A stretch of DNA of 64,000 nt, taken from assembly GCA_026398275.1 (NCBI GenBank), contig JAPLTF010000032.1:1-64000 (forward strand), read 5' to 3'. This stretch comes from Verrucomicrobiota bacterium. GTDB taxonomy: Bacteria; Verrucomicrobiota; Verrucomicrobiia; Chthoniobacterales; Terrimicrobiaceae. The notes beneath the pieces are model-generated. The model saw only the letters and a list, made by a program, of their open reading frames with translations, ran no database searches and was not told where the DNA came from. Shown one piece after another: positions 1 through 64,000 of the stretch (position 1 is the first letter of the stretch; every line of letters begins with the position of its first letter). Position numbers and translations under genes: made by a program.

Positions 1-103
1 CGAGAGTAGAAAAGGCCGGATGGCAAGGCGCTCGCGAAGGCGCATCCCCTCAGCGGGCTGTAACTGAGCGAGCAACGCCGCCAGACGGCCTTTTCTGCTC
101 TCG
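1..103. repeat. Long imperfect hairpin (structured intergenic repeat)
   Basis: The outer arms at 1-18 (cgagagtagaaaaggccg) and 86-103 (cggccttttctgctctcg) are reverse complements with one mismatch. Inner pairings such as ggcgctcgc against gcgagcaacgcc suggest a cruciform or folded RNA. No convincing coding potential runs through it. The left arm starts at the first base of the window, so the element may extend further. Confidence 0.6.
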
Positions 104-121
104 CCCAGAGGGTTGCGTGTC

Positions 122-265
122 TTTTTGGCTTGGCCTGCGTCGCTCAGGCGGGGCAGCCGCCCGAAGGGAGACAGCCTGCCGCAGGCAGCCCGGAGGGCGA
201 TGCGAAGCATCGGCAACACCGCCGTGGGTATTGCCGCCGCCTTCGTGCCTTGGCCAAGCCAAAAA
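122..265. repeat. Second long inverted repeat with nested hairpins
   Basis: tttttggcttggcc at 122-135 is perfectly complementary to ggccaagccaaaaa at 252-265. Smaller hairpins lie between the arms (gcctgccgcaggc near 172-184; gatgcgaagcatc near 199-211). The arrangement resembles REP-type or small non-autonomous elements. Only one copy was seen in the window. Confidence 0.6.
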
Positions 266-321
266 TCCTCAGCAACGCGGCTTTTTCCTAATTATTTCAC
301 AGGTTCTTATGCTTGCTCCTT

Positions 322-385
322 GCCCCTTTAGGTGGCCCCACCGGATGCCGCGTTTACGCGGCGCCGGTGGGTCGCTTGAAGGGGC
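322..385. repeat. Third hairpin repeat
   Basis: Three nested stems are visible: gcccctt (322-328) with aaggggc (379-385), cccaccgg (337-344) with ccggtggg (364-371), and gccgcg with cgcggc around a short loop (347-362). The compact symmetric fold is typical of extragenic palindromes. Confidence 0.6.
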
Positions 386-413
386 ATTGTGCCTTGATGC
401 AATCTCAAGAAAA

Positions 414-644
414 TCAAATCAAACTATCAGTTGCCCACTGGCTCCGCCGACAGAATGCCAGTAAGCCTTCACTGCACTCGTCACAGATAATCCATGTGTG
501 GAAGAAATCTCCGGCTCGCCGTTTCGTGCATAAAACAACCCGCTTCGAGGGACGAGTCTCCCAGTGGTCGCCCTCTACAGCTCCACACATTTCGCAGAAA
601 GGCAGTCGAAGGCCAGCCCCGGTTTGACAGGAGATGAAAGACAC
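414..644 (-). CDS. Small putative zinc-ribbon protein
   Basis: A leftward reading frame of about 76 codons from a GTG at 644 contains a CxxC pair (CEMCGA) and a second CxxC (CDECSEGL) about 30 residues later, separated by a basic stretch (WETRPSKRVVLCTKRR). The spacing looks like a four-cysteine metal site. An ATG far upstream (851) would add residues with no protein-like character, so the shorter form is chosen. The family was not recognised, and the protein may be a remnant. Confidence 0.4.
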   Translation of the reverse strand: MSFISCQTGAGLRLPFCEMCGAVEGDHWETRPSKRVVLCTKRRAGDFFHTWIICDECSEGLLAFCRRSQWATDSLI

Positions 645-732
645 GCTCAACCGTATTCGCTGAAAAGCGGAGAATGCAAGATGTTCGTTTAAAGCACACC
701 AATGAAGGCGCTGCTTTGCTACAAAATGGCTG

Positions 733-1008
733 ATGGGAACAACGGCCAAAAAGCTGAAGTCGCGAAATATCATTGGAGTTCGAATCCGGGAAGCGCGTCG
801 GCTTTTTGTTCCTCCACTGACGCAAGACCAGGTTTCGGGACGATTGGCCAAAATGGGTATTCAACTCGATCGGGTTGCTTTGGCAAAAGTCGAAAGCGGT
901 CTCCGATGTGCATTTGATTTTGAGGTCAAGGCTTTATCGGCCGTATTGAAAGTCGATGCAAACTGGCTCCTCGGAATTGCCACGCATACAAGCGAACGCA
1001 GCTCATGA
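733..1008 (+). CDS. XRE-family helix-turn-helix regulator
   Basis: A 91-residue protein that is almost entirely a Cro/CI-type DNA-binding domain. It has an IGVRIREARR start helix, the TQDQVSGRLAKMGI turn region, VALAKVESG as recognition helix and KALSAVLKVDANWLLG as closing helix. Such proteins act as local repressors of mobile elements or toxin-antitoxin loci. Its stop codon overlaps the next start by 4 bases (ATGA at 1005-1008), implying translational coupling to a now broken partner. Confidence 0.75.
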   Translation: MGTTAKKLKSRNIIGVRIREARRLFVPPLTQDQVSGRLAKMGIQLDRVALAKVESGLRCAFDFEVKALSAVLKVDANWLLGIATHTSERSS

Positions 1009-1309
1009 GCTTTCAAACTGCATCCTATCTCCGCAGGGCAACAGCGCGAGCCAAGTCGGATGTGGCCAACAAACTTGTGAGCATGTTTCTCCATGAGGTA
1101 AGCCGCAAAATCAGCAAGAAGCACGCTGCCGTATCAGCGAGTTTCGCACACAATATGCGCGGGCGTTGGAGTTGAGTGCCAAAGCACAACCTTTCCTTCA
1201 CCAGGAATTGGAGAAGATTTATCGGGAGTGCCAAATTTTCGCGACAACCCGCATCAAGGGAGCTGTTGAGACGGTCATTTCAAGCCTGCCTATTCAGCCT
1301 TCTCACTGA
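1005..1309 (+). pseudogene. Frameshifted small gene downstream of the XRE regulator
   Basis: An ATG at 1005 overlaps the stop of the XRE gene. The first frame gives MSFQTASYLRRATARAK and stops at 1175. A second frame, picked up near 1130, gives a charged helical stretch (RISEFRTQYARALELSAKAQ, then FLHQELEKIYRECQ) ending with TGA at 1307-1309. Both parts look like protein, so one frameshift in a gene of about 100 codons is the simplest reading. The family was not recognised. Position suggests a partner encoded with the regulator. Confidence 0.45.
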
Positions 1310-1450
1310 TCGCTATTCGAGTTGTGTCCGAGGGCAGATTCAATTCCCGAACGGAAATTGTTCCCCGCACCAACTTGACACCGACGAAGCGGGGATCAAT
1401 GTGCGAGGAAGGTTTCGGCATTTTCTGTGAAAGCATCAACACCATCGGCG

Positions 1451-1711
1451 TTAGGGAAGCCGGTCGTACTCCGCATGTGTGCCGATCCAGTCCCAGACAA
1501 AGACATTGTTTTGAAACATGCCGACGGCCCGATAGTGAATGCCGAGCCGCACGCTCCATTTCCCGCAGCCAATTTTCTTGAAATGCAGAGAGGGATGAAA
1601 AGGAGCCTTGCACCAAAGCTGGTAGTTCTTCCGGGCGACAATACGAGCCTCGACCGGCAGGGCGCGATAAATTTCCCAGAACTCAGGAGTTCCCCGACTT
1701 GGAAAGTTCAA
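1451..1711 (-). CDS. RelE/ParE-family toxin
   Basis: An 86-residue protein with the usual size and order of a RelE/ParE/HigB-type toxin: an N-terminal helix (FWEIYRALPVEARIVARKNY), a basic middle, and beta strands with GKWSVRLGIHYRAVG followed by VFVWDWIGTHAEYDRL. The final H-x-E-Y-D-R-L is common at the end of this fold. Family members cleave mRNA at the ribosome or poison gyrase; which applies here cannot be told. The start overlaps the end of the preceding antitoxin gene by 4 bases. Confidence 0.75.
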   Translation of the reverse strand: MNFPSRGTPEFWEIYRALPVEARIVARKNYQLWCKAPFHPSLHFKKIGCGKWSVRLGIHYRAVGMFQNNVFVWDWIGTHAEYDRLP

Positions 1712-1929
1712 TTCTTCTCCAAGATGGCGTCCAGCGGGATCTGGGTTCCATTCCGGCGCGAGGCTTCGACGTGGAGGTCAACGAAGTCGAGTTTCCCGGA
1801 GGAGGCGTCCGCCTTCATCTGCAAATCCCACTGGTCGTCGGCAGACGGTTGCAGATCCGCCATCAGTTCGCAGTATTCCTGCGGAGAGAGATGCGCAATG
1901 GCTTCCTTGATCTCGACAACCGTACTCAT
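1708..1929 (-). CDS. Antitoxin of a type II toxin-antitoxin pair
   Basis: A 73-residue acidic protein beginning MSTVVEIKEAIAHLSPQEYC, a short helical pattern seen in antitoxins encoded before RelE/ParE toxins. The disordered C-terminal half (ASSGKLDFVDLHVEASRRNG) would be the toxin-wrapping segment. The ATG at 1929 is preferred over one at 1959 because the extra ten residues look random. It is encoded before the toxin with a 4-base overlap, the standard order for such modules. Confidence 0.7.
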   Translation of the reverse strand: MSTVVEIKEAIAHLSPQEYCELMADLQPSADDQWDLQMKADASSGKLDFVDLHVEASRRNGTQIPLDAILEKN

Positions 1930-2138
1930 GGGCGGAATATGACGCGAGAAAGCCGACAATGCAAGGCTGGGGAGCGGAACTCTCTACACGACGACCGCCA
2001 GAAATCCGGGGCCGGAGGCTCGCGCTGTCGCGGATTCCGGCAATGTCGCCCGCCCGCAAAGCCTTATGGATAAAAGCTCGGGGCGCATTCTGTCGCACCA
2101 TGTCGCTGAACGTCGCGAAAATAAAGATGGTGCGCGAT

Positions 2139-2162
2139 GCAGGGTTCGAATCTGCGACTTCC
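2139..2162 (+). other. tRNA-like T-arm and acceptor-like 3' segment
   Basis: gcagggttcgaatctgc (2139-2155) folds as a 5-bp T-stem with the GTTCGAA loop of tRNAs and is followed by a 7-base acceptor-like segment. No D-arm or anticodon arm could be assembled upstream and no CCA follows, so it is not a whole tRNA. It lies 134 bases before a tyrosine recombinase gene, where integrative elements often carry a copy of a tRNA 3' end as attachment site. No second copy was found in the window. Confidence 0.35.
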
Positions 2163-2295
2163 AACCCTCCCCCTGACAACCCGTCTTTCCTAGGTAGAAT
2201 AAGGCTCTATAACGATTATTTATTTGCATGCTGTTATGACTTTGTTATGACTTTATCTCAAGCAAATCGAATTCCTCCCACCTTTCCACCGCATC

Positions 2296-3450
2296 ATGGC
2301 CAGCCTCCACAAGCACCCCCGCTCCCCGTTCTACTACTGCGCCTACACGCTCGAGGACGGCACCCGCCGGTTTCGCTCCACCAAAAAACGAATCAAGGGC
2401 GAGGCCATGCAAGTTTGCGTGCAGTGGGCCGGAGCGGTCCGGGAGGCCGGGGCAAACCACCGGGATCTCGAGATTCTCAACGAAATGCGAAAAGCCCGTG
2501 GCAAGCAGGAGCTCAATCTGCAGCGCATTGGTGAGTATTTTGAAAACTGGCTGGAAGGGAGAAAACTCCACATCAGCCCGGCAACTTGGACCCGCTACAA
2601 CACGAGCATCCAGAAATTTCTCGGGTTTCTTGGGGACCGGGTGAAGGACGACTTGCGAAATCTGAGTGCCGAGCAGATCGAGGAGTTCCGCAAATCCGAG
2701 CAGCAGGCTGGCCTTGCCTCCGCCACCTTGAACATGGATCTCAAAGCGATCCGGTCCGCGCTGGGGCTCGCCAAACGCCGTGGCTACCTGCAGATCAACA
2801 TGGCGTCCACGATCGAGGCGGAGCAGGGGGAAAAGGCGGAGCGCCAGGCTTTCACGTTGGAGCAAATTCAGAAATTGCTCCAGGTGGCAGATGATGAGTG
2901 GTACGGGCTCATCCATGTCGGCTACTTCACCGGGCTACGGCTTGGCGACGCCTCGACCCTCACCTGGGGGCAGGTGGACATCCAGCAGAAAACCATCACC
3001 TGCTATCCTCAGAAGCGCCGCAGAAAGAGCGCCAAGCCAGCGCATGTGGAGCCGATTCACAAACATCTCCTCGTCTGGTTCAAAGGGTGGAAGTCGGAAC
3101 ATGCCGCCGTGGGAGCCGCAGACCCTGTGTTTCCGGTTCTTTCCAAAAAATCCGTCCACAGGCGCAACGGGCTTTCAAACACATTTACCAGAATGATCGA
3201 TGCGGCGAAAATCCCAAACCCCATCGTTCGCCAAAAAGGCAAGGGCAAGCGCGGGCGCTCCACCCCCGCGCTCTCCTTTCATTCGCTCCGCCATTCCTTC
3301 AACACCCAGCTCGAGGCGGCCGGCGTTTCCGAGGAAGTGCGCATGCGTCTCTCCGACCACAGCACTCCCTCAATCAATCGGGGCTACACCAAACCCGAGC
3401 ATGAGCGTCTTGAAAAGGAGATCAATAAACTCAAGCCTTTGGCTTCGTAG
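2296..3450 (+). CDS. Tyrosine recombinase / phage-type integrase
   Basis: A 384-residue site-specific recombinase. The N-terminal part (about 75-165) is a SAM-like core-binding domain. The catalytic domain shows Arg215 in TGLRLGDAS, His329 and Arg332 in SFHSLRHSF, His355 in RLSDHSTPS and the nucleophile Tyr364 in NRGYTKPE, so the active site appears complete. Such enzymes integrate or excise genomic islands or phages, often at tRNA genes; a tRNA-like T-arm sits just upstream. The neighbourhood (toxin-antitoxin pair, XRE regulator, truncated genes) fits the edge of an integrated element. No phage structural genes follow. Confidence 0.88.
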   Translation: MASLHKHPRSPFYYCAYTLEDGTRRFRSTKKRIKGEAMQVCVQWAGAVREAGANHRDLEILNEMRKARGKQELNLQRIGEYFENWLEGRKLHISPATWTRYNTSIQKFLGFLGDRVKDDLRNLSAEQIEEFRKSEQQAGLASATLNMDLKAIRSALGLAKRRGYLQINMASTIEAEQGEKAERQAFTLEQIQKLLQVADDEWYGLIHVGYFTGLRLGDASTLTWGQVDIQQKTITCYPQKRRRKSAKPAHVEPIHKHLLVWFKGWKSEHAAVGAADPVFPVLSKKSVHRRNGLSNTFTRMIDAAKIPNPIVRQKGKGKRGRSTPALSFHSLRHSFNTQLEAAGVSEEVRMRLSDHSTPSINRGYTKPEHERLEKEINKLKPLAS

Positions 3451-3602
3451 TCTGCTGTCCAACGACAATTACAAAAGCTCGCGCAACCTCAGACTGCGAC
3501 TCGGCGTTAACGTAATCACCTATCCTATGTTCCCCCATAGGCGCAGGGGGGAGTTTGAGGCGGGGATAGGCCAATGACTGTCCCCCCTCAAGAAAAAACG
3601 GC

Positions 3603-3848
3603 TTGGGTCCTTTGATCCCGGAAGCCGTGGCCGATGAAATCATCGGCGAACTCCAAGCCCTGTTCGCCCGCCACAACGTCGGAGCAGCCCTCAGCGCGAA
3701 GGCCGTGTTCAAACCCACCAAGGAATTCCACAGTGCCCGCCACACGCTGTATTCGGCAGAGGAGAACATGGGGATCGATAAAGTGGTGCCGGTCGCGGCG
3801 AGCGTGAAGACGAAGCTCGGGAGGGGAGGGACGGGGGGCGGGGAGTGA
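3603..3848 (+). CDS. Short unrecognised protein, probably a 3' gene fragment
   Basis: A frame of 81 codons reads protein-like (VADEIIGELQALFARHNVGA, later YSAEENMGIDKVVPV) and ends in a Gly-rich tail. There is no good start: the only options are a TTG at 3603 or codons after an in-frame TAG shortly upstream. It may therefore be the C-terminal remnant of a longer gene cut by the recombination that placed the integrase next to it. The family was not recognised. Confidence 0.35.
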   Translation: MGPLIPEAVADEIIGELQALFARHNVGAALSAKAVFKPTKEFHSARHTLYSAEENMGIDKVVPVAASVKTKLGRGGTGGGE

Positions 3849-3941
3849 GCTCTGCAGACCAGCTTGCTGATCAGATTAGGGGAGCACAACCTTAAAGGCA
3901 TCCGCGATTGCGGTGGAGAAAAGGCCGCGGACTTCCATTTT

Positions 3942-4448
3942 CTACAGCCCCAGCCAGCGGTGGATATTCCGGACTCCTTCGCAGGGGACAGCGCGGATCC
4001 CGCGAAGCCCGATGTGCCCCGGGCACGAACCACCCTGTCCTCGCCAACCACAAGTTCATGGTGAGCTAAGCGGTAAATTCCCGATGGCGCTCCAGCAGCA
4101 GCCATGCAGTCGGTCGTAAAAAACGCCTTTCCGCGCGGCTTTGCACGGAAGAAGTTTTGCAACACGAATGGCGGCAGGTGGATTCCGTCGGGAATGAAAA
4201 ACGCGGTCAGCTCGTCCCGGGCCAGGAGCCGCTGGGTCACGTTGTCGTGCCGGGGCATTTCCAAAGGAACACCGTTTCCGAGGTGCGTGCAAAACCTCGC
4301 TCCCGCATCGATCACTCTGTCGATATCGGCATCGGATGCGTTGGTATGCCCGAGAGAAACCTGCACGCCGGAGCTCGGCGGCGGCCAAATCGGGCTGTTG
4401 GAAATCCACGCCTGCAAACCCGTTGACCTGGATATCAAAAAGACTCAT
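3942..4448 (-). pseudogene. nagA: N-acetylglucosamine-6-phosphate deacetylase, internally deleted
   Basis: The ATG at 4448 starts a NagA-like N terminus (FDIQVNGFAGVDFQQPDL). About 25 codons in, the reading jumps to another frame carrying the centre of NagA: VSLGHTNAS, then THLGNG, then IPDGIHLPP and TTDCMAAAGAP. After GFAGSALSP it jumps again to RNIHRWLGL and a stop at 3942-3944, a typical NagA C terminus. Two internal segments, including the expected metal-binding HxEGPF region, are therefore missing and the frame is broken twice. NagA would deacetylate GlcNAc-6-phosphate ahead of NagB. It ends the long leftward operon. Nine consecutive G residues separate it from uxaB. Confidence 0.8.
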
Positions 4449-4466
4449 TCAAGAAAGGGGGGGGGC

Positions 4467-5696
4467 TTAATTCAGGTAGGGTTCGACAAGCTGGCTTAAG
4501 ATCGGTGGTTTCTTCCCAAATTTCGCCTCAAATTGGTGCGCGGTCGGCACGAGGCGGACCCTCACCTTATCCGCATGGTTCAAGGCAATCGAGCCAAGCT
4601 TGTGTTCGATCGCAGGGTTGCGGAAGCGATCCAGCACGTCATTGGCAAACCCGGTTGGGTTCTCCACACAACCCTCGAGCGTCGGGGCGATCTCCTCGAA
4701 AAGCAGGCGTTCCAGCCAAGGGCGGACCTCCGGATGCTCCATGCACCCCCTCACGGTCTCGATTCCCCTCGGCAGGGCATGGCAGACCAAGGCGGAATGC
4801 GCACCGTTCAGAATCTGGACCTTGCGGTTGCGATAGGGCAGGTAATCGGAGGTGAACACCACGTTGAGTCCGGCGGCCTCGAATGGAAGCTCCCGTCCGA
4901 TCCACGCCGGGCCTTCGATCACCCAGCTGTGGAACCACTCTCCCGCATCAAGCAACTGGTCCTCGTAACCAAGCTGTTCCCAAAGCGCCGCCGCTTCCGT
5001 GCCGGGGAATCCGGTCACGATCCGGTCAACCAAGGTGTTGCAAAAGACGTTCTCCTCCTCCAGCCAGCGGATGAATCCGGATTCCAACCGCCACCTGGCA
5101 GCGGTTTCAAGAACGCATGTCTTGAGCTTCGTCCCGTTGCTCTCGATCAGCTCGCAGGGCAGATGGACAACTCCCTTTCCCGCGCCGGAACCGAAAACCC
5201 GGAACCGCTCGTAGAGGAAGCGCGCGAGCTTGGCGGGAAACGATACCGGCGGAGCGTCTTCCAAGCGATCGTCGGGACTGCAGGCGATCCCGGACTCGGT
5301 CGTGTTGGAAACGATGAAGCGAAGGTCGGGGCTGCCGGCGCAGCGGAGCCATTCGCCGTGGGCGGTGTAAGGATCGATTCCGCGGGAGACCGAGGAGATC
5401 AGCGTGCGCTCGTCCACCGCGCGGCCCTCGTTGATTCCGCGTAGAATCACCGTGTAGAGCCCGTCCTGCTTCTGCAGTTCCGCGACCATTCCATGGGCTA
5501 TCGGCTGAGCCACGACGATGCTTCCATCGTAGAGGCCCCGCTGCTGTAAGAGGTGAATCATCCAGTCGAAGAAACCCCTCAGAAATCCTCCTTCGCCAAA
5601 CTGCAGGATGGTTTCGCGTCGTGCGGGCAGTGTCCCGGGATGTAGGTCTCGGGATACCCCACCAGATTGGAGCAGTGCCTTGTTGATGCGTTGCAT
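4467..5696 (-). CDS. uxaB: Tagaturonate reductase (altronate oxidoreductase), C-terminally short
   Basis: A mannitol-dehydrogenase-family enzyme that reduces tagaturonate to altronate with NADH in the galacturonate pathway. Landmarks are the N-terminal nucleotide-binding region (ILQFGEGGFLRGFFDWM), IVSNTTESGI, the mid-protein VDRIVTGFPG and the substrate region KVQILNGAHSAL. UxaB proteins are usually about 480 residues. This one has 409 and stops soon after VRLVPTAHQFEAKFG, where the family continues with C-terminal helices. The stop lies next to the deleted nagA remnant, so the end may have been lost in a rearrangement. It is 9 bases downstream of uxaA. Confidence 0.85.
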   Translation of the reverse strand: MQRINKALLQSGGVSRDLHPGTLPARRETILQFGEGGFLRGFFDWMIHLLQQRGLYDGSIVVAQPIAHGMVAELQKQDGLYTVILRGINEGRAVDERTLISSVSRGIDPYTAHGEWLRCAGSPDLRFIVSNTTESGIACSPDDRLEDAPPVSFPAKLARFLYERFRVFGSGAGKGVVHLPCELIESNGTKLKTCVLETAARWRLESGFIRWLEEENVFCNTLVDRIVTGFPGTEAAALWEQLGYEDQLLDAGEWFHSWVIEGPAWIGRELPFEAAGLNVVFTSDYLPYRNRKVQILNGAHSALVCHALPRGIETVRGCMEHPEVRPWLERLLFEEIAPTLEGCVENPTGFANDVLDRFRNPAIEHKLGSIALNHADKVRVRLVPTAHQFEAKFGKKPPILSQLVEPYLN

Positions 5697-5705
5697 GGCG
5701 GTTTT

Positions 5706-7193
5706 TTAAAGTGTAACGCCTTGTTTCCAGATCGCAATTTCGCGGAAGCCGTTAATTTCATTGCGGGCCGGCTGCCCGGAGGCGACGGCGAGCACGAGCT
5801 TCATCAGATCCTCCGCAGGATCGCTGCCATCCGGATCGAGAAGCGTCCCGGCGTCGAAGTCGATCCACTTCGGCTTGCGCCGGGCCAGGTCGGTGTTGGT
5901 GGAAACCTTGAGGGTCGGCACCGGCACCCCGAGCGGTGTGCCGCGTCCCGTGGTGAAGAGGATCACGTGGGCGCCGGCAGCGGCCAGTGCCGTGGAGGAG
6001 ACCCCATCATTGCCCGGACCTTCGATCAGGCTCAGTCCGCCCAGCTTTTGAGGGGAGCTATCGCCGTAGCGGCCGATATGCCGGACGGGAGCCATCCCGC
6101 CCTTCTGGATGCAGCCGAGAGATTTTTCCTCCAGGGTAGTGATGCCACCGTCCTTGTTTCCGGGAGAGGGATTTTCGGACACCGGTTCGTTGTGGCGGAG
6201 AAAGTAGTCCCGAAACCGGTTGACCATCTCCACCGCGCTCTCGAGCGTGGCCGTGTCCTGGCAGCGCGGAAAGATCGCCTGCTCGGCACCGAACATTTCC
6301 GGAACCTCGGTCAGGATGACAGTGCCTCCCCATTCGGTGTGCCTGTCGGCGATCCGGCCGACGAGCGGGTTTGCCGTCAGGCCGCTGAACCCGTCGCTTC
6401 CGCCACATTTCATCCCCAGCACCAGTTCGGACGCGGGGAGAGCCTCCCGCTGGAATCCGGAGGCATAGGCGACCAGTTTCTCCACTTCCTCAAGCCCCTT
6501 TTCCTCCTCGTCCCCCACATCCTGGGCGCTAAAAAACCGGATCCGGTCTGGGTCAAACTCTCCGACCTCTTCAAGAAATGAACGCAGCGTGTTGTTTTCA
6601 CAGCCCAGTCCCAGAATGAGAACCGCGGCCGCGTTCGGATGGCGGACGAGCGAGGCGAGAATCTTCCGTGTATTATCCAAATCCCCGCCAAGCTGGGAAC
6701 ATCCGTAGGGATGGGCGAACGCATGAATCCCGTCGATTGAGGAGCCCGGGACAACCCACCGCCGAGCCGCCATTTCAGCGATGTGCTGACTGGGAACATT
6801 GACGCAACCGACAGTGTTGATGATCCAGATTTCGTTGCGGATGGCCACCCGCCCATCAGGACGGCGAAAGCCTTGAAATGTTGGGACGGGTCCCCGGAAT
6901 TTGGAGATCTCGGGAACCGCCATCTCCCGCACGGAGACGTTGCTAGATCCCAGCGTGGTGGCCGCGTTGTGCGAGTGAACATGCTCGCCCGCCGTGATCG
7001 GCCGGTTCGCCCGGGCGATGGAAAATCCATATTTCCGGACGAGCCCGCCTTCGGGGATTCCCACAAGCGCCACCTTGTGCCCGGCAGGGATATCCTGCCG
7101 GAAGACAATTTCGCCGTCGCGCCTACCTGCCTTCACGTCCCGGCTCGTGACTCCCACATTGTCCGCTGGATGAATTCGGATGATTCCGGTCAT
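5706..7193 (-). CDS. uxaA: Altronate dehydratase
   Basis: About 495 residues from the ATG at 7193, matching the usual length of UxaA, which dehydrates D-altronate to 2-keto-3-deoxygluconate. The N-terminal SAF-like part contains the GEHVHSHN motif. The catalytic part has PYGCSQLGGD, ILGLGCENN, LGMKCGGSDGFSG and, near the end, FTTGRGTPLG. Longer forms starting at 7217 or 7244 (GTG) are possible, but the added residues look non-native. It lies between the collapsed nagB and uxaB on the same strand, so transcription is shared. Confidence 0.92.
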   Translation of the reverse strand: MTGIIRIHPADNVGVTSRDVKAGRRDGEIVFRQDIPAGHKVALVGIPEGGLVRKYGFSIARANRPITAGEHVHSHNAATTLGSSNVSVREMAVPEISKFRGPVPTFQGFRRPDGRVAIRNEIWIINTVGCVNVPSQHIAEMAARRWVVPGSSIDGIHAFAHPYGCSQLGGDLDNTRKILASLVRHPNAAAVLILGLGCENNTLRSFLEEVGEFDPDRIRFFSAQDVGDEEEKGLEEVEKLVAYASGFQREALPASELVLGMKCGGSDGFSGLTANPLVGRIADRHTEWGGTVILTEVPEMFGAEQAIFPRCQDTATLESAVEMVNRFRDYFLRHNEPVSENPSPGNKDGGITTLEEKSLGCIQKGGMAPVRHIGRYGDSSPQKLGGLSLIEGPGNDGVSSTALAAAGAHVILFTTGRGTPLGVPVPTLKVSTNTDLARRKPKWIDFDAGTLLDPDGSDPAEDLMKLVLAVASGQPARNEINGFREIAIWKQGVTL

Positions 7194-7248
7194 GGAATTC
7201 AGGCGGGATTCGGGCATGTTCGTTCGTGGGGCTATCCTTCGCACCTGT

Positions 7249-7491
7249 TTACTTGAGTAGTGTGGCCGATCCCTCGTCGAGATGGAACGCAGTGACGCGC
7301 GTCCAATCGATCCGGGGCTCCTTGATGAGCTGCTCGATCATTTCGAACTGCGAGGCTCCGGTGGCCACGATAATGTTCGCGCGTCCGTTCTTGCGGATGG
7401 CTTCGCGGATAAGCTTTGCGCCCAGCACCGCAGCGGCCTTACCCGACGCCTGCTTGGTTTTTGCGATGAGAGTTTTAATTTTGGGTTTCAA
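7249..7491 (-). pseudogene. nagB: Glucosamine-6-phosphate deaminase with the middle deleted
   Basis: The first ~72 residues closely match the intact deaminase at 23289-24023 (ANIIVATGASQFEMIE, then DWTRVTAFHLDE), and the next residues are GSATLL, the extreme C terminus of that paralogue (DAGSASLL). About 165 codons between them are missing, including the GIGENGH region, so no deaminase can be made although the frame stays open. In the intact copy the two junction points share cgtcgag, the bases found at the fusion. The start overlaps the FGGY kinase stop by 4 bases, so operon architecture was kept. Confidence 0.85.
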
Positions 7492-8903
7492 GGTCTTTTG
7501 TGTTTATTGATTTTACGTTTCTCAGCGGAGCGCGCCGTGTCCGGCGTTTGGGTTATATCTTTCCAGCGCTGAAAGCGTCTACTGAGCAGTTCTTTGTTAG
7601 TGCTATCCGGAAAGAAAGTATCATTTACCGGGGGGTGCCCCCCCCGCAGCGAGACGCCCGCAATGGCCGCGGCACCATCCAGGCCATCACCAGCCGACCG
7701 AACGAGCTGGCAATCAAAGATGTTCGCGACGAGTTGGACCCATTCATCGAGGCGGCTTCCCCCCCCGAGCACCACGATGCCCCCCCCCGGCTTGCAAAAA
7801 TCATCTCCCGCCAGGCGCCGGAGGGAGAAGGCAATCCCCTCCAGCACGGCATAAGCTTTTTCCTCCAGTATGCCTTCTCCCTTCCACGCTTGCGCCGAGC
7901 CCCATTCATCGGGAGAGAATATGACAGAATCCTCGCGAACCCGTGCCTGTCGCATGGAGCGGATAAAGCGCATGGAATCGACGCCTCCATGAAGAAAATC
8001 ATCTGCCCAATCGAGCGCCGAGCAGGCGTGGATCAGAACCAGCAATTCATAGTGGCCGCCTCCCGGGTATGGCCCCCAAAGGCCCCTCGAAGAGTATGGG
8101 CCAGGATGATTCCCGGCATGCCGGTAGAGCACGCCTGCGGTTCCAAGCGTCAGGATGGAGCGCCCTGCGCTGCAGCCGCTTCCGACGGCTCCGGCGGTAT
8201 GATCATTCCCGGCCATCACGACCTCGAGATCCGGCGCAAACTCGAATCCCTGCGCATGGGGATTTCCTGGCAGCACCTCGCCAATCTTCACCAGTCCTCC
8301 GAGCTGGCCTGCTTGGATCCCGGTGGCCATCAATGCGCGCGGGCACCAAGTCCCGTCGGGAATCGAGTAAAAACCGCTCATCGCCGCGAGGTTGGTATCC
8401 GTCCTCTGCGCCGCACCCAACTGCATGGCGAGATAGGAGGGAAGCGAAGCGACCCTCATCTCCGCTGGCAGCCCGTGTACCCGCTTCCACCAAAGCACCT
8501 TGCTAATCATGTGGGTCGGCTTGACGGAAGGGGACCCGCTCCGGGAATGAAATTCCTCTCCGAGGGTCTCCTGCAATTCCGAAGCCTCCTGGGTCGCCCT
8601 CGCATCCGCCCATCCGAGGAAGGGTCCCTGCGCGTGGCCTGAGGGATGCAGAACGGTAAAAGTCTGGGCCTGGCTGGTGAAGGAAACCTTCCGGATGTCC
8701 CGGAGGGAAATCCCTGCGCTGCGGCACAGATCCCCGAGCAGCCCGCGGAAGCAGTCGTTGACGGCATCGGGTAAAAGCTCGACCCGCGAGTTGGAGTGGA
8801 CGGAGTAAGGCAGCGGCCTTGAAGCATCCGCCAGCCGAAGGCCATCGGAGCTGTAAACAGCGGCCTTCATATTCGTCGAGCCGCAATCTATCGCGACGAT
8901 CAT
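7488..8903 (-). CDS. FGGY-family carbohydrate kinase
   Basis: A 471-residue sugar kinase. The N-terminal actin-like domain starts with the phosphate-binding IAIDCGSTNMKAAVY-type motif (seen as VAIDCGSTNMK). The second domain shows VMAGNDHTAGAVGSG, LTLGTAGVLYR and the C-terminal GGIVVLGGGSRLDEW. Xylulokinase, gluconate kinase and related enzymes share this layout; the substrate cannot be read. In this uronate operon it could phosphorylate 2-keto-3-deoxygluconate or a ketose. Two G tracts of 9 and 8 bases (on the complement at 7780-7788 and 7759-7766) encode the Gly-rich motif and are possible slippage points. Overlaps both neighbours by 4 bases. Confidence 0.88.
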   Translation of the reverse strand: MIVAIDCGSTNMKAAVYSSDGLRLADASRPLPYSVHSNSRVELLPDAVNDCFRGLLGDLCRSAGISLRDIRKVSFTSQAQTFTVLHPSGHAQGPFLGWADARATQEASELQETLGEEFHSRSGSPSVKPTHMISKVLWWKRVHGLPAEMRVASLPSYLAMQLGAAQRTDTNLAAMSGFYSIPDGTWCPRALMATGIQAGQLGGLVKIGEVLPGNPHAQGFEFAPDLEVVMAGNDHTAGAVGSGCSAGRSILTLGTAGVLYRHAGNHPGPYSSRGLWGPYPGGGHYELLVLIHACSALDWADDFLHGGVDSMRFIRSMRQARVREDSVIFSPDEWGSAQAWKGEGILEEKAYAVLEGIAFSLRRLAGDDFCKPGGGIVVLGGGSRLDEWVQLVANIFDCQLVRSAGDGLDGAAAIAGVSLRGGHPPVNDTFFPDSTNKELLSRRFQRWKDITQTPDTARSAEKRKINKHKRP

Positions 8904-10282
8904 TGCGGGGCTCCTGTCTCATCGCGCGAGCATGTGATCCGCCCAATCAGCGCGATGGTGCTTTCGACAAACCTCTTCCCCATTGCGGCAGGGAACACGG
9001 CCATTTGCGCCTCATATCCGCCGGCGCTCTCGGCCTCGGGCGTCACGATGTAGCCCTGAAGTTCCCCGTTCGCCATGGTCGTTACGAACGCGCGCAGCGG
9101 GGAGAGGGATTTAACCTCGAGTCCGTATTCGACAAAAAACTCCCCCGGCCAGGCGACAACAGCAGTGTCGCCCACGCGAAACACCTGGATTTCCGCTTCG
9201 CGGTATTGTTGCCGGACCGCTTCCGCTTCGCCGGAGGCCTCGGCAATCGCCAAAGTCAGCACCTCCTCGGCCCCGAAGACCGTGCATTCTGCGGTGCGAA
9301 CTTTCGCATGTCCGGCCTGGGCCAGCTTCAGCTCCTCATAATTTTTCCTGGCCTCCTCCAAGCGGATGGCGGCCGCTTCCTTGGAGGGGAACGCCTTCCC
9401 CTCAAGCGGAATTTTGACCATCGAGGAATCGAGGGTGATGTTCGTTTGGAAACCGGTCAGCGCATGCAGAGCCCCTTCGATGCGCGCTCCCAATGCCAGC
9501 CCGAGGCGTTCGGCTTCGGCGAAGGTCTGGGCACGAACGAACCGCCGGGGGCTTTGGTTTCCGCTGACCCCGTTCAGATAGACGAGGCCTGCGCCAAACA
9601 CCTTTTCGAGATGGGTCCTTGTGAAGGCAATGAAGTCGCCGGAAAAAAGTGTGGAGTCCTCGTGGAGGACCGTCGGATGCATTCCATAAATGGAGAGGAT
9701 GGCCAGCGGGCCGCCCTCGCCAGGACGGCGCACCAGCAGCAGGCCCGCATCAGGATCCTCGGGGCCGTTCGGATCGATCCGGTTTCCTCCCGCCAATCCC
9801 GCGACGTTGGCACTCGTCATGGCGATCTCAGCCGGCTCCAGAGCGCGCCAGGCTTTGATCGCCGCCTTCGCCGTCTCACCGCACGAAAACTCGAGATACT
9901 CAGGATCGCAGGGAGGGACAACCGGATCCCCCTTAAACACGAGGAGATCAGCGGCCAGCGGACCCGAGTGCGTATGCGTCGCCCCGATCAGAATATTCTC
10001 CGGAGGGATGCCGGTCGCATCGGAAATCCGCACCCGACAATCGCGGGTCCATCCGGGAGAGACAAAGAGTAGATCCACCGAGAGGAAGATGAGCGCCCGC
10101 CCGCCGCTCTCGAGAGAGAGGGCGGAAGCCAGCAGGGGATCGTGCGTGCCGGTGGAGATCCGTTCCACGTGGGGATAGCCGACCAGGAAGCAAGGTTTCC
10201 CGGGAGTGATGTCGGCGCGTCCGAATCCCGCCCGCAGGCCGATAGGATTCCCGGTTTCCGGTTTCCGGTTTTCGATTCCCAT
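8900..10282 (-). CDS. Neutral/alkaline ceramidase-like hydrolase (PF04734 type)
   Basis: A 460-residue protein from the ATG at 10282, eight bases after the thiolase stop. It has family hallmarks: GFGRADITPGKP at the N terminus, the metal-site motif GATHTHSGP (His103 and His105), YGMHPTVLH and GVSGNQSPRR, which sits where neutral ceramidases carry their serine nucleophile. No signal peptide is evident, so it probably acts in the cytoplasm. True ceramide hydrolysis is unlikely to be its only meaning. In a sugar operon that has lost nagA, amide cleavage on an N-acyl sugar is a reasonable inference. Two further homologues lie at 32113 (broken) and 57472. Confidence 0.8.
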   Translation of the reverse strand: MGIENRKPETGNPIGLRAGFGRADITPGKPCFLVGYPHVERISTGTHDPLLASALSLESGGRALIFLSVDLLFVSPGWTRDCRVRISDATGIPPENILIGATHTHSGPLAADLLVFKGDPVVPPCDPEYLEFSCGETAKAAIKAWRALEPAEIAMTSANVAGLAGGNRIDPNGPEDPDAGLLLVRRPGEGGPLAILSIYGMHPTVLHEDSTLFSGDFIAFTRTHLEKVFGAGLVYLNGVSGNQSPRRFVRAQTFAEAERLGLALGARIEGALHALTGFQTNITLDSSMVKIPLEGKAFPSKEAAAIRLEEARKNYEELKLAQAGHAKVRTAECTVFGAEEVLTLAIAEASGEAEAVRQQYREAEIQVFRVGDTAVVAWPGEFFVEYGLEVKSLSPLRAFVTTMANGELQGYIVTPEAESAGGYEAQMAVFPAAMGKRFVESTIALIGRITCSRDETGAPQ

Positions 10283-10290
10283 ATCAGTTC

Positions 10291-11448
10291 CTAACGCGGG
10301 ACCTCCAACGCGAGAGCGATGCCCATGCCTCCTCCGACGCAGAGGCTGCCAAGACCGCTTTTGATCTGTCCGGCGGCGATCCGGTTGGCCAGGTGGGTTG
10401 CCAACCGTGCGCCGCTCGCGCCGATCGGGTGGCCGATGGCAATCGCCCCCCCGCACGGATTCAAGCGCGCCTTATCGAGGTGCAACTCCCTCGAGCAAGC
10501 GAGCGCCTGCGCGGCAAAAGCCTCGTTGATCTCGACGGCATCGAAGTCCCCGGGGGCGAGCGAAAATCGCGCCTGGAGTTTTTCCACGGCATGCACCGGG
10601 CCGAGCCCCATCATGCCAGGGTCACAGCCGACCGTGGCCCAGCCCGCAACCCGCGCCATCGGCGTCCATCCGAAATTCCGGCACGCCGTTTCGCTGGCCA
10701 GCAAAAGCACGGCGGCGCCATCGTTGAGTCCCGAGGCATTGGCCGCAGTGACAGTCCCCTCCGGCAGGAAGGAGGGGGCCAGCCGGGCGAGCTTCTCCTC
10801 CGAGGAGTCCGGACGTGCCTGCTCATCGGTCGAAAGGCCTTCCAGCGTGATTCGTTCGCGGGCAAAATCTCCGCGCGCCTCGGCATCGGCCCAAGCCCGA
10901 TGGCTGCGCACCGCGAAGGCATCCTGCTCCGCGCGCCCGATCGCGTAGCTCGAGGCCAACCGCTCGGCCGTGAGCGCCATGTGCTCCCCGGAGGAAGGGT
11001 CGATCAACCCGTCCTGAAGCACGGAATCCACCAGCCGCACGTCTCCGAGCTTTTTCCCGGCACGACTCTCACACAACAGGCGGGGCGCCAGGCTCATGGA
11101 CTCAGTTCCCCCACAGAGCACCGCTGCGGCCTCCCCGGAGCGGATGGCCTGGATGCCGGCCAGAAGTGAGGTCATGCCCGAAGCGCACATTTGATTGACC
11201 GTGAAGGCGGGAGTTTCCTGAGCCAGGCCCAGCCCGAGGCTCACCTGCCGGGCGATATTCATACCATGACCGGCTCCCAGCACATTGCCGAGGATGCAAA
11301 GATCAATGGCGCTGCGATCAACGCCCTGCAATGTCGCCTCCCCGGCAGCCAGCGCGAGCTGCACCGGGGAAAGCCCGGCTAACCGGCCTAGAAAACGTCC
11401 AAACGGGGTGCGCTTGGCAGCTACGATGAAGATGTCGGATGTGTTCAT
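10291..11448 (-). CDS. Acetyl-CoA C-acyltransferase (thiolase)
   Basis: A 385-residue thiolase. The acylation cysteine is Cys88 in [10 protein letters not shown], followed by CGGTESMS, then the NEAFAAQ and [10 protein letters not shown] motifs and the second active-site cysteine in [12 protein letters not shown]. The length is normal and the active site looks intact. It would interconvert acetyl-CoA and acetoacetyl-CoA or cleave a longer 3-oxoacyl-CoA. Its start overlaps the CoA-transferase stop by 4 bases. With the SDR upstream it forms a three-gene short-chain acyl-CoA module. Confidence 0.92.
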
Positions 11449-12989
11449 AAGTGAGGATGTTGGAAACAGTGGGACGGCATTTCGCGAATCGAGCCGACAA
11501 TGGGACGGAAATCCATAAGCGCAAGGATGTGCTGATCGACATCAATCCCAGGCGCGATCTCCACGAGCTCCAGGCCCTGCGCACCGAGTCGAAAAACCGC
11601 CCGCTCCGTGATGTATAGCACCGTCTGGCCGCGCGCCTGCGACTGCGCCGCGCTGAAGGAAATCTGCTCGACCTGGCAGGGGAACTTTCGCACACGCCCC
11701 TCCCGGACGATCTCCAGGCGGCCATTCCGGTAGCGGGCATCGACATCGCCTGCGGTGAAGGTCCCGCAGAAGACCACCTTGCGCGCCGACTGCGCGATAT
11801 TGATGAAGCCCCCCACTCCAGCGATGCGTGGCCCGAAGCGCGAGACGTTCACATTTCCTTGCTCATCAATCTGGGCTGCTCCCAGGGCGGCGAAATCCAG
11901 GCCGCCTCCATCGTAGAAATCAAACTGCGCCGGTTGATCGATGACCGCCTCGGGATATTCGGAAGCCCCAAAGGAAAGCCCGCCGGCCGGCATGCCGCCG
12001 ATGGGGCCGCTCTCCACGGTCATCGTCATATTGCCCGTGAGGCGTCGCTCGGCCGCCATGCGCGCAATCCCCTCGGGCATCCCGATGCCCAGATTGACAA
12101 TCGCGCCGGGCTCGATCTCGTCGCATGCCCGGCTGGCGATGATCCGGCGCGCTCCCTCCGGAAGCGGGGTGCTGCACGGCTCGAAATCCCTGCGGGGCAC
12201 CGCCGACACATAGCGGGCATTGAACTCCTCGGCGAAGGTCTGAGGGTGCTGCCCCGGCTCGGACACCACGAGATAATCCACCAGGATTCCTGGCACGGCC
12301 ACCTCCTGAGGCGGCAGGGGATGGTCCAAAATCCCGTCCACCTGCGCGATGGTGCGGCCGCCGGAATTACGAACCGCTTGAGCGATCGGCAGCATCTCGC
12401 CCTTGATCGCCTCCCGACAGGTGGAGAGATTGCCGAGGCAGTCCGCCACGCTCGCGCGAATGAACGCGACGTCGAGCGGTAGCGAGTGGTAGAGCAACCA
12501 GTCCCGGCCACGCAGGCGCACTTTTTCCACCAGATCACGCGGGGTGCAGGCATTGAGCCGTCCTCCATCGAGATCAGGGTCGGCAAACGTTCCCAGGCCG
12601 ACATGCGTGAGGCAGCCGGGCCGGCCGGCGGCGATGTCGCGGAAAAGCTGGCAGATGACGCCTTGCGGAAAGTTATACGCCTCGATGGCCTCCTCGACCG
12701 CCAGCCTTCCCAATGCCGGAGCCAGCGCCCAGTGGCCACCGATCACCCGCCGGAGCAGCCCCCGATGCGCGAGGTGATTCATCCCCCGCGATTTGCCGTC
12801 CCCCTGCCCTGCCGCATAGACCAGCGTGAGTCCGCGCGGCTGTCCCTCCGCAAGGAATCGCCGCTCCAAGGCGCTCGTGAGCACCTCCGGATGCCCGATG
12901 CCGACAAAGCCGCCGGAGACGAGCGTGCTGCCGCTTTCCACCAGCTCTGCCGCCTCCCCGGGGGTGCAGATTTTTAATGCCCGTGCCAT
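11445..12989 (-). CDS. Family I CoA-transferase, fused alpha and beta halves
   Basis: A 514-residue single-chain CoA-transferase of the propionate or 3-oxoacid type. The first half contains [13 protein letters not shown]. The second half has [10 protein letters not shown] and the catalytic glutamate, about Glu326, in [10 protein letters not shown], then [10 protein letters not shown]. Such enzymes move CoA between acetyl-CoA and acids such as acetoacetate or propionate through a glutamyl thioester. The gene is placed directly before thiolase and 15 bases after the SDR, suggesting a linear route from a 3-hydroxy acid to acetyl-CoA. Confidence 0.88.
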
Positions 12990-13004
12990 GTGGAGAAGCG
13001 AGGA

Positions 13005-13757
13005 TCAGCCGATCCACCCTCCATTGACTTGCAGCGTCTGGCCGGTGATGTAGGCGGCAAGCGGGCTGGCCAGAAAAAGGACGGCGTTGGCGATGTCCTG
13101 CGGCTCGCCGAATTTCCCCAAAGGGATCTGCTTGAGCATTTCCATTCTGACATCCTCGGGGATGGACTTGCCCATCTCGGTGAGCACCACTCCGGGGGCG
13201 ATGGCATTGACCGTGGTGCCCTTGCGGCCCAGCTCGCGGCTCAGAACCCTTGTCAACCCGATCACTCCCGCCTTCGCGGCGGCATAGTTGGCCTGCCCAA
13301 AAAATCCGACAATGGCGGCGATGGATGCCATGTTGATGATCCTCGCCCCGGCTCCGAGATGCGGCAGGCACGCCTTGCTCATGTTGAAGACACCGGTCAG
13401 GTTTGTGTCGATCACCGTCTGCCACTCGTCGGCGCTCATCTTGCCGATGCTGCGATCCCGCAGGATGCCGGCGTTGTTGACAAGGATGTCGACGGCACCG
13501 AAACGGGAAGCCGTCTCTGCCGCCACCCGCTCAGCTGCGGCCGGGTCGCGCACGTCGCCTTCCAGCGCAAGGCAGCCGGCCCCCAACTCTTCCGCGAGCA
13601 GTTGCGCCCGGTTCCTGTTATGCCCCTGCCCGTCCTCGAAGTAGGTGATGACGACATGCGCGCCAGCGCGGTGGAGGGTCCGGGCGGTCTGCTCGCCGAG
13701 CCCCTGTCCGCCCCCGGTGACCAGGGCGGCTTTTCCTTCAAGGTTTATGGTGATCAT
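13005..13757 (-). CDS. Short-chain dehydrogenase/reductase, FabG/PhaB-like
   Basis: A 250-residue classical SDR. It has the nucleotide motif TGGGQGLG (14-21), NNAG (94-97) and the catalytic residues Ser145, Tyr158 and Lys162 in NMASIAA and ANYAAAKAG. VNAIAPG follows as in FabG proteins. The ATG at 13757 is chosen because residues before it do not fit the fold. Neighbouring CoA-transferase and thiolase point to 3-oxoacyl-CoA reduction or 3-hydroxybutyrate oxidation. A sugar-alcohol substrate is also possible. Confidence 0.88.
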   Translation of the reverse strand: MITINLEGKAALVTGGGQGLGEQTARTLHRAGAHVVITYFEDGQGHNRNRAQLLAEELGAGCLALEGDVRDPAAAERVAAETASRFGAVDILVNNAGILRDRSIGKMSADEWQTVIDTNLTGVFNMSKACLPHLGAGARIINMASIAAIVGFFGQANYAAAKAGVIGLTRVLSRELGRKGTTVNAIAPGVVLTEMGKSIPEDVRMEMLKQIPLGKFGEPQDIANAVLFLASPLAAYITGQTLQVNGGWIG

Positions 13758-13826
13758 AAGATTTCTGAGAGCAAAGTTTGCATGATGACGTCGCCCTCCT
13801 CGCACGGATAACCAAAGTTCATTCTC

Positions 13827-14254
13827 TCAGTATCCGAGATCCCAGCGGGTTTCGATGTTTGCGGCAGCGGTCTCGGAAACCCAGACATCCGTGCGGGTGG
13901 TCTGCAGGACGGATTCCGGCAGGAGTGGAGTGACCGGACCGTGCAGGCAGAGCCGGGTGGTGAGGCGCTGCCAGGACTGGAAGCTGCCGCCGACCGTGAT
14001 GCTGTGCATCGAAATCCGATGCTTGGCCGCGAGGATTTGCGCGGGGCCCACCGTCGCTGCCTTTGGCGGGACGGCCGTGAGGTCTCCGCTCGCACCAAAG
14101 CAACCGTGCAGCGAATTTTGGGCGATTGTGAAGGGTTCGGGTGGCGGGTGATGTCCTCGCGTTTGATGGCGCGGACGCGGGCCACTGCCTCCTTGTCGCG
14201 GAAGGGGACAAAGGAGGCGGGTTCAAATTCGAATTTTTGACTTTTGTCTTTCAT
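13827..14254 (-). pseudogene. NagB-superfamily deaminase/isomerase, internally deleted and frameshifted
   Basis: The first ~43 codons (FRDKEAVARVRAIKREDITR, then HPNP) and a later stretch in a different frame (IAQNSLHGCFGASGDLTAVP, then PKAATVGPAQILAAKHRISM and the tail NIETRWDLGY) correspond to the two ends of a long glucosamine-6-phosphate isomerase-like family that I recall from Planctomycetes and Verrucomicrobia. The roughly 200 residues expected between them are absent. The join lies near 14120-14130 within a short run of C residues, and the frame changes there. The remnant is non-functional and kept in the operon between the alanine dehydrogenase and SDR genes. Confidence 0.75.
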
Positions 14255-14315
14255 AAATCAGGTAGGGCAATGCGTTGCCATCGGGATGGGTTAAAATGTG
14301 TATTGCTCCATGGCA

Positions 14316-15413
14316 TCATGTCCCGGCAGCTAGGCAATCCATCCCGTGAGCGCTCGCCACTGCCTTGCATGTCAACCTGCCATCCCGGATATTCAACCCG
14401 GACAAAAGACCGGGCATGTGCGCCAGCGCCTCATCCAATCCGCGGTCGGCTATGGCTTCTACATACCGGCATGTCACGTTCGTGAGTGCATGGGTGGCTG
14501 TGCGGGCATAGGCCCCGGGCATGTTGGCCACGCAGTAGTGCGTAATCCCCTCTTCGATAAAAACGGGATCGTGATGGGTTGTCGGGCGAGAGGTTTCGAT
14601 ACAGCCACCCTGGTCGATCGCGATGTCCACCAAAACCGAACCGGGCTTCATCAACCGCAGCATCTCTCGCGTGATCAACTTCGGGGCCTTCGCTCCGGGC
14701 ACCAGAACCGCGCCAATGAGAAGATCCGCGGACGGCAAAAGCTCAAGGAGATTGGCCTCGCTGGAGAAAAGCGTATTGGCCGTGCTCATGGTGATATCAA
14801 TAAACCTCATCCGCTCGAGATCCACCTCGAGAATCGTGACATCGGCCCCCAAGCCGGTTGCCATGCGAGCGGCATTCAGACCGCTCGTGCCCCCGCCAAT
14901 GACGACAACCTTGCCCGGAAGCACTCCTGGAACCCCTCCCAGGAGAACCCCTTTGCCTCCATTGTGCTTGGCGAGAAAGTAGCCGCCCACAATCACCGAC
15001 ATGCGCCCGGCAATTTCGCTCATCGGCTCCAGAAGCGGCAGCCGATGGTTCACATTCACCGTCTCGTACGCGATGCAAGTGGCGCCGCTTGCCAGCAACC
15101 CCTCGGTGAGCGCACGGTTGGCAGCCAAATGCAGATAGGTAAAAAGAATTTGCCCTTTCTTGAGAAGAGGTATCTCGGATGCCAGCGGTTCCTTGACCTT
15201 GACCACCAGGTCCGTCTCGAATGTTTCCTCGTGCATATCGACGACTTTTGCCCCCGCGGATTTGTAGTCCGCATCAGAGATTCCGATTCCCTCTCCCGCG
15301 CCCTTCTCGACCGCGACGCGATGCCCTCTCTTAACGAATTGGTAAGCGGCGGAGGGCAGCAGTGAGACGCGAAATTCCTGTTCTTTGATTTCTTTGGGTA
15401 TGCCGATGTTCAT
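14316..15413 (-). CDS. ald: Alanine dehydrogenase
   Basis: A 365-residue NAD-dependent alanine dehydrogenase that interconverts alanine and pyruvate plus ammonia. It begins [18 protein letters not shown], a family signature. Lys74 (VKVKEP) and His95 (TYLHLA) match the substrate-binding and catalytic residues. The Rossmann motif [13 protein letters not shown] is at about 169-181, and [17 protein letters not shown] closes the active site. In an operon with sugar deaminases and glutamate dehydrogenase it could handle released ammonia. A broken second copy is at 34796-35516. Confidence 0.95.
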
Positions 15414-15422
15414 GGTGTGATG

Positions 15423-16385
15423 TTATTTGTTGAGTTGTTGAGGCCGGTTCCCATCGAGCCAGTTGAACGTGTTGAGGTGGGAAATTTTCTCGACGAGTTC
15501 GGGAGGGAGCGAATCCAAGCACTCCACTTCGCGCTCATAGCTGCTCCGAAGGCTCATCTTTGCGTCGACGTAGGAGTAGAAGGGAGCGTCGCTGCCCCAT
15601 ATGAGTTTGTCGGGAAAAGCGGCGGCGAGATCCGTGAGCACTGTCTCAGGGGAGTTGTAATCGCTGGGAAATCTCGCGTCCTCCGGGGCCACGGTCGCCA
15701 GGCCCTTCACCGCGCACTCACAGTGAATGACGTGCGCGGAACAGTCGAACCAGGTGTTCGGAAGCTCCGCAACTTTTTGAAGGCTCGGATGGTGAAAACG
15801 GCAGGAATGAGCGAGAAGGAATCGCACATCGGGGCGCGCCACGGCCACCGCCAGAATATCAGCGCACTGCGACCACTTGTCGGTGGGATTGATGCTCGAA
15901 TGGATCAGCAGCGGCAGGTTGTGCTCCGCGGCGAAATCGAGCATGCAAGCGGCCTTGCCGAGCAAACCGGTGATCGGCGACTGGATGATCGTCGCCTGGA
16001 TTTTGATGCCAAAAACTTTGAAGTCGCGGATCACCTGCCTCCACTCGCCGACCTGCTCGGCGGCCAATCGCCCGGGATCAGCCATCAGGAAAGGCATCAC
16101 CCGGTCGGCGCTTTGCGGATGAATCCGGTAGATTTCCTCAAGCAGCCGCTTGTTCTCAAAGCGATAGGGCACACCGTCGAATGTTCCGGTATATGAAATC
16201 TTCCCCTCGCGCATCCCCGCGAGATCCAGGTCGAGATAGCTCACGAATGGGAAGACAACTGCCCGGTCGATACCCGAGCGCTCTGCCTCGCCAAGAAATT
16301 CCGGCAGGTCGAGCGCATAGGGAGACCAGCCGTTCAAATAGAAAAGCGGATCGACTCCGATATGGACGTGGTTGTCGATTTTCAT
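15423..16385 (-). CDS. Amidohydrolase 2-family metal-dependent hydrolase
   Basis: A 320-residue TIM-barrel hydrolase from the ATG at 16385, which overlaps the stop of the dehydrogenase gene by 4 bases. Features are the N-terminal metal motif IDNHVHIG, the strand motif GIKIQATI, LLIHSSINPT, FLLAHSC and WGSDAPFY, which carries the conserved Asp. Family members act on aromatic acids, lactones or sugar lactones. Here a sugar lactone or amide is plausible but not shown by sequence. Continuous with the alanine dehydrogenase gene downstream. Confidence 0.8.
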   Translation of the reverse strand: MKIDNHVHIGVDPLFYLNGWSPYALDLPEFLGEAERSGIDRAVVFPFVSYLDLDLAGMREGKISYTGTFDGVPYRFENKRLLEEIYRIHPQSADRVMPFLMADPGRLAAEQVGEWRQVIRDFKVFGIKIQATIIQSPITGLLGKAACMLDFAAEHNLPLLIHSSINPTDKWSQCADILAVAVARPDVRFLLAHSCRFHHPSLQKVAELPNTWFDCSAHVIHCECAVKGLATVAPEDARFPSDYNSPETVLTDLAAAFPDKLIWGSDAPFYSYVDAKMSLRSSYEREVECLDSLPPELVEKISHLNTFNWLDGNRPQQLNK

Positions 16386-17530
16386 GTGACGTGTTCTACC
16401 AGTCGCGTTTCCCCGGTTTTCGCTGATTCGAGCGCGGCGGTGAAGATCCGGTGGCTGAGGTTGGCTTCGGCGGGAGTCGCGCATCCGGCAAATTTTGATG
16501 GGGGGTTGCCCGTGGCCACCTCGTTGAGGAATGCCGCCCACATTTGCAGGATTGCGTCGGTGAATCCGAACTCGAAATTCGGGCCGGTGATCGTCTTGTA
16601 GGCTGGGGTATATCCCGTCTCGACCGCGCGGAACGACTGCTCGCCGCCGGTGTATTCGAGAAGTTGCAGCACGTTCGGGCTGGCGCTCGACCAACGCGCG
16701 CAGGCCTTGGTGCCGATGATCTCGGCATACCAGGTGTCCTTCTGTCCGGGCGCAATGCGCTGGGTTTTGAGTGTCCATGGGAAATGGAATCCGTCCGCCG
16801 GATCAAGGGCCTCGCACAGCAAGGTCGCGTTGTCCCAGGTTTTGCAGGGAGCCATCCCGCCTTTGCCGTCCGGGCGCTCGGTGATGATATTGGACAGGAT
16901 GGCGCGGACGTTGAGCGCCTGCCAGCCGGCCCGGAACGGGATATGGCAGGCGTGCATTCCAAGATCTCCCAGCACGCCATATTCGCCATTGATCTCGACC
17001 ATGCGCTTCCAGTTGATTGGCTTCGCCGGGTCGAGGTCGCTCGAATGCAGGAACCCGGTGTTGGCTTCCAGTATCCGCCCGAAGGCGCGGGCCTCGACCA
17101 TCCCGCCCATGCGCTGCATGGCCGGAAAGAACGGAAACTGCGAGGAGCACCGGACGAAGGAGGTTTTTTCCATGGCCCCCAGGATGGCCGTGTTCGCCGC
17201 GAGATCGATCCCGAACGGCTTCTCCCCCATCAGGTGCTTGCCAGCCCGGATCGTCGCCCCGTAAATCTCCTCGTGAAGATTGTGCGGCACCGCCGCATAG
17301 ACGGCATCAATCTCCTTGTTGGCAAGCAACTCCCGGTAGTCGGAGGTATATTGCTTCACCCCCGGAAAGTGAGCTCTAAACCAATCAAAACTGGCTGGAC
17401 TCCGGTTGCAGACCCCGACAATCTCCGGTCGCGCCGGCGGGTCGTTCAGGTGGCACCAGCGCGCGGCCGCACTCGCAAATTCGCGGGCCATGAGGCCGGC
17501 GCCAATAATTCCAAATCGGATGGTTTTCAT
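16382..17530 (-). CDS. Gfo/Idh/MocA-family oxidoreductase
   Basis: A 382-residue NAD(P)-dependent sugar dehydrogenase. The Rossmann motif FGIIGAGLMA is at 6-15 and the family signature EKPFG at 103-107. GVLGDLGMHACHIPF contains the usual Asp/His pair of the C-terminal domain. Members oxidise or isomerise sugars and inositols or act on glycosides through a 3-keto intermediate. Length and motifs are complete. It sits between glutamate dehydrogenase and the amidohydrolase. A collapsed relative is at 44640-44786. Confidence 0.88.
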   Translation of the reverse strand: MKTIRFGIIGAGLMAREFASAAARWCHLNDPPARPEIVGVCNRSPASFDWFRAHFPGVKQYTSDYRELLANKEIDAVYAAVPHNLHEEIYGATIRAGKHLMGEKPFGIDLAANTAILGAMEKTSFVRCSSQFPFFPAMQRMGGMVEARAFGRILEANTGFLHSSDLDPAKPINWKRMVEINGEYGVLGDLGMHACHIPFRAGWQALNVRAILSNIITERPDGKGGMAPCKTWDNATLLCEALDPADGFHFPWTLKTQRIAPGQKDTWYAEIIGTKACARWSSASPNVLQLLEYTGGEQSFRAVETGYTPAYKTITGPNFEFGFTDAILQMWAAFLNEVATGNPPSKFAGCATPAEANLSHRIFTAALESAKTGETRLVEHVT

Positions 17531-17542
17531 GTGTATCGATTT

Positions 17543-18826
17543 TTAAGGATGTGCCCCGCGGGCGTGGATGCCCTCGGCGACGCGGCCGACGGCGATATCC
17601 ATCGCGGCAGCGCGCATCGGCAAATTGTGCGCGATGCTGTAAGCGAGCACTTCGGCAAATGTGGTCTCCATGCGTTCCCGCAAGCGCTCTTCGACCTCCT
17701 TGAGCGACATCTGCTCGCGCTGGGTTTCCTGCGCGTATTCGAGATAGGAGACAAAGACGCCGCCCGCGTTGCAGAGGATGTCGGGAATAATAAAGACGCC
17801 GGCCTTGTTAAGGATGGCGTCGGCTTCGGGAGTGAGCGGCACGTTGGCGCCTTCAGCCACGATGCGCGCGCGGATTTTTCCCGCATTGCTTGCATGAATT
17901 TGCGAGCCCGAGGCGGCTGGAATCACCGCATCGCAGTCCTGCTCGAATAGGGCCTCGGGGTTGATGGGGTTTGCTCCGGCAAAGCCGCTCAATCCCCGCG
18001 TCGCACGCACATGAGCCTGGAGCGCGGGGATGTCCAAGCCCCCCTCCGCATACAAGCCACCAGTGAGGTCCGCCACGGCGACGATGCGTGCGCCACGGGC
18101 GTAAAGTTCCTGCGCGGCCACCGCCGCCACGTTCCCGAATCCCTGCACGGCAACCCGGAGTCCGGAAATCTCCATCCCGAGGTGGCGGCAGGCCGCCGCG
18201 AGGGTGTGGACGACTCCCTTGCCCGTGGCTTCGCGACGACCGTGGATGCCGCCAAGGATGACCGGCTTGCCTGTCACGAAGCACCCGCGAGTGATCGAAA
18301 CCCCCTCCGAGTGCGAGACGCAATCCCGGATATACCCCATCTCCTCCTCCCCCGTTCCCATGTCGGGCGCGGGCACATAAACCTCCGGGCCGATGTGGCG
18401 ATGCGCCGATCGGGCGAATGCTCGGATGAGCAGTTCTTTCTCATCCGGAGTCAGCGATGCCGGATCGCAGGCGATGCCGCTTTTGCCCCCGCCGAACGGC
18501 ACGCCGATGAGCGCGGTCTTCCATGTCATCTCCATCGCCAGCCCCGCAATGGAATCGGCTGACACTCGCGTGCTCATGCGGATGCCTCCCTTGGCCGGTC
18601 CGAGCACGTCGCTGTGACGGATAATATAGGCAGTGCATTCGAGCGATTTCCCGCACGGCAGCACCGGATGAAGCTGCAGCGTGATCTGCTCCTTCGGGAG
18701 CATGAGTCGCCGGCGGATGGCATCGGGCAGGCCGAGCCGGTCGGCTGCCGCCGCGAGATGATGCCGCGCCGTATCGAGCGCCTGCGATGTGTCCGGCGTC
18801 ACGGATGTGGAGGCTGTCGTGCTCAT
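17543..18826 (-). CDS. Glutamate dehydrogenase (Glu/Leu/Phe/Val family)
   Basis: About 427 residues from the ATG at 18826. The substrate region contains KGGIRMS, the lysine-rich METWK-type motif (MEMTWKTALIGVPFGGGKSG, with Lys103 and Lys115) and the PAPDMGTG motif with the catalytic Asp. The Rossmann segment is VAVQGFGNVA. The enzyme interconverts glutamate and 2-oxoglutarate plus ammonia. It lies 13 bases after the class III aminotransferase, which would regenerate or use the same glutamate pool. Confidence 0.93.
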   Translation of the reverse strand: MSTTASTSVTPDTSQALDTARHHLAAAADRLGLPDAIRRRLMLPKEQITLQLHPVLPCGKSLECTAYIIRHSDVLGPAKGGIRMSTRVSADSIAGLAMEMTWKTALIGVPFGGGKSGIACDPASLTPDEKELLIRAFARSAHRHIGPEVYVPAPDMGTGEEEMGYIRDCVSHSEGVSITRGCFVTGKPVILGGIHGRREATGKGVVHTLAAACRHLGMEISGLRVAVQGFGNVAAVAAQELYARGARIVAVADLTGGLYAEGGLDIPALQAHVRATRGLSGFAGANPINPEALFEQDCDAVIPAASGSQIHASNAGKIRARIVAEGANVPLTPEADAILNKAGVFIIPDILCNAGGVFVSYLEYAQETQREQMSLKEVEERLRERMETTFAEVLAYSIAHNLPMRAAAMDIAVGRVAEGIHARGAHP

Positions 18827-18839
18827 GGTGTGGTGGCGC

Positions 18840-20222
18840 TCAGGCGTGCCCGTGTGCTTTTTCGACCTCGCCGATGGACTCCTCGATGATGTCGAGGCCC
18901 TTGAGGAGAGTCTTCTCATCCATGACAATCGGCGGGCTCATGCGCAGGATGTGACCGGCGGGAATCCATGCCAGCCCTTTTGCGAACGCTTTTTGATAGA
19001 CTTCCGCGCCCGCCTTGTCGAACGGCTCCTTCGTGGCGCGGTCCTTGACGAGCTCGATGCCCATGAGGCACCCCTTCGCCCTCACGTCGCCGACAATCGG
19101 ATGCCGACCCTTCATCTCGTTCATCCTCTTGAGCGCCACGTTGCCCAGATGCACAGCCCACTCGTTGAGGTTCTCCTCCTGGATCACTTGCGTTGAAACA
19201 AGGGCGGCCGCGCAGGCCATCGGGTTGCCCCCGTAGCTGCTCGACGCCGAGATCGCCTCGAAACTCTCCTTGAATGGCTCCCGCACCGCCACGCATGTGA
19301 CCGGGAATCCATTGCCGAAGCCTTTTCCGATCGTGACGATATCCGGCACGACATCCCAGTGTTCCATGCAAAGAAACTTGCCGGTGCGTCCCCAGCTCGT
19401 GAGCACTTCGTCGATCATGAGAAGAAGCCCGCGCTGGTCGCAGAACTTCCGCAGCTTCGGGAAGAAATCGTCCGGCGGCATCACCGAGCCGCCCCATCCC
19501 TGGATCGGCTCCAGCACGAACCCGGCAACATCGCCCACCGTCCCTTTGTCGAGGTAGGCCTCGTAAAACGTGAGGTAGGCATCCGTGTCGATCGTTCCAT
19601 CGGGCTTCGTCCACATCGGCCGGTAGGAATCCGGGCGCGGAACCATGTGCGCTCCCGGCGCGCGGACCCGCCCGTAGACGTGCGAGCGGATGTGCCCGAG
19701 CGATACCGCCCCATACGTCTTGCCGTGGTAGTCGTTGAAGCACGAAATCATCTCGTTCTTTCCCGTGGCCGCGCGCATCACGCGCATGCCGGCCTCAACC
19801 GCCGTCGTCCCCGAATCGTAAAGCTGGAAGCCGTTCAGGTCGCCCGGCAGGATCTCGGCCAGCTTCTCCATCAGCTCGGTCTTCACCGGCGTGGTGAAAT
19901 CGTGTGCGTTCATGAGCTTGTGCGCCGCCTTCGCGACTGCCTCGCTGATTTTCGGATGGCAATGCCCGAGGGTCGTCACGTAGATGCCGGACGAGAAGTC
20001 GATATATTCGTTGCCATCCACATCGCGCAACACGCAGCCCTCGCCGGACTCGAACGTCACCGGGAACAGCTTCACCTGACCGCTCAGTCCTTTGAAATAT
20101 TTGGTGCAGCGCTCGTGCCAATGCTTGGATTGCGGTCCGGGGGCAGCCGTGACCATCTTCGGGTATTTGGATAAGTCGGTTTTTCCCCACTCGAGGGTGC
20201 TGAATGCGGTGGTTTTGTTCAT
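18840..20222 (-). CDS. Class III aminotransferase (4-aminobutyrate aminotransferase-like)
   Basis: A 460-residue PLP enzyme. The cofactor lysine is Lys300 in TIGKGFGNGFP, preceded by LMIDEVLTSWGRTGKF with the conserved Asp271. LYDSGTTAVEAGMRV and FNDYHGKTYGA match the phosphate- and ring-binding parts of the fold. Substrates in this class include GABA, other omega-amino acids and amino sugars, so the true substrate is open. The start codon overlaps the DeoR stop by 4 bases, suggesting it is the first enzyme gene of the operon. Confidence 0.9.
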   Translation of the reverse strand: MNKTTAFSTLEWGKTDLSKYPKMVTAAPGPQSKHWHERCTKYFKGLSGQVKLFPVTFESGEGCVLRDVDGNEYIDFSSGIYVTTLGHCHPKISEAVAKAAHKLMNAHDFTTPVKTELMEKLAEILPGDLNGFQLYDSGTTAVEAGMRVMRAATGKNEMISCFNDYHGKTYGAVSLGHIRSHVYGRVRAPGAHMVPRPDSYRPMWTKPDGTIDTDAYLTFYEAYLDKGTVGDVAGFVLEPIQGWGGSVMPPDDFFPKLRKFCDQRGLLLMIDEVLTSWGRTGKFLCMEHWDVVPDIVTIGKGFGNGFPVTCVAVREPFKESFEAISASSSYGGNPMACAAALVSTQVIQEENLNEWAVHLGNVALKRMNEMKGRHPIVGDVRAKGCLMGIELVKDRATKEPFDKAGAEVYQKAFAKGLAWIPAGHILRMSPPIVMDEKTLLKGLDIIEESIGEVEKAHGHA

Positions 20223-21037
20223 GGTTGTTTGGTTTGTTGTCTGTCGGTTGGCGTGATGATCACTTTCCCGGCCATTTTGCGGGCGAAGCGCAGATGCTCC
20301 GGGGCAATGCCCCGGTCAGTGATAAAGATGTCGAAATCCTTGAGGTTCCCGTTTTTCACCAGCGCGGTCTGCCCGAGCTTCGTACTGTCGGCCAGCAGGC
20401 AGCTGCGGGCGGCCTTCGTCCTCATCTTGCGGTCCACCTGCGCGAGCTGCAGGTCCACGTTGTAGATGCTGCCATCCGTTCCGATGGCTTCGGCTCCTTG
20501 AAACGCCCAGTCGGCGGAAAGCAGCTCCAGGCAGTGCTCGGTCACGGGCCCGGTCAGGTCCGGGCTCCCGCGGTGGATCATGCCCCCGAGGAGGATGACG
20601 GTCAGATTTTCACAAAACTGCAGCTCCGAAGCCACGGCCAAACTCGGGGTGATGACCGTCACCCCATCGCAATCCTTGAGCAAAGTAGCCAGTTGCAAGG
20701 TCGTCGTGCCCGTGTCAAGGATCACGCGCTGGCCAGGTTGGACCAGCTTGCGGGCGGCAGCCGCGATCTCCTGCTTCTCCTTGATCCGCTCCCGTTGTCG
20801 GACCGCGTAGCTGAACTCGAAAACCATCCGCTCCGCCACCACCGCGCCGCCATGAGTCCTCCGGACATCGGAACTTTTTTCCAGCGTCGCCAAATCGCGG
20901 CGGATCGTCATCTCGCTCACCCCGAGTTTCCCGGAGATCTCGGAAATGGAGAGGGAGGAGGTGCGGGCGAGCTGGTCGCGGATCGCTTGAAGACGCGCCG
21001 CCCCGGGAAGACGTTTGGGTTTGAATGCCGGGCTCAT
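20219..21037 (-). CDS. DeoR-family transcriptional regulator
   Basis: A 272-residue regulator from the ATG at 21037. The N-terminal winged helix (RLQAIRDQLARTSSLSISEI, then GVSEMTIRRDLATLE) is typical of the DeoR family. The C-terminal sugar-phosphate sensor domain shows VILDTGTTTLQLA and LLGG. It probably represses the leftward operon and the divergent nagB gene, releasing when a sugar phosphate binds. The 60-base AT-rich gap before nagB contains an inverted repeat suited as its operator. Confidence 0.92.
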   Translation of the reverse strand: MSPAFKPKRLPGAARLQAIRDQLARTSSLSISEISGKLGVSEMTIRRDLATLEKSSDVRRTHGGAVVAERMVFEFSYAVRQRERIKEKQEIAAAARKLVQPGQRVILDTGTTTLQLATLLKDCDGVTVITPSLAVASELQFCENLTVILLGGMIHRGSPDLTGPVTEHCLELLSADWAFQGAEAIGTDGSIYNVDLQLAQVDRKMRTKAARSCLLADSTKLGQTALVKNGNLKDFDIFITDRGIAPEHLRFARKMAGKVIITPTDRQQTKQP

Positions 21038-21072
21038 AAAAATCAATATGTTGCTTTTTGTTTGTTTATACA

Positions 21073-21089
21073 ATATTAAAACATAATAT
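21073..21089. promoter_or_regulatory. Inverted repeat between DeoR gene and nagB, likely operator
   Basis: atatta at 21073-21078 and taatat at 21084-21089 form a 6-bp inverted repeat with a 5-base spacer in a markedly AT-rich 60-base gap between two divergent genes. Both promoters must lie here. The repeat is a good candidate for DeoR binding and joint control. Confidence 0.5.
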
Positions 21090-21097
21090 AACTTCAA

Positions 21098-21850
21098 ATG
21101 AAAATCCCTGATCCGTTGAAAATTGAGATTCAACCCAGCCGTGCAAAGATGGGAGCCGCCGCCGCGGCGAGGGCCTCCACGATCTTGCGAGTTGCCATTG
21201 CCGACCAAGGATCTGCCCGGATCATTCTGGCCAGCTCGCCTTCACAGAACGAATTCCTGGCCGGGCTCACCTGCGCGCCGGAGATCGACTGGAGCCGCGT
21301 CACCATTTTCCACATGGACGAGTTTGTCGGCATGCCGTCGCACCACACCTCCAGTTTCCGGAAATACCAGATCGAGCACGTTCTCATGCGGATCCGTCCG
21401 GCAGTTTTCCACGGCTTGCGGGGCGAAGATCAGGATCCTTTCGCCGAATGCAGCAGATACGGCTACCACATCTCGGAAGCCCCCATAGATCTCGCCTGCA
21501 TTGGAATCGGGGAAAACGGCCACATCACATTCAGCGATTCATCTCCCGCCCAATTCGATGACCAGCGATCCATCCGAGTGGTGCAGCTCGACGACAGGAG
21601 CCGCCAGCAACAGGTCAACAACGGCTGCTTCCCGGACCTCCATTCCGTCCCCGCCCAGGCCATCACGCTGACCTATCCCACCTTGATGGCCGCAAAAGCG
21701 GTAATCTGTGTGGTTCCAGGTCTCCACAAGGCTCCTGCCGTCAAAGCGGCTCTGAGCGACCCCGTCTCCCCCGTCTGCCCCGCCACCATCCTGCGTTCGC
21801 ATCCGAACGCGGTTCTCTACCTGGACGAAAATTCCGCCTCACTCCTCTGA
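21098..21850 (+). CDS. nagB: Glucosamine-6-phosphate deaminase family protein
   Basis: A 250-residue NagB-fold enzyme that would convert an amino sugar 6-phosphate to the ketose phosphate and ammonia. It shows IILASSPSQNEFL at the phosphate-binding loop, TIFHMDEFVGM with the catalytic Asp, GIGENGHITFSD with the ring-opening His, and ATILRSHPNAVLYLDENSAS at the end. The classical loop is usually GxSP/GxTP; here ASSPS is a slightly diverged form. It is transcribed away from the DeoR regulator, which probably controls it. The family also contains isomerases on other amino sugars. Confidence 0.88.
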   Translation: MKIPDPLKIEIQPSRAKMGAAAAARASTILRVAIADQGSARIILASSPSQNEFLAGLTCAPEIDWSRVTIFHMDEFVGMPSHHTSSFRKYQIEHVLMRIRPAVFHGLRGEDQDPFAECSRYGYHISEAPIDLACIGIGENGHITFSDSSPAQFDDQRSIRVVQLDDRSRQQQVNNGCFPDLHSVPAQAITLTYPTLMAAKAVICVVPGLHKAPAVKAALSDPVSPVCPATILRSHPNAVLYLDENSASLL

Positions 21851-21936
21851 CTCGAAGCGTCGCAACTTCGCGTCAGAAATGGCGACGATCAGACTTGAGC
21901 ACCACCGGAGAAAACGGGACTCTCAAGCATACTATG

Positions 21937-22040
21937 TCAAACAAAATCGAAGCTGGTTCCACCCAAGAGAAAAGCAACCGGGCTTGCATGGGCATTCACC
22001 CCGGAAAACCCGTTGACCTGGATATCAAACAGGCTGGTTT
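21937..22040 (-). pseudogene. nagA: 5' remnant of a second nagA
   Basis: Directly after the uxaE stop, the leftward frame reads SLFDIQVNGFSGVNAHASPV and stops at 21937-21939. LFDIQVNGF is the NagA N terminus. Bases 22006-22029 are identical to 4416-4439 in the other nagA remnant. Only about 15 family codons remain, followed by unrelated sequence. It shows that the LacI, nagB, uxaE unit once continued into nagA. Confidence 0.65.
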
Positions 22041-23285
22041 TTACCCGATAAAGAGGGGTTTAATGTGCCGGTCGTAGAGATTGTTCGTTACGCATGCGGC
22101 AATCGTGGGGTGCGCCGAGTCGATGGCCTCCAGATAAACCGGCCCCATTTCCGCCGCGATTTTGAAGCTCACATGGATAAGCTGCCGGAGCGAGGAATTG
22201 AATCGCGGGTCCGACGGTTCGTGGGTCAATGCCGCTGCCAGGGCCCCGCCGTCCCATCTTGAAACAACGGCTGGATCGGGGAGGTGGTCGCGCCTGATGT
22301 CGATAACCGTAGCGTAGGGTTGGCTCAGTTCGTCAATCCGGCTGAAGGCTCTCGCGTAAATTTCCTTTGCCACATCGAGGCAGGGGCCTCCCGCCAGGGA
22401 CAGGCCGATGACTTCTTCCAGCCAATTTGTTCCGGCCGTCTTGAGGTGGAGCCCAGCACCGTGCTTTCCCAGGAGCTCCCGCATGGGGGCGTAGAGCGAG
22501 AATTTGTCGCTGCCAGAATGCACGCTGATTTTGAGGTTTTTCGGCAGCCCGAATTCGGCGACTGCCGCGCGGATCGCCGCGAGGTCGCGCTCGAACTCGC
22601 GCGCAAACTGCCCCGCGTTTCCAACATAATCAACGCCCTTGTTGAACCGTCCGGAAAACTTCGGGGCAATCGTTTGCACGCGCGCGCCCTCGCCTGCCAG
22701 AGCCCCGAGGATGAGAAACAGGTCGAGCGGCGACTGCGGCGTCTCGGCTTCATCCGTTGAGACTTCCGCGATGAAGTTGTCTTTTCCCCGGGCAGATTCA
22801 ATGTGTCGGTAGATTTTCCCGGCCTCGCGTATCGCCAGCGCGTAGGCGCGCAGAAAACCCTCCAACGCGCCCTCATCAAGGGGCTGGTCCTGTCCCAGTC
22901 CAGGAAAGTTTCTCCCGATCAGCGGGCTGAGGGAATCCCGGACTGCGGAAACATCCGCCGGCTCTGCCGCCTGACCGATAAAGTCGGCGACGTCGATCGT
23001 GTAAAAATCGCAGTGCGGAAGAAACCGGTCCACGGTTTTGAGCCCGATATGGTCGGCATCCAGGTGATAGGGAGCCTGCCATCCGGCGGCCTTCACCGCC
23101 GCTTCGGCGGCGCTTCGGGTATCGGCCGGCGTGCTGCCGATCAACGTGTGTTCGCGGTTCGACTTGTTCCAGACCGGGATGACTTCGACGCCGGCTTCGG
23201 CCGCTTTTTGCAGGGCGGCCAACTGAGCGACCCCCTCGCGCCCGAACCGGTCCCCGACCCCGAGTGAAAATTTTTCGATGTGCAT
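22041..23285 (-). CDS. uxaE: Tagaturonate/fructuronate epimerase family protein
   Basis: A 414-residue protein resembling UxaE (tagaturonate epimerase), a metal-dependent TIM barrel that links galacturonate and glucuronate catabolism. Recognisable stretches are FSLGVGDRFGREG at the start, YHLDADHIGLKT, FIAEVSTDE, LKISVHSGSDKFSLY with likely metal-binding His, and HLKTAGTNWLEEV. It starts four bases after the stop of nagB. Remnants of two other copies are at 25444-25680 and 28656-28706. Assignment rests on recall of the family pattern. Confidence 0.75.
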   Translation of the reverse strand: MHIEKFSLGVGDRFGREGVAQLAALQKAAEAGVEVIPVWNKSNREHTLIGSTPADTRSAAEAAVKAAGWQAPYHLDADHIGLKTVDRFLPHCDFYTIDVADFIGQAAEPADVSAVRDSLSPLIGRNFPGLGQDQPLDEGALEGFLRAYALAIREAGKIYRHIESARGKDNFIAEVSTDEAETPQSPLDLFLILGALAGEGARVQTIAPKFSGRFNKGVDYVGNAGQFAREFERDLAAIRAAVAEFGLPKNLKISVHSGSDKFSLYAPMRELLGKHGAGLHLKTAGTNWLEEVIGLSLAGGPCLDVAKEIYARAFSRIDELSQPYATVIDIRRDHLPDPAVVSRWDGGALAAALTHEPSDPRFNSSLRQLIHVSFKIAAEMGPVYLEAIDSAHPTIAACVTNNLYDRHIKPLFIG

Positions 23286-23288
23286 GGC

Positions 23289-24023
23289 TTAGAGGAGTGA
23301 GGCCGATCCCGCGTCGAGAAAACACCAGGCCGCCTTGTGGCGCTGGAGAATGGAGGACGGGTGCATGGGCGTGACGCTTCCGGTGAGGCAGTCCTTAACG
23401 GCCTGGGCCTTGCGTTTGTCCGGCACCGTGCAGATAACAGCTTTTGATTTCATGATCTGGCGGATGGACATCGAGACCGCCTGCTTGGGAACTTGCCCGA
23501 GGGTCTTGAACCATCCCTCGCCCATCTGCTGCTTGCGGCAGGCCTCGTCGAGATTGACCACGAGATACGGGGCCGCCGTTTTAAAGTCGGCCGGCGGATC
23601 GTTGAAGGCGAGGTGTCCGTTCTCGCCGATTCCCGCAAAGCAGACATCGATCGGGTGCTTGGCGATGATCGCCCCGACGCGCAGGCACTCTTTCTGCGGA
23701 TCCCCTTCACCGTTGAGGTAATGGAATGTGGCGAGCGGGAGGGCAAGGCGCGACACAAAGCGTTCCCACAGATATTTCCGGAACGAAGCCGGATGCGTGA
23801 TCGGCATGCCGACGTATTCGTCGAGGTGGAAGGCGGTGACGCGCGTCCAGTCGATCTTCGGCTCCTTGACGAGCCGCTCGATCATCTCGAACTGCGAGGC
23901 CCCGGTGGCCACGATGATGTTGGCTTTCCCCTTTTTCCGTATGGCTTCGCGGATGAGTTTTGCGCCGAGCGCGGCAGCGGAAGCGCCGGATTCCTGTTTG
24001 GTTTTTGCGATGATGGTTTTCAT
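23289..24023 (-). CDS. nagB: Glucosamine-6-phosphate deaminase
   Basis: A 244-residue NagB enzyme, complete in its motifs: NIIVATGASQFEMIE for phosphate binding, TAFHLDEYVGM with the catalytic Asp, CFAGIGENGHLAFNDP with the catalytic His, and GSVTPMHPSSILQRHKA near the end. The ATG at 24023 overlaps the LacI stop by 4 bases, so regulator and enzyme are co-transcribed. Used here as the intact reference for the collapsed copy at 7249. Confidence 0.92.
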   Translation of the reverse strand: MKTIIAKTKQESGASAAALGAKLIREAIRKKGKANIIVATGASQFEMIERLVKEPKIDWTRVTAFHLDEYVGMPITHPASFRKYLWERFVSRLALPLATFHYLNGEGDPQKECLRVGAIIAKHPIDVCFAGIGENGHLAFNDPPADFKTAAPYLVVNLDEACRKQQMGEGWFKTLGQVPKQAVSMSIRQIMKSKAVICTVPDKRKAQAVKDCLTGSVTPMHPSSILQRHKAAWCFLDAGSASLL

Positions 24024-25012
24024 TGGATTTTTTTGTGTGAGCGAAAGGGGGCGCAGGAGCTGCGGACCATGAGTTTTCCGGGGATGGAAACCGTCTTCTG
24101 TTGCCGGTCGGCGATGGAGTGGAAGGCGGCGGCGGCCATTTCGGAAATTGGCTGACGGAGCGTCGTCAACGGCGGGATGGCTTGTGCCGAGGCCGGAATG
24201 TCGTCGATGCCTGCCACTGAAATATCCTGAGGCACGCGCAAACCCGCCTCGTGCAGGGCGCGCAGCAGGGCCAGCGCGATGGAATCCTCCGCGGCAATCA
24301 CCGCCGTCGGCATCCGGGCAAGACCGAGAAACGTCTCGACCGCCCGTTCGGCAGCCATGCCATCGTCCCCAGCGAACGAAACAAACGCGCTCTCCCTGAC
24401 GGAAAACCCCCGCTCGCGAAGGCTCTTGCGCAGGATTTCGGCACGCCGGCGGTTCGTCTTCGCCTCCCTGCACACAAAACCGATTTCCCGGTGGCCGAGC
24501 CCGGCAAGGTAATCGGCGATCTCGCCGATCCCGGACTCCTCATCCATGTGAATCTGCGTCGCTCCGGGGAAAACCGTCCCGGTTCCGATTTGGATAACCC
24601 GTTCAAATTTGACAGGCCCCTCGGGCAGGAAATCGCTGCCGGCAAAAATTACGGCATCCACGCGGTGCCTTTGCAGTCCGGAGAGATCTTCCTTGCTGGG
24701 ACCCGTCAGCAGCAGGGAATGCTTGCGGCCCCTCGCCAGGGCCTGAAGCGCGCCGATGAGCCTCCCGAAATACGGGTCATCAAAATTTTTAACGACGACC
24801 CCGATCGTGCGCGTCGGGGCGCCGAGCAGCGCGAGAGCCGTGACGCTCGGCTGGTAGTTCCATTCCTCCGCCATACGGCAGATCTTTTCCACCGTCTCCC
24901 GGGAAGCCCTGATTTCGCCCGCACGCCCGGAGAGCGCGCGGGAAACCAGCGCCTGCGAAACCCCGAGACGGGCCGCCATCTGCTTCTGGGTAAGAGCCGA
25001 CAAATCGTGCAT
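24020..25012 (-). CDS. LacI-family transcriptional regulator
   Basis: A 330-residue repressor. The N-terminal DNA-binding part is TQKQMAARLGVSQALVSRAL with hinge region WNYQPSVTALALLG. The periplasmic-binding-protein-like core shows TIGVVVKNFDDPYFGRLIGA, GHREIGFVC and the conserved DISVAGIDDIPAS. It probably senses an amino sugar or uronate and represses its own operon (nagB, uxaE). An inverted repeat lies 5 bases upstream of its start. Confidence 0.93.
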   Translation of the reverse strand: MHDLSALTQKQMAARLGVSQALVSRALSGRAGEIRASRETVEKICRMAEEWNYQPSVTALALLGAPTRTIGVVVKNFDDPYFGRLIGALQALARGRKHSLLLTGPSKEDLSGLQRHRVDAVIFAGSDFLPEGPVKFERVIQIGTGTVFPGATQIHMDEESGIGEIADYLAGLGHREIGFVCREAKTNRRRAEILRKSLRERGFSVRESAFVSFAGDDGMAAERAVETFLGLARMPTAVIAAEDSIALALLRALHEAGLRVPQDISVAGIDDIPASAQAIPPLTTLRQPISEMAAAAFHSIADRQQKTVSIPGKLMVRSSCAPFRSHKKIQ

Positions 25013-25016
25013 GGGG

Positions 25017-25034
25017 GCAATTTGCCATTATTGC
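25017..25034. promoter_or_regulatory. Inverted repeat upstream of the LacI gene
   Basis: gcaat (25017-25021) and attgc (25030-25034) form an inverted repeat with an 8-base spacer, just before the LacI start codon at 25012. The half-sites resemble those used by LacI proteins, so autoregulation is likely. Confidence 0.45.
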
Positions 25035-25072
25035 AGAACACGTCAAGCTCATACGAATGAGGTCTTGGTATT

Positions 25073-25460
25073 ATGACTGTCTGCAAACTTGGATGCCTCA
25101 CGCATGAACCTCATAAACAGCTCGCCAATCACTGGTGCTATGGCCAACCTTGGAATTCGCAGACCGAGCTCGCCTTTGCGACGGGCCGGGTCGCAATCGG
25201 CCTTTCAGGAAACGAACTCTTAATCCGTGCGGAGCTGAATGACGCACACGTCATGAATGACTCATTCCCATTCAACTTCCCGGCGTTCAAGCAGTGAGAC
25301 GCCTTCGAGATCTTCCTCGGCCCGGCGGACGAGAACGCTTACTACGAATTCCAAGTGATGCCCTCGAACAGCGTTCTCCAGCTTTGATTTGACAGTGAAG
25401 GGGAGGCGAAATCCCTGAAAGATCACAGGGTCACCGAACCGCTTTTCAACAGCGAAACGT
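25073..25460 (+). pseudogene. CBM9/DOMON-like sugar-binding protein fragment with two in-frame TGA codons
   Basis: One frame reads NDAHVMNDSFPFNFPAFKQ, stop, DAFEIFLGPADENAYYEFQV, then MPSNSVLQL, stop, FDSEGEAKSLKDHRVTEPLF. The pattern is that of a beta-sandwich carbohydrate-binding domain. The two TGA stops (25295-25297 and 25385-25387) interrupt otherwise continuous homology-like sequence and most simply derive from CGA or GGA. The fragment runs without a gap into a uxaE remnant in another frame. Confidence 0.6.
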
Positions 25461-25680
25461 TGGCGACCTCGCTCAGTTTGAAAAGGAGTTCGACGAGGAC
25501 ATTGCCGTGCTGGCATTCGCGGTCAGAGAATTCGGCCTCCCTTCCTCCCTGAAGCTAAGCGTCCACTCGGGCAGCGACAAGTTCTCGATCTACCCGCTCA
25601 TTAACAAACTCATCAAAAAGCACGGCTGCGGACTTCATGTCAAAACGGCGGGAACGACGTGGCTGGAGGAAGTGATTATC
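25444..25680 (+). pseudogene. uxaE: Middle segment of a uxaE paralogue
   Basis: The frame QRNVGDLAQFEKEFDEDIAV, then REFGLPSSLKLSVHSGSDKF and HGCGLHVKTAGTTWLEEV matches the central third of the intact UxaE at 22041-23285 (AEFGLPKNLKISVHSGSDKF). Both N- and C-terminal parts are gone. The 3' break joins GTGATT of the gene to ATCTCCCGG from the region that normally follows uxaE, as seen near 28600. Confidence 0.75.
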
Positions 25681-25693
25681 TCCCGGCCGTCCT

Positions 25694-26167
25694 ATGGAAC
25701 AGGAGCTACGCTGCAAAGGTGGCAAAAACTCCGGGCTCAAAGCCATTGGCCATCAGCTTGGAGCGTGGGGATTCCACCGTGTCGGTCTATCGGGCAAGCG
25801 TGCTTCCGCATACCGAAGAAATAGCGCCCTGAACTTCCGTTACGTCGAGCGCCTGCTGAAATTTCTCCTCTGGCAGCGCGTCGGTTACCGGGTGCGGATT
25901 GCCGGGGACTCCGAGATCGCGCAGCAGATCCGGGCCATTTACTCGCCGGGCGGAGAGCGGGCATTTGATCACGAGTTTATGGGGAGCAAAGTCTATGGGC
26001 GCCCGATGGATGTGGAAATTTGCGAGTGGGAGGATCTGCCGGAACCCAGAGAACTCTCCATCCCGCTCGTCGCCGAGCCTTCGCTCGATATCGTGGAATA
26101 CGTGCCCGGATTCATCCGCCGCTTCGAGGCCGACGTCTGCGGCAGACTCACCAAACGCCTCGGCTGA
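25694..26167 (+). pseudogene. ROK-type sugar kinase 5' fragment fused to an unknown C terminus
   Basis: From the ATG at 25694 a frame carries KPLAISLERGDSTVSVYRAS, then after a one-base frame change near 25820 NFRYVERLLKFLLWQRVGYR, AIYSPGGERAFDHEFMGSKV and LPEPRELSIPL. I associate this with the N-terminal region of ROK-family kinases in this phylum. The nucleotide-binding core is missing. The last 28 codons (SLDIVEYVPGFIRRFEADVC to the TGA) belong to some other gene. Close similarity to the opposite strand around 28560-28613 marks a second copy of the start. Confidence 0.5.
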
Positions 26168-26173
26168 ACCATC

Positions 26174-26356
26174 ATGGAAATCATCATCTCACCTGATCCC
26201 GCTGCTGCTTCACGCGAAGCCGCGCGGTTCCTCGCCGCGCTCATCCGGAAAAAGCCGGGAGCCGTCCTCGGCCTCGCCACCGGCAGCACCCCGGTCCTGC
26301 TCTATCGCGAACTGATCCGCATGCACCGCGAGGAGCGCCTCGATTTTTCGGGCTTG
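26174..26356 (+). pseudogene. nagB: 5' remnant of a classical nagB
   Basis: MEIIISPDPAAASREAARFL, then KKPGAVLGLATGSTPVLLYR and MHREERLDFSGL is the first quarter of an E. coli-type glucosamine-6-phosphate deaminase, with the GLATGSTP phosphate loop. After LDFSG the sequence leaves the family, although the frame stays open into the next gene. It is a different NagB subtype from those at 21098 and 23289. Confidence 0.75.
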
Positions 26357-26408
26357 AAGCCCATTAAAACCACTTTTCGTGCCCGTCCGATCCCGTTAGA
26401 CTTCACGT

Positions 26409-27230
26409 ATGATCGCCAGTTTTCACAACCACTCCACATGGAGCGACGGCCAGGCTCCCTTCGGGGAGATATATGCGCATGCCAAGAAAACCGGCGTGGA
26501 GATTCTGGGGCTGTCGGATCATTTTTGCATTTACCCGGACGGCACATTTGACGAGCGGATGTTGAGGCCCGAGGAGGTGGGCGACTACCTCGATGAGCTG
26601 GCCTCGTTTCGTGAGAGAGGGGAAATCGAGATCCGCACGGGTCTGGAGATTGATTGGTTTGCGGACCACCGCTCCGTGATATTGCCCCACATCGAGCAGC
26701 TCCCGCTGGACTACAGGATCGGGTCCGTCCACCATGTGGATCTCGCGCCCATCGATCTGGATACTTCCTACTGGAGTTCGAAATCAGAAGCAGAACGGGA
26801 TCAGGTTTATTTGAAGTATTGGCATCTGATCCGCGAGATGGCGGAAAGCAACTTGTTCGATATTGCCGCGCATCTCGATTTGCCAAAGAAGTTTGGATTT
26901 TATCCGACGGCGGCCGTCAACCCCGCGATCGACGCCGCCCTGGATGCCATTGCCGAGCACCATCTGGTCGTCGAGTGCAATACCGCCGGCTACGGGAAAG
27001 TCTGCGCGGACAGCTACCCTTCGCTGGAAATCCTCAAAAAATGCAGGCAGCGGGATATTCCGGTGACGCTTTCCTCCGACGGGCATATTCCCGGGCACAT
27101 TTTATACGGGTTCGAAAAAGGTCTCACGCGGTTGCAGGAAGCGGGATTTGCCACGGTCGCCCGGTTTCGTGAGCGCGAAAGATGGTTCGAGCCGCTTTCC
27201 GATGCGCTGAAAACCCGGGCTGGAGCCTGA
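26409..27230 (+). CDS. PHP-domain histidinol-phosphatase-like protein
   Basis: A 273-residue PHP phosphoesterase. Metal-binding motifs are visible: FHNHSTWSDG at residues 5-14, LGLSDHF, GLEIDWF, SVHHVD, DIAAHLDLPK and TLSSDGHIPGH. This set matches HisK-type histidinol phosphatases, which release phosphate from histidinol phosphate or related sugar phosphates. No his genes are nearby, so another phosphate ester is possible. It ends 8 bases before the MFS gene, so the two are probably co-transcribed. Confidence 0.85.
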   Translation: MIASFHNHSTWSDGQAPFGEIYAHAKKTGVEILGLSDHFCIYPDGTFDERMLRPEEVGDYLDELASFRERGEIEIRTGLEIDWFADHRSVILPHIEQLPLDYRIGSVHHVDLAPIDLDTSYWSSKSEAERDQVYLKYWHLIREMAESNLFDIAAHLDLPKKFGFYPTAAVNPAIDAALDAIAEHHLVVECNTAGYGKVCADSYPSLEILKKCRQRDIPVTLSSDGHIPGHILYGFEKGLTRLQEAGFATVARFRERERWFEPLSDALKTRAGA

Positions 27231-27238
27231 TCCGATTG

Positions 27239-28402
27239 ATGAAGTGGAAGCTCGCGCTTTTATATCTGAGTCCAGCGTTGATGGACTGGCTGGTGTTTTT
27301 TGTCTCCTTTGCCGTTTTCTATGCGGCCGGGGTTCGCGGGGTGGGCATGGCCGAATGCGGCTGGCTCGGCATTCTTTTCCAGGCGGCCTATATGACGAGC
27401 AGCTTTGTGTCCGGTCATTTTATCACCTGTCGCAACGCGCGAAGAGTTTTGCTGTTGAGCACTCTGTTTTGCGGGATTGCCAGCGTGGGCATTCTGTGTT
27501 CGAGCGCGTTCGCGGTGCTCGCGCTTGGCCTGGTGGTGTTCGGGGGCTCAGCCGCCTGGTTCTTCAACTCGTTCCAGGCATTTATGCGGGGCGCAGCCTC
27601 TGTGGGCAGCCTCAAGTCCTCCGTTGCTCTCTACAGTTTGTCATGGTGTCTGGGTGCGGCCTTGGGCAACGTGACGGCCGGCTGGCTTTATCAATGGGGA
27701 GTGCCCGCATTGATCCTGGCGGTCGTTATTGCCACGGGGGCGATCCTGTTTCTGCTGGCTCGCAAGCACACGGAGATCGGCCCCACGGTTGACGAACCCG
27801 TTGAAACCGGCTCGCGCCAGAAGTATCCGGTCGCAAACCACTATATCCTCATCGGCTGGCTGATGATTTTTACCGTCACGTTTGTCCAGCGCCCGCTCTT
27901 TACGTTTCTTCCGCCGCTGTTTGCCAAGGAGGGCGTCAGTTCGCTCTGGGCCAGCCTTCCGCTTTTCATGCACATGGCTGTTTCCGCGTTCTTCGGGCTG
28001 GCCATGTTCCGGTTCCGTGATTTCCTCTACCGGCGGACGCCTTTTTTTATCATCCAAGGCGGGGGGGTTGTCGCCCTGTGCAGCATGTGGATCTGGCCGA
28101 CCTACTGGGTTTGTTTTTCCATGCTGTGCCTGCTGGGGATCTATGCCGGCTTCGTGTATTACTGCGCCGTCTATTACGCCAGCAACTCGGGACGCCGATC
28201 CTTCAACACCGGCATCAACGAAGCATTGGTCGGATTCGGATCCATCGCCGGGATCGTGCTCGGCGATGCCTGGATGCGGCACAGCGGGTCGCCGACCGAA
28301 ATGTATTTGGTCTGCGGTGCCGGTCTTGCGGCGTCCGTCGTCGCCCAAATGACCATTGTTTTTTTGAAGCGAAAACATGGAGTTCCCCTGCCGGTCATCT
28401 AG
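27239..28402 (+). CDS. MFS transporter
   Basis: A 387-residue integral membrane protein with about twelve hydrophobic segments, in two groups of six separated by a hydrophilic loop around KHTEIGPTVDEPVETGSRQK. Small motifs fit the major facilitator superfamily, for example the basic loop CRNARRVLLL after helix 2 and RRSFNTGINEALVGFGS late in the protein. The ATG at 27239 gives a clean first helix (LALLYLSPALMDWLVFFVSF). The substrate is unknown; linkage to the PHP phosphatase suggests a small organic compound or sugar. A hairpin follows the stop. Confidence 0.85.
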   Translation: MKWKLALLYLSPALMDWLVFFVSFAVFYAAGVRGVGMAECGWLGILFQAAYMTSSFVSGHFITCRNARRVLLLSTLFCGIASVGILCSSAFAVLALGLVVFGGSAAWFFNSFQAFMRGAASVGSLKSSVALYSLSWCLGAALGNVTAGWLYQWGVPALILAVVIATGAILFLLARKHTEIGPTVDEPVETGSRQKYPVANHYILIGWLMIFTVTFVQRPLFTFLPPLFAKEGVSSLWASLPLFMHMAVSAFFGLAMFRFRDFLYRRTPFFIIQGGGVVALCSMWIWPTYWVCFSMLCLLGIYAGFVYYCAVYYASNSGRRSFNTGINEALVGFGSIAGIVLGDAWMRHSGSPTEMYLVCGAGLAASVVAQMTIVFLKRKHGVPLPVI

Positions 28403-28426
28403 CGGAACCTCGGAATAACCCGCAGG

Positions 28427-28453
28427 CCTGCCAGGGCGACTTGGCAGGTTCCT
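28427..28453 (+). terminator. Hairpin after the MFS gene
   Basis: cctgcca (28427-28433) and tggcagg (28442-28448) form a 7-bp stem followed by a pyrimidine-rich ttccttc. It lies 25 bases after the transporter stop. The T run is imperfect, so termination strength is uncertain. Confidence 0.5.
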
Positions 28454-28559
28454 TCTTGCTTCCATGGTTTCGCCATCTCTATAAATGATTACATAGCTTT
28501 ACAAGAAAAGGCGACGGTTTCGAGCCTGGCGGGAGATCTGGGGCTGGGTCGTAGAAAAG

Positions 28560-28706
28560 TCTTCGCCACCTTGGTAGCGTATAGCTCCTGTTCCATAGGA
28601 TGGCCGGGAGATAATCAGGATCAAGGCCCGGGCGATGTTTCATGGTGTCGCTGCTCTATCCAAAAAGCGGTTTGATGTGCCTTTCGAGGAGGTTGCTTGT
28701 CACGAT
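28560..28706 (-). pseudogene. uxaE 3' end and ROK-kinase 5' end, inverted relative to 25444-25760
   Basis: On the complement, IVTSNLLERHIKPLFG with a TAG at 28656-28658 equals the C terminus of UxaE (intact copy: TNNLYDRHIKPLFIG). It is followed at 28613 by ATGGAACAGGAGCTA, the same kinase-like start seen at 25694. Together they show an ancestral order uxaE then ROK kinase. Sequence further left (28480-28560) is not recognised. Confidence 0.65.
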
Positions 28707-29404
28707 GAACCTGCCGGAAGGATACCTGCTGCAAGTGCTCGAAGAGCAGTTCGGCCCGCACATCGGAGCGAGCCTGATGGCGCTCTTGTCCGTTGTGGGA
28801 CGCAACATGGTCGGCTGACTTCAGGTGGCCCCTCAGGGGTCCGATCTGGCAACAAAAGGCAAATTCTTCGACGAACCCAAGCCAGAGGGAAACATTCCGC
28901 CGACTGGCCGCCACGGTCCTTCTCACCCACGCCTTGCGCAATGCGGACTGCCACTCGAAAAATATCGCCCTCCTCTACACTTCCCGCGAGAACGTTCGGC
29001 TTGCGCCGGTTTACGACATGCTGACGACCTGCGTCTATGCCGATTACAAGGACCGTCCTCCCGGGATTCCTTTCATGGGGAAGAAGACCTGGCAGCCGGG
29101 AAAAAGCCTCGGGAAGTTCCTCGCATCGCAGTTCGGGATCCCGCCGCGCGAGCAGGCGGCCCTGGTCGAGCAAATCAGCGATGCGGTATCCGACACGGCG
29201 CCGCTGGTGCGAGAGGCGATGGGCGGGCACCCCGGATTCCGGGAGATGGGCAAGCACCTGCTGCGCGCCTGGTCCGAGGTGGTGATAAGCCTCAGAGACA
29301 AACACGCCTACGCCCTCGGCGGGTGGACGCCGGGAGATGCGTTCCAGGGATTTTCGGCCCCGCCTCCATTGAAGGCCCGCAAGCGAATCATCGGCAAGAG
29401 CTGA
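28705..29404 (+). pseudogene. hipA: HipA-family serine/threonine kinase toxin, broken
   Basis: MNLPEGYLLQVLEEQFGPHI, then LMALLSVVGRNMVG is a HipA N-terminal region. It is stopped by a TGA at 28816-28818 where the family has a residue before LQVAPQGSD, consistent with CGA to TGA. After DEPKPEG the frame changes and the C-terminal kinase part follows: LLTHALRNADCHSKNIALLY, then LAPVYDMLTTCVYADYKD and MGKKTW. The central segment is missing. HipA phosphorylates glutamyl-tRNA synthetase in persistence modules. No HipB antitoxin is seen. The 5' end abuts the uxaE remnant on the other strand. Confidence 0.8.
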
Positions 29405-29560
29405 CGCTGCCAATCGCCCGGGCAGGGTATCGCAGCAGGTCGGCTAAAGGCAAAAACCAAGCAGGGGGATTCGACCACATCCTGGCTCAGGTTGAACGTC
29501 GCGCGCGTAGTGGCAATTACACTTTCACGACCGATACGTTCCAAAAAACTTTTCCCGACA

Positions 29561-29601
29561 CCGCAAGAATAGCCAAACGAGGGCAAGAAGTGGAATGCGG
29601 G
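29561..29601. repeat. 41-bp dispersed repeat, copy 1
   Basis: ccgcaagaatagccaa, seven variable bases, then caagaagtggaatgcggg. The same arrangement is at 34681-34721 with only the seven central bases changed. The interval 29405-29629 around it has no convincing gene. Confidence 0.7.
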
Positions 29602-29629
29602 CCTGGCTGGAAAGGATAGGGTGGACCAC

Positions 29630-30958
29630 ATGAAATTAGAAAAACCTGCTGGCGATCTCTGCGAGGAGAAGGAAACCTTGGCGATTCGCGGAGGCCCGAA
29701 AGCCGTCACCGCATCGGGTCCGCAAAATTGGGGCCATGGCCCGAATGAAATTGGCGAGGAGGAGATCCAAGCGGTGACAGAGGTTCTCCGGAGCAAAAAA
29801 CTGTTTCGGTATGGGAAGGCCGAAGGGGAATCCACGGTTTCGAAATTTGAAAAGCTCTTCGCTGAAAAGCTCGGGGTGGAGAATGTGATTGCGGTGAATA
29901 GCGGGACGTCGGCGCTGATCGCCGGGTTGATCGGCCTGGGCGTGAGCCAGGGCGACGAGGTTCTCCTTCCTGCTTACACCTACATCGCAACAGCCGCCGC
30001 GGTTCTTGCAATCGGCGCCTTTCCGGTGATCGTCGAGGTGGACGACTCGCTCACCATCGATCCTGTGGATCTGGAGAAGAAGATCACCCCCCGCACCAAG
30101 GCGGTCATCCCAGTGCATATGCGTGGCACGCCTTGCGATATGGCGCGGATTGTCGAGATCGCATCCCGCCGGGGGATCGTCGTGCTGGAAGATTGCGCGC
30201 AGGCAAACGGCGGCGAGTTTCGAGGGGAGCCGCTCGGTTCGATCGGCGATGCCGGGATTTTCAGCCTCCAGCAATTTAAGATCATTACCGCCGGAGAGGG
30301 AGGGGCGGTGGTCACTAATAAAAAAGAGGTTTTTGAGCGTGCGGCGATCTATCACGATTCGGCCTATGCGTTTTGGATGGAGGGACAGGCGGGCGATGCG
30401 GAAGCCGTTCAGGATTGGAGGAGGATCTGTTTTTGCGGGGAAAATTACCGCCAATCCGAAGTGCATGGGGCGATCGCTTTTGAGCAGCTCAAAAAGCGCG
30501 ATCGCATCCTTGACCGGACCCGGGCGATCAAGCGCAAGCTCTGGGACGCCTGCGAAACCATCCCGGGAGTCAAGATGGAGCGGGTCAACGACCGGGACGG
30601 CGATTGCGGCATCTCGCTCGTGTTCTTCATGGAGAATAGCGATAAGGCAGGGGAGATCTCGGATGCGCTCCGGGCGGAAGGGATTTCTTGCGGGACGATG
30701 TTCTCCAAGCAAATTCCTGATCGCCATGTGTTTTACCATTGGGATTACATCATGGAAAAGCGGACCCCGCATCGGAACGGGTTCCCTTGGGCCTCGACCG
30801 AGCGCCCGTGTGAGGTGAGCTACACTAAAGAGATGTGCCCCCAAACTCAGGGCTGGCTGAGCCGGGCGGTGGTGTTTCCCATCACTCAGATGCTCAGCGA
30901 TGAGTATGTCGATCAGGTCGTTTGCGCGATCCGCAAGGTGGCGCAATCCTGGAATTAA
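29630..30958 (+). CDS. DegT/DnrJ/EryC1/StrS-family aminotransferase
   Basis: A 442-residue PLP-dependent sugar aminotransferase. The cofactor lysine is Lys217 in SLQQFKIITAGEGGAVV, and the ring-stacking region is LEDCAQANGG with Asp188. VNSGTSALIAGL and LPAYTYIATAAAV match the cofactor phosphate site. The family makes amino sugars from keto sugars, or acts on scyllo-inosose-type substrates. The ATG at 29630 is preferred to the GTG at 29621 because AGGGTGG precedes it at ribosome-binding distance. It is followed by an epimerase remnant and a xylose isomerase-like gene. Confidence 0.9.
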   Translation: MKLEKPAGDLCEEKETLAIRGGPKAVTASGPQNWGHGPNEIGEEEIQAVTEVLRSKKLFRYGKAEGESTVSKFEKLFAEKLGVENVIAVNSGTSALIAGLIGLGVSQGDEVLLPAYTYIATAAAVLAIGAFPVIVEVDDSLTIDPVDLEKKITPRTKAVIPVHMRGTPCDMARIVEIASRRGIVVLEDCAQANGGEFRGEPLGSIGDAGIFSLQQFKIITAGEGGAVVTNKKEVFERAAIYHDSAYAFWMEGQAGDAEAVQDWRRICFCGENYRQSEVHGAIAFEQLKKRDRILDRTRAIKRKLWDACETIPGVKMERVNDRDGDCGISLVFFMENSDKAGEISDALRAEGISCGTMFSKQIPDRHVFYHWDYIMEKRTPHRNGFPWASTERPCEVSYTKEMCPQTQGWLSRAVVFPITQMLSDEYVDQVVCAIRKVAQSWN

Positions 30959-30979
30959 GCCTCCGAATCCATCAAAACA

Positions 30980-31078
30980 ATGTTAAATAATAAAAACCTC
31001 GCAGCCCAGCTCTACACGGTTCGAAGCCTTTGCCAAACCCCGCAGGAAACGGCGGCTACCCTTAAGAAACCTCTATGA
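30980..31078 (+). pseudogene. N-terminal remnant of a sugar phosphate isomerase/epimerase
   Basis: A 32-codon frame starting at ATG 30980 reads NNKNLAAQLYTVRSLCQTPQ, then ETAATLKK and stops at 31076-31078. LAAQLYTVR near the start is typical of IolE/XI-type TIM-barrel epimerases, which continue for about 250 more residues. The remnant stops in an ATGA overlap with the next gene, so it could still act as a translated leader. Confidence 0.6.
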
Positions 31079-32109
31079 CAAACAACTACCGCTTTTCAAT
31101 CGGACCCTGGAACATCAGCGAAGGCCGCGACTCTTACGGCCCCGAAACCCGGCCGGCTAAAGACCTGGTCTGGAAGCTCGCCCTCTTCAAAAAGGGAGGC
31201 TTCGATGCCGTGATGTTCCATGACGATGATATCGTCCCCGACATCGACACCAAGAGCGCCGCACAGGTCCTCAAGGAAGCAGCAGAAGTCCGGAAACAGG
31301 TCGAGGGAGAGGGGCTTTTCGTCGAGATGGTCGCTCCTCGGCTTTGGTTCAGCGAGCGGACGATTGATGGCGGCTACACCAGCAATAATGCGCAGGATCG
31401 CCAATACGCGATCGACCGTTCCCTGCAGACGATTGACATTGCCCAGACCATGGGCACCGAGCTAATCGTTCTCTGGCTCGCACGCGAAGGAACCTATGTT
31501 CGCGAATCCAAGAGCTATGCCCGGTCCCTCGAATACCTCGCCGAAGCCGCCAACAAGATGCTCGCTCATCATCCCAATATCCGCCTTGCCATTGAGCCGA
31601 AGCCGAATGAGCCAGTGGATGTCGCCTACCTGCCGACCGCCGGTCATGTCCTCGCGTTTGCTCACATGACGAATGATCCCGGCCGCGTCGGCAGCGTCAT
31701 CGAGAGCGCGCACTGCGTTCTGGCCGGTCTCGATACTGCGGATGAGCTGGAATTTGCCATCGCGCAGAAGAAGCTGTGGTCCGTGCATCTGAACGACCAG
31801 AATGGTTTGAAGTTCGACCAGGATAAGCCCTTCGGCAGCGTCAACCTTCGCTCGGCTTTCGATCAGGTCCGGGTTCTTGAGCGCCACCGCTACGGCAGCG
31901 AACACAATGCCTGCGTCGCTTTCGACTCGCACGCTTACCGGACCTCGGGAATCGACCAGGTGCTCGATCATGCCGTCAATAGCCGCAAAACATTTCTCCG
32001 GATGCTGGAAAAAGTTCGCGCCTTCGACGAATCCGCCGCCTCCGCGCTGGTGGCAAGCCGGGACTACCAGGCGCTGGACCAGCTGGTGATCGAACATTTA
32101 ATAGGCTAA
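31075..32109 (+). CDS. Xylose isomerase-like TIM-barrel sugar isomerase
   Basis: A 344-residue protein with the layout of xylose isomerase/AP-endonuclease-2 TIM barrels. Landmarks are SIGPWNISEGRDSYG near the N terminus, GFDAVMFHDDDIVPD with the catalytic His region, LAIEPKPNEPVD with the metal-binding Glu, GSVIESAHCVLAG, WSVHLNDQNGLKFDQD with metal-binding His and Asp, and VAFDSHAYRT. It would isomerise an aldose, possibly xylose or another pentose or deoxyhexose. It begins inside the stop of the epimerase remnant and is followed by a broken ceramidase-like gene 3 bases later. Confidence 0.85.
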   Translation: MTNNYRFSIGPWNISEGRDSYGPETRPAKDLVWKLALFKKGGFDAVMFHDDDIVPDIDTKSAAQVLKEAAEVRKQVEGEGLFVEMVAPRLWFSERTIDGGYTSNNAQDRQYAIDRSLQTIDIAQTMGTELIVLWLAREGTYVRESKSYARSLEYLAEAANKMLAHHPNIRLAIEPKPNEPVDVAYLPTAGHVLAFAHMTNDPGRVGSVIESAHCVLAGLDTADELEFAIAQKKLWSVHLNDQNGLKFDQDKPFGSVNLRSAFDQVRVLERHRYGSEHNACVAFDSHAYRTSGIDQVLDHAVNSRKTFLRMLEKVRAFDESAASALVASRDYQALDQLVIEHLIG

Positions 32110-32112
32110 ATT

Positions 32113-33054
32113 ATGAGCGCTCCATTAAAAGCGGGTTTTGGGCGGACCGATATCACCCCGGAATTAGGGGTGCGTCTCGGCGGGTATGGAGTGGAAGTCC
32201 ACCCTGGGGAAGGAATCCACGACCGCCTCCAGGCGACGGCGATGGTGCTGGAGCAGGGGGGGCCCCTCTTTGCGGTGATCAATCTGGACTGGATCTGCAT
32301 CGAGGAAGAGACCTTTGATCGCATCCGCTCCGGAGTTAACCAGCGGACAGGGATTCCAGCAATGAATGTTACCGTCAGTGCAAGTCACACTCATTCCGGG
32401 CCGAACACGCTTAACTTCTGGGGCTGGGGTGAACGCGAGAATGCTTATATCGATTCCGTCCTGCCTGTGGTTATCCGTTCAGTCGAGCTGGCGAAGGAGA
32501 ATCTCTGTGAGGTGCAAGCCGGCTTCTTGTTGACTCAAAAGTAAATGACACCGAAGCCACCCGAGCAGGAGGGGTGTGTGACCTTCAGCTTGAGGTCTTG
32601 AACGAAGAGGTATGCTCCGCTGATGCCGCTGGCCGATGCCGTGCGGGAAGTGTCCCGATGGGAACCCAGGAAAGAGGAGTGGGGCGAGCCGATGTGTGAA
32701 TACAAGCACCACCAAGCGGTGGTCGAGGCCCATCAGCAACCGTTGCTCGAGGGGAGGGAATTCGCCCAGACCATCCTCTATATCGGTCCATTGGCCATCC
32801 TTCCGATGCCGGGCGAGCTTTTCTCCGGGATCTCGCTCAGGCTGAGGCGGGGCAGTCCCTTCCATTATACGCTTTGCTGCAGCGTGACGAATGGCTCGCT
32901 CGGCTATGTGCCGACACGCGAGGCCCGGCACCGGGGCGGCTACGAGTGCTGGGTTGGAAAAGCGGCCGGCCCCTACCTGCTCGCCGATCACATCGACGAC
33001 GCCTTGGTTGAACAAAACTTGAAGTTGCTGAGGACTTCACAAATCAGCCATTAA
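32113..33054 (+). pseudogene. Ceramidase-like hydrolase, middle deleted
   Basis: The N-terminal part (32113-32544) reads KAGFGRTDITPELGVRLGGY, then VTVSASHTHSGPN, the same pattern as the intact protein at 8900-10282, and stops at 32544. After a disordered stretch, a second frame from about 32623 gives the family C-terminal part: LYIGPLAILPMPGELFSGIS, then TNGSLGYVPTREARHRGGYE, ending at 33054. The segment with the nucleophile serine is missing. It directly follows the isomerase gene with 3 bases between. Confidence 0.8.
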
Positions 33055-33075
33055 CTGAGGGCTGAACCGGCTCAC

Positions 33076-33987
33076 TTGACGTTGATCCCTCCCGGGGCTA
33101 GCTTCGCACGGGTGCCATTGAAAGAGAATCTGGAGAGATATCATCTCACGCAGGAGGCGTGGCTGAACGCACTGAACGGCATCCGAATAGGCATCCCCAA
33201 AGCCCTAACCCCACCTCCCCAGGAGTTCGATTTGTGGTCGAAAACCCACAGCCATTGGCACGATTACCCCGAAATTGTTGTCTCTCTTTCCGGGGAGCAT
33301 TTGTATGGCATCAACGGACAGGCTGTCCCCCTTTCCCCTGGCATGGCCGCATTGATCCCGGTGAAGGTCCCTCATGATTTGAGCTATTCCATCCACCACG
33401 GGGCGTGCGTCGATTTTTGGATTCATTTTCTTCCACACGGCAAGACCACCATGAATTTCGTCCAGAATATCCCCTCCACAGGGTTGCATTCCACTCCGGT
33501 GGCGATCCCTTCAGTTTCCTTGCTGGCGGATTTCAAGAGGGCCGGGGAGCTCCTGAATCGGATGGAATGTCATTTGGATGAGCTGAAGACCCGACATTTC
33601 CTCGCCTATCTGCTCCACGAATTGTTCGGGATGCTGATGGATCCCAAGCTGAAAAGCCAGACGGTCGACGGGATATCGCTGGTCCATGAGATCAAGCGCT
33701 ACGTCACCGAGCATTTGACGGATAGCCTGGGCCTGGGGGATCTGGCCAAGGCTGCGGGATACAGTTCGTTCCATTTTCACCGGCTTTTTCTGGAGGCCGA
33801 AGGGACCACCCCCCGGGCATTTGTCGAGAGATTGCGGCTCAATAAAGCCTGCGATCTCCTCAAAAAAGGACATTCCGTGACCTCTGCGGCGATGGACTCC
33901 GGCTTCTCAACCTCCTCCCAATTCACCCGGGTCTTTAAAAGGCAATTCCAGTTCGCTCCGACTGAGTGGGTAAAGACCGCCCAGTGA
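33076..33987 (+). CDS. AraC-family transcriptional regulator
   Basis: A protein of up to 303 residues with an N-terminal cupin-like sensor (HSHWHDYPEIVVSLSGEHLY) and a C-terminal pair of helix-turn-helix units: LGLGDLAKAAGYSSFHFHRL and VTSAAMDSGFSTSSQFTRVF followed by FKRQFQFAPTEW. It probably activates a sugar operon nearby. The start is uncertain: TTG at 33076 is the outermost, and no ATG precedes the sensor domain closely. Confidence 0.88.
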   Translation: MTLIPPGASFARVPLKENLERYHLTQEAWLNALNGIRIGIPKALTPPPQEFDLWSKTHSHWHDYPEIVVSLSGEHLYGINGQAVPLSPGMAALIPVKVPHDLSYSIHHGACVDFWIHFLPHGKTTMNFVQNIPSTGLHSTPVAIPSVSLLADFKRAGELLNRMECHLDELKTRHFLAYLLHELFGMLMDPKLKSQTVDGISLVHEIKRYVTEHLTDSLGLGDLAKAAGYSSFHFHRLFLEAEGTTPRAFVERLRLNKACDLLKKGHSVTSAAMDSGFSTSSQFTRVFKRQFQFAPTEWVKTAQ

Positions 33988-34041
33988 CCTTTGCTGTCAG
34001 TAACCAATCCCACCTTCTCCAACCCTTTCTGGAGCCCGCCC

Positions 34042-34535
34042 ATGCAACAGCCCCGATTCCTTGGTTCCACGTGGCAGGAGCCGCCGGCAGTCCTGCCCCG
34101 GCTCATGGGGGCCGTAAGTTATGCACGGACCTCTGTCGGGCTGAGCGGCCGGATACGCCAGCCGTTCTGGGTGCTCGACTATTCCTGCCGCCACTGCGGG
34201 TTGACGCGCGTGGGAACTCCGAAATCTCCGTGGCGGGAGCGGCTACGCGTCGGCGGCAGCGTTTCGCTGGCCGAGATCGCGAAGGCCGTGCATGTCAGCC
34301 CGTCCACGCTCTCCCACCGCTACGCCGCAGAATCCGGACGGTCGCCGCTGGCCGCATTCCACGCCATGCGGCTCGAGATCGCGCGAGCCCTCCTGATGCA
34401 GGGGGGCTCAAGCTTGATGCCGTAGCGGGGGAGACCGGCTTCTGCGACGCCTACCACCTATCCAAGGCGTTCAGCCGGCACTTCGCCATGTCTCCCGCCG
34501 ATTACTGCCGCCGGATCAGTTCCGGCCATGGTTAA
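34042..34535 (+). pseudogene. AraC-family regulator with a frameshift
   Basis: From the ATG at 34042 the frame carries SLAEIAKAVHVSPSTLSHRY, the first helix-turn-helix of an AraC protein, then RLEIARALLMQGGSSLMP and a stop near 34425. The next frame continues as LKLDAVAGETGFCDAYHLSK, then AFSRHFAMSPADYCRR to 34535, the second helix-turn-helix. The shift falls in a six-G run at about 34401-34406, so a one-base slippage explains it. The N-terminal sensor is also short. Confidence 0.75.
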
Positions 34536-34539
34536 GGAA

Positions 34540-34687
34540 TGCCTGCTGACCGCAAGGCCCTGAAGGGGCAACAGCCCAGGGCAAGCTTCCGCGCCGCCCT
34601 GGGTTTTGGAAAAAATGGAGCGCCTGCCCGGAATGGGCTGCATCCCAAAGCGTCATTAACTTCGTGCCATTGCCTGCTGACCGCAAG
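34540..34687. repeat. Direct repeat pair flanking a terminator-like hairpin
   Basis: tgcctgctgaccgcaag occurs at 34540-34556 and again at 34671-34687. Between them cccagggc (34575-34582) and gccctggg (34596-34603) form an 8-bp stem followed by tttt. The second repeat leads straight into copy 2 of the 41-bp dispersed repeat. No gene is seen in 34536-34795. Confidence 0.6.
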
Positions 34688-34721
34688 AATAGCCAACTGC
34701 AAGCAAGAAGTGGAATGCGGG
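34681..34721. repeat. 41-bp dispersed repeat, copy 2
   Basis: ccgcaagaatagccaa and caagaagtggaatgcggg separated by seven bases, as at 29561-29601. Both copies lie immediately upstream of, or near, the start of a gene (a DegT aminotransferase and an alanine dehydrogenase pseudogene). Confidence 0.7.
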
Positions 34722-34795
34722 ACTGCGCAAAATAGGGATAATGTCGCAAATGCCGCCGCCAAGGCGCGGTGAAGTTTCAACTCAATAAAAACATT

Positions 34796-35516
34796 ATGAT
34801 CATCGGCATCCCCAAGGAAATCAAGGAACAGGAACATCGCGTGGCCCTTTTGCCTTCCGGAACTTACCAACTTGCGAAGCATCATCAGGTTTTGGTTGAA
34901 ACCGGGGCGGGGGTGGATATCGGGATGAGCGATCAGGATTACGAGAATGCCGGAGCCGAGATCGTCCCTCGGCATGAGGACATTTTCGCCCGCGCCGACC
35001 TGGTGGCTAAAGTCAAAGAGCCGCTTCCTTCCGAATACCCGCTGCTGCGCGAAGGGCAGGTTCTTTTCACCTACCTGCACCTTGCGGCCAACAGGGATCT
35101 GACCCAGGCCCTTCTCGATTCGAAGGTGACCGGCATCGCCTATGAATCGGTCGAGGTGAACCGGCGGCTGCCGCTGCTGGAGCCGATGAGCGAGATCGCC
35201 GGCCGGATGTCGGTGATCGTGGGGGGGTATTACCTGGCCAAGCATTGCGGAGGAAAGGGCGTTTTGCTGGGTGGGGTTCCACTATTGCGTGGCAAATATG
35301 CCCGGAGCTTACGCCCGGACCGCTACCCAGGCGCTGACGAACGCGACTTTCCCGTATCTGGAAACCATGGCGGATCTCGGCCTCGACGAGGCTCTCAAAC
35401 GACGTCCCGCGCTTCTGGTCGGCATCAATGTCTGGAACGGGCACCTGACCAATAAAGAGGTGGCCTCCGCGCATGATCTTCCTTGGCAGCCATTCCAACC
35501 AGCCAGCCCGGTTTAA
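34796..35516 (+). pseudogene. ald: Alanine dehydrogenase copy with the NAD-binding domain deleted
   Basis: The first ~160 codons match the intact enzyme at 14316 ([49 protein letters not shown]). At about 35278 the frame changes and the C-terminal end follows: [20 protein letters not shown], then NGHLTNKEVASAHDLP, ending at 35516. The whole Rossmann region, about 125 residues, is missing, and the join is out of frame at a CCA/CCAC-type junction. No dehydrogenase activity is possible. Confidence 0.88.
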
Positions 35517-35519
35517 TTT

Positions 35520-35723
35520 CTGAAGAACAATCTGACGATCGTCGCGTTTGGCGACTCTATTACTGAGGCAATCATCGGGGTGCCCGATGAAAAGAAAAGG
35601 TGGCCCAATATCTTAAAATCGAAGCTGGAACCGGATTTTCCAGAGACAAGGGTTATTCTTTCCGGGGTTGGGGGCAATTCGGCACGCGAGGCGCGCCCCC
35701 ATCCCGAAAAGGCGAGTGCTTGA
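35520..35723 (+). pseudogene. 5' fragment of an SGNH/GDSL hydrolase
   Basis: The frame KNNLTIVAFGDSITEAIIGV, then VILSGVGGNSAREA carries block I (GDSIT) and block II (GVGGNS) of SGNH esterases. It then changes to unrelated residues and stops at 35721-35723. Blocks III and V are absent. It has no clear start codon and follows the alanine dehydrogenase pseudogene by 3 bases. Confidence 0.65.
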
Positions 35724-35947
35724 CTCCCCAACGCCGCCCTGTCAATCTCTTAGAGTGGAAATCCCCGCTTCCAACTTCAAACTCCGGGCCGACGCTCCAG
35801 AGGGCCGAAAGCGAATTCCTATCAGCCACCCACAAATTTCCGCATCGGCGGACCCGCTGGTTCCTTCCGATCTGGCTGCAGCGATCTCCGCCCTGTTCTG
35901 ACGGAAGCATCAAGGAAGCCCCAAAATTGCCAGGCAAAACCCGCTCC

Positions 35948-37054
35948 ATGGGCACCACCGATCTCGACACTCCGTGCCTTGTTCTGGATCTCGATCTCTT
36001 CGAAGCCAATCTGCACCGGATGCAGGGCCTTGTCGCGGCGGCCGGACGTCACCTCCGTCCGCATGCGAAGACGCACAAATGCTCCGAGATTGCGCGCAGG
36101 CAGATTGAGGCGGGAGCCATCGGTATTTGTGTGGCGAAAGTTTCCGAAGCCGAGGGGCTTGTGGATTCCGGCATTGGCGGAATCCTGATCACCGGTCCCG
36201 TCAGCTCGGCTACAAAAATCCAACGCCTGGCCGGGCTGATCGAGCGCGCCCCCGAAACCATGGTGGTCGTGGAGAGCGCGATCTCGGCCGGGTTGCTGGA
36301 TCGCGAGCTTTCCCGCCGCGGCCTCGGGATGAATGTGCTCTTGGATTTGGATCCCGACTTTGGGCGCACCGGCGTGCCATTCGGGAGCGCGCTGGAATTC
36401 GCCGCGGAGCTGGCGGGTTTTCAAAACCTTCGCCTGGCGGGCATCCAGGTTTACGCCGGACACCTCCAGCATGTGACCTCCTACTCCGAGCGGCGTGAGG
36501 CCTCGCTCCGCGTGCTGCGTGAAGCCGCCGGCATTTTCCGTGTGCTCGGCGAACGCTTCCCAGGCTGCAATATTTTCAGCACCTCGGGGACCGGCACGGT
36601 GGACATCGACTTGGAAATTTCGGAGATCACCGAATTCCAGCCTGGGTCGTATGTGTGCATGGATGAGGAATACCTCCGCATCGGTTCAGCCGGCAGTGAG
36701 ACTGGCTTCGAGACGTATGCGCCGGCCCTTCGTGTTCTCACGGGAGTGGTCAGCGCAAACCAGCCGGGATTCGTCACTGTCGATGCCGGATTGAAGGCGG
36801 TTTACCGCGACGGGGCGACCCCGCGCGTGCTGGACGCACGCTACGCGCAGCTGGCCTACGAATGGTTTGGCGATGAATACGGGAAGCTGCTGGCACCGGC
36901 ACCGGGCATCGCCCTGCCACCTCCCGGCACCACCGTCGAGCTTGTCGCCTCGCACTGCGACCCGACAATCAACCTCCACGACCGGTTTCATCTCGTCCGC
37001 AACCATGAGGTCGTGGGGGATTGGCCGATCAACCTCCGCGGTTGCTGCCAGTAA
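35948..37054 (+). CDS. D-threonine aldolase/DSD1-like PLP enzyme
   Basis: A 368-residue protein of the fold-type III PLP family (alanine racemase-like N domain). The cofactor lysine is in LRPHAKTHKCSEIA, close to residue 39. DTPCLVLDLDLFEANLHRMQ opens the barrel, and the C-terminal metal site of D-threonine aldolases is seen as LVASHCDPTINLHDRF. Members cleave D-3-hydroxyamino acids to glycine and an aldehyde, or deaminate D-serine. The ATG at 35948 is used because upstream codons are not protein-like. A second member follows after one gene. Confidence 0.85.
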   Translation: MGTTDLDTPCLVLDLDLFEANLHRMQGLVAAAGRHLRPHAKTHKCSEIARRQIEAGAIGICVAKVSEAEGLVDSGIGGILITGPVSSATKIQRLAGLIERAPETMVVVESAISAGLLDRELSRRGLGMNVLLDLDPDFGRTGVPFGSALEFAAELAGFQNLRLAGIQVYAGHLQHVTSYSERREASLRVLREAAGIFRVLGERFPGCNIFSTSGTGTVDIDLEISEITEFQPGSYVCMDEEYLRIGSAGSETGFETYAPALRVLTGVVSANQPGFVTVDAGLKAVYRDGATPRVLDARYAQLAYEWFGDEYGKLLAPAPGIALPPPGTTVELVASHCDPTINLHDRFHLVRNHEVVGDWPINLRGCCQ

Positions 37055-37070
37055 CCGAAAACCGACGAGA

Positions 37071-37754
37071 GTGGATGCCTTGCTCGATATCCTTAAATGG
37101 CCGGGGATCTTGTCCCCCTCATCCGAACTGCGCACCCCGTTGGTGGCCGGCTTGGATCTGGCTTCTGTGACGCTCTGCGCGATCACGGGTGTGCTGGTGG
37201 CGAGAAGCAAACAGATGGATCTTGTCGGGCTGACGGTGATCGCGATCGTGAGTGCATTGGGAGGGGGAACGATCCGCGATGTCCTGCTGGGAAAGCTTCC
37301 CGTTTTTTGGGTGGCCGAGCCGTTGGGGGTTGCGACTGCAATGGTTGCCGGGTGGCTGACCTTTCTGGTTTTCCGCCGGGTGAGAGTTTCCTCCGGCGTC
37401 TTTCAGTTTCCCGATGCTCTCGGGCTGGCCTTGTTCACGGTGGTAGGCGCGGAAAAATCTCTGACCTTGGGTCATGGCTGGCTGGTTTCGGCGTTGATGG
37501 GGGTGATTACCGGGGTGTTTGGCGGAGTTCTGCGCGACATCCTCTGCCGGGAGGTGCCCTCGGTCTTCACGCGCACGGAACTCTACGCCACCGCCTCGCT
37601 CGCCGGTTCTCTTGTATTTGTTTTTTCCCGTGGGGTCGGCTGCCAGCCGATGATTAGTGTTGTCGCCGGGATTTGTGTCGTCGTCCTGCTCCGCCTCGCC
37701 GCTATCTGCTGGAAGTGGAAACTCCCCTGCTTCTCCGATCCAGATCGCCCGTGA
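37071..37754 (+). CDS. TRIC/YadS-type (UPF0126) membrane channel protein
   Basis: About 227 residues with seven hydrophobic segments and an internal duplication. Both halves carry the glycine-rich signature of this family: VSALGGGTIRDVLLGKLPVF and MGVITGVFGGVLRDILCREV. Prokaryotic TRIC proteins are trimeric monovalent cation channels; some relatives may move amino acids. The GTG at 37071 is preceded by a purine stretch and lies 16 bases after the preceding stop. It sits between two D-amino-acid PLP enzymes, which hints at amino acid movement. Confidence 0.88.
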   Translation: MDALLDILKWPGILSPSSELRTPLVAGLDLASVTLCAITGVLVARSKQMDLVGLTVIAIVSALGGGTIRDVLLGKLPVFWVAEPLGVATAMVAGWLTFLVFRRVRVSSGVFQFPDALGLALFTVVGAEKSLTLGHGWLVSALMGVITGVFGGVLRDILCREVPSVFTRTELYATASLAGSLVFVFSRGVGCQPMISVVAGICVVVLLRLAAICWKWKLPCFSDPDRP

Positions 37755-37779
37755 CGTCACTTCACAAACCAAGCCGCCC

Positions 37780-38889
37780 ATGAATTCCTGGTTCGAAATT
37801 GCTAATGTCCACGAAATCCCCTCGCCCGGGTTGCTCGTCTATCCCGATCGGGTCGGGGAGAACATCCGGCGCATGGTCGCGATGGTCGAAGGAGACACCT
37901 CCCGTCTGCGACCCCATATGAAAACCCACAAGATGCCGGAGATTATCGCGCTGCATCTCGAACAGGGAATTGCGAAGTTCAAATGCGCCACCATTGCGGA
38001 GGCGGAAATGACGGCCGGCGCGGGGGCGAAGGAGGTGCTGCTGGCTTATCCGCCGGTCGGGCCGAACATCGGCAGGCTCCTCAAGCTGATCGCACGGTTT
38101 CCCGGGACGAAATTTACCGCCGTGACCGATGGTGAAGACTCCGCCCGGGCACTCTCGCAGGGCGCGGCCGCTGCCGGGTGCCTCGTCGAAACCTTCATCG
38201 ATCTCGACTGCGGGATGCACCGCACGGGAATCTGCCCGGATGACGACGCGGTGAAGCTCTATCAACTGCTGGCATCGCTTTCCGGCCTGAAGCCCGCAGG
38301 CATCCATGCCTACGATGGGCACATTCAAGAACCCGAACCCGCAGCCCGCACGCGGGAAGTGGAGGCAGCCTTCGAGCCGGTGGAAGCCTTCCGCGACCGT
38401 CTCGTCGCTTCCGGCCTGCCTGTTCCGCATCTCATCGCCAGCGGCACGCCGACCTTCGCAATCCATGCAAAACGGGGCGGCTCAGAGTGCAGCCCCGGCA
38501 CCTGCGTCCTTTCGGACTGGAGCTACAGCACGAAGTTTCCGGATCTTGAGTTTCTCCATGCAGCGCTGGTTTTAACCCGGGTCGTCAGCAAGCCCTCCGG
38601 TGGCCGCCTCACCTGCGACCTGGGGCACAAAGCGGTCGCTTCCGAGACCCCTCATCCGCGCGTGCATTTTCTGAATCTGCCCGATGCGCGGGCGGTGATC
38701 CACAGCGAGGAACACCTCGTTCTGGAAACGCCGCGCGCAGATGAGTTTCAGGTGGGCGACGTCCTTTACGGTGTGCCGTGGCACATCTGCCCGACCGTGG
38801 CGCTGCACGCCTGTGCCCATGTCGTCCGGGACGGCCGCGTGGTCGGGAGCTGGCGGGTGACGGGCCGCGACAGGGTTCTGAGTATCTGA
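37780..38889 (+). CDS. D-threonine aldolase/DSD1-like PLP enzyme, second copy
   Basis: A 369-residue fold-type III PLP enzyme. The PLP lysine is in LRPHMKTHKMPEI, with SPGLLVYPDRVGENIRRMV at the start, ETFIDLDCGMHRTGI, and the C-terminal metal-binding region YGVPWHICPTVALHACAHVV. It differs strongly from the copy at 35948, so it probably has another substrate rather than being a recent duplicate. It is co-directional with the TRIC gene, 25 bases downstream. Confidence 0.85.
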   Translation: MNSWFEIANVHEIPSPGLLVYPDRVGENIRRMVAMVEGDTSRLRPHMKTHKMPEIIALHLEQGIAKFKCATIAEAEMTAGAGAKEVLLAYPPVGPNIGRLLKLIARFPGTKFTAVTDGEDSARALSQGAAAAGCLVETFIDLDCGMHRTGICPDDDAVKLYQLLASLSGLKPAGIHAYDGHIQEPEPAARTREVEAAFEPVEAFRDRLVASGLPVPHLIASGTPTFAIHAKRGGSECSPGTCVLSDWSYSTKFPDLEFLHAALVLTRVVSKPSGGRLTCDLGHKAVASETPHPRVHFLNLPDARAVIHSEEHLVLETPRADEFQVGDVLYGVPWHICPTVALHACAHVVRDGRVVGSWRVTGRDRVLSI

Positions 38890-38896
38890 CAATTTC

Positions 38897-39010
38897 GCCT
38901 GGTGCGTCTTTGGATCGAGATGTTCAACCGCGGTGGCATTGACGCGTTGACCATCAAGCGGCCGGGGGGACGCCGCGGGGATTTCATGCAAGAATTGAAA
39001 ACTGCCCGCG
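38897..39010 (+). mobile_element. IS630-like transposase remnant
   Basis: The frame VRLWIEMFNRGGIDALTIKR, then PGGRRGDF resembles the helix-turn-helix linker of IS630-family transposases (W-I-x-x-F-N-x-x-G-I-D-A-L pattern). Only about 35 codons survive. No terminal repeats or catalytic DDE motif were found around it. Confidence 0.45.
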
Positions 39011-39015
39011 GGGCG

Positions 39016-39678
39016 TCAAGCCACCCGAAGGAAAGAAAGATCATCCACCAGGAGTTCAACGGGTCCTCCGGAGGCCATGCTGGCAGCACCGCGGATGAGC
39101 CCGGCGAATGCAGGGCGAACGTAGCGCGTGCCATGCCAGAATTTTCCTTGTTCGATATTCCCCGGCTCGGAGACGCCTCCGATCTCAAAACGATGTGCCT
39201 CCCAGTCCTTGCCCGGTTCGAAAGATATGACAGGAAAGTCCGCATACCGATGCTGACGAACCCGGGTGCCTGCAGGATAACTTTGAGCGAGGGGGCTCGA
39301 AAGATTGACTTCAAAAGAACCGGCATTCCCGGCGACAATTTTCTCGATCGCGGCAGTCCGGGGGTTTGGAAGGTCGCTAAGATCTTCCTTTGCATCGAAG
39401 GCGACCGCAGTGGCGGTCTGTGGAATGGGCTCCCACAGATTTCCTTTAAGATGCAGAACGTTGTCGCCTTCCGAAGCACCCTGAAGCAGGACGGCCTCAG
39501 TGCCCGGAATTGGCGCGACGGAGAAGCTGCTGATCGGTTCCCCGTTTTCGTCGAAAAGCTTCAGTCCGAGAAGAACCGTGAGATCCCCTTTGGATTCCTT
39601 CATGAAGACTTGCAGGACATAGGATTGTTGAGGATCCACCCTGGCCAGTTCGGGCGAGACCGCCCATGTCTGACCCAT
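39016..39678 (-). pseudogene. 5'-truncated paralogue of the secreted protein at 55235
   Basis: A 220-codon frame matches residues ~67-290 of the protein at 55235-56107: GQTWAVSPELARVDPQQSYV against GQTWGNAPDPIEIDPEQSYE, RVRQHRYADFPV against KVRQHRWADFPV, and GTRYVR near the end. The signal peptide and first ~65 residues are missing. It starts 18 bases after the stop of the PEP-CTERM gene, suggesting the upstream part was lost by deletion. If translated it would stay in the cytoplasm. The function is unknown; the pattern is a beta-rich carbohydrate- or surface-binding domain. Confidence 0.7.
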
Positions 39679-39696
39679 ATTGAGCTCAGAGCGGCT

Positions 39697-41670
39697 CTAG
39701 CTTCTCCGGCGGCGGCGGAGGACCATCACGGTTGTCAGGCTGAAGGCGAGCAGCGCCCAGGTGGCGGGCTCGGGGACGACAGTGACGTAGAGCGCAGTGG
39801 TTGCGCCATCCACGTTGAAGGAGCTGACTGTGTTCCCGGCACCGAGGTTGTTCCAGGTGAAGTCTCCTGAGCTGAAGCCTGTGGAGCCAGTCCAGTCAAC
39901 CAGCTTGAACGTGCCGGTCGCGGTGCTTGCCAGGAAGTTGAACTCAAATTTTGTCCCGGCGGCCGTATCCTTCAGGAAGTCGCCCGTGATATTGAGCAGG
40001 TCTGCGGTGTTCCCCGCTCCGAGCTCAAATTTCCAATCTGTGGTGGCTCCTGCGGATGCGGCACCTGCCCATGTCGTGTTGGCGGTCACATTCAATTGCC
40101 CGATGCTATTGCCGGGGGCGAGGATGCCGTTAATCGTTGTCACGCCGCCGACTGTGCCATTGCCGCCGAGGGTGGCTCCTGCGCTGACTGAGACGGCTCC
40201 AGTGGCGGAGGACTGGTTGCCGTTGATGATCAGCGTGCCGACGCTGACGGTTGTTGCCCCGGTGTAGGTGTTCGTGCCCGACAGCGTCTGCGTGCCGCTG
40301 CCCGTCTTGGTCAGCGCGACAAGGCCGGCTGTCTGGCCGTTGTAGCCCCCGTCCTTGATCGTGCCGGAAAAGGTCGTTGTGGCCGTGCCATTGATCGTCA
40401 GGGTGGCGGTTCCGGCGACCCCTGCGGAGTTGACGACGTTCCCTGCACCCGCGAGCGAAGCAATGGTCAGGTCTTGGCTGGTTGCGCCAGCCAAAGCGGT
40501 AGTGGACAAGTTCAGGGCGCCGTTGGCTTCCACGGTCACACCCGGCAACGACCCCGAGGTGGTTCCGAATGCGTTGGCAACTCCGAATATGGTGGCGGCA
40601 TTGGCTCCGATGAGCAAGTCGGCGTTGTTGAAAGTCGTCACCGCGTAGAATCCCACACTCATCGGGGTGGTCGCGGTGGTCCCCCCCCCGCCCATAATTT
40701 TGAACGTCCCGTCATTGATCGTCTGCCCGCTCCCCATAAAGTTAAGGTCAGGGTACCCGAGATTTGCGCCCCCACCGAGTCCGGTGATGGTGCGGGTGGC
40801 GTTGCCCAAGTTCACCTGGGTGCTGCCCGTAAGCGTTAAGGTTCCATAACTGGCACCGACCATGTCGAAGTTGGAACTGATGTTGAGCGTCCCAAGGTTC
40901 TGAGTGCTGGGACTCTGCAGCATGATCGGCCCATCGATGGTCAGCGAACTTCCATCGGCTCCGAACGCGTTTGAACTGTTAATAACAATCCTCCCGCCGG
41001 AGAGCGTGGTGCCGCCGGTGTAGGTGTTTGCGTTGATGCTGGTATTGAAAACCATAAGCCCGCCGACGCTCGGTTGGTTGACGTGGACCGCCACTTTGCC
41101 GCCGGAGGTGCCGTCCGTGATCCCTCCGCTGAACTCGATGCGGTTGCCATAACCGCCGTTTCCGGTCAGGGTGATCGTCTGCGAGCCCGAAGTTGCCGAA
41201 GAAGAAACCTGATTGTTAAAGACCAACTGTTTTCCCCTCGCGAGATTGTCGATGTTCAGGTCGCCCTTGATTGCAATGGGCACGCTGATGGTGTTGGCGG
41301 GGGTCGCAGCGTCTGAACTGAGGGTGGTGTTGATCTGCGAGGCGGACGCGCCATTGTCCAAGGTCAGCGCCTCGCTGCCGCTGCGGTTGAGCGTCCATGC
41401 GACGGTGCCGTCGGTACTGCCGATGTTCATGATTCCGAGGGTGGCGTTGAAAGACATCGTGCTCGTGCCCCCTGCGGTGAGTGTGAGGTCGAACGTGTCC
41501 GTGGCGACAAAGGTGGGAACGGAATCCCCGACCCAGTTGGTCGGCTCGCTCCACGTGGTGTTTCCGCCTCCTCCGGCGTCCCATGTAGAGCTTGCCGCCT
41601 GGGCACCAGTTGCGGTCATCAAGGCTGCGAGGACTCCGACGAGAAATTGCTGTAGGGGTATAGCTTTCAT
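39697..41670 (-). CDS. Autotransporter-strand-repeat protein with PEP-CTERM sorting signal
   Basis: About 657 residues from the ATG at 41670. A signal peptide (LQQFLVGVLAALMTATGAQA) leads into STWDAGGGGNTTWSEPTNWV, the usual start of verrucomicrobial strand-repeat proteins. Several autotransporter-associated strand repeats follow, such as LSGTNTYTGATTVSVGTLII and NANTYTGGTTLSGGRIVI. The C terminus VPEPATWALLAFSLTTVMVL, then RRRRRS is a PEP-CTERM signal. The protein is probably exported and sorted by an exosortase. A nine-base C tract at 40681-40689 encodes glycines. An AT-rich promoter-like region lies just upstream. Confidence 0.88.
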   Translation of the reverse strand: MKAIPLQQFLVGVLAALMTATGAQAASSTWDAGGGGNTTWSEPTNWVGDSVPTFVATDTFDLTLTAGGTSTMSFNATLGIMNIGSTDGTVAWTLNRSGSEALTLDNGASASQINTTLSSDAATPANTISVPIAIKGDLNIDNLARGKQLVFNNQVSSSATSGSQTITLTGNGGYGNRIEFSGGITDGTSGGKVAVHVNQPSVGGLMVFNTSINANTYTGGTTLSGGRIVINSSNAFGADGSSLTIDGPIMLQSPSTQNLGTLNISSNFDMVGASYGTLTLTGSTQVNLGNATRTITGLGGGANLGYPDLNFMGSGQTINDGTFKIMGGGGTTATTPMSVGFYAVTTFNNADLLIGANAATIFGVANAFGTTSGSLPGVTVEANGALNLSTTALAGATSQDLTIASLAGAGNVVNSAGVAGTATLTINGTATTTFSGTIKDGGYNGQTAGLVALTKTGSGTQTLSGTNTYTGATTVSVGTLIINGNQSSATGAVSVSAGATLGGNGTVGGVTTINGILAPGNSIGQLNVTANTTWAGAASAGATTDWKFELGAGNTADLLNITGDFLKDTAAGTKFEFNFLASTATGTFKLVDWTGSTGFSSGDFTWNNLGAGNTVSSFNVDGATTALYVTVVPEPATWALLAFSLTTVMVLRRRRRS

Positions 41671-41919
41671 ATTTTCGTTTATATAATAGCCAGGATCTAT
41701 TGAATCAAGCTGAAAAAAATGAGACAGTTTCATTCCGGATTGACTCAAATGAAAGGGTGCCGGGGCAGGAGGCAGAAACCGGGAGGAATGCGCATCCCCG
41801 GGGCGATTTTGTTGAAACTCTGGAGTTTCGGTTGTTTGCATTTGACCGCCTAAGTCCGTTGGATCTGGGTCGGGCAAGAGATCGGTGAGCGTATCGGGCT
41901 GCTTTGAGATACCCCGGCC

Positions 41920-42759
41920 TCAGTCGGTGAGGATAAAATACCGCTGGTAAATCCGCACGCCATTCACCACTGGCGAAGGAAATCCGGACTCATCGAGCGC
42001 GCCATCCCATGTGGTGAGAATGTCTTCGCCATCCCTGGCGTCTGGAAACTTCGCCATGAGATCGGCCAAAGTTTTAGACCCACCGCCTTGCGACGCGCTT
42101 TCACTTTCCAGCAAGACACGCGCCTGCTGCTCCAAAGCGGCCACTCCCACAATAATGGCGCGCACCGATTTCCCGGAATCTCCGTCCTTGTTATTCAAAC
42201 TGTCCACCGAAGCCACGATTTTACCATTTTGAAGAAGGAAGGCGAATTCGAACCGGAAAACATTGTCGGAAGCGATTTCATAATACTGGTCCGCCACCGG
42301 CGTCACGGCCCCGGCATTGAAAACCAATGTTCCCGATCCGCCTTCCCAGCGGGTTCCCTCGGCTCCCCGGCGCAGGATGTTTTCCGGCGCATCATAGGAA
42401 ATTTTGGAAATGCCGCGGGCATCCCCTTGCTCCACAGGCGGAGTAAAACACCCATCCGCCTGAACGAAAAACGTGATGCGGTCGTTTCCGGCCACCTTCT
42501 CCACCAGGCTGGGCAAGTCGGGCCGCAAAATGGCTCCGGAAAAATCCACGCCAATCCGGTCCAAGGCCTGACGACCTCCTGAATCGGCCCCAATGCGCTG
42601 ATGCGACAGGGTCGTCACTCTGGCCGTGGTGTCGGCAACCCTTACCAGAACCAGAGAAACGAGAGCCAGCACCGCTGTGGCCACCAGAACTTCAAGAAGA
42701 GTGAATGCCTTCCTGGAAGCATCTGACAACCGGAGGGGACACGGCGGTAAATTTTGCAT
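41920..42759 (-). CDS. Prepilin-type protein, Verru_Chthon cassette protein C-like
   Basis: A 279-residue protein with a prepilin cleavage site and methylation motif (RKAFTLLEVLVATAVLALVS). The rest is a periplasmic domain with FFVQADGCFTPP and VRIYQRYFILTD. It is third in a leftward set of three prepilin-like genes. In Verrucomicrobium and Chthoniobacter such genes occur in repeated four-gene cassettes (proteins A to D). Role unknown; a type II secretion-like or pseudopilus function is assumed. Two bases separate it from the previous gene. Confidence 0.8.
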   Translation of the reverse strand: MQNLPPCPLRLSDASRKAFTLLEVLVATAVLALVSLVLVRVADTTARVTTLSHQRIGADSGGRQALDRIGVDFSGAILRPDLPSLVEKVAGNDRITFFVQADGCFTPPVEQGDARGISKISYDAPENILRRGAEGTRWEGGSGTLVFNAGAVTPVADQYYEIASDNVFRFEFAFLLQNGKIVASVDSLNNKDGDSGKSVRAIIVGVAALEQQARVLLESESASQGGGSKTLADLMAKFPDARDGEDILTTWDGALDESGFPSPVVNGVRIYQRYFILTD

Positions 42760-42760
42760 G

Positions 42761-43225
42761 TCAACTGTTGGCAGGGTTATTCTTGAGCACGATCAAGGTT
42801 TCCACAAATCCAGTGGGCTTTTCGGCTCCGGCCGGCCAGCCTACGTGGAGGTGGACGTTGGACGGAATGCCGTTGGTCACATCCCGGGAGCGAACCGACC
42901 AGGTCGCTTTGTAACCAGCCGAATTCGTGGGCGCGCCCTCCAACAGCCGTCCGGCCATATCGAAATAGACAACTCCGGTTCCCACACTGCCGATTGGAAT
43001 TTGATGAACCGCCGTGACGGTTTCGGTCGCGCCGGAATTTTTCAGGTCCGAAGCCAAGCCGCTCAGAATGTTCGCCGCCACTCCCTCCTCGGAGCTTTCC
43101 CGCACCAGGTTCAATCCGATGGGCAGCAAGGCGAACAAAGCCATAAGCCCGAAGGCCACGATGCCCAGAGCGATGGTGACTTCCACAAGGGAAAATCCAT
43201 TCGATGACAAACGATCTTTTTTCAT
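42761..43225 (-). CDS. Prepilin-type protein, Verru_Chthon cassette protein B-like
   Basis: A 154-residue protein starting KKDRLSSNGFSLVEVTIALG, with the GFSLVE prepilin peptidase site, and continuing VAFGLMALFALLPIGLNLVR as the membrane helix. The small periplasmic part contains VYFDMAGRLLEGAP. It overlaps the stop of the preceding cassette gene by 4 bases. Confidence 0.8.
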   Translation of the reverse strand: MKKDRLSSNGFSLVEVTIALGIVAFGLMALFALLPIGLNLVRESSEEGVAANILSGLASDLKNSGATETVTAVHQIPIGSVGTGVVYFDMAGRLLEGAPTNSAGYKATWSVRSRDVTNGIPSNVHLHVGWPAGAEKPTGFVETLIVLKNNPANS

Positions 43226-43878
43226 GGCCGGTAAAGGGAAACCGATCCCGACAAGCGGCCCAGTTGGAGCGCCACATAATTCTCCGGATCACGGATGCCG
43301 CCATCGGTGGCCTTCTGCAGGCCGATCTCCACCGCTTTGTACAACTGGCCGGACTCCACCCGGGACTCTCCCAGGCTGTTGAATTGAATGACCCGGTTGT
43401 CGAAGACCGTGGCGTTGGCGCCGGATCCGGCGGTGAACGAAAAGATGGCCGAGGTGATGGAGGTCAGTTGCCTTACCCCATCCTCCGGTTTGCGATGGGG
43501 CGCATTGTCTGGCAAAGCCACCATCTTCACGCGCTCGAAGCGCTTCAGCGGCCCGAGTTGCACGACATCAGCCGCCGAGGGGGTTGCCCCTCCATTGCGC
43601 GAGGCCGCCACCCCGACCAGCAATACTCCATCGGTCCCTTCTTCAAAACCGACCCACACATAAGTATTTTGGGCCATGGCATGGGCCCGCGCCAGCTCAA
43701 GCAGGCCGCCAATATCATTCCCTGTCTTGGTCAGATTTCCCGCCCGGCCGATATTCGTGAAAGCCGCCATGGACGCCACCGCCAATATCGCAAGGATGGC
43801 AATCACGGTCAGCAATTCAATAAGCGAAAAGCCGCCGCAGCCGGGATTTTTGATTTCAGATGTTCCTGCGGGCATCAA
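43222..43878 (-). CDS. Prepilin-type protein, Verru_Chthon cassette protein D-like
   Basis: A 218-residue protein with the prepilin motif GGFSLIELLTVIAILAILAV near the N terminus and a GspH-like body (LLELARAHAMAQNTYVWVGF). It is first in the three-gene set. The fourth member expected from known cassettes, the large protein A, is not found downstream; the PEP-CTERM gene is there instead. An AT-rich inverted repeat precedes the start. Confidence 0.8.
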   Translation of the reverse strand: MMPAGTSEIKNPGCGGFSLIELLTVIAILAILAVASMAAFTNIGRAGNLTKTGNDIGGLLELARAHAMAQNTYVWVGFEEGTDGVLLVGVAASRNGGATPSAADVVQLGPLKRFERVKMVALPDNAPHRKPEDGVRQLTSITSAIFSFTAGSGANATVFDNRVIQFNSLGESRVESGQLYKAVEIGLQKATDGGIRDPENYVALQLGRLSGSVSLYRP

Positions 43879-43879
43879 T

Positions 43880-43891
43880 ATAAATGTTTAT
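43880..43891. promoter_or_regulatory. AT-rich inverted repeat before the prepilin cassette
   Basis: ataaa-tg-tttat immediately upstream of the first cassette gene. The layout is like the atataaa-gt-tttatat site at 54293-54308. It could be an operator or a shared promoter element. Confidence 0.4.
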
Positions 43892-44183
43892 GTTATCGAA
43901 TTAAATCCCTTTGTCAATACTCTCTGACGTGGAGAAAACCGGAAGTCCGTCGGTCAGGTCGGTTCCAGAGTGAGTGTCATGGCCTCCGGGTTTCTGTCAG
44001 CCGGGAGGTCCTGGTCTTCATCAAAGAAGCTTCATCAAAGAAGCTTGACGATTTGCTGACCTCGGTCCTGAATTCACGCGCCATGGGCATTCTGCAAAAC
44101 CCGCACATTCATAAAAGGAGATCAATGATGAGGCAAAGATCCTTCTGGTCCAAGTCGAAACCGGTGAAGCGGCGGAGGGGTCA
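43892..44183. other. Interval without a recognised gene
   Basis: A perfect 14-base tandem duplication (cttcatcaaagaag at 44016-44029 and 44030-44043) lies in the middle. A short frame, LDDLLTSVLNSRAMGILQNP, looks protein-like and may be a gene remnant, but no family was recognised. gaaaccgg and aggaga-type purine stretches occur before the next gene. Confidence 0.4.
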
Positions 44184-44510
44184 ATGATTGGCAAGGCGTT
44201 CAGGATGAGGCTTCGTGAGGGGGGGCTTGAAGGCTACAGACGGGCTCACAACCCCCTCCCCTCCGCCCTGGCTCGTGCCTTGCATGATCACGGGGTGATA
44301 AAATTCACGATTTATCACCACGAAGGAACAAGAGACCTCTTTGCCAGCGTGGAAATTGAAGACGAGAGCCGCTTTGCGCAGTTGGCCGACCTGCCGGTTT
44401 GCAGGGAATGGTGGAAGCAAATGACCCAATATCTGGAGTGTGAAAAACCCGGTGATGCCAAAGCGATCGAAATCCCGCTGCGGGAGATCTTTATCCTTGG
44501 TGAGGCCTGA
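44184..44510 (+). CDS. rhaM: L-rhamnose mutarotase
   Basis: A 108-residue protein with the typical sequence of the family: KAFRMRLREGGLEGYRRAHN, then GVIKFTIYHHEGTRDLFASV and EVCxRWW-type CREWWKQM. RhaM interconverts alpha- and beta-L-rhamnose before isomerisation. Its presence suggests rhamnose-containing glycans are used. It is transcribed opposite to its neighbours and stands alone here; no rhaA, rhaB or rhaD is in the window. Confidence 0.9.
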   Translation: MIGKAFRMRLREGGLEGYRRAHNPLPSALARALHDHGVIKFTIYHHEGTRDLFASVEIEDESRFAQLADLPVCREWWKQMTQYLECEKPGDAKAIEIPLREIFILGEA

Positions 44511-44639
44511 GCGAGGCGGCCTGCAGCCCAAGTTCCGCAGTTTCGCCGTCGGTCAAACATTTTTCGCGACAACATTTTCCGGGGGCAGCCGGCGGTTGGA
44601 CGCGGGTGGCGCCTGATGCGCTCAAAGGACCGCTGAGAA

Positions 44640-44786
44640 TCAGGCGTATTCCTCAAGATCGACCACCCGGTTCTGGTCTTCGGAGCGTTCCGCGGCAAAG
44701 CAGAGCTTCATCGTCTCCTTGACCGCCTCCGCATGGGATCCGCCCATGCCACCGAGACCCAAAACCGCCACATTGATCTTGTTCAT
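44640..44786 (-). pseudogene. Gfo/Idh/MocA oxidoreductase with the middle deleted
   Basis: A 48-codon frame begins MNKINVAVLGLGGMGGSHAE, the Rossmann start of a Gfo/Idh/MocA dehydrogenase, and after AVKE continues ETMKLCFAAERSEDQNRVVD, then LEEYA, which looks like the C-terminal end of the same family. Some 300 residues are missing. It overlaps the preceding SGNH remnant by 4 bases, keeping the operon arrangement. Confidence 0.7.
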
Positions 44787-45076
44787 AGATTCATTTTCCT
44801 CCGGCCAATGATGGAATCGTCGATGCCTTTGCCATGCAGACCGTTGTTGAAAACAATCAGACTGTAGGGATGCCGCTTGAGCATGAAAGCAAGGTCCGGG
44901 TGGAAATCCCGGTCGCTCACAATTTTGCTTGTTGCGAAATAGTCGAGCGCGGACCGGCCGCGCAGCTCCTCCCAAAGCTCTGTGGCGTGTCCGGCCACTA
45001 TCGAGTCGCCGATCAATAATATTCGTGGCAGGGAGTCCGCTCGCGGAATCCCCTCTTCAAACCATCGGATGCCGAC
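44783..45076 (-). pseudogene. SGNH-hydrolase fragment
   Basis: The frame FEEGIPRADSLPRILLIGDS, then DYFATSKIVSDRDFHPDLAF and LIVFNNGLHGKGIDDSIIG follows an in-frame stop at 45077-45079. It matches modules of the double SGNH protein at 50366 (LPRVLLIGDSIT, YALIQFNNGLHSWG). It contains block I but ends before the catalytic D-x-x-H block. There is no signal peptide. It is a remnant of a third module of this kind. Confidence 0.7.
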
Positions 45077-45115
45077 CTATTCGATCAGTTCTCGCTCTGT
45101 CGTGGTTCGCATCCG

Positions 45116-47980
45116 TCAGACCGAATCAGAATTCCCCCTTCCGGAGCGATCAAAAAGAAACCACCCCAACCGGCTGCCTGTCCCGGGCCTTGCCGGGGGG
45201 AGCAGGGTTTGGAATTCCTGATCGCCCAACAAATCCGCGGCGCGCCCGATGTCAAAGCGCAACGGTCGGCAGTGGCCGCGCTTGAGGCCCAGCGAGGCAA
45301 ACGGCAGGCGAACGCTCAGGGACCAAAACCCGGCACCCCGGAACGCCCGGGCCGTCCATCGAAAATTGGAAGGCGCCCCCATGGCACCCAGCCATTCTCC
45401 TTTGCAGAGGGGGTTGATATCGTTCATGGCCCGTCCGGCGAAATATTCGCGAGCTCCCGCCGCGTTGATCAGAAACCCGCGGCTGTCTTCAAATTGGCTG
45501 GGGAAGAAGCTCACATGCACCTGGTCATCGGGACCGAGGTCGTTTGGATCGCGCGGATCGGCGCGCAGGTTCTCCATGCGCGGTTCATGACAGACAAAGC
45601 CGAGGTAGATCGCATCTGGAGTATACCCGGCCTTCCAAATGGTGAGCCGCCCGTTGTTCGCGTGCTTTTCGGGAACCACAAGCGGGGATGCCTCGATCAT
45701 CGCGTCCCAGGCACCGCCGACCGGATGACCATCATGCGAGGGCGGTTGCCGAAGGGGACGGCATCGGTAAACATACCCGGTGGGTTCTTCGCCGGTGTAG
45801 GAGGGAAAAAGCGGCCGGCCGGGGCGGATGCTTTTATCGATGCGCGGAAACTCCTTTTCCAACATGGTTTTCAGTTCCCGCATGCGCCAGCGGATTTGGG
45901 CGGGAAAATACTTGTGGCTGTTGGCCTCCGGGCAGAAGCCCAAGCGCGGAAAGCGCCTGGCCAATGGCAGCAATCGGCTGTCCACTTCGATTTCCCGCTC
46001 GACAAGGACTTTCATTTTGGCGAGCAGCGCCTTTCGGTTGCCGGAACGTTGGTGCGCCAACCGCTCGCGCAGCGCGTAAAAGCAAAGGATATTTACGGCG
46101 CTTTCGAGCTGCAACTCCACGGCCTGCACAAGTCCGATTTGTGTTTGCCGTTCGCGGTTTCCGGTTGCGGCAGGCAGCAGGGACTCCATGAGCCTGACCC
46201 CTCGCCGCCAGCGGTCCCGCATGCGGCAGCAAAGGGTGATGACTTCGTCGAGACGGTGGTAATTGGTACAACCGCCGATCAAATCGCCTCCCGGCGCATC
46301 GGGCCTCCAATTGCCGCCCAGTTCGATTTCCCGCGGCTCGAGGTAAAGCGGCCAAACGGGACCGTTGTGCAGAGGCCCGAAATAACTGAAGCCGATCGAT
46401 ACCGGGCAGTGATCGTAAGCGGCTTGAAAGTGCTTCCATGCGCGCGCCACGGTTCTGGCATGGCGGCCCCAGTCGCGGCGGGCATGTTCCTCGAGAAAGG
46501 CATCTTCCGAGGGAGGAAGCGGGGCGAACGCCAACCCGCCGGCCGCACGGTTCATGAGAGAAGGATCGTTTCCCGAACACCAGTTTTGCATGGCTCCCGA
46601 GACTCCAAGTTCGTGCATCGCGCAAAAGCGACGGTAAAGATTGCCCGGCACCGGCACATAGGGAACGCTGGCCAGTTCGTGCGAACACCCCGCCATGATC
46701 TTGGCAAAGACCCGTGTGCCTTTCTTTTGCGCCGCCCGGGCACAGTCGCGAAACAACGCACTCGGACCCGGCACCGACAACCAGTAATCGTCGGCCCGCC
46801 GTTCCCTGCCCAACTGGCGCACCCGTGACGCGCTGTCAAAATTGTGCATCAGGATCGCATTGGGCGGCACGTGGGACGCCGCATCGCGGGTCAGGCGTTC
46901 CCCCCAACACATGTAAGAGGAATACGGCCAGGCAATGAAGTCCGCCGCGGGATCGGCGGCATGCACCCCCCGCTCCATCGCTGCCAGCGTGTCGCGCAAA
47001 ACGTCCCGGGGCGCACGGCGACTACACCGCGGACAACGACTCGGACGCACCCGCGGCTCGTACGTGCCCGAATAGCAATGGGTGAGACGTTCGCCGACAC
47101 AGATCACAATCAGCCCGCCCAACCCCGGCACCCCGGCCACCAATTTGCGAAACCCCTCCGCAAGGAAGTCGCGCCCCTGCTTGGTGCCGGTGCAATAGTA
47201 AGTCAGCCCGTTGGCATCACCGCCCATCAATTCCGGGTAGCGGGAGCGCAGCGGACTGCCTGCGGGAAATGACTTTGGCTCGTTCACGTAGAGATAAAGC
47301 CGGATGCCAAACCTTGCATAACTTTGCACCATTTGGCCGAGTGTTTGAAAAAGGGCCTCCGGTGGCTTTTCAAATTCCGGCACCAGACGATGCGGATAGA
47401 GCGATTCCAAGTGAAACATCACCCCATTGATGCCGTCGTGCGCCCATCGGTTCAGGAATTCATCCGGCAGCAAGGCATGGCCGGCGCGTTCGAACATCCC
47501 CACATGGAACGCGATGCGGCTGCGGATCACGGGCTCTCTGACCACCTTTCCAAGCGGCAAAAATGGCCCTCCCGTGCGCAGCATCGCGTCCTCCAAAAAG
47601 ACCAGAGCCCGACGGACGGCCTCGAGGTCGGCGGCCTCCACAAGGCACCTCTCTTTGCCAATATCGATGCTGTAGGCTTCGGGAACTGCTCCCGGTGTTC
47701 GGACAACCTGCAGTGGATAGCCGGAGCCTGCCGGAATACCCGCAGACTTCAAAAACCGGGAAAAATCCTGGAAGGCGGTCACGAGTCGTCCTTCGGGGTC
47801 GGGAATTTGCAGATCGGGCGCCACGCCACCAGCCAGCGAGATTTCGCCGCGGCGGGGGCTCTTCCGTTCCCAGCGGATTTTTTCTGCATGCAAGGGCTGC
47901 AACATCTCCTGCAGAAAATCCGTACCAACCGGCTGCTGCGGAGGCGGATAAAAATACCGTCGGTTGTTCTTATCGCTCAT
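45116..47980 (-). CDS. Large glycoside hydrolase-like protein with C-terminal CBM9-like domain
   Basis: A 954-residue protein. The N-terminal ~150 residues (VVRTPGAVPEAYSIDIGKER, then LVEAADLEAVRRALVFLEDA) look like the zincin-like domain that precedes GH20, GH67 and GH84 catalytic barrels. The central part (RSRIAFHVGMFERAGHALLP to WRRGVRLMESLLPA) is a barrel-like region with CPRCSRRAPRDVL. The C-terminal ~220 residues (GGAWDAMIEASPLVVPEKHA, IWKAGYTPDAIYLGFVCHEP, DDQVHVSFFPS) look like a CBM9/DOMON sugar-binding sandwich. No signal peptide. The exact family and substrate are not clear; an exo-acting enzyme on hexosamine- or uronate-containing chains is possible. Confidence 0.6.
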   Translation of the reverse strand: MSDKNNRRYFYPPPQQPVGTDFLQEMLQPLHAEKIRWERKSPRRGEISLAGGVAPDLQIPDPEGRLVTAFQDFSRFLKSAGIPAGSGYPLQVVRTPGAVPEAYSIDIGKERCLVEAADLEAVRRALVFLEDAMLRTGGPFLPLGKVVREPVIRSRIAFHVGMFERAGHALLPDEFLNRWAHDGINGVMFHLESLYPHRLVPEFEKPPEALFQTLGQMVQSYARFGIRLYLYVNEPKSFPAGSPLRSRYPELMGGDANGLTYYCTGTKQGRDFLAEGFRKLVAGVPGLGGLIVICVGERLTHCYSGTYEPRVRPSRCPRCSRRAPRDVLRDTLAAMERGVHAADPAADFIAWPYSSYMCWGERLTRDAASHVPPNAILMHNFDSASRVRQLGRERRADDYWLSVPGPSALFRDCARAAQKKGTRVFAKIMAGCSHELASVPYVPVPGNLYRRFCAMHELGVSGAMQNWCSGNDPSLMNRAAGGLAFAPLPPSEDAFLEEHARRDWGRHARTVARAWKHFQAAYDHCPVSIGFSYFGPLHNGPVWPLYLEPREIELGGNWRPDAPGGDLIGGCTNYHRLDEVITLCCRMRDRWRRGVRLMESLLPAATGNRERQTQIGLVQAVELQLESAVNILCFYALRERLAHQRSGNRKALLAKMKVLVEREIEVDSRLLPLARRFPRLGFCPEANSHKYFPAQIRWRMRELKTMLEKEFPRIDKSIRPGRPLFPSYTGEEPTGYVYRCRPLRQPPSHDGHPVGGAWDAMIEASPLVVPEKHANNGRLTIWKAGYTPDAIYLGFVCHEPRMENLRADPRDPNDLGPDDQVHVSFFPSQFEDSRGFLINAAGAREYFAGRAMNDINPLCKGEWLGAMGAPSNFRWTARAFRGAGFWSLSVRLPFASLGLKRGHCRPLRFDIGRAADLLGDQEFQTLLPPARPGTGSRLGWFLFDRSGRGNSDSV

Positions 47981-48010
47981 GGCTTATTGGGTTCTGACTG
48001 AAAGATGGAA

Positions 48011-50335
48011 TCACGGCTCCGGCGGCAGGCCTATGAGGGATGCGGGGGACTGCCGCACCCGTTCTACGACCTGCCGGGCGTCAAAGTGATAACCTTTCCT
48101 CTGCAAGACCACGGACTCCCCAGCCGCCAAGGTGGCTTCGTATCTGCCCTCATTGAGGAGCACCCGCCCCTGGGGAACATCCGGCGTCTCGCCCTCGAAC
48201 GGATCTAACAGTCGCAGCAGCCCCGGCACCGTAGCCGTAACCCTGACCCAGACGGTTTGGCCAAGGTGCCGCACAGCGGATACCTTCCAGGCGCCCTCCG
48301 TCACCAAGTCGCGAAAGACCACTTCGCGCCAGTGCGCCGGAACGCCGGGAAAGACGCGCACCACGTCGCGCCAGCCCTGCAATAACATGTCGTTGATCCC
48401 AGCGCACACCCCGCAGTTCGCCTCAAACGTGAAGGGTGTGCTCTGACGGTCGAGTTTCCGCGTTGATCCGAATCCGAAATCGGAGTGGTTGGTTCCACGC
48501 CAATCGGCATTGACGTGCAGCCCGTTCGGCATCACCCAGTGGTCGGCAAACTGCCGGAGGCAATCGTAAGCCCACTCACCACGCCCCAGCACCGCGGCGA
48601 ACCCGACCATCTGCGCATGCGTAAACCCCCACCATTGATAAGTTCCCAGCCCCAGATACTGGTTCACACTTGCCTCGATGCGGGAACGGATTTCATCGCC
48701 ATCGTCGATGGTCCAATCCATGGCAGGGTGAATGGCCATCAGGTGGCTGGGATGCCGGTGGGATTCATCAAGCGCTTTCCCGGGCCACAGGCACAAGGCA
48801 CCCTCTTCGGTCAGGGCATACGGTGCCAGACGCTCCTTGATGCGCGACGCATCCGAGCTCAGATCGCTCAAGCCCAGCGCCGTTTCCATTTCGATGATCC
48901 AGTCGCAAGCGCGCCGGATCAGTGCCAGGTCAATGTTGGGATCCTTGCAGAATGATTCGCGCGCGGAAGACCGGCGGTACTCCGGGCTGTCCGAGAGCGG
49001 CACATGCAGCCGGCCGTCGGATTCCTCCACGAGATTGGCCCGGAAGAACCTGAACACTTCAGATACGATGGGATAGCCCGTCCGGGCCAGCCAGTCCCGG
49101 TCCATACTGTGCCGCCAGCGCAGCCAAGGCAGCGAGGCCACCCAACCCGCGGTAGCCCAGGAAAAACACCCCGAATACCAATTCGAAGGGTCGCATAGTT
49201 TGAACTTTCCGGTAAACCCGCCGGGCCAGAACATACCTTCCGTCCCAAACACTTTTTGCGTGTAGGCTTGCGCCGGGGCGACGCAGTCCAACATGAAATC
49301 GCACCAGACATCGGCCAGGTCGAGATGTCCCGAAGTATACGCCGGCCAGAACGTTTCCTGGACATTTATATCACAAGTGTAAGCAGCTGCCCATGGCGGC
49401 ATGACCCCATCCATGGCCCACACGCCCTGCAATCCCGGAGGCATGGCTCCCCGCCGCGCCGAAGAGGCGAGCAGATACAGGCCGAAATACCAGAAGAACT
49501 CCATGCGCCGTTCCGGCAGAAAGACAGCCGATACATCCCAAAAGGCCTTCCATGCGGCTTCATGAGATTCCCGCAGGGAATCGAACCCGCATTTTGCAGC
49601 CGATTCCCAAGTGGCCTTCGCCTTGGCTTCGGCCGCCGAAACATCGTCGGCACATTCGATGGCCAGGTAATGGTCAGGACCGGTTTTGTTCCAAACCATG
49701 GCCCACGCAGGACCTTCGGGAATTTGTTGAGCCCAGACCCGCTGATTTCCCTCATCCCGGGTCACGGGATCCGGATGCCCCAGTCCCGCCATGGCACTGC
49801 ATACCTCGGCCAACGGGATAAAATCGAGGTCTGCACCCAACGGTTTTTCGGATTGCAGGCTCAAACAGACCACATTGAGTGACCGGTGGACGAACGACGT
49901 GAGTGCGATGTCGCCCTGATCGGTCCCGAGAGTGCCCGTCACGACCGCCCGGTCCAAGTCAAGGCGGCAATCGTACGCGGTGGCAGGCCCGGTGCAGATG
50001 GCCATGCGTCCAAAGCTGATCTTGGTGGGGGTGATTGCATTGGTCGGAGTCCCGAAAATGGCCTCGGCTTCATCGTAGCGCTCTGCTGCGATCAACTCGC
50101 GTAGATGAGCATAGGTGTAGGCAGGGTTGCCCTTCCAGAAGCTGTCGTCGGTCCGCGAATCCCACAGATCCGCACAGTCGAGGGTCAGGTTCAGCGGATC
50201 GCCATCCCCCCAGAGCATGGCGCCAAGGAATCCGTTGCCCAGAGGAAATCCGTCCTGCCAGATGCGCGGAGGGGATTGATGACGGACCCCATGAATGACG
50301 GGATCGCGATTCGATAACCATGAATTGTTTGCCAT
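48011..50335 (-). CDS. GH95-type alpha-L-fucosidase/galactosidase family protein
   Basis: A 774-residue protein with the three-part layout of GH95: an N-terminal beta domain (GFPLGNGFLGAMLWGDGDPL), an (alpha/alpha)6 barrel, and a C-terminal beta domain. Barrel motifs are YTCDINVQETFWPAYTSGHL with the Asn-containing region, HRHPSHLMAIHP and FEANCGVCAGINDMLLQGW. GH95 enzymes release terminal L-fucose or L-galactose. This copy lacks a signal peptide and some motifs deviate from the classical form, so the substrate may differ. 30 bases separate it from the downstream GH gene and 30 from the SGNH gene. Confidence 0.8.
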   Translation of the reverse strand: MANNSWLSNRDPVIHGVRHQSPPRIWQDGFPLGNGFLGAMLWGDGDPLNLTLDCADLWDSRTDDSFWKGNPAYTYAHLRELIAAERYDEAEAIFGTPTNAITPTKISFGRMAICTGPATAYDCRLDLDRAVVTGTLGTDQGDIALTSFVHRSLNVVCLSLQSEKPLGADLDFIPLAEVCSAMAGLGHPDPVTRDEGNQRVWAQQIPEGPAWAMVWNKTGPDHYLAIECADDVSAAEAKAKATWESAAKCGFDSLRESHEAAWKAFWDVSAVFLPERRMEFFWYFGLYLLASSARRGAMPPGLQGVWAMDGVMPPWAAAYTCDINVQETFWPAYTSGHLDLADVWCDFMLDCVAPAQAYTQKVFGTEGMFWPGGFTGKFKLCDPSNWYSGCFSWATAGWVASLPWLRWRHSMDRDWLARTGYPIVSEVFRFFRANLVEESDGRLHVPLSDSPEYRRSSARESFCKDPNIDLALIRRACDWIIEMETALGLSDLSSDASRIKERLAPYALTEEGALCLWPGKALDESHRHPSHLMAIHPAMDWTIDDGDEIRSRIEASVNQYLGLGTYQWWGFTHAQMVGFAAVLGRGEWAYDCLRQFADHWVMPNGLHVNADWRGTNHSDFGFGSTRKLDRQSTPFTFEANCGVCAGINDMLLQGWRDVVRVFPGVPAHWREVVFRDLVTEGAWKVSAVRHLGQTVWVRVTATVPGLLRLLDPFEGETPDVPQGRVLLNEGRYEATLAAGESVVLQRKGYHFDARQVVERVRQSPASLIGLPPEP

Positions 50336-50365
50336 AGATTTGATTCTGTTTGATTCCGGGCCGCC

Positions 50366-51757
50366 TTACTGACCGGAATTGGTTTCGCTGGCGTTGCCAA
50401 TACTGCCCGTGGGGCCCAGCAGGGAACCCGCCGCCCCGGTCGTCGACTCGCCTGATTTCCCGTCGATTCCCAAGGGCCCGCAAATCGTCGAGGTCACCAG
50501 TGCGGTCAGCTCCTCGTCATATTGGGGGCCTGTCTTGAGGGCGGAAGAAAGGTCACGCTGGAGGGCGGAATAAAGGTCACGCTGCGGGATGGAGTTCTCC
50601 TTCATCACCCGGGCCGCGGCCTCTTGAAGAGCCTTCACTCCCGCAGGCCGGTTCGTATCGTTCCATGGATCGCTGGCCGCCCAGATCGTTTTGGCCCCGT
50701 TCCCCTTGGCAGCAATGAGCTTGATGACGCTTCGCAGGCCAGTTTCCCATCCGGGAATATCGGATTGAACGGTATTCCAAATCGGATTGGCCTCGTTGCA
50801 ATGCAGCCCGTTGTTGAAGAGGATGACGTCATACGTATACTCGTCGAGAAGGTATTCAAGCTCCCGGACATACCATGGGTCGGCAAAACTCCTGCTGGTG
50901 CTGTAGGTGGAAAGGAAGACCTTTCCCGCCAGCGCACTGTTCACAAAGCGCTGGTAATCGTCGTAGATGGAATCCCCGATCACAAGCACGCGGGGAAGAC
51001 CGCTCTTGTCCGCGTCATACCAAAAAACCTTGCTCCAATCCATCTTCTCCGGCCTTTGGTCCCCGGCAGCCACGGCTTCCGGCACCGGTTTGGATTCGTT
51101 GATGCCCAGCTTCTCCCGAATGACAGCCACCACCTGCTTCGCCGCGATTTTCCGCCCTTCCTCGGAATGGTGGCAATTGTCGGTCCAATACTGCTTGCGA
51201 TCCAGAGGATCCATTAATCCGAAGAGGTCGTTGATCGGGATCTCGTTCTTCTCCATCACCGCCGCCGCAATGTCGTTGAACTCTTTGACCAAGCGGTTGT
51301 TGTCGGGGCTTTCGGTCGGGGTGGTGGACGCCCAAATAATTTTGGCACCTTTTCCTTGTTCGCGCAGCAGTTTGATGACCTCCGAAAGCGCCCGTTCCCT
51401 TTCCTTCAAATCGCTGCCCCAGCTGTGCAAACCGTTGTTGAACTGGATCAGAGCATAGGTGCCGGATTCAAGCATCAGCCGCAGTTCACCGAGGAAGGAG
51501 CGGTCCGTGATGCACTTGGAGGTGGTGTAGGTGCTCACATAGGCAGTCCCGGAGAGTTCCTTGCTTACATATTCCTGATACATGTTGGTGATGGAATCGC
51601 CGATCAGCAGGACGCGCGGGAGATCGGTGGCACCGGGGTTGTGGCAAACCGTATAGATCCATTCAATGCTCTCGCGTTTGCGTTCCGCATGCGCGGCTCC
51701 AGCCGGGCAAAGAAGCAGGGCCGCCAAGAGAAGGGTGTTGATGCGAAGTGCTTTCAT
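50366..51757 (-). CDS. Secreted protein with two SGNH-hydrolase modules
   Basis: About 463 residues from the ATG at 51757. A signal peptide (MKALRINTLLLAALLLCPAG) is followed by a first SGNH module (LPRVLLIGDSITNMYQEYVS, IQFNNGLHSWG, DNCHHSEEG with the Asp/His of block V) and a second module (LPRVLVIGDSIYDDYQRFVN, LFNNGLHCNEA) that ends in TGPQYDEELTALVTSTICGP without the D-x-x-H. The first module may be an active acetylesterase; the second has lost its catalytic end. The C terminus is a Gly/Ser/Thr-rich tail. Part of a leftward operon. Confidence 0.85.
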   Translation of the reverse strand: MKALRINTLLLAALLLCPAGAAHAERKRESIEWIYTVCHNPGATDLPRVLLIGDSITNMYQEYVSKELSGTAYVSTYTTSKCITDRSFLGELRLMLESGTYALIQFNNGLHSWGSDLKERERALSEVIKLLREQGKGAKIIWASTTPTESPDNNRLVKEFNDIAAAVMEKNEIPINDLFGLMDPLDRKQYWTDNCHHSEEGRKIAAKQVVAVIREKLGINESKPVPEAVAAGDQRPEKMDWSKVFWYDADKSGLPRVLVIGDSIYDDYQRFVNSALAGKVFLSTYSTSRSFADPWYVRELEYLLDEYTYDVILFNNGLHCNEANPIWNTVQSDIPGWETGLRSVIKLIAAKGNGAKTIWAASDPWNDTNRPAGVKALQEAAARVMKENSIPQRDLYSALQRDLSSALKTGPQYDEELTALVTSTICGPLGIDGKSGESTTGAAGSLLGPTGSIGNASETNSGQ

Positions 51758-51780
51758 CTTAGTGTGCAATTTGAAAGGGT

Positions 51781-54213
51781 CTATTTCACGGGTTTCTTTA
51801 CGAAAATAATCTGATCGCAAAGCACCGAGAAATCTTGGATGGGTTTGGGCACAGTGTGGTAGGCGGGTTTGTAACCATCGACCAACTTGTCAAATTTCAA
51901 CGAGACAAACACGTCATAGCGATTGTCGTTGTCAGGGCCGGGAGGGCTGTACAACCGTTCGCCTACCTGCAGTTGGGTGGCACAGCTCCAAGCTGAGAAC
52001 CACACAATACAATCCGGGGTCACTTCGATTTCGCCCAATTCGTAGAGGCGATAGACCCCCTTGGGAACATCGCCCGGATTCAGTTCGCGTGACGGGCCCA
52101 TCTGCTTGGTGTCACTTTGTACAAAAGCAAAAGAAAAGGGCGAGTTTGGCACATCCACGACCGCGGAATAGCCGAATGCCGCGTCGTCATCCCGGACAAT
52201 CGCAGGCTCGCCGCCGCCCCGGACCGGAATAAACCGCGAAATCCGGGTGGGATCAATCCCATCGAATTTGGGAGGCAGGGGTTTCTCGACACCGGCCGCC
52301 TGGATTTTCATCTCCCAGTCGCTCACTGCGGCAACGTCCCACGGCAACAGGACACCCAACCGGTCCCTGATGATCTGAGAGTTGGAGAAGTAGTCCGGGT
52401 AGGCCTTGGCCAGTGCGGTCCATTGCGCGAGGGTTGCAAAGTCCAGGGTGCGGCGCAGACGCCGCACGTTCTTGAGGCAGCGTTCGTCGGAAGCAACCTT
52501 TTCCTCCATCTGGTCAAAGTATCCCTGCCATTTCCGGACCAACTCGGGCGTGCGGCTGGTCATACGGCGTTCAAGGCTTCTTCCAGCGCTCAACGAAGTG
52601 TCGTGGCTGGCCTTTTCCTGCGCAGCTTCCAACGCATCCAAATAGGTCCGCACCAATTCCGCAGCCGCACCGTATTGATAATCCGTGAATTCCTTGATCA
52701 GAGCAGGAACATCGGCATCGATATCCCGTTGCAGTCTGGTGAGGACGAACCTCTGGAGCTGGGTGAAATTGGTGCCGGCCAAAGAATCCATAGCGGGCTC
52801 GACCATAACCCCTTCGACGTCCGCCTCCTTCATTAGACGCAAATCGGTGACAAGCCGCTGGATTGAGCCGGTGGGCATGCGGCTCAGGTCGGCAAAGGTG
52901 CTCGCATAGTACCAAACCCAGAGATGGGGCGTGAGCTTCCGCCATGCGAGCAAGTTTTCGTAATTCGGGCGGTTGATAGGGTTGTTCCAGTCCGCATCGG
53001 TGTTGGCCTGGACATTGGCGAACTGGACGACCAGATTGGAGGGGAACTTCTGCCCGTCGGGCATTACCGGTGGCTTCTGGGTTTGCGACAACCGGTAAGC
53101 CAGAGTTTGCATCATAACGTCGGGGTGGCTCTCTTTGACCAGAGGGCAGAGCTCGAAAAGATAGTCAAATAGCGGCCCCCCGGGAGTCTGGTATTTCTTC
53201 TTCAGCTCGGTGCAGGCCGGGCAAAAACAGAACTCGGTTGTCGTGTCCATCGCGCTCAGAGGCAGCAAGAGCCGCTCCTTTCCCTCGGCTTTGAGCAGGC
53301 GGATGTGCTCGAGCACATTTTTGGTCAGTTCCTTGCGCAACTCCGGATTGCTGAAACAGAGCTGATCGATCACGCGCTCCCCGGCGGGATTCATCGTGAA
53401 AAAGTCCGGATTCGTTTTGAAATAATTCTGATTGGGAACCCAGCCAAATACCCGCGGGGATAGCAAATGGTCCGGGGAAGGTGGGATGTAGCCGAAGAAG
53501 GTGTGCCCCACGAATGGCATCACGCGCAGGGAAAAACCGTCGGCATCGAGGTGTGCGGGTTCATCCAGAAACATGTTCATCCCGTTTTGGAGATTGTAAT
53601 CGAACAGGTGGGACACGATGGTTTTGCGATTCTCGAAGGCAAAACCTCCTTGCCGTGAAAACGGCTCGAGGGAAAGGGTTGGCTCGACACTAAACACCGG
53701 CTTTCCCACCTCGCTGGCCGTAATCGATGGGTCGCCGTGGGTCAGCGGTGCCGAATACCATCGCCACCCGAGACTGTTCTCCATGAAGTCGAGAACAGCA
53801 TGCAGGTTGCCATGCATCCCTTTGCCAAATAGATAAATGTTCCCGCCGATGCTGCGGCTCACATGCTCCTGATCCTTCAATGAACCAAGCGGGTCGGGAC
53901 CAAGGCCAGCGAGCGCCGGAGCGCTGAGCCCCACATAAATTTTCTTCATTTCGGGAGTCAGTTGGTCCGCAGTGATCACCGGAAAATCCGCGCCGGTTTT
54001 CTCCCGCAGAAACTTGCCCAGTGTCTCGACAGCGTATTGGTCCACCTTCGAGGGTTTATCGGGAGCAACTATCACATACTTGGTCGTCCCAGACTCGGCC
54101 AAATACAACATCGCCCCCCCCCCCTCCGCAGCGGAAGGAACGCGTGCCGCACCATAAGCCAAAGGGCCAAATATCAGCAGGCTTCCTAATGTTAGCAGCG
54201 TTCGTCGTAGCAT
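51781..54213 (-). CDS. Secreted DUF4838-type protein with GH67-like N domain
   Basis: About 810 residues from the ATG at 54213, which gives a clean signal peptide (MLRRTLLTLGSLLIFGPLAY). A start at 54288 is also possible. The N-terminal part (YVIVAPDKPSKVDQYAVETL, then KKIYVGLSAPAL, MHGNLHAVLDFMENSLGWRW) is like the alpha-glucuronidase N domain. DUF4838 follows with FCFCPACTELKKKYQTPG and WVWYYASTFADLSRM. An 11-base C tract at 54114-54124 encodes EGGGA near the N terminus and is a possible slippage switch. Function unknown; likely glycan binding or hydrolysis. First gene of the leftward GH operon. Confidence 0.75.
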   Translation of the reverse strand: MLRRTLLTLGSLLIFGPLAYGAARVPSAAEGGGAMLYLAESGTTKYVIVAPDKPSKVDQYAVETLGKFLREKTGADFPVITADQLTPEMKKIYVGLSAPALAGLGPDPLGSLKDQEHVSRSIGGNIYLFGKGMHGNLHAVLDFMENSLGWRWYSAPLTHGDPSITASEVGKPVFSVEPTLSLEPFSRQGGFAFENRKTIVSHLFDYNLQNGMNMFLDEPAHLDADGFSLRVMPFVGHTFFGYIPPSPDHLLSPRVFGWVPNQNYFKTNPDFFTMNPAGERVIDQLCFSNPELRKELTKNVLEHIRLLKAEGKERLLLPLSAMDTTTEFCFCPACTELKKKYQTPGGPLFDYLFELCPLVKESHPDVMMQTLAYRLSQTQKPPVMPDGQKFPSNLVVQFANVQANTDADWNNPINRPNYENLLAWRKLTPHLWVWYYASTFADLSRMPTGSIQRLVTDLRLMKEADVEGVMVEPAMDSLAGTNFTQLQRFVLTRLQRDIDADVPALIKEFTDYQYGAAAELVRTYLDALEAAQEKASHDTSLSAGRSLERRMTSRTPELVRKWQGYFDQMEEKVASDERCLKNVRRLRRTLDFATLAQWTALAKAYPDYFSNSQIIRDRLGVLLPWDVAAVSDWEMKIQAAGVEKPLPPKFDGIDPTRISRFIPVRGGGEPAIVRDDDAAFGYSAVVDVPNSPFSFAFVQSDTKQMGPSRELNPGDVPKGVYRLYELGEIEVTPDCIVWFSAWSCATQLQVGERLYSPPGPDNDNRYDVFVSLKFDKLVDGYKPAYHTVPKPIQDFSVLCDQIIFVKKPVK

Positions 54214-54292
54214 GGAAGCGATGACGGCTGACGACGGGGATCGTTCACGTGCACTGGCGACACGGAATGGAGGGGATTTTTTACGCATATTC

Positions 54293-54308
54293 ATATAAAG
54301 TTTTATAT
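54293..54308. promoter_or_regulatory. Perfect AT-rich inverted repeat, likely operator
   Basis: atataaa-gt-tttatat is a perfect 7-bp inverted repeat with a 2-base spacer, in the short gap between the deacetylase stop and the DUF4838 gene. It probably binds a dimeric regulator of the glycan operon. Confidence 0.55.
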
Positions 54309-54332
54309 ACGGGGAGCTGGAAATGCTGTGGT

Positions 54333-55238
54333 TCATGCCTCAATGGTTTCGCGCACCAAGTCGCTCATCTTCAGGAAGCGCACCCTCCCGGTTGCGCGCA
54401 GGGCGGGAAAGAGTTTTGAATGTACCGCGTAACCGGTGCCGCGCGGATGGGGCGGCAATGTTCCGTCTCCGGTGCCCGACCGCTCCAGCCCCTGGGGATG
54501 CGAGACGACAAGCATGGGATGCCCGCGCCCCGCGTAAACAGCGAATTCTGCGAGCCCAAGGTCCACCATCGCATCGATCCGTACCGGCTCATTGGGCACA
54601 GTAAACCCGTAATCGCCGGCGATGGGAAATTCCCAAATGCCCTCCTCCAGCAGGTGGGGAGCCGTCGATATTTCGTCGCGAAAGTCTATTGGCGCATCCC
54701 ATTTCCCGGCGTTCCGGAGCCAAGAAGTCATGCATGGCAGGCGCGACGACACCCACTGGTAGCCGAGCGCGGCAAGCGCCCGGTAGAAGTTGGTGCAAAA
54801 AGCTCCCCATCCCGGACGGAAGCCGCCGGGATCGTCGCCAAAGGCCCGCCGCCATATGCGCCGACCGTTGTCGAGCATCCCGACCTGCGCCTCGAACGTG
54901 TGCAGCGCCTCAACCTCGGCCCGCCGGACGTCGAATTCCCGGCACGCCGCCGGGTCCAAAGAAAACATGCCAAAATCCGGCACCCCGCACTCGAACGCAA
55001 AATGAAGGAATCCGTGCTGATGAAATTCGTGCCCCCGTCCCCTCGCCGACTCGATCAAGCGCATCAAGTCCACATCCTGGTCAAGGTCCCCGCCGCCGCT
55101 GCGGGGAATCACGAAAAAGACTCCTGGAATTTCCAACTCGTCCAGGAAGTCGAGATGCCGCTTCAACTCGGCAGCCTTGCCAAAATGGATGTCGTCGTTG
55201 GTCCACAGGACCGGGATGGTTGCCGTCTCCCGGCTCAT
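54333..55238 (-). CDS. Polysaccharide deacetylase-like (NodB fold) protein
   Basis: A 301-residue protein with the NodB pattern: WTNDDIHFGKAAELKRHLDF with the acidic pair, GVFFVIPRSGGG, GRGHEFHQHGFLHF with two metal-binding His, and GGFRPGWGAFC. No signal peptide is visible. Related enzymes remove N- or O-acetyl groups from polysaccharides or sugars. It overlaps the preceding gene by 4 bases. In the absence of nagA in this window, it is another candidate for amide or ester removal. Confidence 0.75.
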   Translation of the reverse strand: MSRETATIPVLWTNDDIHFGKAAELKRHLDFLDELEIPGVFFVIPRSGGGDLDQDVDLMRLIESARGRGHEFHQHGFLHFAFECGVPDFGMFSLDPAACREFDVRRAEVEALHTFEAQVGMLDNGRRIWRRAFGDDPGGFRPGWGAFCTNFYRALAALGYQWVSSRLPCMTSWLRNAGKWDAPIDFRDEISTAPHLLEEGIWEFPIAGDYGFTVPNEPVRIDAMVDLGLAEFAVYAGRGHPMLVVSHPQGLERSGTGDGTLPPHPRGTGYAVHSKLFPALRATGRVRFLKMSDLVRETIEA

Positions 55239-56107
55239 GGCGAGGAGCTGGTTTGGATGAAGCTCACGTCGTCAAGCAGAAGTTCCACCGGCGTCCCGTA
55301 ACCGACGCCCTGCTTGGCAATCGGGGCTATACTGACCCTGACGTAACGGGTGCCCGGCCAGAATTTACTCAATTCCACGGTGCCCGGCATCGAGACGCCG
55401 CCGATTTCCATCACTTTTTCCTGCCACTCCGCGCCGGGTTCGGCGATCAGGACCGGAAAGTCCGCCCAGCGGTGTTGGCGGACCTTGGTTCCAGCAGGGT
55501 AGGCCGTCGCCAAAGGAGTTGCGAGATGAACCTCGAACCCGCCTTCGGAAGGCCGAATCTCTGTGAGCGGAACGGCCGTTGCGTTGGGGATATCACTGAA
55601 GTCGTCCTTGATATCAAAGGCGATGGCTGGCTGTGGCACGGATTCCCAAGGAGTCCCGGCCAGACGCAACACCGTGTCGCCCACCGCCGCCTCTTTCGCC
55701 AACGTGGTCTCGGTATGAGGCACCGAAAGCACAGCCCACGGCGAAATCTGTTCCTGATTCTCGCCCAATAACCGCAGCCCGATGTAGGTTTCCATGGGAA
55801 TGAGTTCGGAGTGCACGCGGACCCCGGGCTCCTTGATAAACGCGCGGAGTTCATAGCTCTGCTCGGGGTCAATCTCAATAGGATCCGGCGCATTGCCCCA
55901 TGTCTGCCCCACAAACCGCAGACACCAACCGCCGGTGTGGTTTTCCTCGCCCGACGGTGCCACCAAATGCGCGTCCCCCCACTTCTTCGCCGCTTCCTCG
56001 TCTTCAAAGTCACCCGAAGGAAGCAGGTTCCCTGCGGCCCCGGCCCCGCTCAAGCCGCACAGCCCTCCCAACAAGACCCAAAGCGCAAAGAGATTTCGTG
56101 TTTTCAT
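55235..56107 (-). CDS. Secreted beta-rich protein of unknown function
   Basis: A 290-residue protein with a signal peptide (LFALWVLLGGLCGLSGAGAA) and a body resembling a galactose-binding-like or CBM sandwich (SGDFEDEEAAKKWGDAHLVA, YELRAFIKEPG, FWPGTRYVRVSIAPIAKQGV, LLLDDVSFIQTSSS). Its homologue at 39016 is truncated. Probably binds glycans at the surface. Located before the deacetylase-like gene in the same transcript. Confidence 0.7.
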   Translation of the reverse strand: MKTRNLFALWVLLGGLCGLSGAGAAGNLLPSGDFEDEEAAKKWGDAHLVAPSGEENHTGGWCLRFVGQTWGNAPDPIEIDPEQSYELRAFIKEPGVRVHSELIPMETYIGLRLLGENQEQISPWAVLSVPHTETTLAKEAAVGDTVLRLAGTPWESVPQPAIAFDIKDDFSDIPNATAVPLTEIRPSEGGFEVHLATPLATAYPAGTKVRQHRWADFPVLIAEPGAEWQEKVMEIGGVSMPGTVELSKFWPGTRYVRVSIAPIAKQGVGYGTPVELLLDDVSFIQTSSSP

Positions 56108-56146
56108 GGATGGATCGGAGAGCCTCGCATAAGGCGCACCAAATCA

Positions 56147-56159
56147 AATATTTTATATT
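56147..56159. promoter_or_regulatory. AT-rich inverted repeat between divergent genes
   Basis: aatat-ttt-atatt upstream of the leftward secreted protein gene and of the rightward gene at 56347. The region is very AT-rich for this genome, so promoters or an operator probably lie here. Confidence 0.4.
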
Positions 56160-56346
56160 ATGTAAAGGATTATCTTGCTTCTGACACTTCAAAGGAAGAG
56201 GCAATGTTCTCTTGAACCATTCTTCAGAAGCCGGTTGTTGTCTTTGCCAGAGAACATTGTGGTTGTTTCTTACAAGGTTGTCTTGCCCGCAACACCACCC
56301 TTGGCACAGAAACCGTGTTGTCTATAAAAGCGGGGGAGGCTATTGG

Positions 56347-57357
56347 ATGTGCCGTGTCGCAGCTTTTTTATTGTTCATGACAGCGGGGCTTCTTTCTCTC
56401 GGTGCGAGAGAACTCACCTCCGGGATTGTGGCATTACAGGAAGGGCGGATTGTCTACGTTCGGAGCACACTGTCAGGCAGCGAGGATGTGGTAATCCCCC
56501 TCCACATCGGTCCGGCCAACGGACAGATCATTTTCGGACACACCTTCCTGGTGCCCGCGGAAACCCCGATGGAGCCTGCGCAGATGGCCGCAGCCAAGTG
56601 GCCTTTCCAACCCGCAGGAGCCTGCGTGATCCGCCACTGGGCCACAGCCCTGCGGGACTTTGACCTCGGCTACATGGGGTTCATCCAGTCCAGCCCGCTG
56701 CATGCCGGAGAGAACAGCCGCCTGCTGAGCTGCATTCCCAAAACACTTCCGTTCTCCTCGGGCGGAAGGGATTACGACTTTCGCGTCATCCAGGACCTAT
56801 CCACGCCTCCTTCGGAACCGCTCATTTTCTCCGTTGACCGCGGAAATGTGGCAGACGCCGCCAAACTTCCAGATCGCTTCATCCAGATTCTGAGTGAAGG
56901 AAAAAAACAGGTGGGGTTTGTGATGGGATATTCGCTCCTCAAAGGCCTGACAAAGCCGGAAGTCCGTGCGGCTAACACGGGCTCCCCGGTGTTTATCTAC
57001 GCCACCGGGAAAACGTATCCGGCAGCAATTGACCGGAATGCGCGGCCGGTGAAGGAGGGCGACACCTTCGACTGCCTCGCCTACCGCCAGTATTTCGATC
57101 CGCTTTCGCATCCCGAAGCCACCACCGTCTACCGGCACAACCAAGATGGGGACGAAATGCTCTACGCCGAATTCCACCGCCGGGCAAAGAAGGCTGTCCT
57201 GCCGTTTCCCAAAGATCTGTGGGGGAAAAAATTCGGGGTTGTGGAGAAGACCGATTCGGTCGAGATCGCTGCTGTTGGGAAAATACCCTCCGGAGGTGTG
57301 CCGCTTGAAGTTCGGGGAGTTGGTGGCAGCGTGGTCTTGCGAGTGCCGTGCGATTGA
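56347..57357 (+). CDS. Secreted protein of unknown function
   Basis: A 336-residue protein from the ATG at 56347 with a signal peptide (CRVAAFLLFMTAGLLSLGAR). The body is beta-rich with ELTSGIVALQEGRIVYVRST and PANGQIIFGHTFLVPAE; no catalytic motif was recognised. It is divergent from the secreted protein at 55235. A strong hairpin terminator follows the stop. Confidence 0.65.
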   Translation: MCRVAAFLLFMTAGLLSLGARELTSGIVALQEGRIVYVRSTLSGSEDVVIPLHIGPANGQIIFGHTFLVPAETPMEPAQMAAAKWPFQPAGACVIRHWATALRDFDLGYMGFIQSSPLHAGENSRLLSCIPKTLPFSSGGRDYDFRVIQDLSTPPSEPLIFSVDRGNVADAAKLPDRFIQILSEGKKQVGFVMGYSLLKGLTKPEVRAANTGSPVFIYATGKTYPAAIDRNARPVKEGDTFDCLAYRQYFDPLSHPEATTVYRHNQDGDEMLYAEFHRRAKKAVLPFPKDLWGKKFGVVEKTDSVEIAAVGKIPSGGVPLEVRGVGGSVVLRVPCD

Positions 57358-57377
57358 TCTCCAAGCCGCATATTTCC

Positions 57378-57404
57378 AGGCCCCGCACCGAGGGGCCTTT
57401 TTTT
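57378..57404 (+). terminator. Rho-independent terminator
   Basis: aggcccc (57378-57384) and ggggcct (57392-57398) form a perfect 7-bp GC-rich stem with a short loop, followed by seven T. It ends the gene at 56347 and insulates the next one. Confidence 0.88.
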
Positions 57405-57457
57405 CCGCTCCTACAGGTCGCCGCATTGGGGATTGCCAATTCGCGCCCAACGTTATA

Positions 57458-57469
57458 ATAATCGATTAT
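57458..57469. promoter_or_regulatory. Palindrome at the start of the ceramidase-like gene
   Basis: ataatcgattat is a perfect 12-bp palindrome with central CG, ending 2 bases before the ATG at 57472. Central CG is typical of LacI-type operators. Binding here would block initiation. Confidence 0.45.
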
Positions 57470-57471
57470 AT

Positions 57472-59010
57472 ATGCGCGCAGGAACCGCCAAAGAAGAGAT
57501 CACATGCCGGGAGGAAGGCGCGGCCGCCTACCGGCTTTCGGAGAAAACGATGCCCCACATTCCGAGGGAGCTGTGGGACAAGAAGATCGAGATCGATGAT
57601 CCGCTCTTTCTCAAGGCGTTGGTATTGGAGGATGGTCCGCGTAGGACCGTGTTGATCGCGATGGACACCACGGCAATCGGAGCCCGCACGATCACCCAAG
57701 AGATTCTTGGCGACAGCGCGGATGACTTCATGCCTAGGCTCAGGGAGCGGCTGCAGGCCGAGGCCGGGATTTCTCCCGAAGGAGTGACTGTATGTGCATC
57801 GCACACGCATCCGCCAGGGCGGTTGCTTTGCAATGACGGGGAGCAACTCGACAAAGCCGTCCAAGCGGTGAAAGACGCGATCTCCCGGCTCGAACCGGTT
57901 CAAACCGGTGCGGGTTCGGTGAATCAGGACCGCCTGACCTACAACCGCACCCTCATGATGAGGGATGGCACGGATTACACCCTGCGGAGCTGCAATCCCT
58001 ATCCTCCCGACGAGGAAGTTGAGGCCCTGCGTCCGGTGGATCCGGAGGTGGGCGTTCTGCGACTGGACCGGATGGATGGAACGCCCCTTGCGGTGGTTTA
58101 CAACTTCGGCGCGCATCTCCTGATCGGGCAGCCCACGGCGAATATCACCGCAGATTTTCCGGGCGTCGCCTCCGCACACGTTGAAACCGTGCTGGGAAGC
58201 GACTGCATGGCATTCTTCATTCAGGGAGCAGGCGGTGACGTATCCGAAGCGCCGCAGCTGGACCGTGACCACCCAAAATGGAGGCGCGAGTTCGGGATCA
58301 CTCTGGGCGAAAGCGTGCTGGAGGCATTCCGGAAAATCCGGACCGAGGACGCCGGACTGGACCTTGTTTCCGAGCGGGTGGTGTTTCCGCTGCGCAAGGA
58401 CATTCCGTTGGTGGTGGAGGCCTTGCGGGCCGAGCAGGCATCCCTCGCCGCTTCCACACGCTACACCGCACTGAACTTCAAAACGTTTCTGCCCCTTTAT
58501 TTGAAGTACGAGCTGAATCCCGAGTATCCGCTGCACAGCGCCTACCGGTATTTGCATGCAAAACAGACGGGTGATCCGGGCTATGAGGTTCTGGATCGAA
58601 GGAACCGGCTCGCGGTGAAAAAATACCTTCAGAGCCTGCGGGCCATGGAGCGGATCGCCAGGAATGAAGAGAAGATTGCCACCCTTCTGAGGCAGCAGGA
58701 GATCATCGACGAGTTGGGGGTGGAAGCGGTGGATGCGGAGGTGCAGGGTATCCGCCTCGGGGATTGTGTTTACGTTACCGCTCCCATGGAAGTGCTGGTG
58801 GCGACCGCATTGAAGGTTAAGGCGGCGTCCCCGTTTCCCCACACCTTCGTGGCATCGAATACAAACGGATATTTCCATTACGCCCCTCCTGCGTCGTATT
58901 ACCCCCGCGGTGGCTATGAGGTGACCGAATGCCTGCTCGCACCCGAATGGGAGGCTGTTTTCGACCGGGCCGTAGCTTCGATTTTCGAACAGCTGCGGAG
59001 ATCAACTTAG
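57472..59010 (+). CDS. Neutral ceramidase-like hydrolase
   Basis: A 512-residue member of the ceramidase N-terminal family. Motifs are RAGTAKEEITCREEG, VCASHTHPPGRLL with His111 and His113, FGAHLLIGQPT, and FFIQGAGGDVSEAP, which contains the serine expected as nucleophile. The C-terminal part carries CVYVTAPMEVLVATALKVKA and NTNGYFHYAPPASYYPRGGY. No signal peptide. It is not co-transcribed with the upstream secreted protein because a terminator lies between. Together with 8900 and 32113 it shows an expansion of this family beside sugar genes. Confidence 0.85.
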   Translation: MRAGTAKEEITCREEGAAAYRLSEKTMPHIPRELWDKKIEIDDPLFLKALVLEDGPRRTVLIAMDTTAIGARTITQEILGDSADDFMPRLRERLQAEAGISPEGVTVCASHTHPPGRLLCNDGEQLDKAVQAVKDAISRLEPVQTGAGSVNQDRLTYNRTLMMRDGTDYTLRSCNPYPPDEEVEALRPVDPEVGVLRLDRMDGTPLAVVYNFGAHLLIGQPTANITADFPGVASAHVETVLGSDCMAFFIQGAGGDVSEAPQLDRDHPKWRREFGITLGESVLEAFRKIRTEDAGLDLVSERVVFPLRKDIPLVVEALRAEQASLAASTRYTALNFKTFLPLYLKYELNPEYPLHSAYRYLHAKQTGDPGYEVLDRRNRLAVKKYLQSLRAMERIARNEEKIATLLRQQEIIDELGVEAVDAEVQGIRLGDCVYVTAPMEVLVATALKVKAASPFPHTFVASNTNGYFHYAPPASYYPRGGYEVTECLLAPEWEAVFDRAVASIFEQLRRST

Positions 59011-59066
59011 ATTGCCCCCAATTACCATCGCCCTGTCGGGGCCGGAACATGCCAAAGACGATGCGA

Positions 59067-59323
59067 CTATTTGAGCGCGGGAGCCAACAAGGATTCGAGC
59101 ACTTCGCATTCGGAGCGTTTCTCGCGCCGGCCCGCTCTTTGAGGGCTTTGATTAATCCGGGAGAAAGGCGGGTGACATATGGATTGCGTTCACCCGGTTT
59201 GCGTCCGGCTCCGCGGCGGGCACCGCCCCAGCGGGTGAGGCTCCCCGCATCGAAATAATCGAGGACGTTTTCGCCCGCGTCGAAACGGGCTTCAAGGTTC
59301 TTGGCAGTGGTTTCGGATTTCAA
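59067..59323 (-). pseudogene. Frameshifted antitoxin-like protein
   Basis: From a TTG at 59323 the frame reads KSETTAKNLEARFDAGENVL, then DYFDAGSLTRWGGARRGAGR and LSPGLIKALKERAG, typical of small DNA-binding antitoxins (ARFDAGEDVLDYFD pattern). At about 59125 the frame changes to EKRSECEVLESLLAPALK with a stop at 59067-59069, the expected end. One frameshift separates the two parts. No toxin gene is seen next to it. Confidence 0.6.
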
Positions 59324-59357
59324 ATGGAACAACCCGGGTGTATTCACGCTACCCGCT

Positions 59358-60206
59358 CTATCGACGCCCGCGCGAGGCAGGGCCACGTTTCACGGCGCCA
59401 GGGACTGATCCATTCGAGTATTTCGCGAATGCAGAATAAAAAGCCGACGAAGAGCCGAAGCCGCACTCCATGGCGATGTCGAGGACTTTTCTCTTTGTCA
59501 GGGCCAGCATGGTCCCGGCGTGGGTGATCCGCATGCGGGTCAGGTATTCCCAGATACTCATGTGGAAATTTTTCCGGAACAGACGCATGGCATAGCGTGG
59601 GTTAAGGCCCGCTGCCGCTGCGATCTGCTGCACGGAGAGGGGCTGCCGGTAGTTCCCGGCCATGAAGCCGACAATCCTGGCCAGATGGCGGTCTCCACCG
59701 GGGTGTCGACCGGATGGCTGATTGTCACAGTGGGGAACAGTGTCCATTGCAAGGCGGTGCAGGCGTGCATGAAGTTCAAGCAGCAGGGCTTTGAGGCGGA
59801 TAGGGTCGCCACTTTCGAGATCGGCCACCCAGCGATTCATTTGCTGAGTGTCGCCGGTGCATTCGGCAGATCGAAAATATTCGCCACGGAGAAGGCGCGC
59901 CGCGAATTCCCCCGGTAAGTCCCATTCCAAGATCAGTGAAAGCGGTATCGTTGCCCAGACCCCCGGAGCGAATCCCCGCTTTGCAAAGAGTTGGTGCGGC
60001 AATCCGGCCCAAAACACCAGCAACTCATGACGTTTGACCGCCGTTTTCCCCTCGGCCTGGCGGTAGTGCAACGGGCCACCACTGACCAGAAAGTTTAACT
60101 CCACGTCGGGATGCGCGTGCGGACGGTTCATGGTGGAGGGGCGCCGCACCTTCCAGAAGCGAAGCCCGCATGCTGGTTCGTGCGAGACTGGATCCGTGGT
60201 TCGCAT
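59358..60206 (-). CDS. AraC-family transcriptional regulator
   Basis: A 282-residue regulator with an N-terminal cupin-like sensor (MNRPHAHPDVELNFLVSGGP) and a C-terminal DNA-binding part (LSVQQIAAAAGLNPRYAMRL, then VLDIAMECGFGSSSAFYSAF). It is divergent from the GH4 gene with 90 bases between them and probably activates it. An inverted repeat in that gap may be its site. Confidence 0.9.
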   Translation of the reverse strand: MRTTDPVSHEPACGLRFWKVRRPSTMNRPHAHPDVELNFLVSGGPLHYRQAEGKTAVKRHELLVFWAGLPHQLFAKRGFAPGVWATIPLSLILEWDLPGEFAARLLRGEYFRSAECTGDTQQMNRWVADLESGDPIRLKALLLELHARLHRLAMDTVPHCDNQPSGRHPGGDRHLARIVGFMAGNYRQPLSVQQIAAAAGLNPRYAMRLFRKNFHMSIWEYLTRMRITHAGTMLALTKRKVLDIAMECGFGSSSAFYSAFAKYSNGSVPGAVKRGPASRGRR

Positions 60207-60233
60207 GCAGGTGACTATTCAGGAGAAATCAAT

Positions 60234-60286
60234 GTTTCATCAAGGAGGATTCCCTTTTGATACCGGATAATTTGGAACAATGAAAC
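60234..60286. promoter_or_regulatory. Inverted half-sites in the AraC/GH4 divergent region
   Basis: gtttcat at 60234-60240 and atgaaac at 60280-60286 are perfect reverse complements about 46 bases apart, roughly four helical turns. AraC-type regulators often use paired half-sites, though in direct orientation; the arrangement could also allow a loop. Confidence 0.35.
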
Positions 60287-60296
60287 CCCGCAATCC

Positions 60297-61682
60297 ATGA
60301 GCACTTCAACAAATCCCAAACCTGTCCGTCCCATTGTCGCCATCGTGGGAGCGGGCTCCCATGTCTGGGGAAGACAAACCGCCTTGGATCTGCTCCTGCA
60401 TCCCGATTTCAGCGGTGCGGAAATCCGTTTGGTTGACATCGCACGGGAACGGCTCGACGTGGTTCACGAGTGGGTCGAATTTGCCCGTCGTCGCTCTGGC
60501 TCCACGTGCCGCGTCAGTTCCCATGCCGATTTGGCCGAAGGCTTGAAGGATGCATCGGCCTGCGTCACGGCGATATCCGTCGGGGGAGACCGTCTCTGGA
60601 TGTACGACGCCATGCACCCTCAACTGGACGGGATCTTCCAACCGGTCGGCGATACCACGGGACCGGGAGGAGCGATGCGTGCTCTGAGGCATGCTCCCGC
60701 AATGCGAAACATCGCGGAGACCCTGGCGCGGGTTGGCGCTCCAGATGCGGTGCTGTTGCAGGTCACGAATCCTCTAAATCCACTCACCGCGAGCATTGAT
60801 GATATCCCCGGCATCCGTGTCTTTGGGTTCTGTCACGGCTACTTCGATACCGAACTGAGTTTTGCCGTCATGCTTGGGCTTATTCCTGACCGCCCGCACA
60901 CTCCGGCGTGGTTCATCGACTGGCGGGAGGAATGCCCCGAAGTGCGGGTGGAGCTCGCAGGCAATAACCACTTCGTCTTTGTGGACAAGTTGCAGATCGG
61001 TGACCGCATCTACGGACAAAGCGAGCTTTCCGAGCTGACACCGCAGATTTTTGACGGCCCTTTTCGCGAAGCGGTGTGGTCGCGCTATGGCGGACTGGTC
61101 GGCAACAACCAGCGTCATCCGGTGGAGTTCCTCCCCGACTTTCTGACCGAGCGATGGGATTGGGGTAGAAAATGGGGAATGAACACGATGGCAGGAGAAA
61201 TCCACCCCGAACGCAAGACAACGCGGGAAAACCAGATGCTGCCCGCGCTGCGTTCCCAATTGAAGCAGGCCCAGGAGAATTTTGAGAGTACGGCTTCCTG
61301 GCACATTGCCGCCAGTCATGAACCGGTGGCGGATATCCTCGCGGCTTTTCACACTGGCAACCAACTGGACGTGCATTTGAATCTCCGAAATGGGGGTGCG
61401 ATTGAGGGGGTGCCTGATTCGGCACACGTGGAGTTATATTGCCGGATCGATCAAGGGAATGTGACTCGCCCCGAGGTTCGATTTCCCGAAAAGATCGCAT
61501 CGGAGATTTGCCGTGTCGCGCAGAGCCAAACACTTCTGGCGCAATGTTGCCGGAAGTTCGATGAGGATACCTTGGTTGAAGCAATGCTCCTTGATGCCCT
61601 GATGCCCAAAGACCCGGCTGTCATCCGGCGCTTGCTGCGGGAGATGATCTCTTTTCAGCGGGCGTGGATCTTCCCGGCATAA
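60297..61682 (+). CDS. GH4-family glycosidase (alpha-galactosidase/alpha-glucuronidase-like)
   Basis: A 461-residue NAD- and metal-dependent glycosidase. The Rossmann motif VAIVGAGSHVWG is at 14-25; LLQVTNPLNPLT (Asn158) and FGFCHGYF (Cys179, His180) are the metal-site motifs, and VELAGNNHFVF follows. These enzymes hydrolyse sugar (phospho)glycosides by an oxidation-elimination mechanism. The CHG form is closer to alpha-galactosidase, alpha-glucuronidase and alpha-galacturonidase than to phospho-beta-glucosidases, which would fit the uronate genes in this window. Confidence 0.88.
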   Translation: MSTSTNPKPVRPIVAIVGAGSHVWGRQTALDLLLHPDFSGAEIRLVDIARERLDVVHEWVEFARRRSGSTCRVSSHADLAEGLKDASACVTAISVGGDRLWMYDAMHPQLDGIFQPVGDTTGPGGAMRALRHAPAMRNIAETLARVGAPDAVLLQVTNPLNPLTASIDDIPGIRVFGFCHGYFDTELSFAVMLGLIPDRPHTPAWFIDWREECPEVRVELAGNNHFVFVDKLQIGDRIYGQSELSELTPQIFDGPFREAVWSRYGGLVGNNQRHPVEFLPDFLTERWDWGRKWGMNTMAGEIHPERKTTRENQMLPALRSQLKQAQENFESTASWHIAASHEPVADILAAFHTGNQLDVHLNLRNGGAIEGVPDSAHVELYCRIDQGNVTRPEVRFPEKIASEICRVAQSQTLLAQCCRKFDEDTLVEAMLLDALMPKDPAVIRRLLREMISFQRAWIFPA

Positions 61683-61693
61683 TCACTGCTGTC

Positions 61694-61712
61694 CAAAAAC
61701 ATTTGTTTTGGG
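61694..61712. terminator. Possible bidirectional terminator between convergent genes
   Basis: ccaaaa (61694-61699) and ttttgg (61707-61712) pair across a short loop, giving A/T-rich flanks on each side. It lies between the ends of the convergent GH4 and trehalase-like genes. The stem is weak. Confidence 0.35.
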
Positions 61713-61796
61713 CAAGGGCTCCTGATTTCATGGGGACTTGAGGCGAGCGGGGTGCGATTTCCGAGGATGAACCCTCCCTTCGAAACCGGACAGAGT

Positions 61797-63074
61797 TCAA
61801 AAAACCAGCCGGAAAGGGGCCTCGCCTCCGGGGAGAAAGTCGTGCATGATGTCTGCCAGGATGTTCCAAGAGGCAAAGTGATCCGCGTAGAGCCCCTCAC
61901 CGGTTTCCGCATCGAAATTTTCTCTCATGTAGCCGAATTGCTCGATACAGCCTGCAAGCACATTCTGGGTATCATCAGCCAGCGTCCGAGCTTCACTGGT
62001 GAAGCCGTAGCGCAGCAGTGCATGGAAGACGAACCAGTTTAGCGGTATCCAGACAGGACCCTGCCAGTTTGAATTGGTAAGTCTCCGGCGATCGCCTGAA
62101 CGGCTCGGATTTCCCCACCTGGCCTGGTTGTAAAATTCGCTGGCCTTGGAAAGGCTGCGGATGCCGAAAGGGCTGCGAAAGTGCTCGGGAGACAGCACAT
62201 AACTCCGGATCATCCGCTCCGCCCGGTCGCTGGGAGCGATGCCGGCATAGAGGGGCATCAAGGCTGGGGAGCTCAGGTAGGCAAAGCGTCCGACATCAGA
62301 CGACAGGGAACCGACATCTCCGTCCAGCGTGGAGCTGTGGGAAATTTGACACTGTCCGGTTTGCAGGTTGTGGGCTCCGTAGCTTTCGAGTTCGTCGTCC
62401 CACAACCATTGGTTGATAGCGTCTTTGAGCACGTCGGCACGCTGAAGAAACTCTCGCTGCTTTTCCGTCTCGCCGATGGCCCCGGCCAGGAAACTCATGG
62501 AGCGGAGTTCGAGATACAGCGACGAGTTCAGTTCAGGAGAAAGGATGGAGTCCGGATCGGAACAAGTGGAGAGAACGATCTCGTTGTCGTAGGTATGGTA
62601 GGCCTCTCTCCACCGAAAAAGTCCGTGCGGAGCTGCGTGCCTTGCGGTCCAGTGCTCCAGATACAGTTCCAGTTTGGAAAATACTTCGGCGGTCCATGCC
62701 TTGTCCCCGGTGAGATCCAGGTGGGTGGCTGCGTTCTGCGCAAGCCAGGGCCCGGCGTGCCATGGACCGACCTGACCAATGCCTCCGGTTGAGATATTGA
62801 TAATTGAAGGGATGAATCCCGTCGGAGTCTGGCAGGTGAGCATGTTGCCAAGGAACCACTTCATCTGGTCCGGTTCGCCACCCGCCGCGAAGCGCAGGCT
62901 CATGTGGTGGTTGTCCCAGCAATAAATGTAGCCCGCGTAATGTTGCCCATAGCCCACGCCCAGCGTGGGGTAGGGGAGTTTTCCCTGCTGGGGGTGAACG
63001 AGTTTCGGAAGAATCGACCGGATATGGTCGCTTACCATCGCATGGTTCGAGTTATTTTTTGCTGAGGGATTCAT
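61797..63074 (-). CDS. Trehalase/MGH1-like (alpha/alpha)6 glycoside hydrolase
   Basis: A 425-residue protein with the six-hairpin layout of GH37/GH63-type hydrolases: YIYCWDNHHMSLRFA near the N terminus, GIGQVGPWHAGPWLAQNAAT, GLFRWREAYHTYDNEIVLST, NSNWQGPVWIPLNWFVFHAL with the usual WRGPxW-like motif, and ENFDAETGEGLYADHFASWN. WDNHH and DNEIVL contain likely acid/base residues. No signal peptide. Substrate could be trehalose, mannosylglycerate or another glycoside. A near-identical copy lies immediately upstream. Confidence 0.82.
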   Translation of the reverse strand: MNPSAKNNSNHAMVSDHIRSILPKLVHPQQGKLPYPTLGVGYGQHYAGYIYCWDNHHMSLRFAAGGEPDQMKWFLGNMLTCQTPTGFIPSIINISTGGIGQVGPWHAGPWLAQNAATHLDLTGDKAWTAEVFSKLELYLEHWTARHAAPHGLFRWREAYHTYDNEIVLSTCSDPDSILSPELNSSLYLELRSMSFLAGAIGETEKQREFLQRADVLKDAINQWLWDDELESYGAHNLQTGQCQISHSSTLDGDVGSLSSDVGRFAYLSSPALMPLYAGIAPSDRAERMIRSYVLSPEHFRSPFGIRSLSKASEFYNQARWGNPSRSGDRRRLTNSNWQGPVWIPLNWFVFHALLRYGFTSEARTLADDTQNVLAGCIEQFGYMRENFDAETGEGLYADHFASWNILADIMHDFLPGGEAPFRLVF

Positions 63075-63088
63075 GGATATCGTGGATG

Positions 63089-63098
63089 AATGATCATT
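63089..63098. promoter_or_regulatory. Palindrome upstream of the trehalase-like gene
   Basis: aatgatcatt is a perfect 10-bp palindrome 15 bases upstream of the start codon at 63074, in the only gap between the two tandem copies. It may be an operator. Confidence 0.35.
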
Positions 63099-63126
63099 GC
63101 TTGTGATAGGCGAAACCGGAGAGCCT

Positions 63127-64000
63127 TCAAAAAATCAGGCGGAAGGGAGCTTTTCTGCCGGGGAGAAAGTCGTGCATGATGTCTGCCAGAATGTTCCAAG
63201 AGGCAAAGTGATCGGCGTAAAGCCCCTCACCGGTTTCGGCATGAAAATTTTCCCGCATATAGCCGAATTGCCCGATGCAGCCTGCAAGCACTTTTTGAGT
63301 GTCATCTGCCAGCGACTCGGCCTCACTCTTGAATCCATAGTGCAGCAGCGCGTGGAAAACGAACCAGCTCAGTGGTATCCAGACCGGACCTTGACAGCTT
63401 GAATTGGTGAGCCTCCGGCGATCCCCTGAACGGGCCGGATTTCCCCACCGGGCCTGGTTATAAAACTCGCTGGCCTTGGAAAGGCTGCGGATGCCAAAGG
63501 GGCTGCGAAAGTGCTCGGGAGACAATACATAATTCTGGATCATCCGCTCCGCACGGTCGCTGGGAGCGATGCCGGCATAGAGAGGCATGAAGGCCGGGGA
63601 GCTCAGGTAAGCAAAGCGCCCGACATCGGACGACAGGGAACCGGCATCTCCGTCCAGCGTGGAGCTGTAGGAAATTTGACACCGTCCGGTCAGCAAGTTG
63701 TGGGCGCCGTAGCTTCCGATGGTTTCGTCCCACAACCAGTGGTTGATGGCAGCTTTGAGCGCGTCGGCGCGCTCGAGATAGACTCGCTGCTTATCCGTCT
63801 CGCCGATTGCCCCGGCCAGGAATCCGATGGAGCGGAGTTCGAGAAATAGCAACGAGTTCAGGTCGGGGGGAAGGATGGAGTCCGGATCGTGGCAGGTGGA
63901 AAGGACAATCTCGTTGTCGAAGGGATGATGTGCTTCTCTCCAGCGGAAGAGGCCGTAAGGAGCGGCGTGCTTCGCGGTCCAATGCTCCAGATAAAGCTCC
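63127..64000 (-). CDS. Second trehalase/MGH1-like hydrolase, cut by the window edge
   Basis: The leftward frame is open to the end of the window, so only the C-terminal ~290 residues are seen. They are nearly identical to the protein at 61797-63074, with the same GLFRWREA, DNEIVLST and GEGLYADHFASWNILADIMH motifs and the same C terminus (APFRLIF against APFRLVF). Ser-Cys replaces Asn-Trp in the NSNWQGPVW motif (here NSSCQGPVW), which may affect the active site. Tandem duplicate with a period of about 1.33 kb. Confidence 0.85.
   Translation of the reverse strand, partial: ELYLEHWTAKHAAPYGLFRWREAHHPFDNEIVLSTCHDPDSILPPDLNSLLFLELRSIGFLAGAIGETDKQRVYLERADALKAAINHWLWDETIGSYGAHNLLTGRCQISYSSTLDGDAGSLSSDVGRFAYLSSPAFMPLYAGIAPSDRAERMIQNYVLSPEHFRSPFGIRSLSKASEFYNQARWGNPARSGDRRRLTNSSCQGPVWIPLSWFVFHALLHYGFKSEAESLADDTQKVLAGCIGQFGYMRENFHAETGEGLYADHFASWNILADIMHDFLPGRKAPFRLIF

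Follow-up and report, generated by a model that had tools for sequence, protein, structure and literature searches.

How do broken pieces of several catabolic genes come to stand end to end on one strand, and could such a segment record the loss of a whole operon? The question arises from a mosaic of ~1.2 kb within the window analyzed here, a 64,000-nucleotide stretch (positions 1-64000 of contig C102) from a draft genome (4.66 Mb, 117 contigs) with an estimated contamination of 3.84%. A first-pass annotation had described at least four gene fragments in 25073-26356, naming four of them, fused inside genes in an order mirroring a catabolic operon, and had suggested that an entire operon was condensed by serial deletions. 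We found all four named fragments in the stated order and on the stated strand, but homology limits the mosaic to 25111-26354 and resolves it into five broken pieces, the C-terminus of a PIG-L deacetylase (26062-26167) having been missed; the pieces, all on the forward strand, are CBM9-like, UxaE, ROK, PIG-L, and NagB (Table 1). We consider it very probable that this segment is the remains of an operon copy that became nonfunctional and shrank through serial deletions, a reading now supported by evidence beyond that available to the first-pass annotation. Coding density in stretches of the genome was 0.80-0.91 by a rough hexamer method, so the genome is not generally decayed.

Identity of the five pieces

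A DNA search of the genome with positions 25000-26410 returned, besides the segment itself, one match for each part, an extra 60-bp match at 28558-28617, and a weak match to the neighboring uxaE. Every piece has an intact homologue elsewhere in its own genome, with DNA identities of 75-89%, and protein comparison placed the pieces at residues 8-116 of the CBM protein, 223 to ~294 of UxaE, ~20-150 of ROK, 247-281 of PIG-L, and 1-60 of NagB. Inactivating lesions comprise truncations, two TGA codons, and frameshifts. The 60-bp match (25673-25730 against 28617-28558) was considered as a repeat element and rejected, as it represents two copies of the ROK 5' end. Neither the sequence before the CBM piece (25013-25110) nor that after the nagB piece (26355-26408) matched any sequence fetched, and a search of a plasmid collection gave a single weak uxaE match and nothing else.

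Table 1. Coordinates of the mosaic pieces, their junctions, and related features in the window
Feature	Position	Strand	Details
nagB copy, collapsed	7249..7479	-	aa 1-69 joined to last 7 aa; deletion across 7-bp CTCGACG
LacI-nagB-uxaE neighbors, intact	22041..25012	-	different paralogues; UxaE copies 53% aa identity to each other
CBM9-like remnant	25111..25458	+	aa 1-116 of ~184; 75% DNA identity to C114:10908-11255 (match 25112-25458)
J1, CBM/uxaE	25457..25458	+	2-bp shared AC, chance level
uxaE (tagaturonate epimerase family) internal remnant	25457..25676	+	aa 223-294 of 414; 80% DNA identity to C27:34761-34975 (match 25462-25676)
J2, uxaE/ROK	25673..25677	+	3-5 bp in common: GAT in all parents, up to TGATT
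ROK-fold sugar-kinase remnant	25674..26069	+	~aa 20-150 of 467; 80% DNA identity to C111:72424-72819 (match 25674-26073)
PIG-L deacetylase remnant	26062..26167	+	last 35 aa and native stop codon; 77% aa identity to intact copy (L008 4635-5477), which matches PF02585
J3, ROK/PIG-L	26063..26069	+	7-bp CCGCTCG in every ROK and PIG-L parent compared; 8 bp with flanking C
nagB remnant	26174..26354	+	aa 1-60, cut at 26354; 90% aa identity to intact C111 NagB
Second uxaE-ROK remnant	28505..28704	-	UxaE C-terminus VTSNLLERHIKPLFG with stop codon, 28704-28656; 12 bp; ROK start MKHRPGLDPDYLPAILWNRSY from 28643

The CBM piece shares 67% amino acid identity over its aligned residues with an intact 207-aa open reading frame (ORF) on contig C114, and has lost its start codon (now ATA), acquired a 1-bp frameshift, and carries in-frame TGA codons at 25295-25297 and 25385-25387. 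The intact protein had no match in Pfam, and the name CBM9-like is taken from its predicted fold, an AlphaFold model that matched the CBM9 structures 4jpq, 7nwo, and 1i82 (Foldseek E values of 5e-8 to 7e-6). This C114 ORF (L009 6910-7533) also bears a 22-aa tail resembling an SGNH hydrolase C-terminus that is missing in three other close CBM homologues aligned, and is possibly a further deletion fusion.

The UxaE piece matches Pfam family PF16257 (E value of 1.2e-14). The ROK piece, frameshifted by a 1-bp deletion near 25820, belongs to a protein family in which PF00480 was detected weakly, in 6 of 11 aligned members, and which had no match in the PDB by sequence; nonetheless, a model built from the ROK alignment had ROK glucokinases, repressors, and GlcNAc/ManNAc kinases as its top Foldseek matches (best E value of 3e-12), and on this modeled structure the intact homologue has a ROK fold. 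The earlier designation of the piece as the start of a ROK kinase thus stands for the fold, but the piece itself appears to cover only an N-terminal accessory region, because the first 150 residues lie ahead of the kinase domain, judging from how long the structure matches are and from a glycine-rich motif near residue 159. The intact NagB on contig C111 is a glucosamine-6-phosphate deaminase (NCBIfam NF001684), and a single C111 DNA match to 26059-26354 (89%) covers the PIG-L end together with the nagB start, which is why the mosaic holds five genes and not four.

Junctions and short shared sequences

Breakpoints were read from alignments of several parents per junction, and the switches between parents are sharp. 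The fusions had been placed inside genes, which is true of J1-J3, all joining gene interiors, but not of the PIG-L/nagB boundary, where the natural 6-bp spacing is retained and no deletion junction exists. At J3, ~1.7 kb is absent relative to the intact C111 operon. The nagB end at 26354 forms a fourth junction (J4), the second parent of which was not found among the sequences fetched. Given that randomly joined sequences are expected to share at least 5 bp in 0.5% of cases and at least 7 bp in 0.04% (about 4e-4 per junction), microhomology exceeds chance at J2 (3-5 bp), J3 (7-8 bp), and the collapsed nagB copy at 7249-7479 (7 bp), but not at J1 (2 bp). The candidate microhomology proposed near 25674-25682 proved to mark a real junction, at 25673-25677.

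Operon order in relatives and in sister remnants

The C111 locus is an intact operon encoding the 467-aa ROK-fold protein, a 281-aa PIG-L deacetylase, and the 260-aa glucosamine-6-phosphate deaminase, and ROK-PIG-L-nagB is a conserved operon of the order: among 20 ROK loci fetched from it, PIG-L lies downstream in 17 and PIG-L together with nagB in 12. In gene content and order this ROK kinase-PIG-L deacetylase-NagB cluster of amino-sugar catabolism, in C111 and relatives, matches the 3' half of the mosaic, which differs from the intact ROK operons examined in being dead and in having CBM9-like and uxaE pieces upstream. In a family member (G018), two glycosidase-like genes are followed by CBM-PIG-L-nagB as an uninterrupted run. 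In a congener (G001 C71; L021), ROK-PIG-L-nagB is preceded by genes for an APH-type kinase, a nucleotidyltransferase, and an epimerase, a set that we take to be reminiscent of lacto-N-biose pathways.

Intact relatives provided no counterpart for the uxaE-ROK boundary. The two genes were linked in 0 of 100 ROK loci and 0 of 30 uxaE loci examined, neither uxaE nor CBM occurred within 10 kb of ROK in 80 loci from a search of the genomes' contigs, and a DNA search over 213 genomes found no other genome with the boundary. A whole intact CBM-(GH)-uxaE-ROK-PIG-L-nagB operon was present in no genome searched, and searching for a syntenic locus via the flanking LacI, PHP, and MFS genes yielded none in the family, the best relative of PHP having 35% amino acid identity.

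Two further remnants in the same genome supply the boundary. One lies on the reverse strand of the window at about 28.6 kb (Table 1) and derives from a different copy than the mosaic, because their ROK parts overlap. The other, on C114 (~13481-13641), is a uxaE remnant in which the beginning of the gene is fused to its end, with the ROK start ATGAAACACCGCCC after it; aligned to the UxaE ends, this remnant scored 31.8, and 1,000 shuffles reached at most 17.4. It directly follows SGNH, fucosidase, CBM, and GH genes, giving the order CBM-GH-uxaE'-ROK', where GH is a working label for a 654-aa protein that no family model matched. This glycosidase gene, flanked by CBM and uxaE on C114, has left no trace in the mosaic. 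The two remnants show that uxaE-ROK is a native order. The ancestral order CBM-(GH)-uxaE-ROK-PIG-L-nagB is thereby shown, although from remnants and not from an intact operon. The proposed correspondence to a catabolic operon is borne out by the 12 of 20 loci above, the row in G018, and these two remnants; reconstruction from relatives, suggested as a check, recovered ROK-PIG-L-nagB and CBM-PIG-L-nagB, but uxaE-ROK came from this genome's remnants only.

C114 also carries a fragment (L009 12498-12775) made up of the end of the SGNH gene and the start of the fucosidase gene, with ~90% identity to the intact pair, which lies 7 kb upstream. A broken HipA-like gene with Couple_hipA and HipA_C pieces (window 28642-29404, forward strand) adjoins the uxaE-ROK remnant of the window.

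Alternative origins of the mosaic

Misassembly, or a chimera with contaminating DNA, had been named as what would overturn the operon reading. We regard it as very unlikely, even though the genome is a 117-contig draft with some estimated contamination and the mosaic junctions were absent from the other genomes searched. The overlaps at the junctions, of 2-8 bp, are far below assembler k-mers; the pieces reach just 75-89% identity to other genomic loci and so do not represent assembled sequences joined together, and full-length parents are missing from the assembly. The pieces moreover obey operon order and carry inactivating mutations, similar collapsed genes occur elsewhere on this contig, within a block that is collinear with a congener, and a chimera would require several unrelated accidents. 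We give just as little credence to the idea that separate insertions or template switching gathered scattered fragments at this place, with the operon-like order partly coincidental. The intact genes are today on different contigs and uxaE adjoins ROK in no relative searched, but the two further remnants independently place uxaE immediately ahead of ROK, a common strand and the operon order have a probability of ~5e-4 for five random pieces, and neither an insertion sequence nor a duplicated target site was seen at the mosaic junctions.

Least probable of all, to the point of being hardly credible, is that selection maintains the mosaic as a functional chimeric gene or regulatory leader, represented by the ORFs at 25694-26167 (157 aa) and 26174-26551 (125 aa). 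The ROK'-PIG-L' fusion does keep its reading frame as far as the native stop codon, and conserved sites of the mosaic have few substitutions, but few changes are equally expected from recent loss. The CBM piece, with two stops, a frameshift, and no start codon, and the frameshifted ROK piece speak against function, as do the missing kinase and deacetylase cores; the fusion is shared with no relative, and an Rfam search of 20000-32000 gave no RNA family match.

Probable loss of an operon copy by serial deletion

In the reading that we favor, the mosaic derives from a second, diverged copy of a glycan-catabolic operon with genes for a CBM9-like protein, a probable glycosidase, UxaE, a ROK kinase, a PIG-L deacetylase, and NagB. 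With intact uxaE, nagB, ROK, and PIG-L present elsewhere in the genome, this copy was presumably redundant and released from selection. After it lost function, at least four separate deletions would have joined gene interiors, removing only internal DNA without rearrangement such that strand and order were retained. The deletions would most likely have arisen between short direct repeats (2-8 bp), through recombination or replication slippage that requires neither RecA nor Ku, and RecA-independent short-repeat deletion appears to be the likeliest route. A search for the Ku gene (PF02735) gave no match in four genomes of the genus, while a control search was positive in Bacillus subtilis, and Ku-dependent end joining is therefore unlikely. 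The sites at which the mosaic alone departs from all intact relatives are few, and the lesions are therefore probably young relative to the 10-25% divergence from the intact copies, the lost operon then being a diverged paralogue or xenologue. Single deletions carry no date or order, and the sequence of events proposed here is our reconstruction. More tentatively, one glycan operon may have left at least three remnants in this genome that are independent of each other and differ in their deletions (25111-26354, 28704-28505, and C114 ~13481-13641), in a lineage that repeatedly gains copies and erodes them by Ku-independent short-repeat deletion.

Erosion of pseudogenes by deletion is a well-known process, and the mosaic is a fresh instance of it that points to no new mechanism. 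Bacteria usually erase dead DNA quickly. Here a multigene operon has been caught part-way, with readable junctions, an intact homologue for each gene, and two sister remnants, offering a small direct view of operon loss. The interest of the case lies in this completeness and in a gene order that is gone from all known intact copies, kept by no searched relative, and recoverable from remnants. Bacterial pseudogenes have been described as eroding chiefly through deletions (Kuo and Ochman 2010, PMC2916853), and the genes of the mosaic would similarly have been lost by deletion once free of selection. In contrast to Salmonella pseudogenes, however, which mostly have one lesion and have lost 20% or less (PMC2916853), the mosaic comprises several genes of one operon with most of their length gone and their order still readable. 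In the reductive evolution of Streptococcus agalactiae, indels flanked by short repeats (~8 nt) were attributed to RecA-independent recombination, and large deletions may be several consecutive ones (PMC3637634). Junctions J2 and J3 of the mosaic likewise fall at short repeats, but S. agalactiae is a host-adapted pathogen lineage, whereas here coding density is ordinary and an extra operon copy was lost.

The same mode of decay elsewhere in the window

The collapsed nagB copy at 7249-7479 has an intact counterpart at the collinear place in a congener (G002 C82; L248 1662-2417), where it opens a block that is collinear with window 7274-20922. On the reverse strand, 13827-14232 retains part of a gene that the same congener has intact (315 aa), ~520 bp having been lost at 14129/14133. 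Other damaged genes were also observed. The 3' part of an MFS transporter gene (27891-28424) shares 94% identity with a truncated copy from another genus (G004 C323; L245 13707-14239), which adjoins an IS66-like transposase fragment identified by eye, and two further genomes (G017 and G025) have only short 5' MFS pieces (83%), a pattern that suggests recent transfer and fragmentation across the family. At 32113-33054, two adjacent ORFs in the same direction resemble one frameshifted gene.
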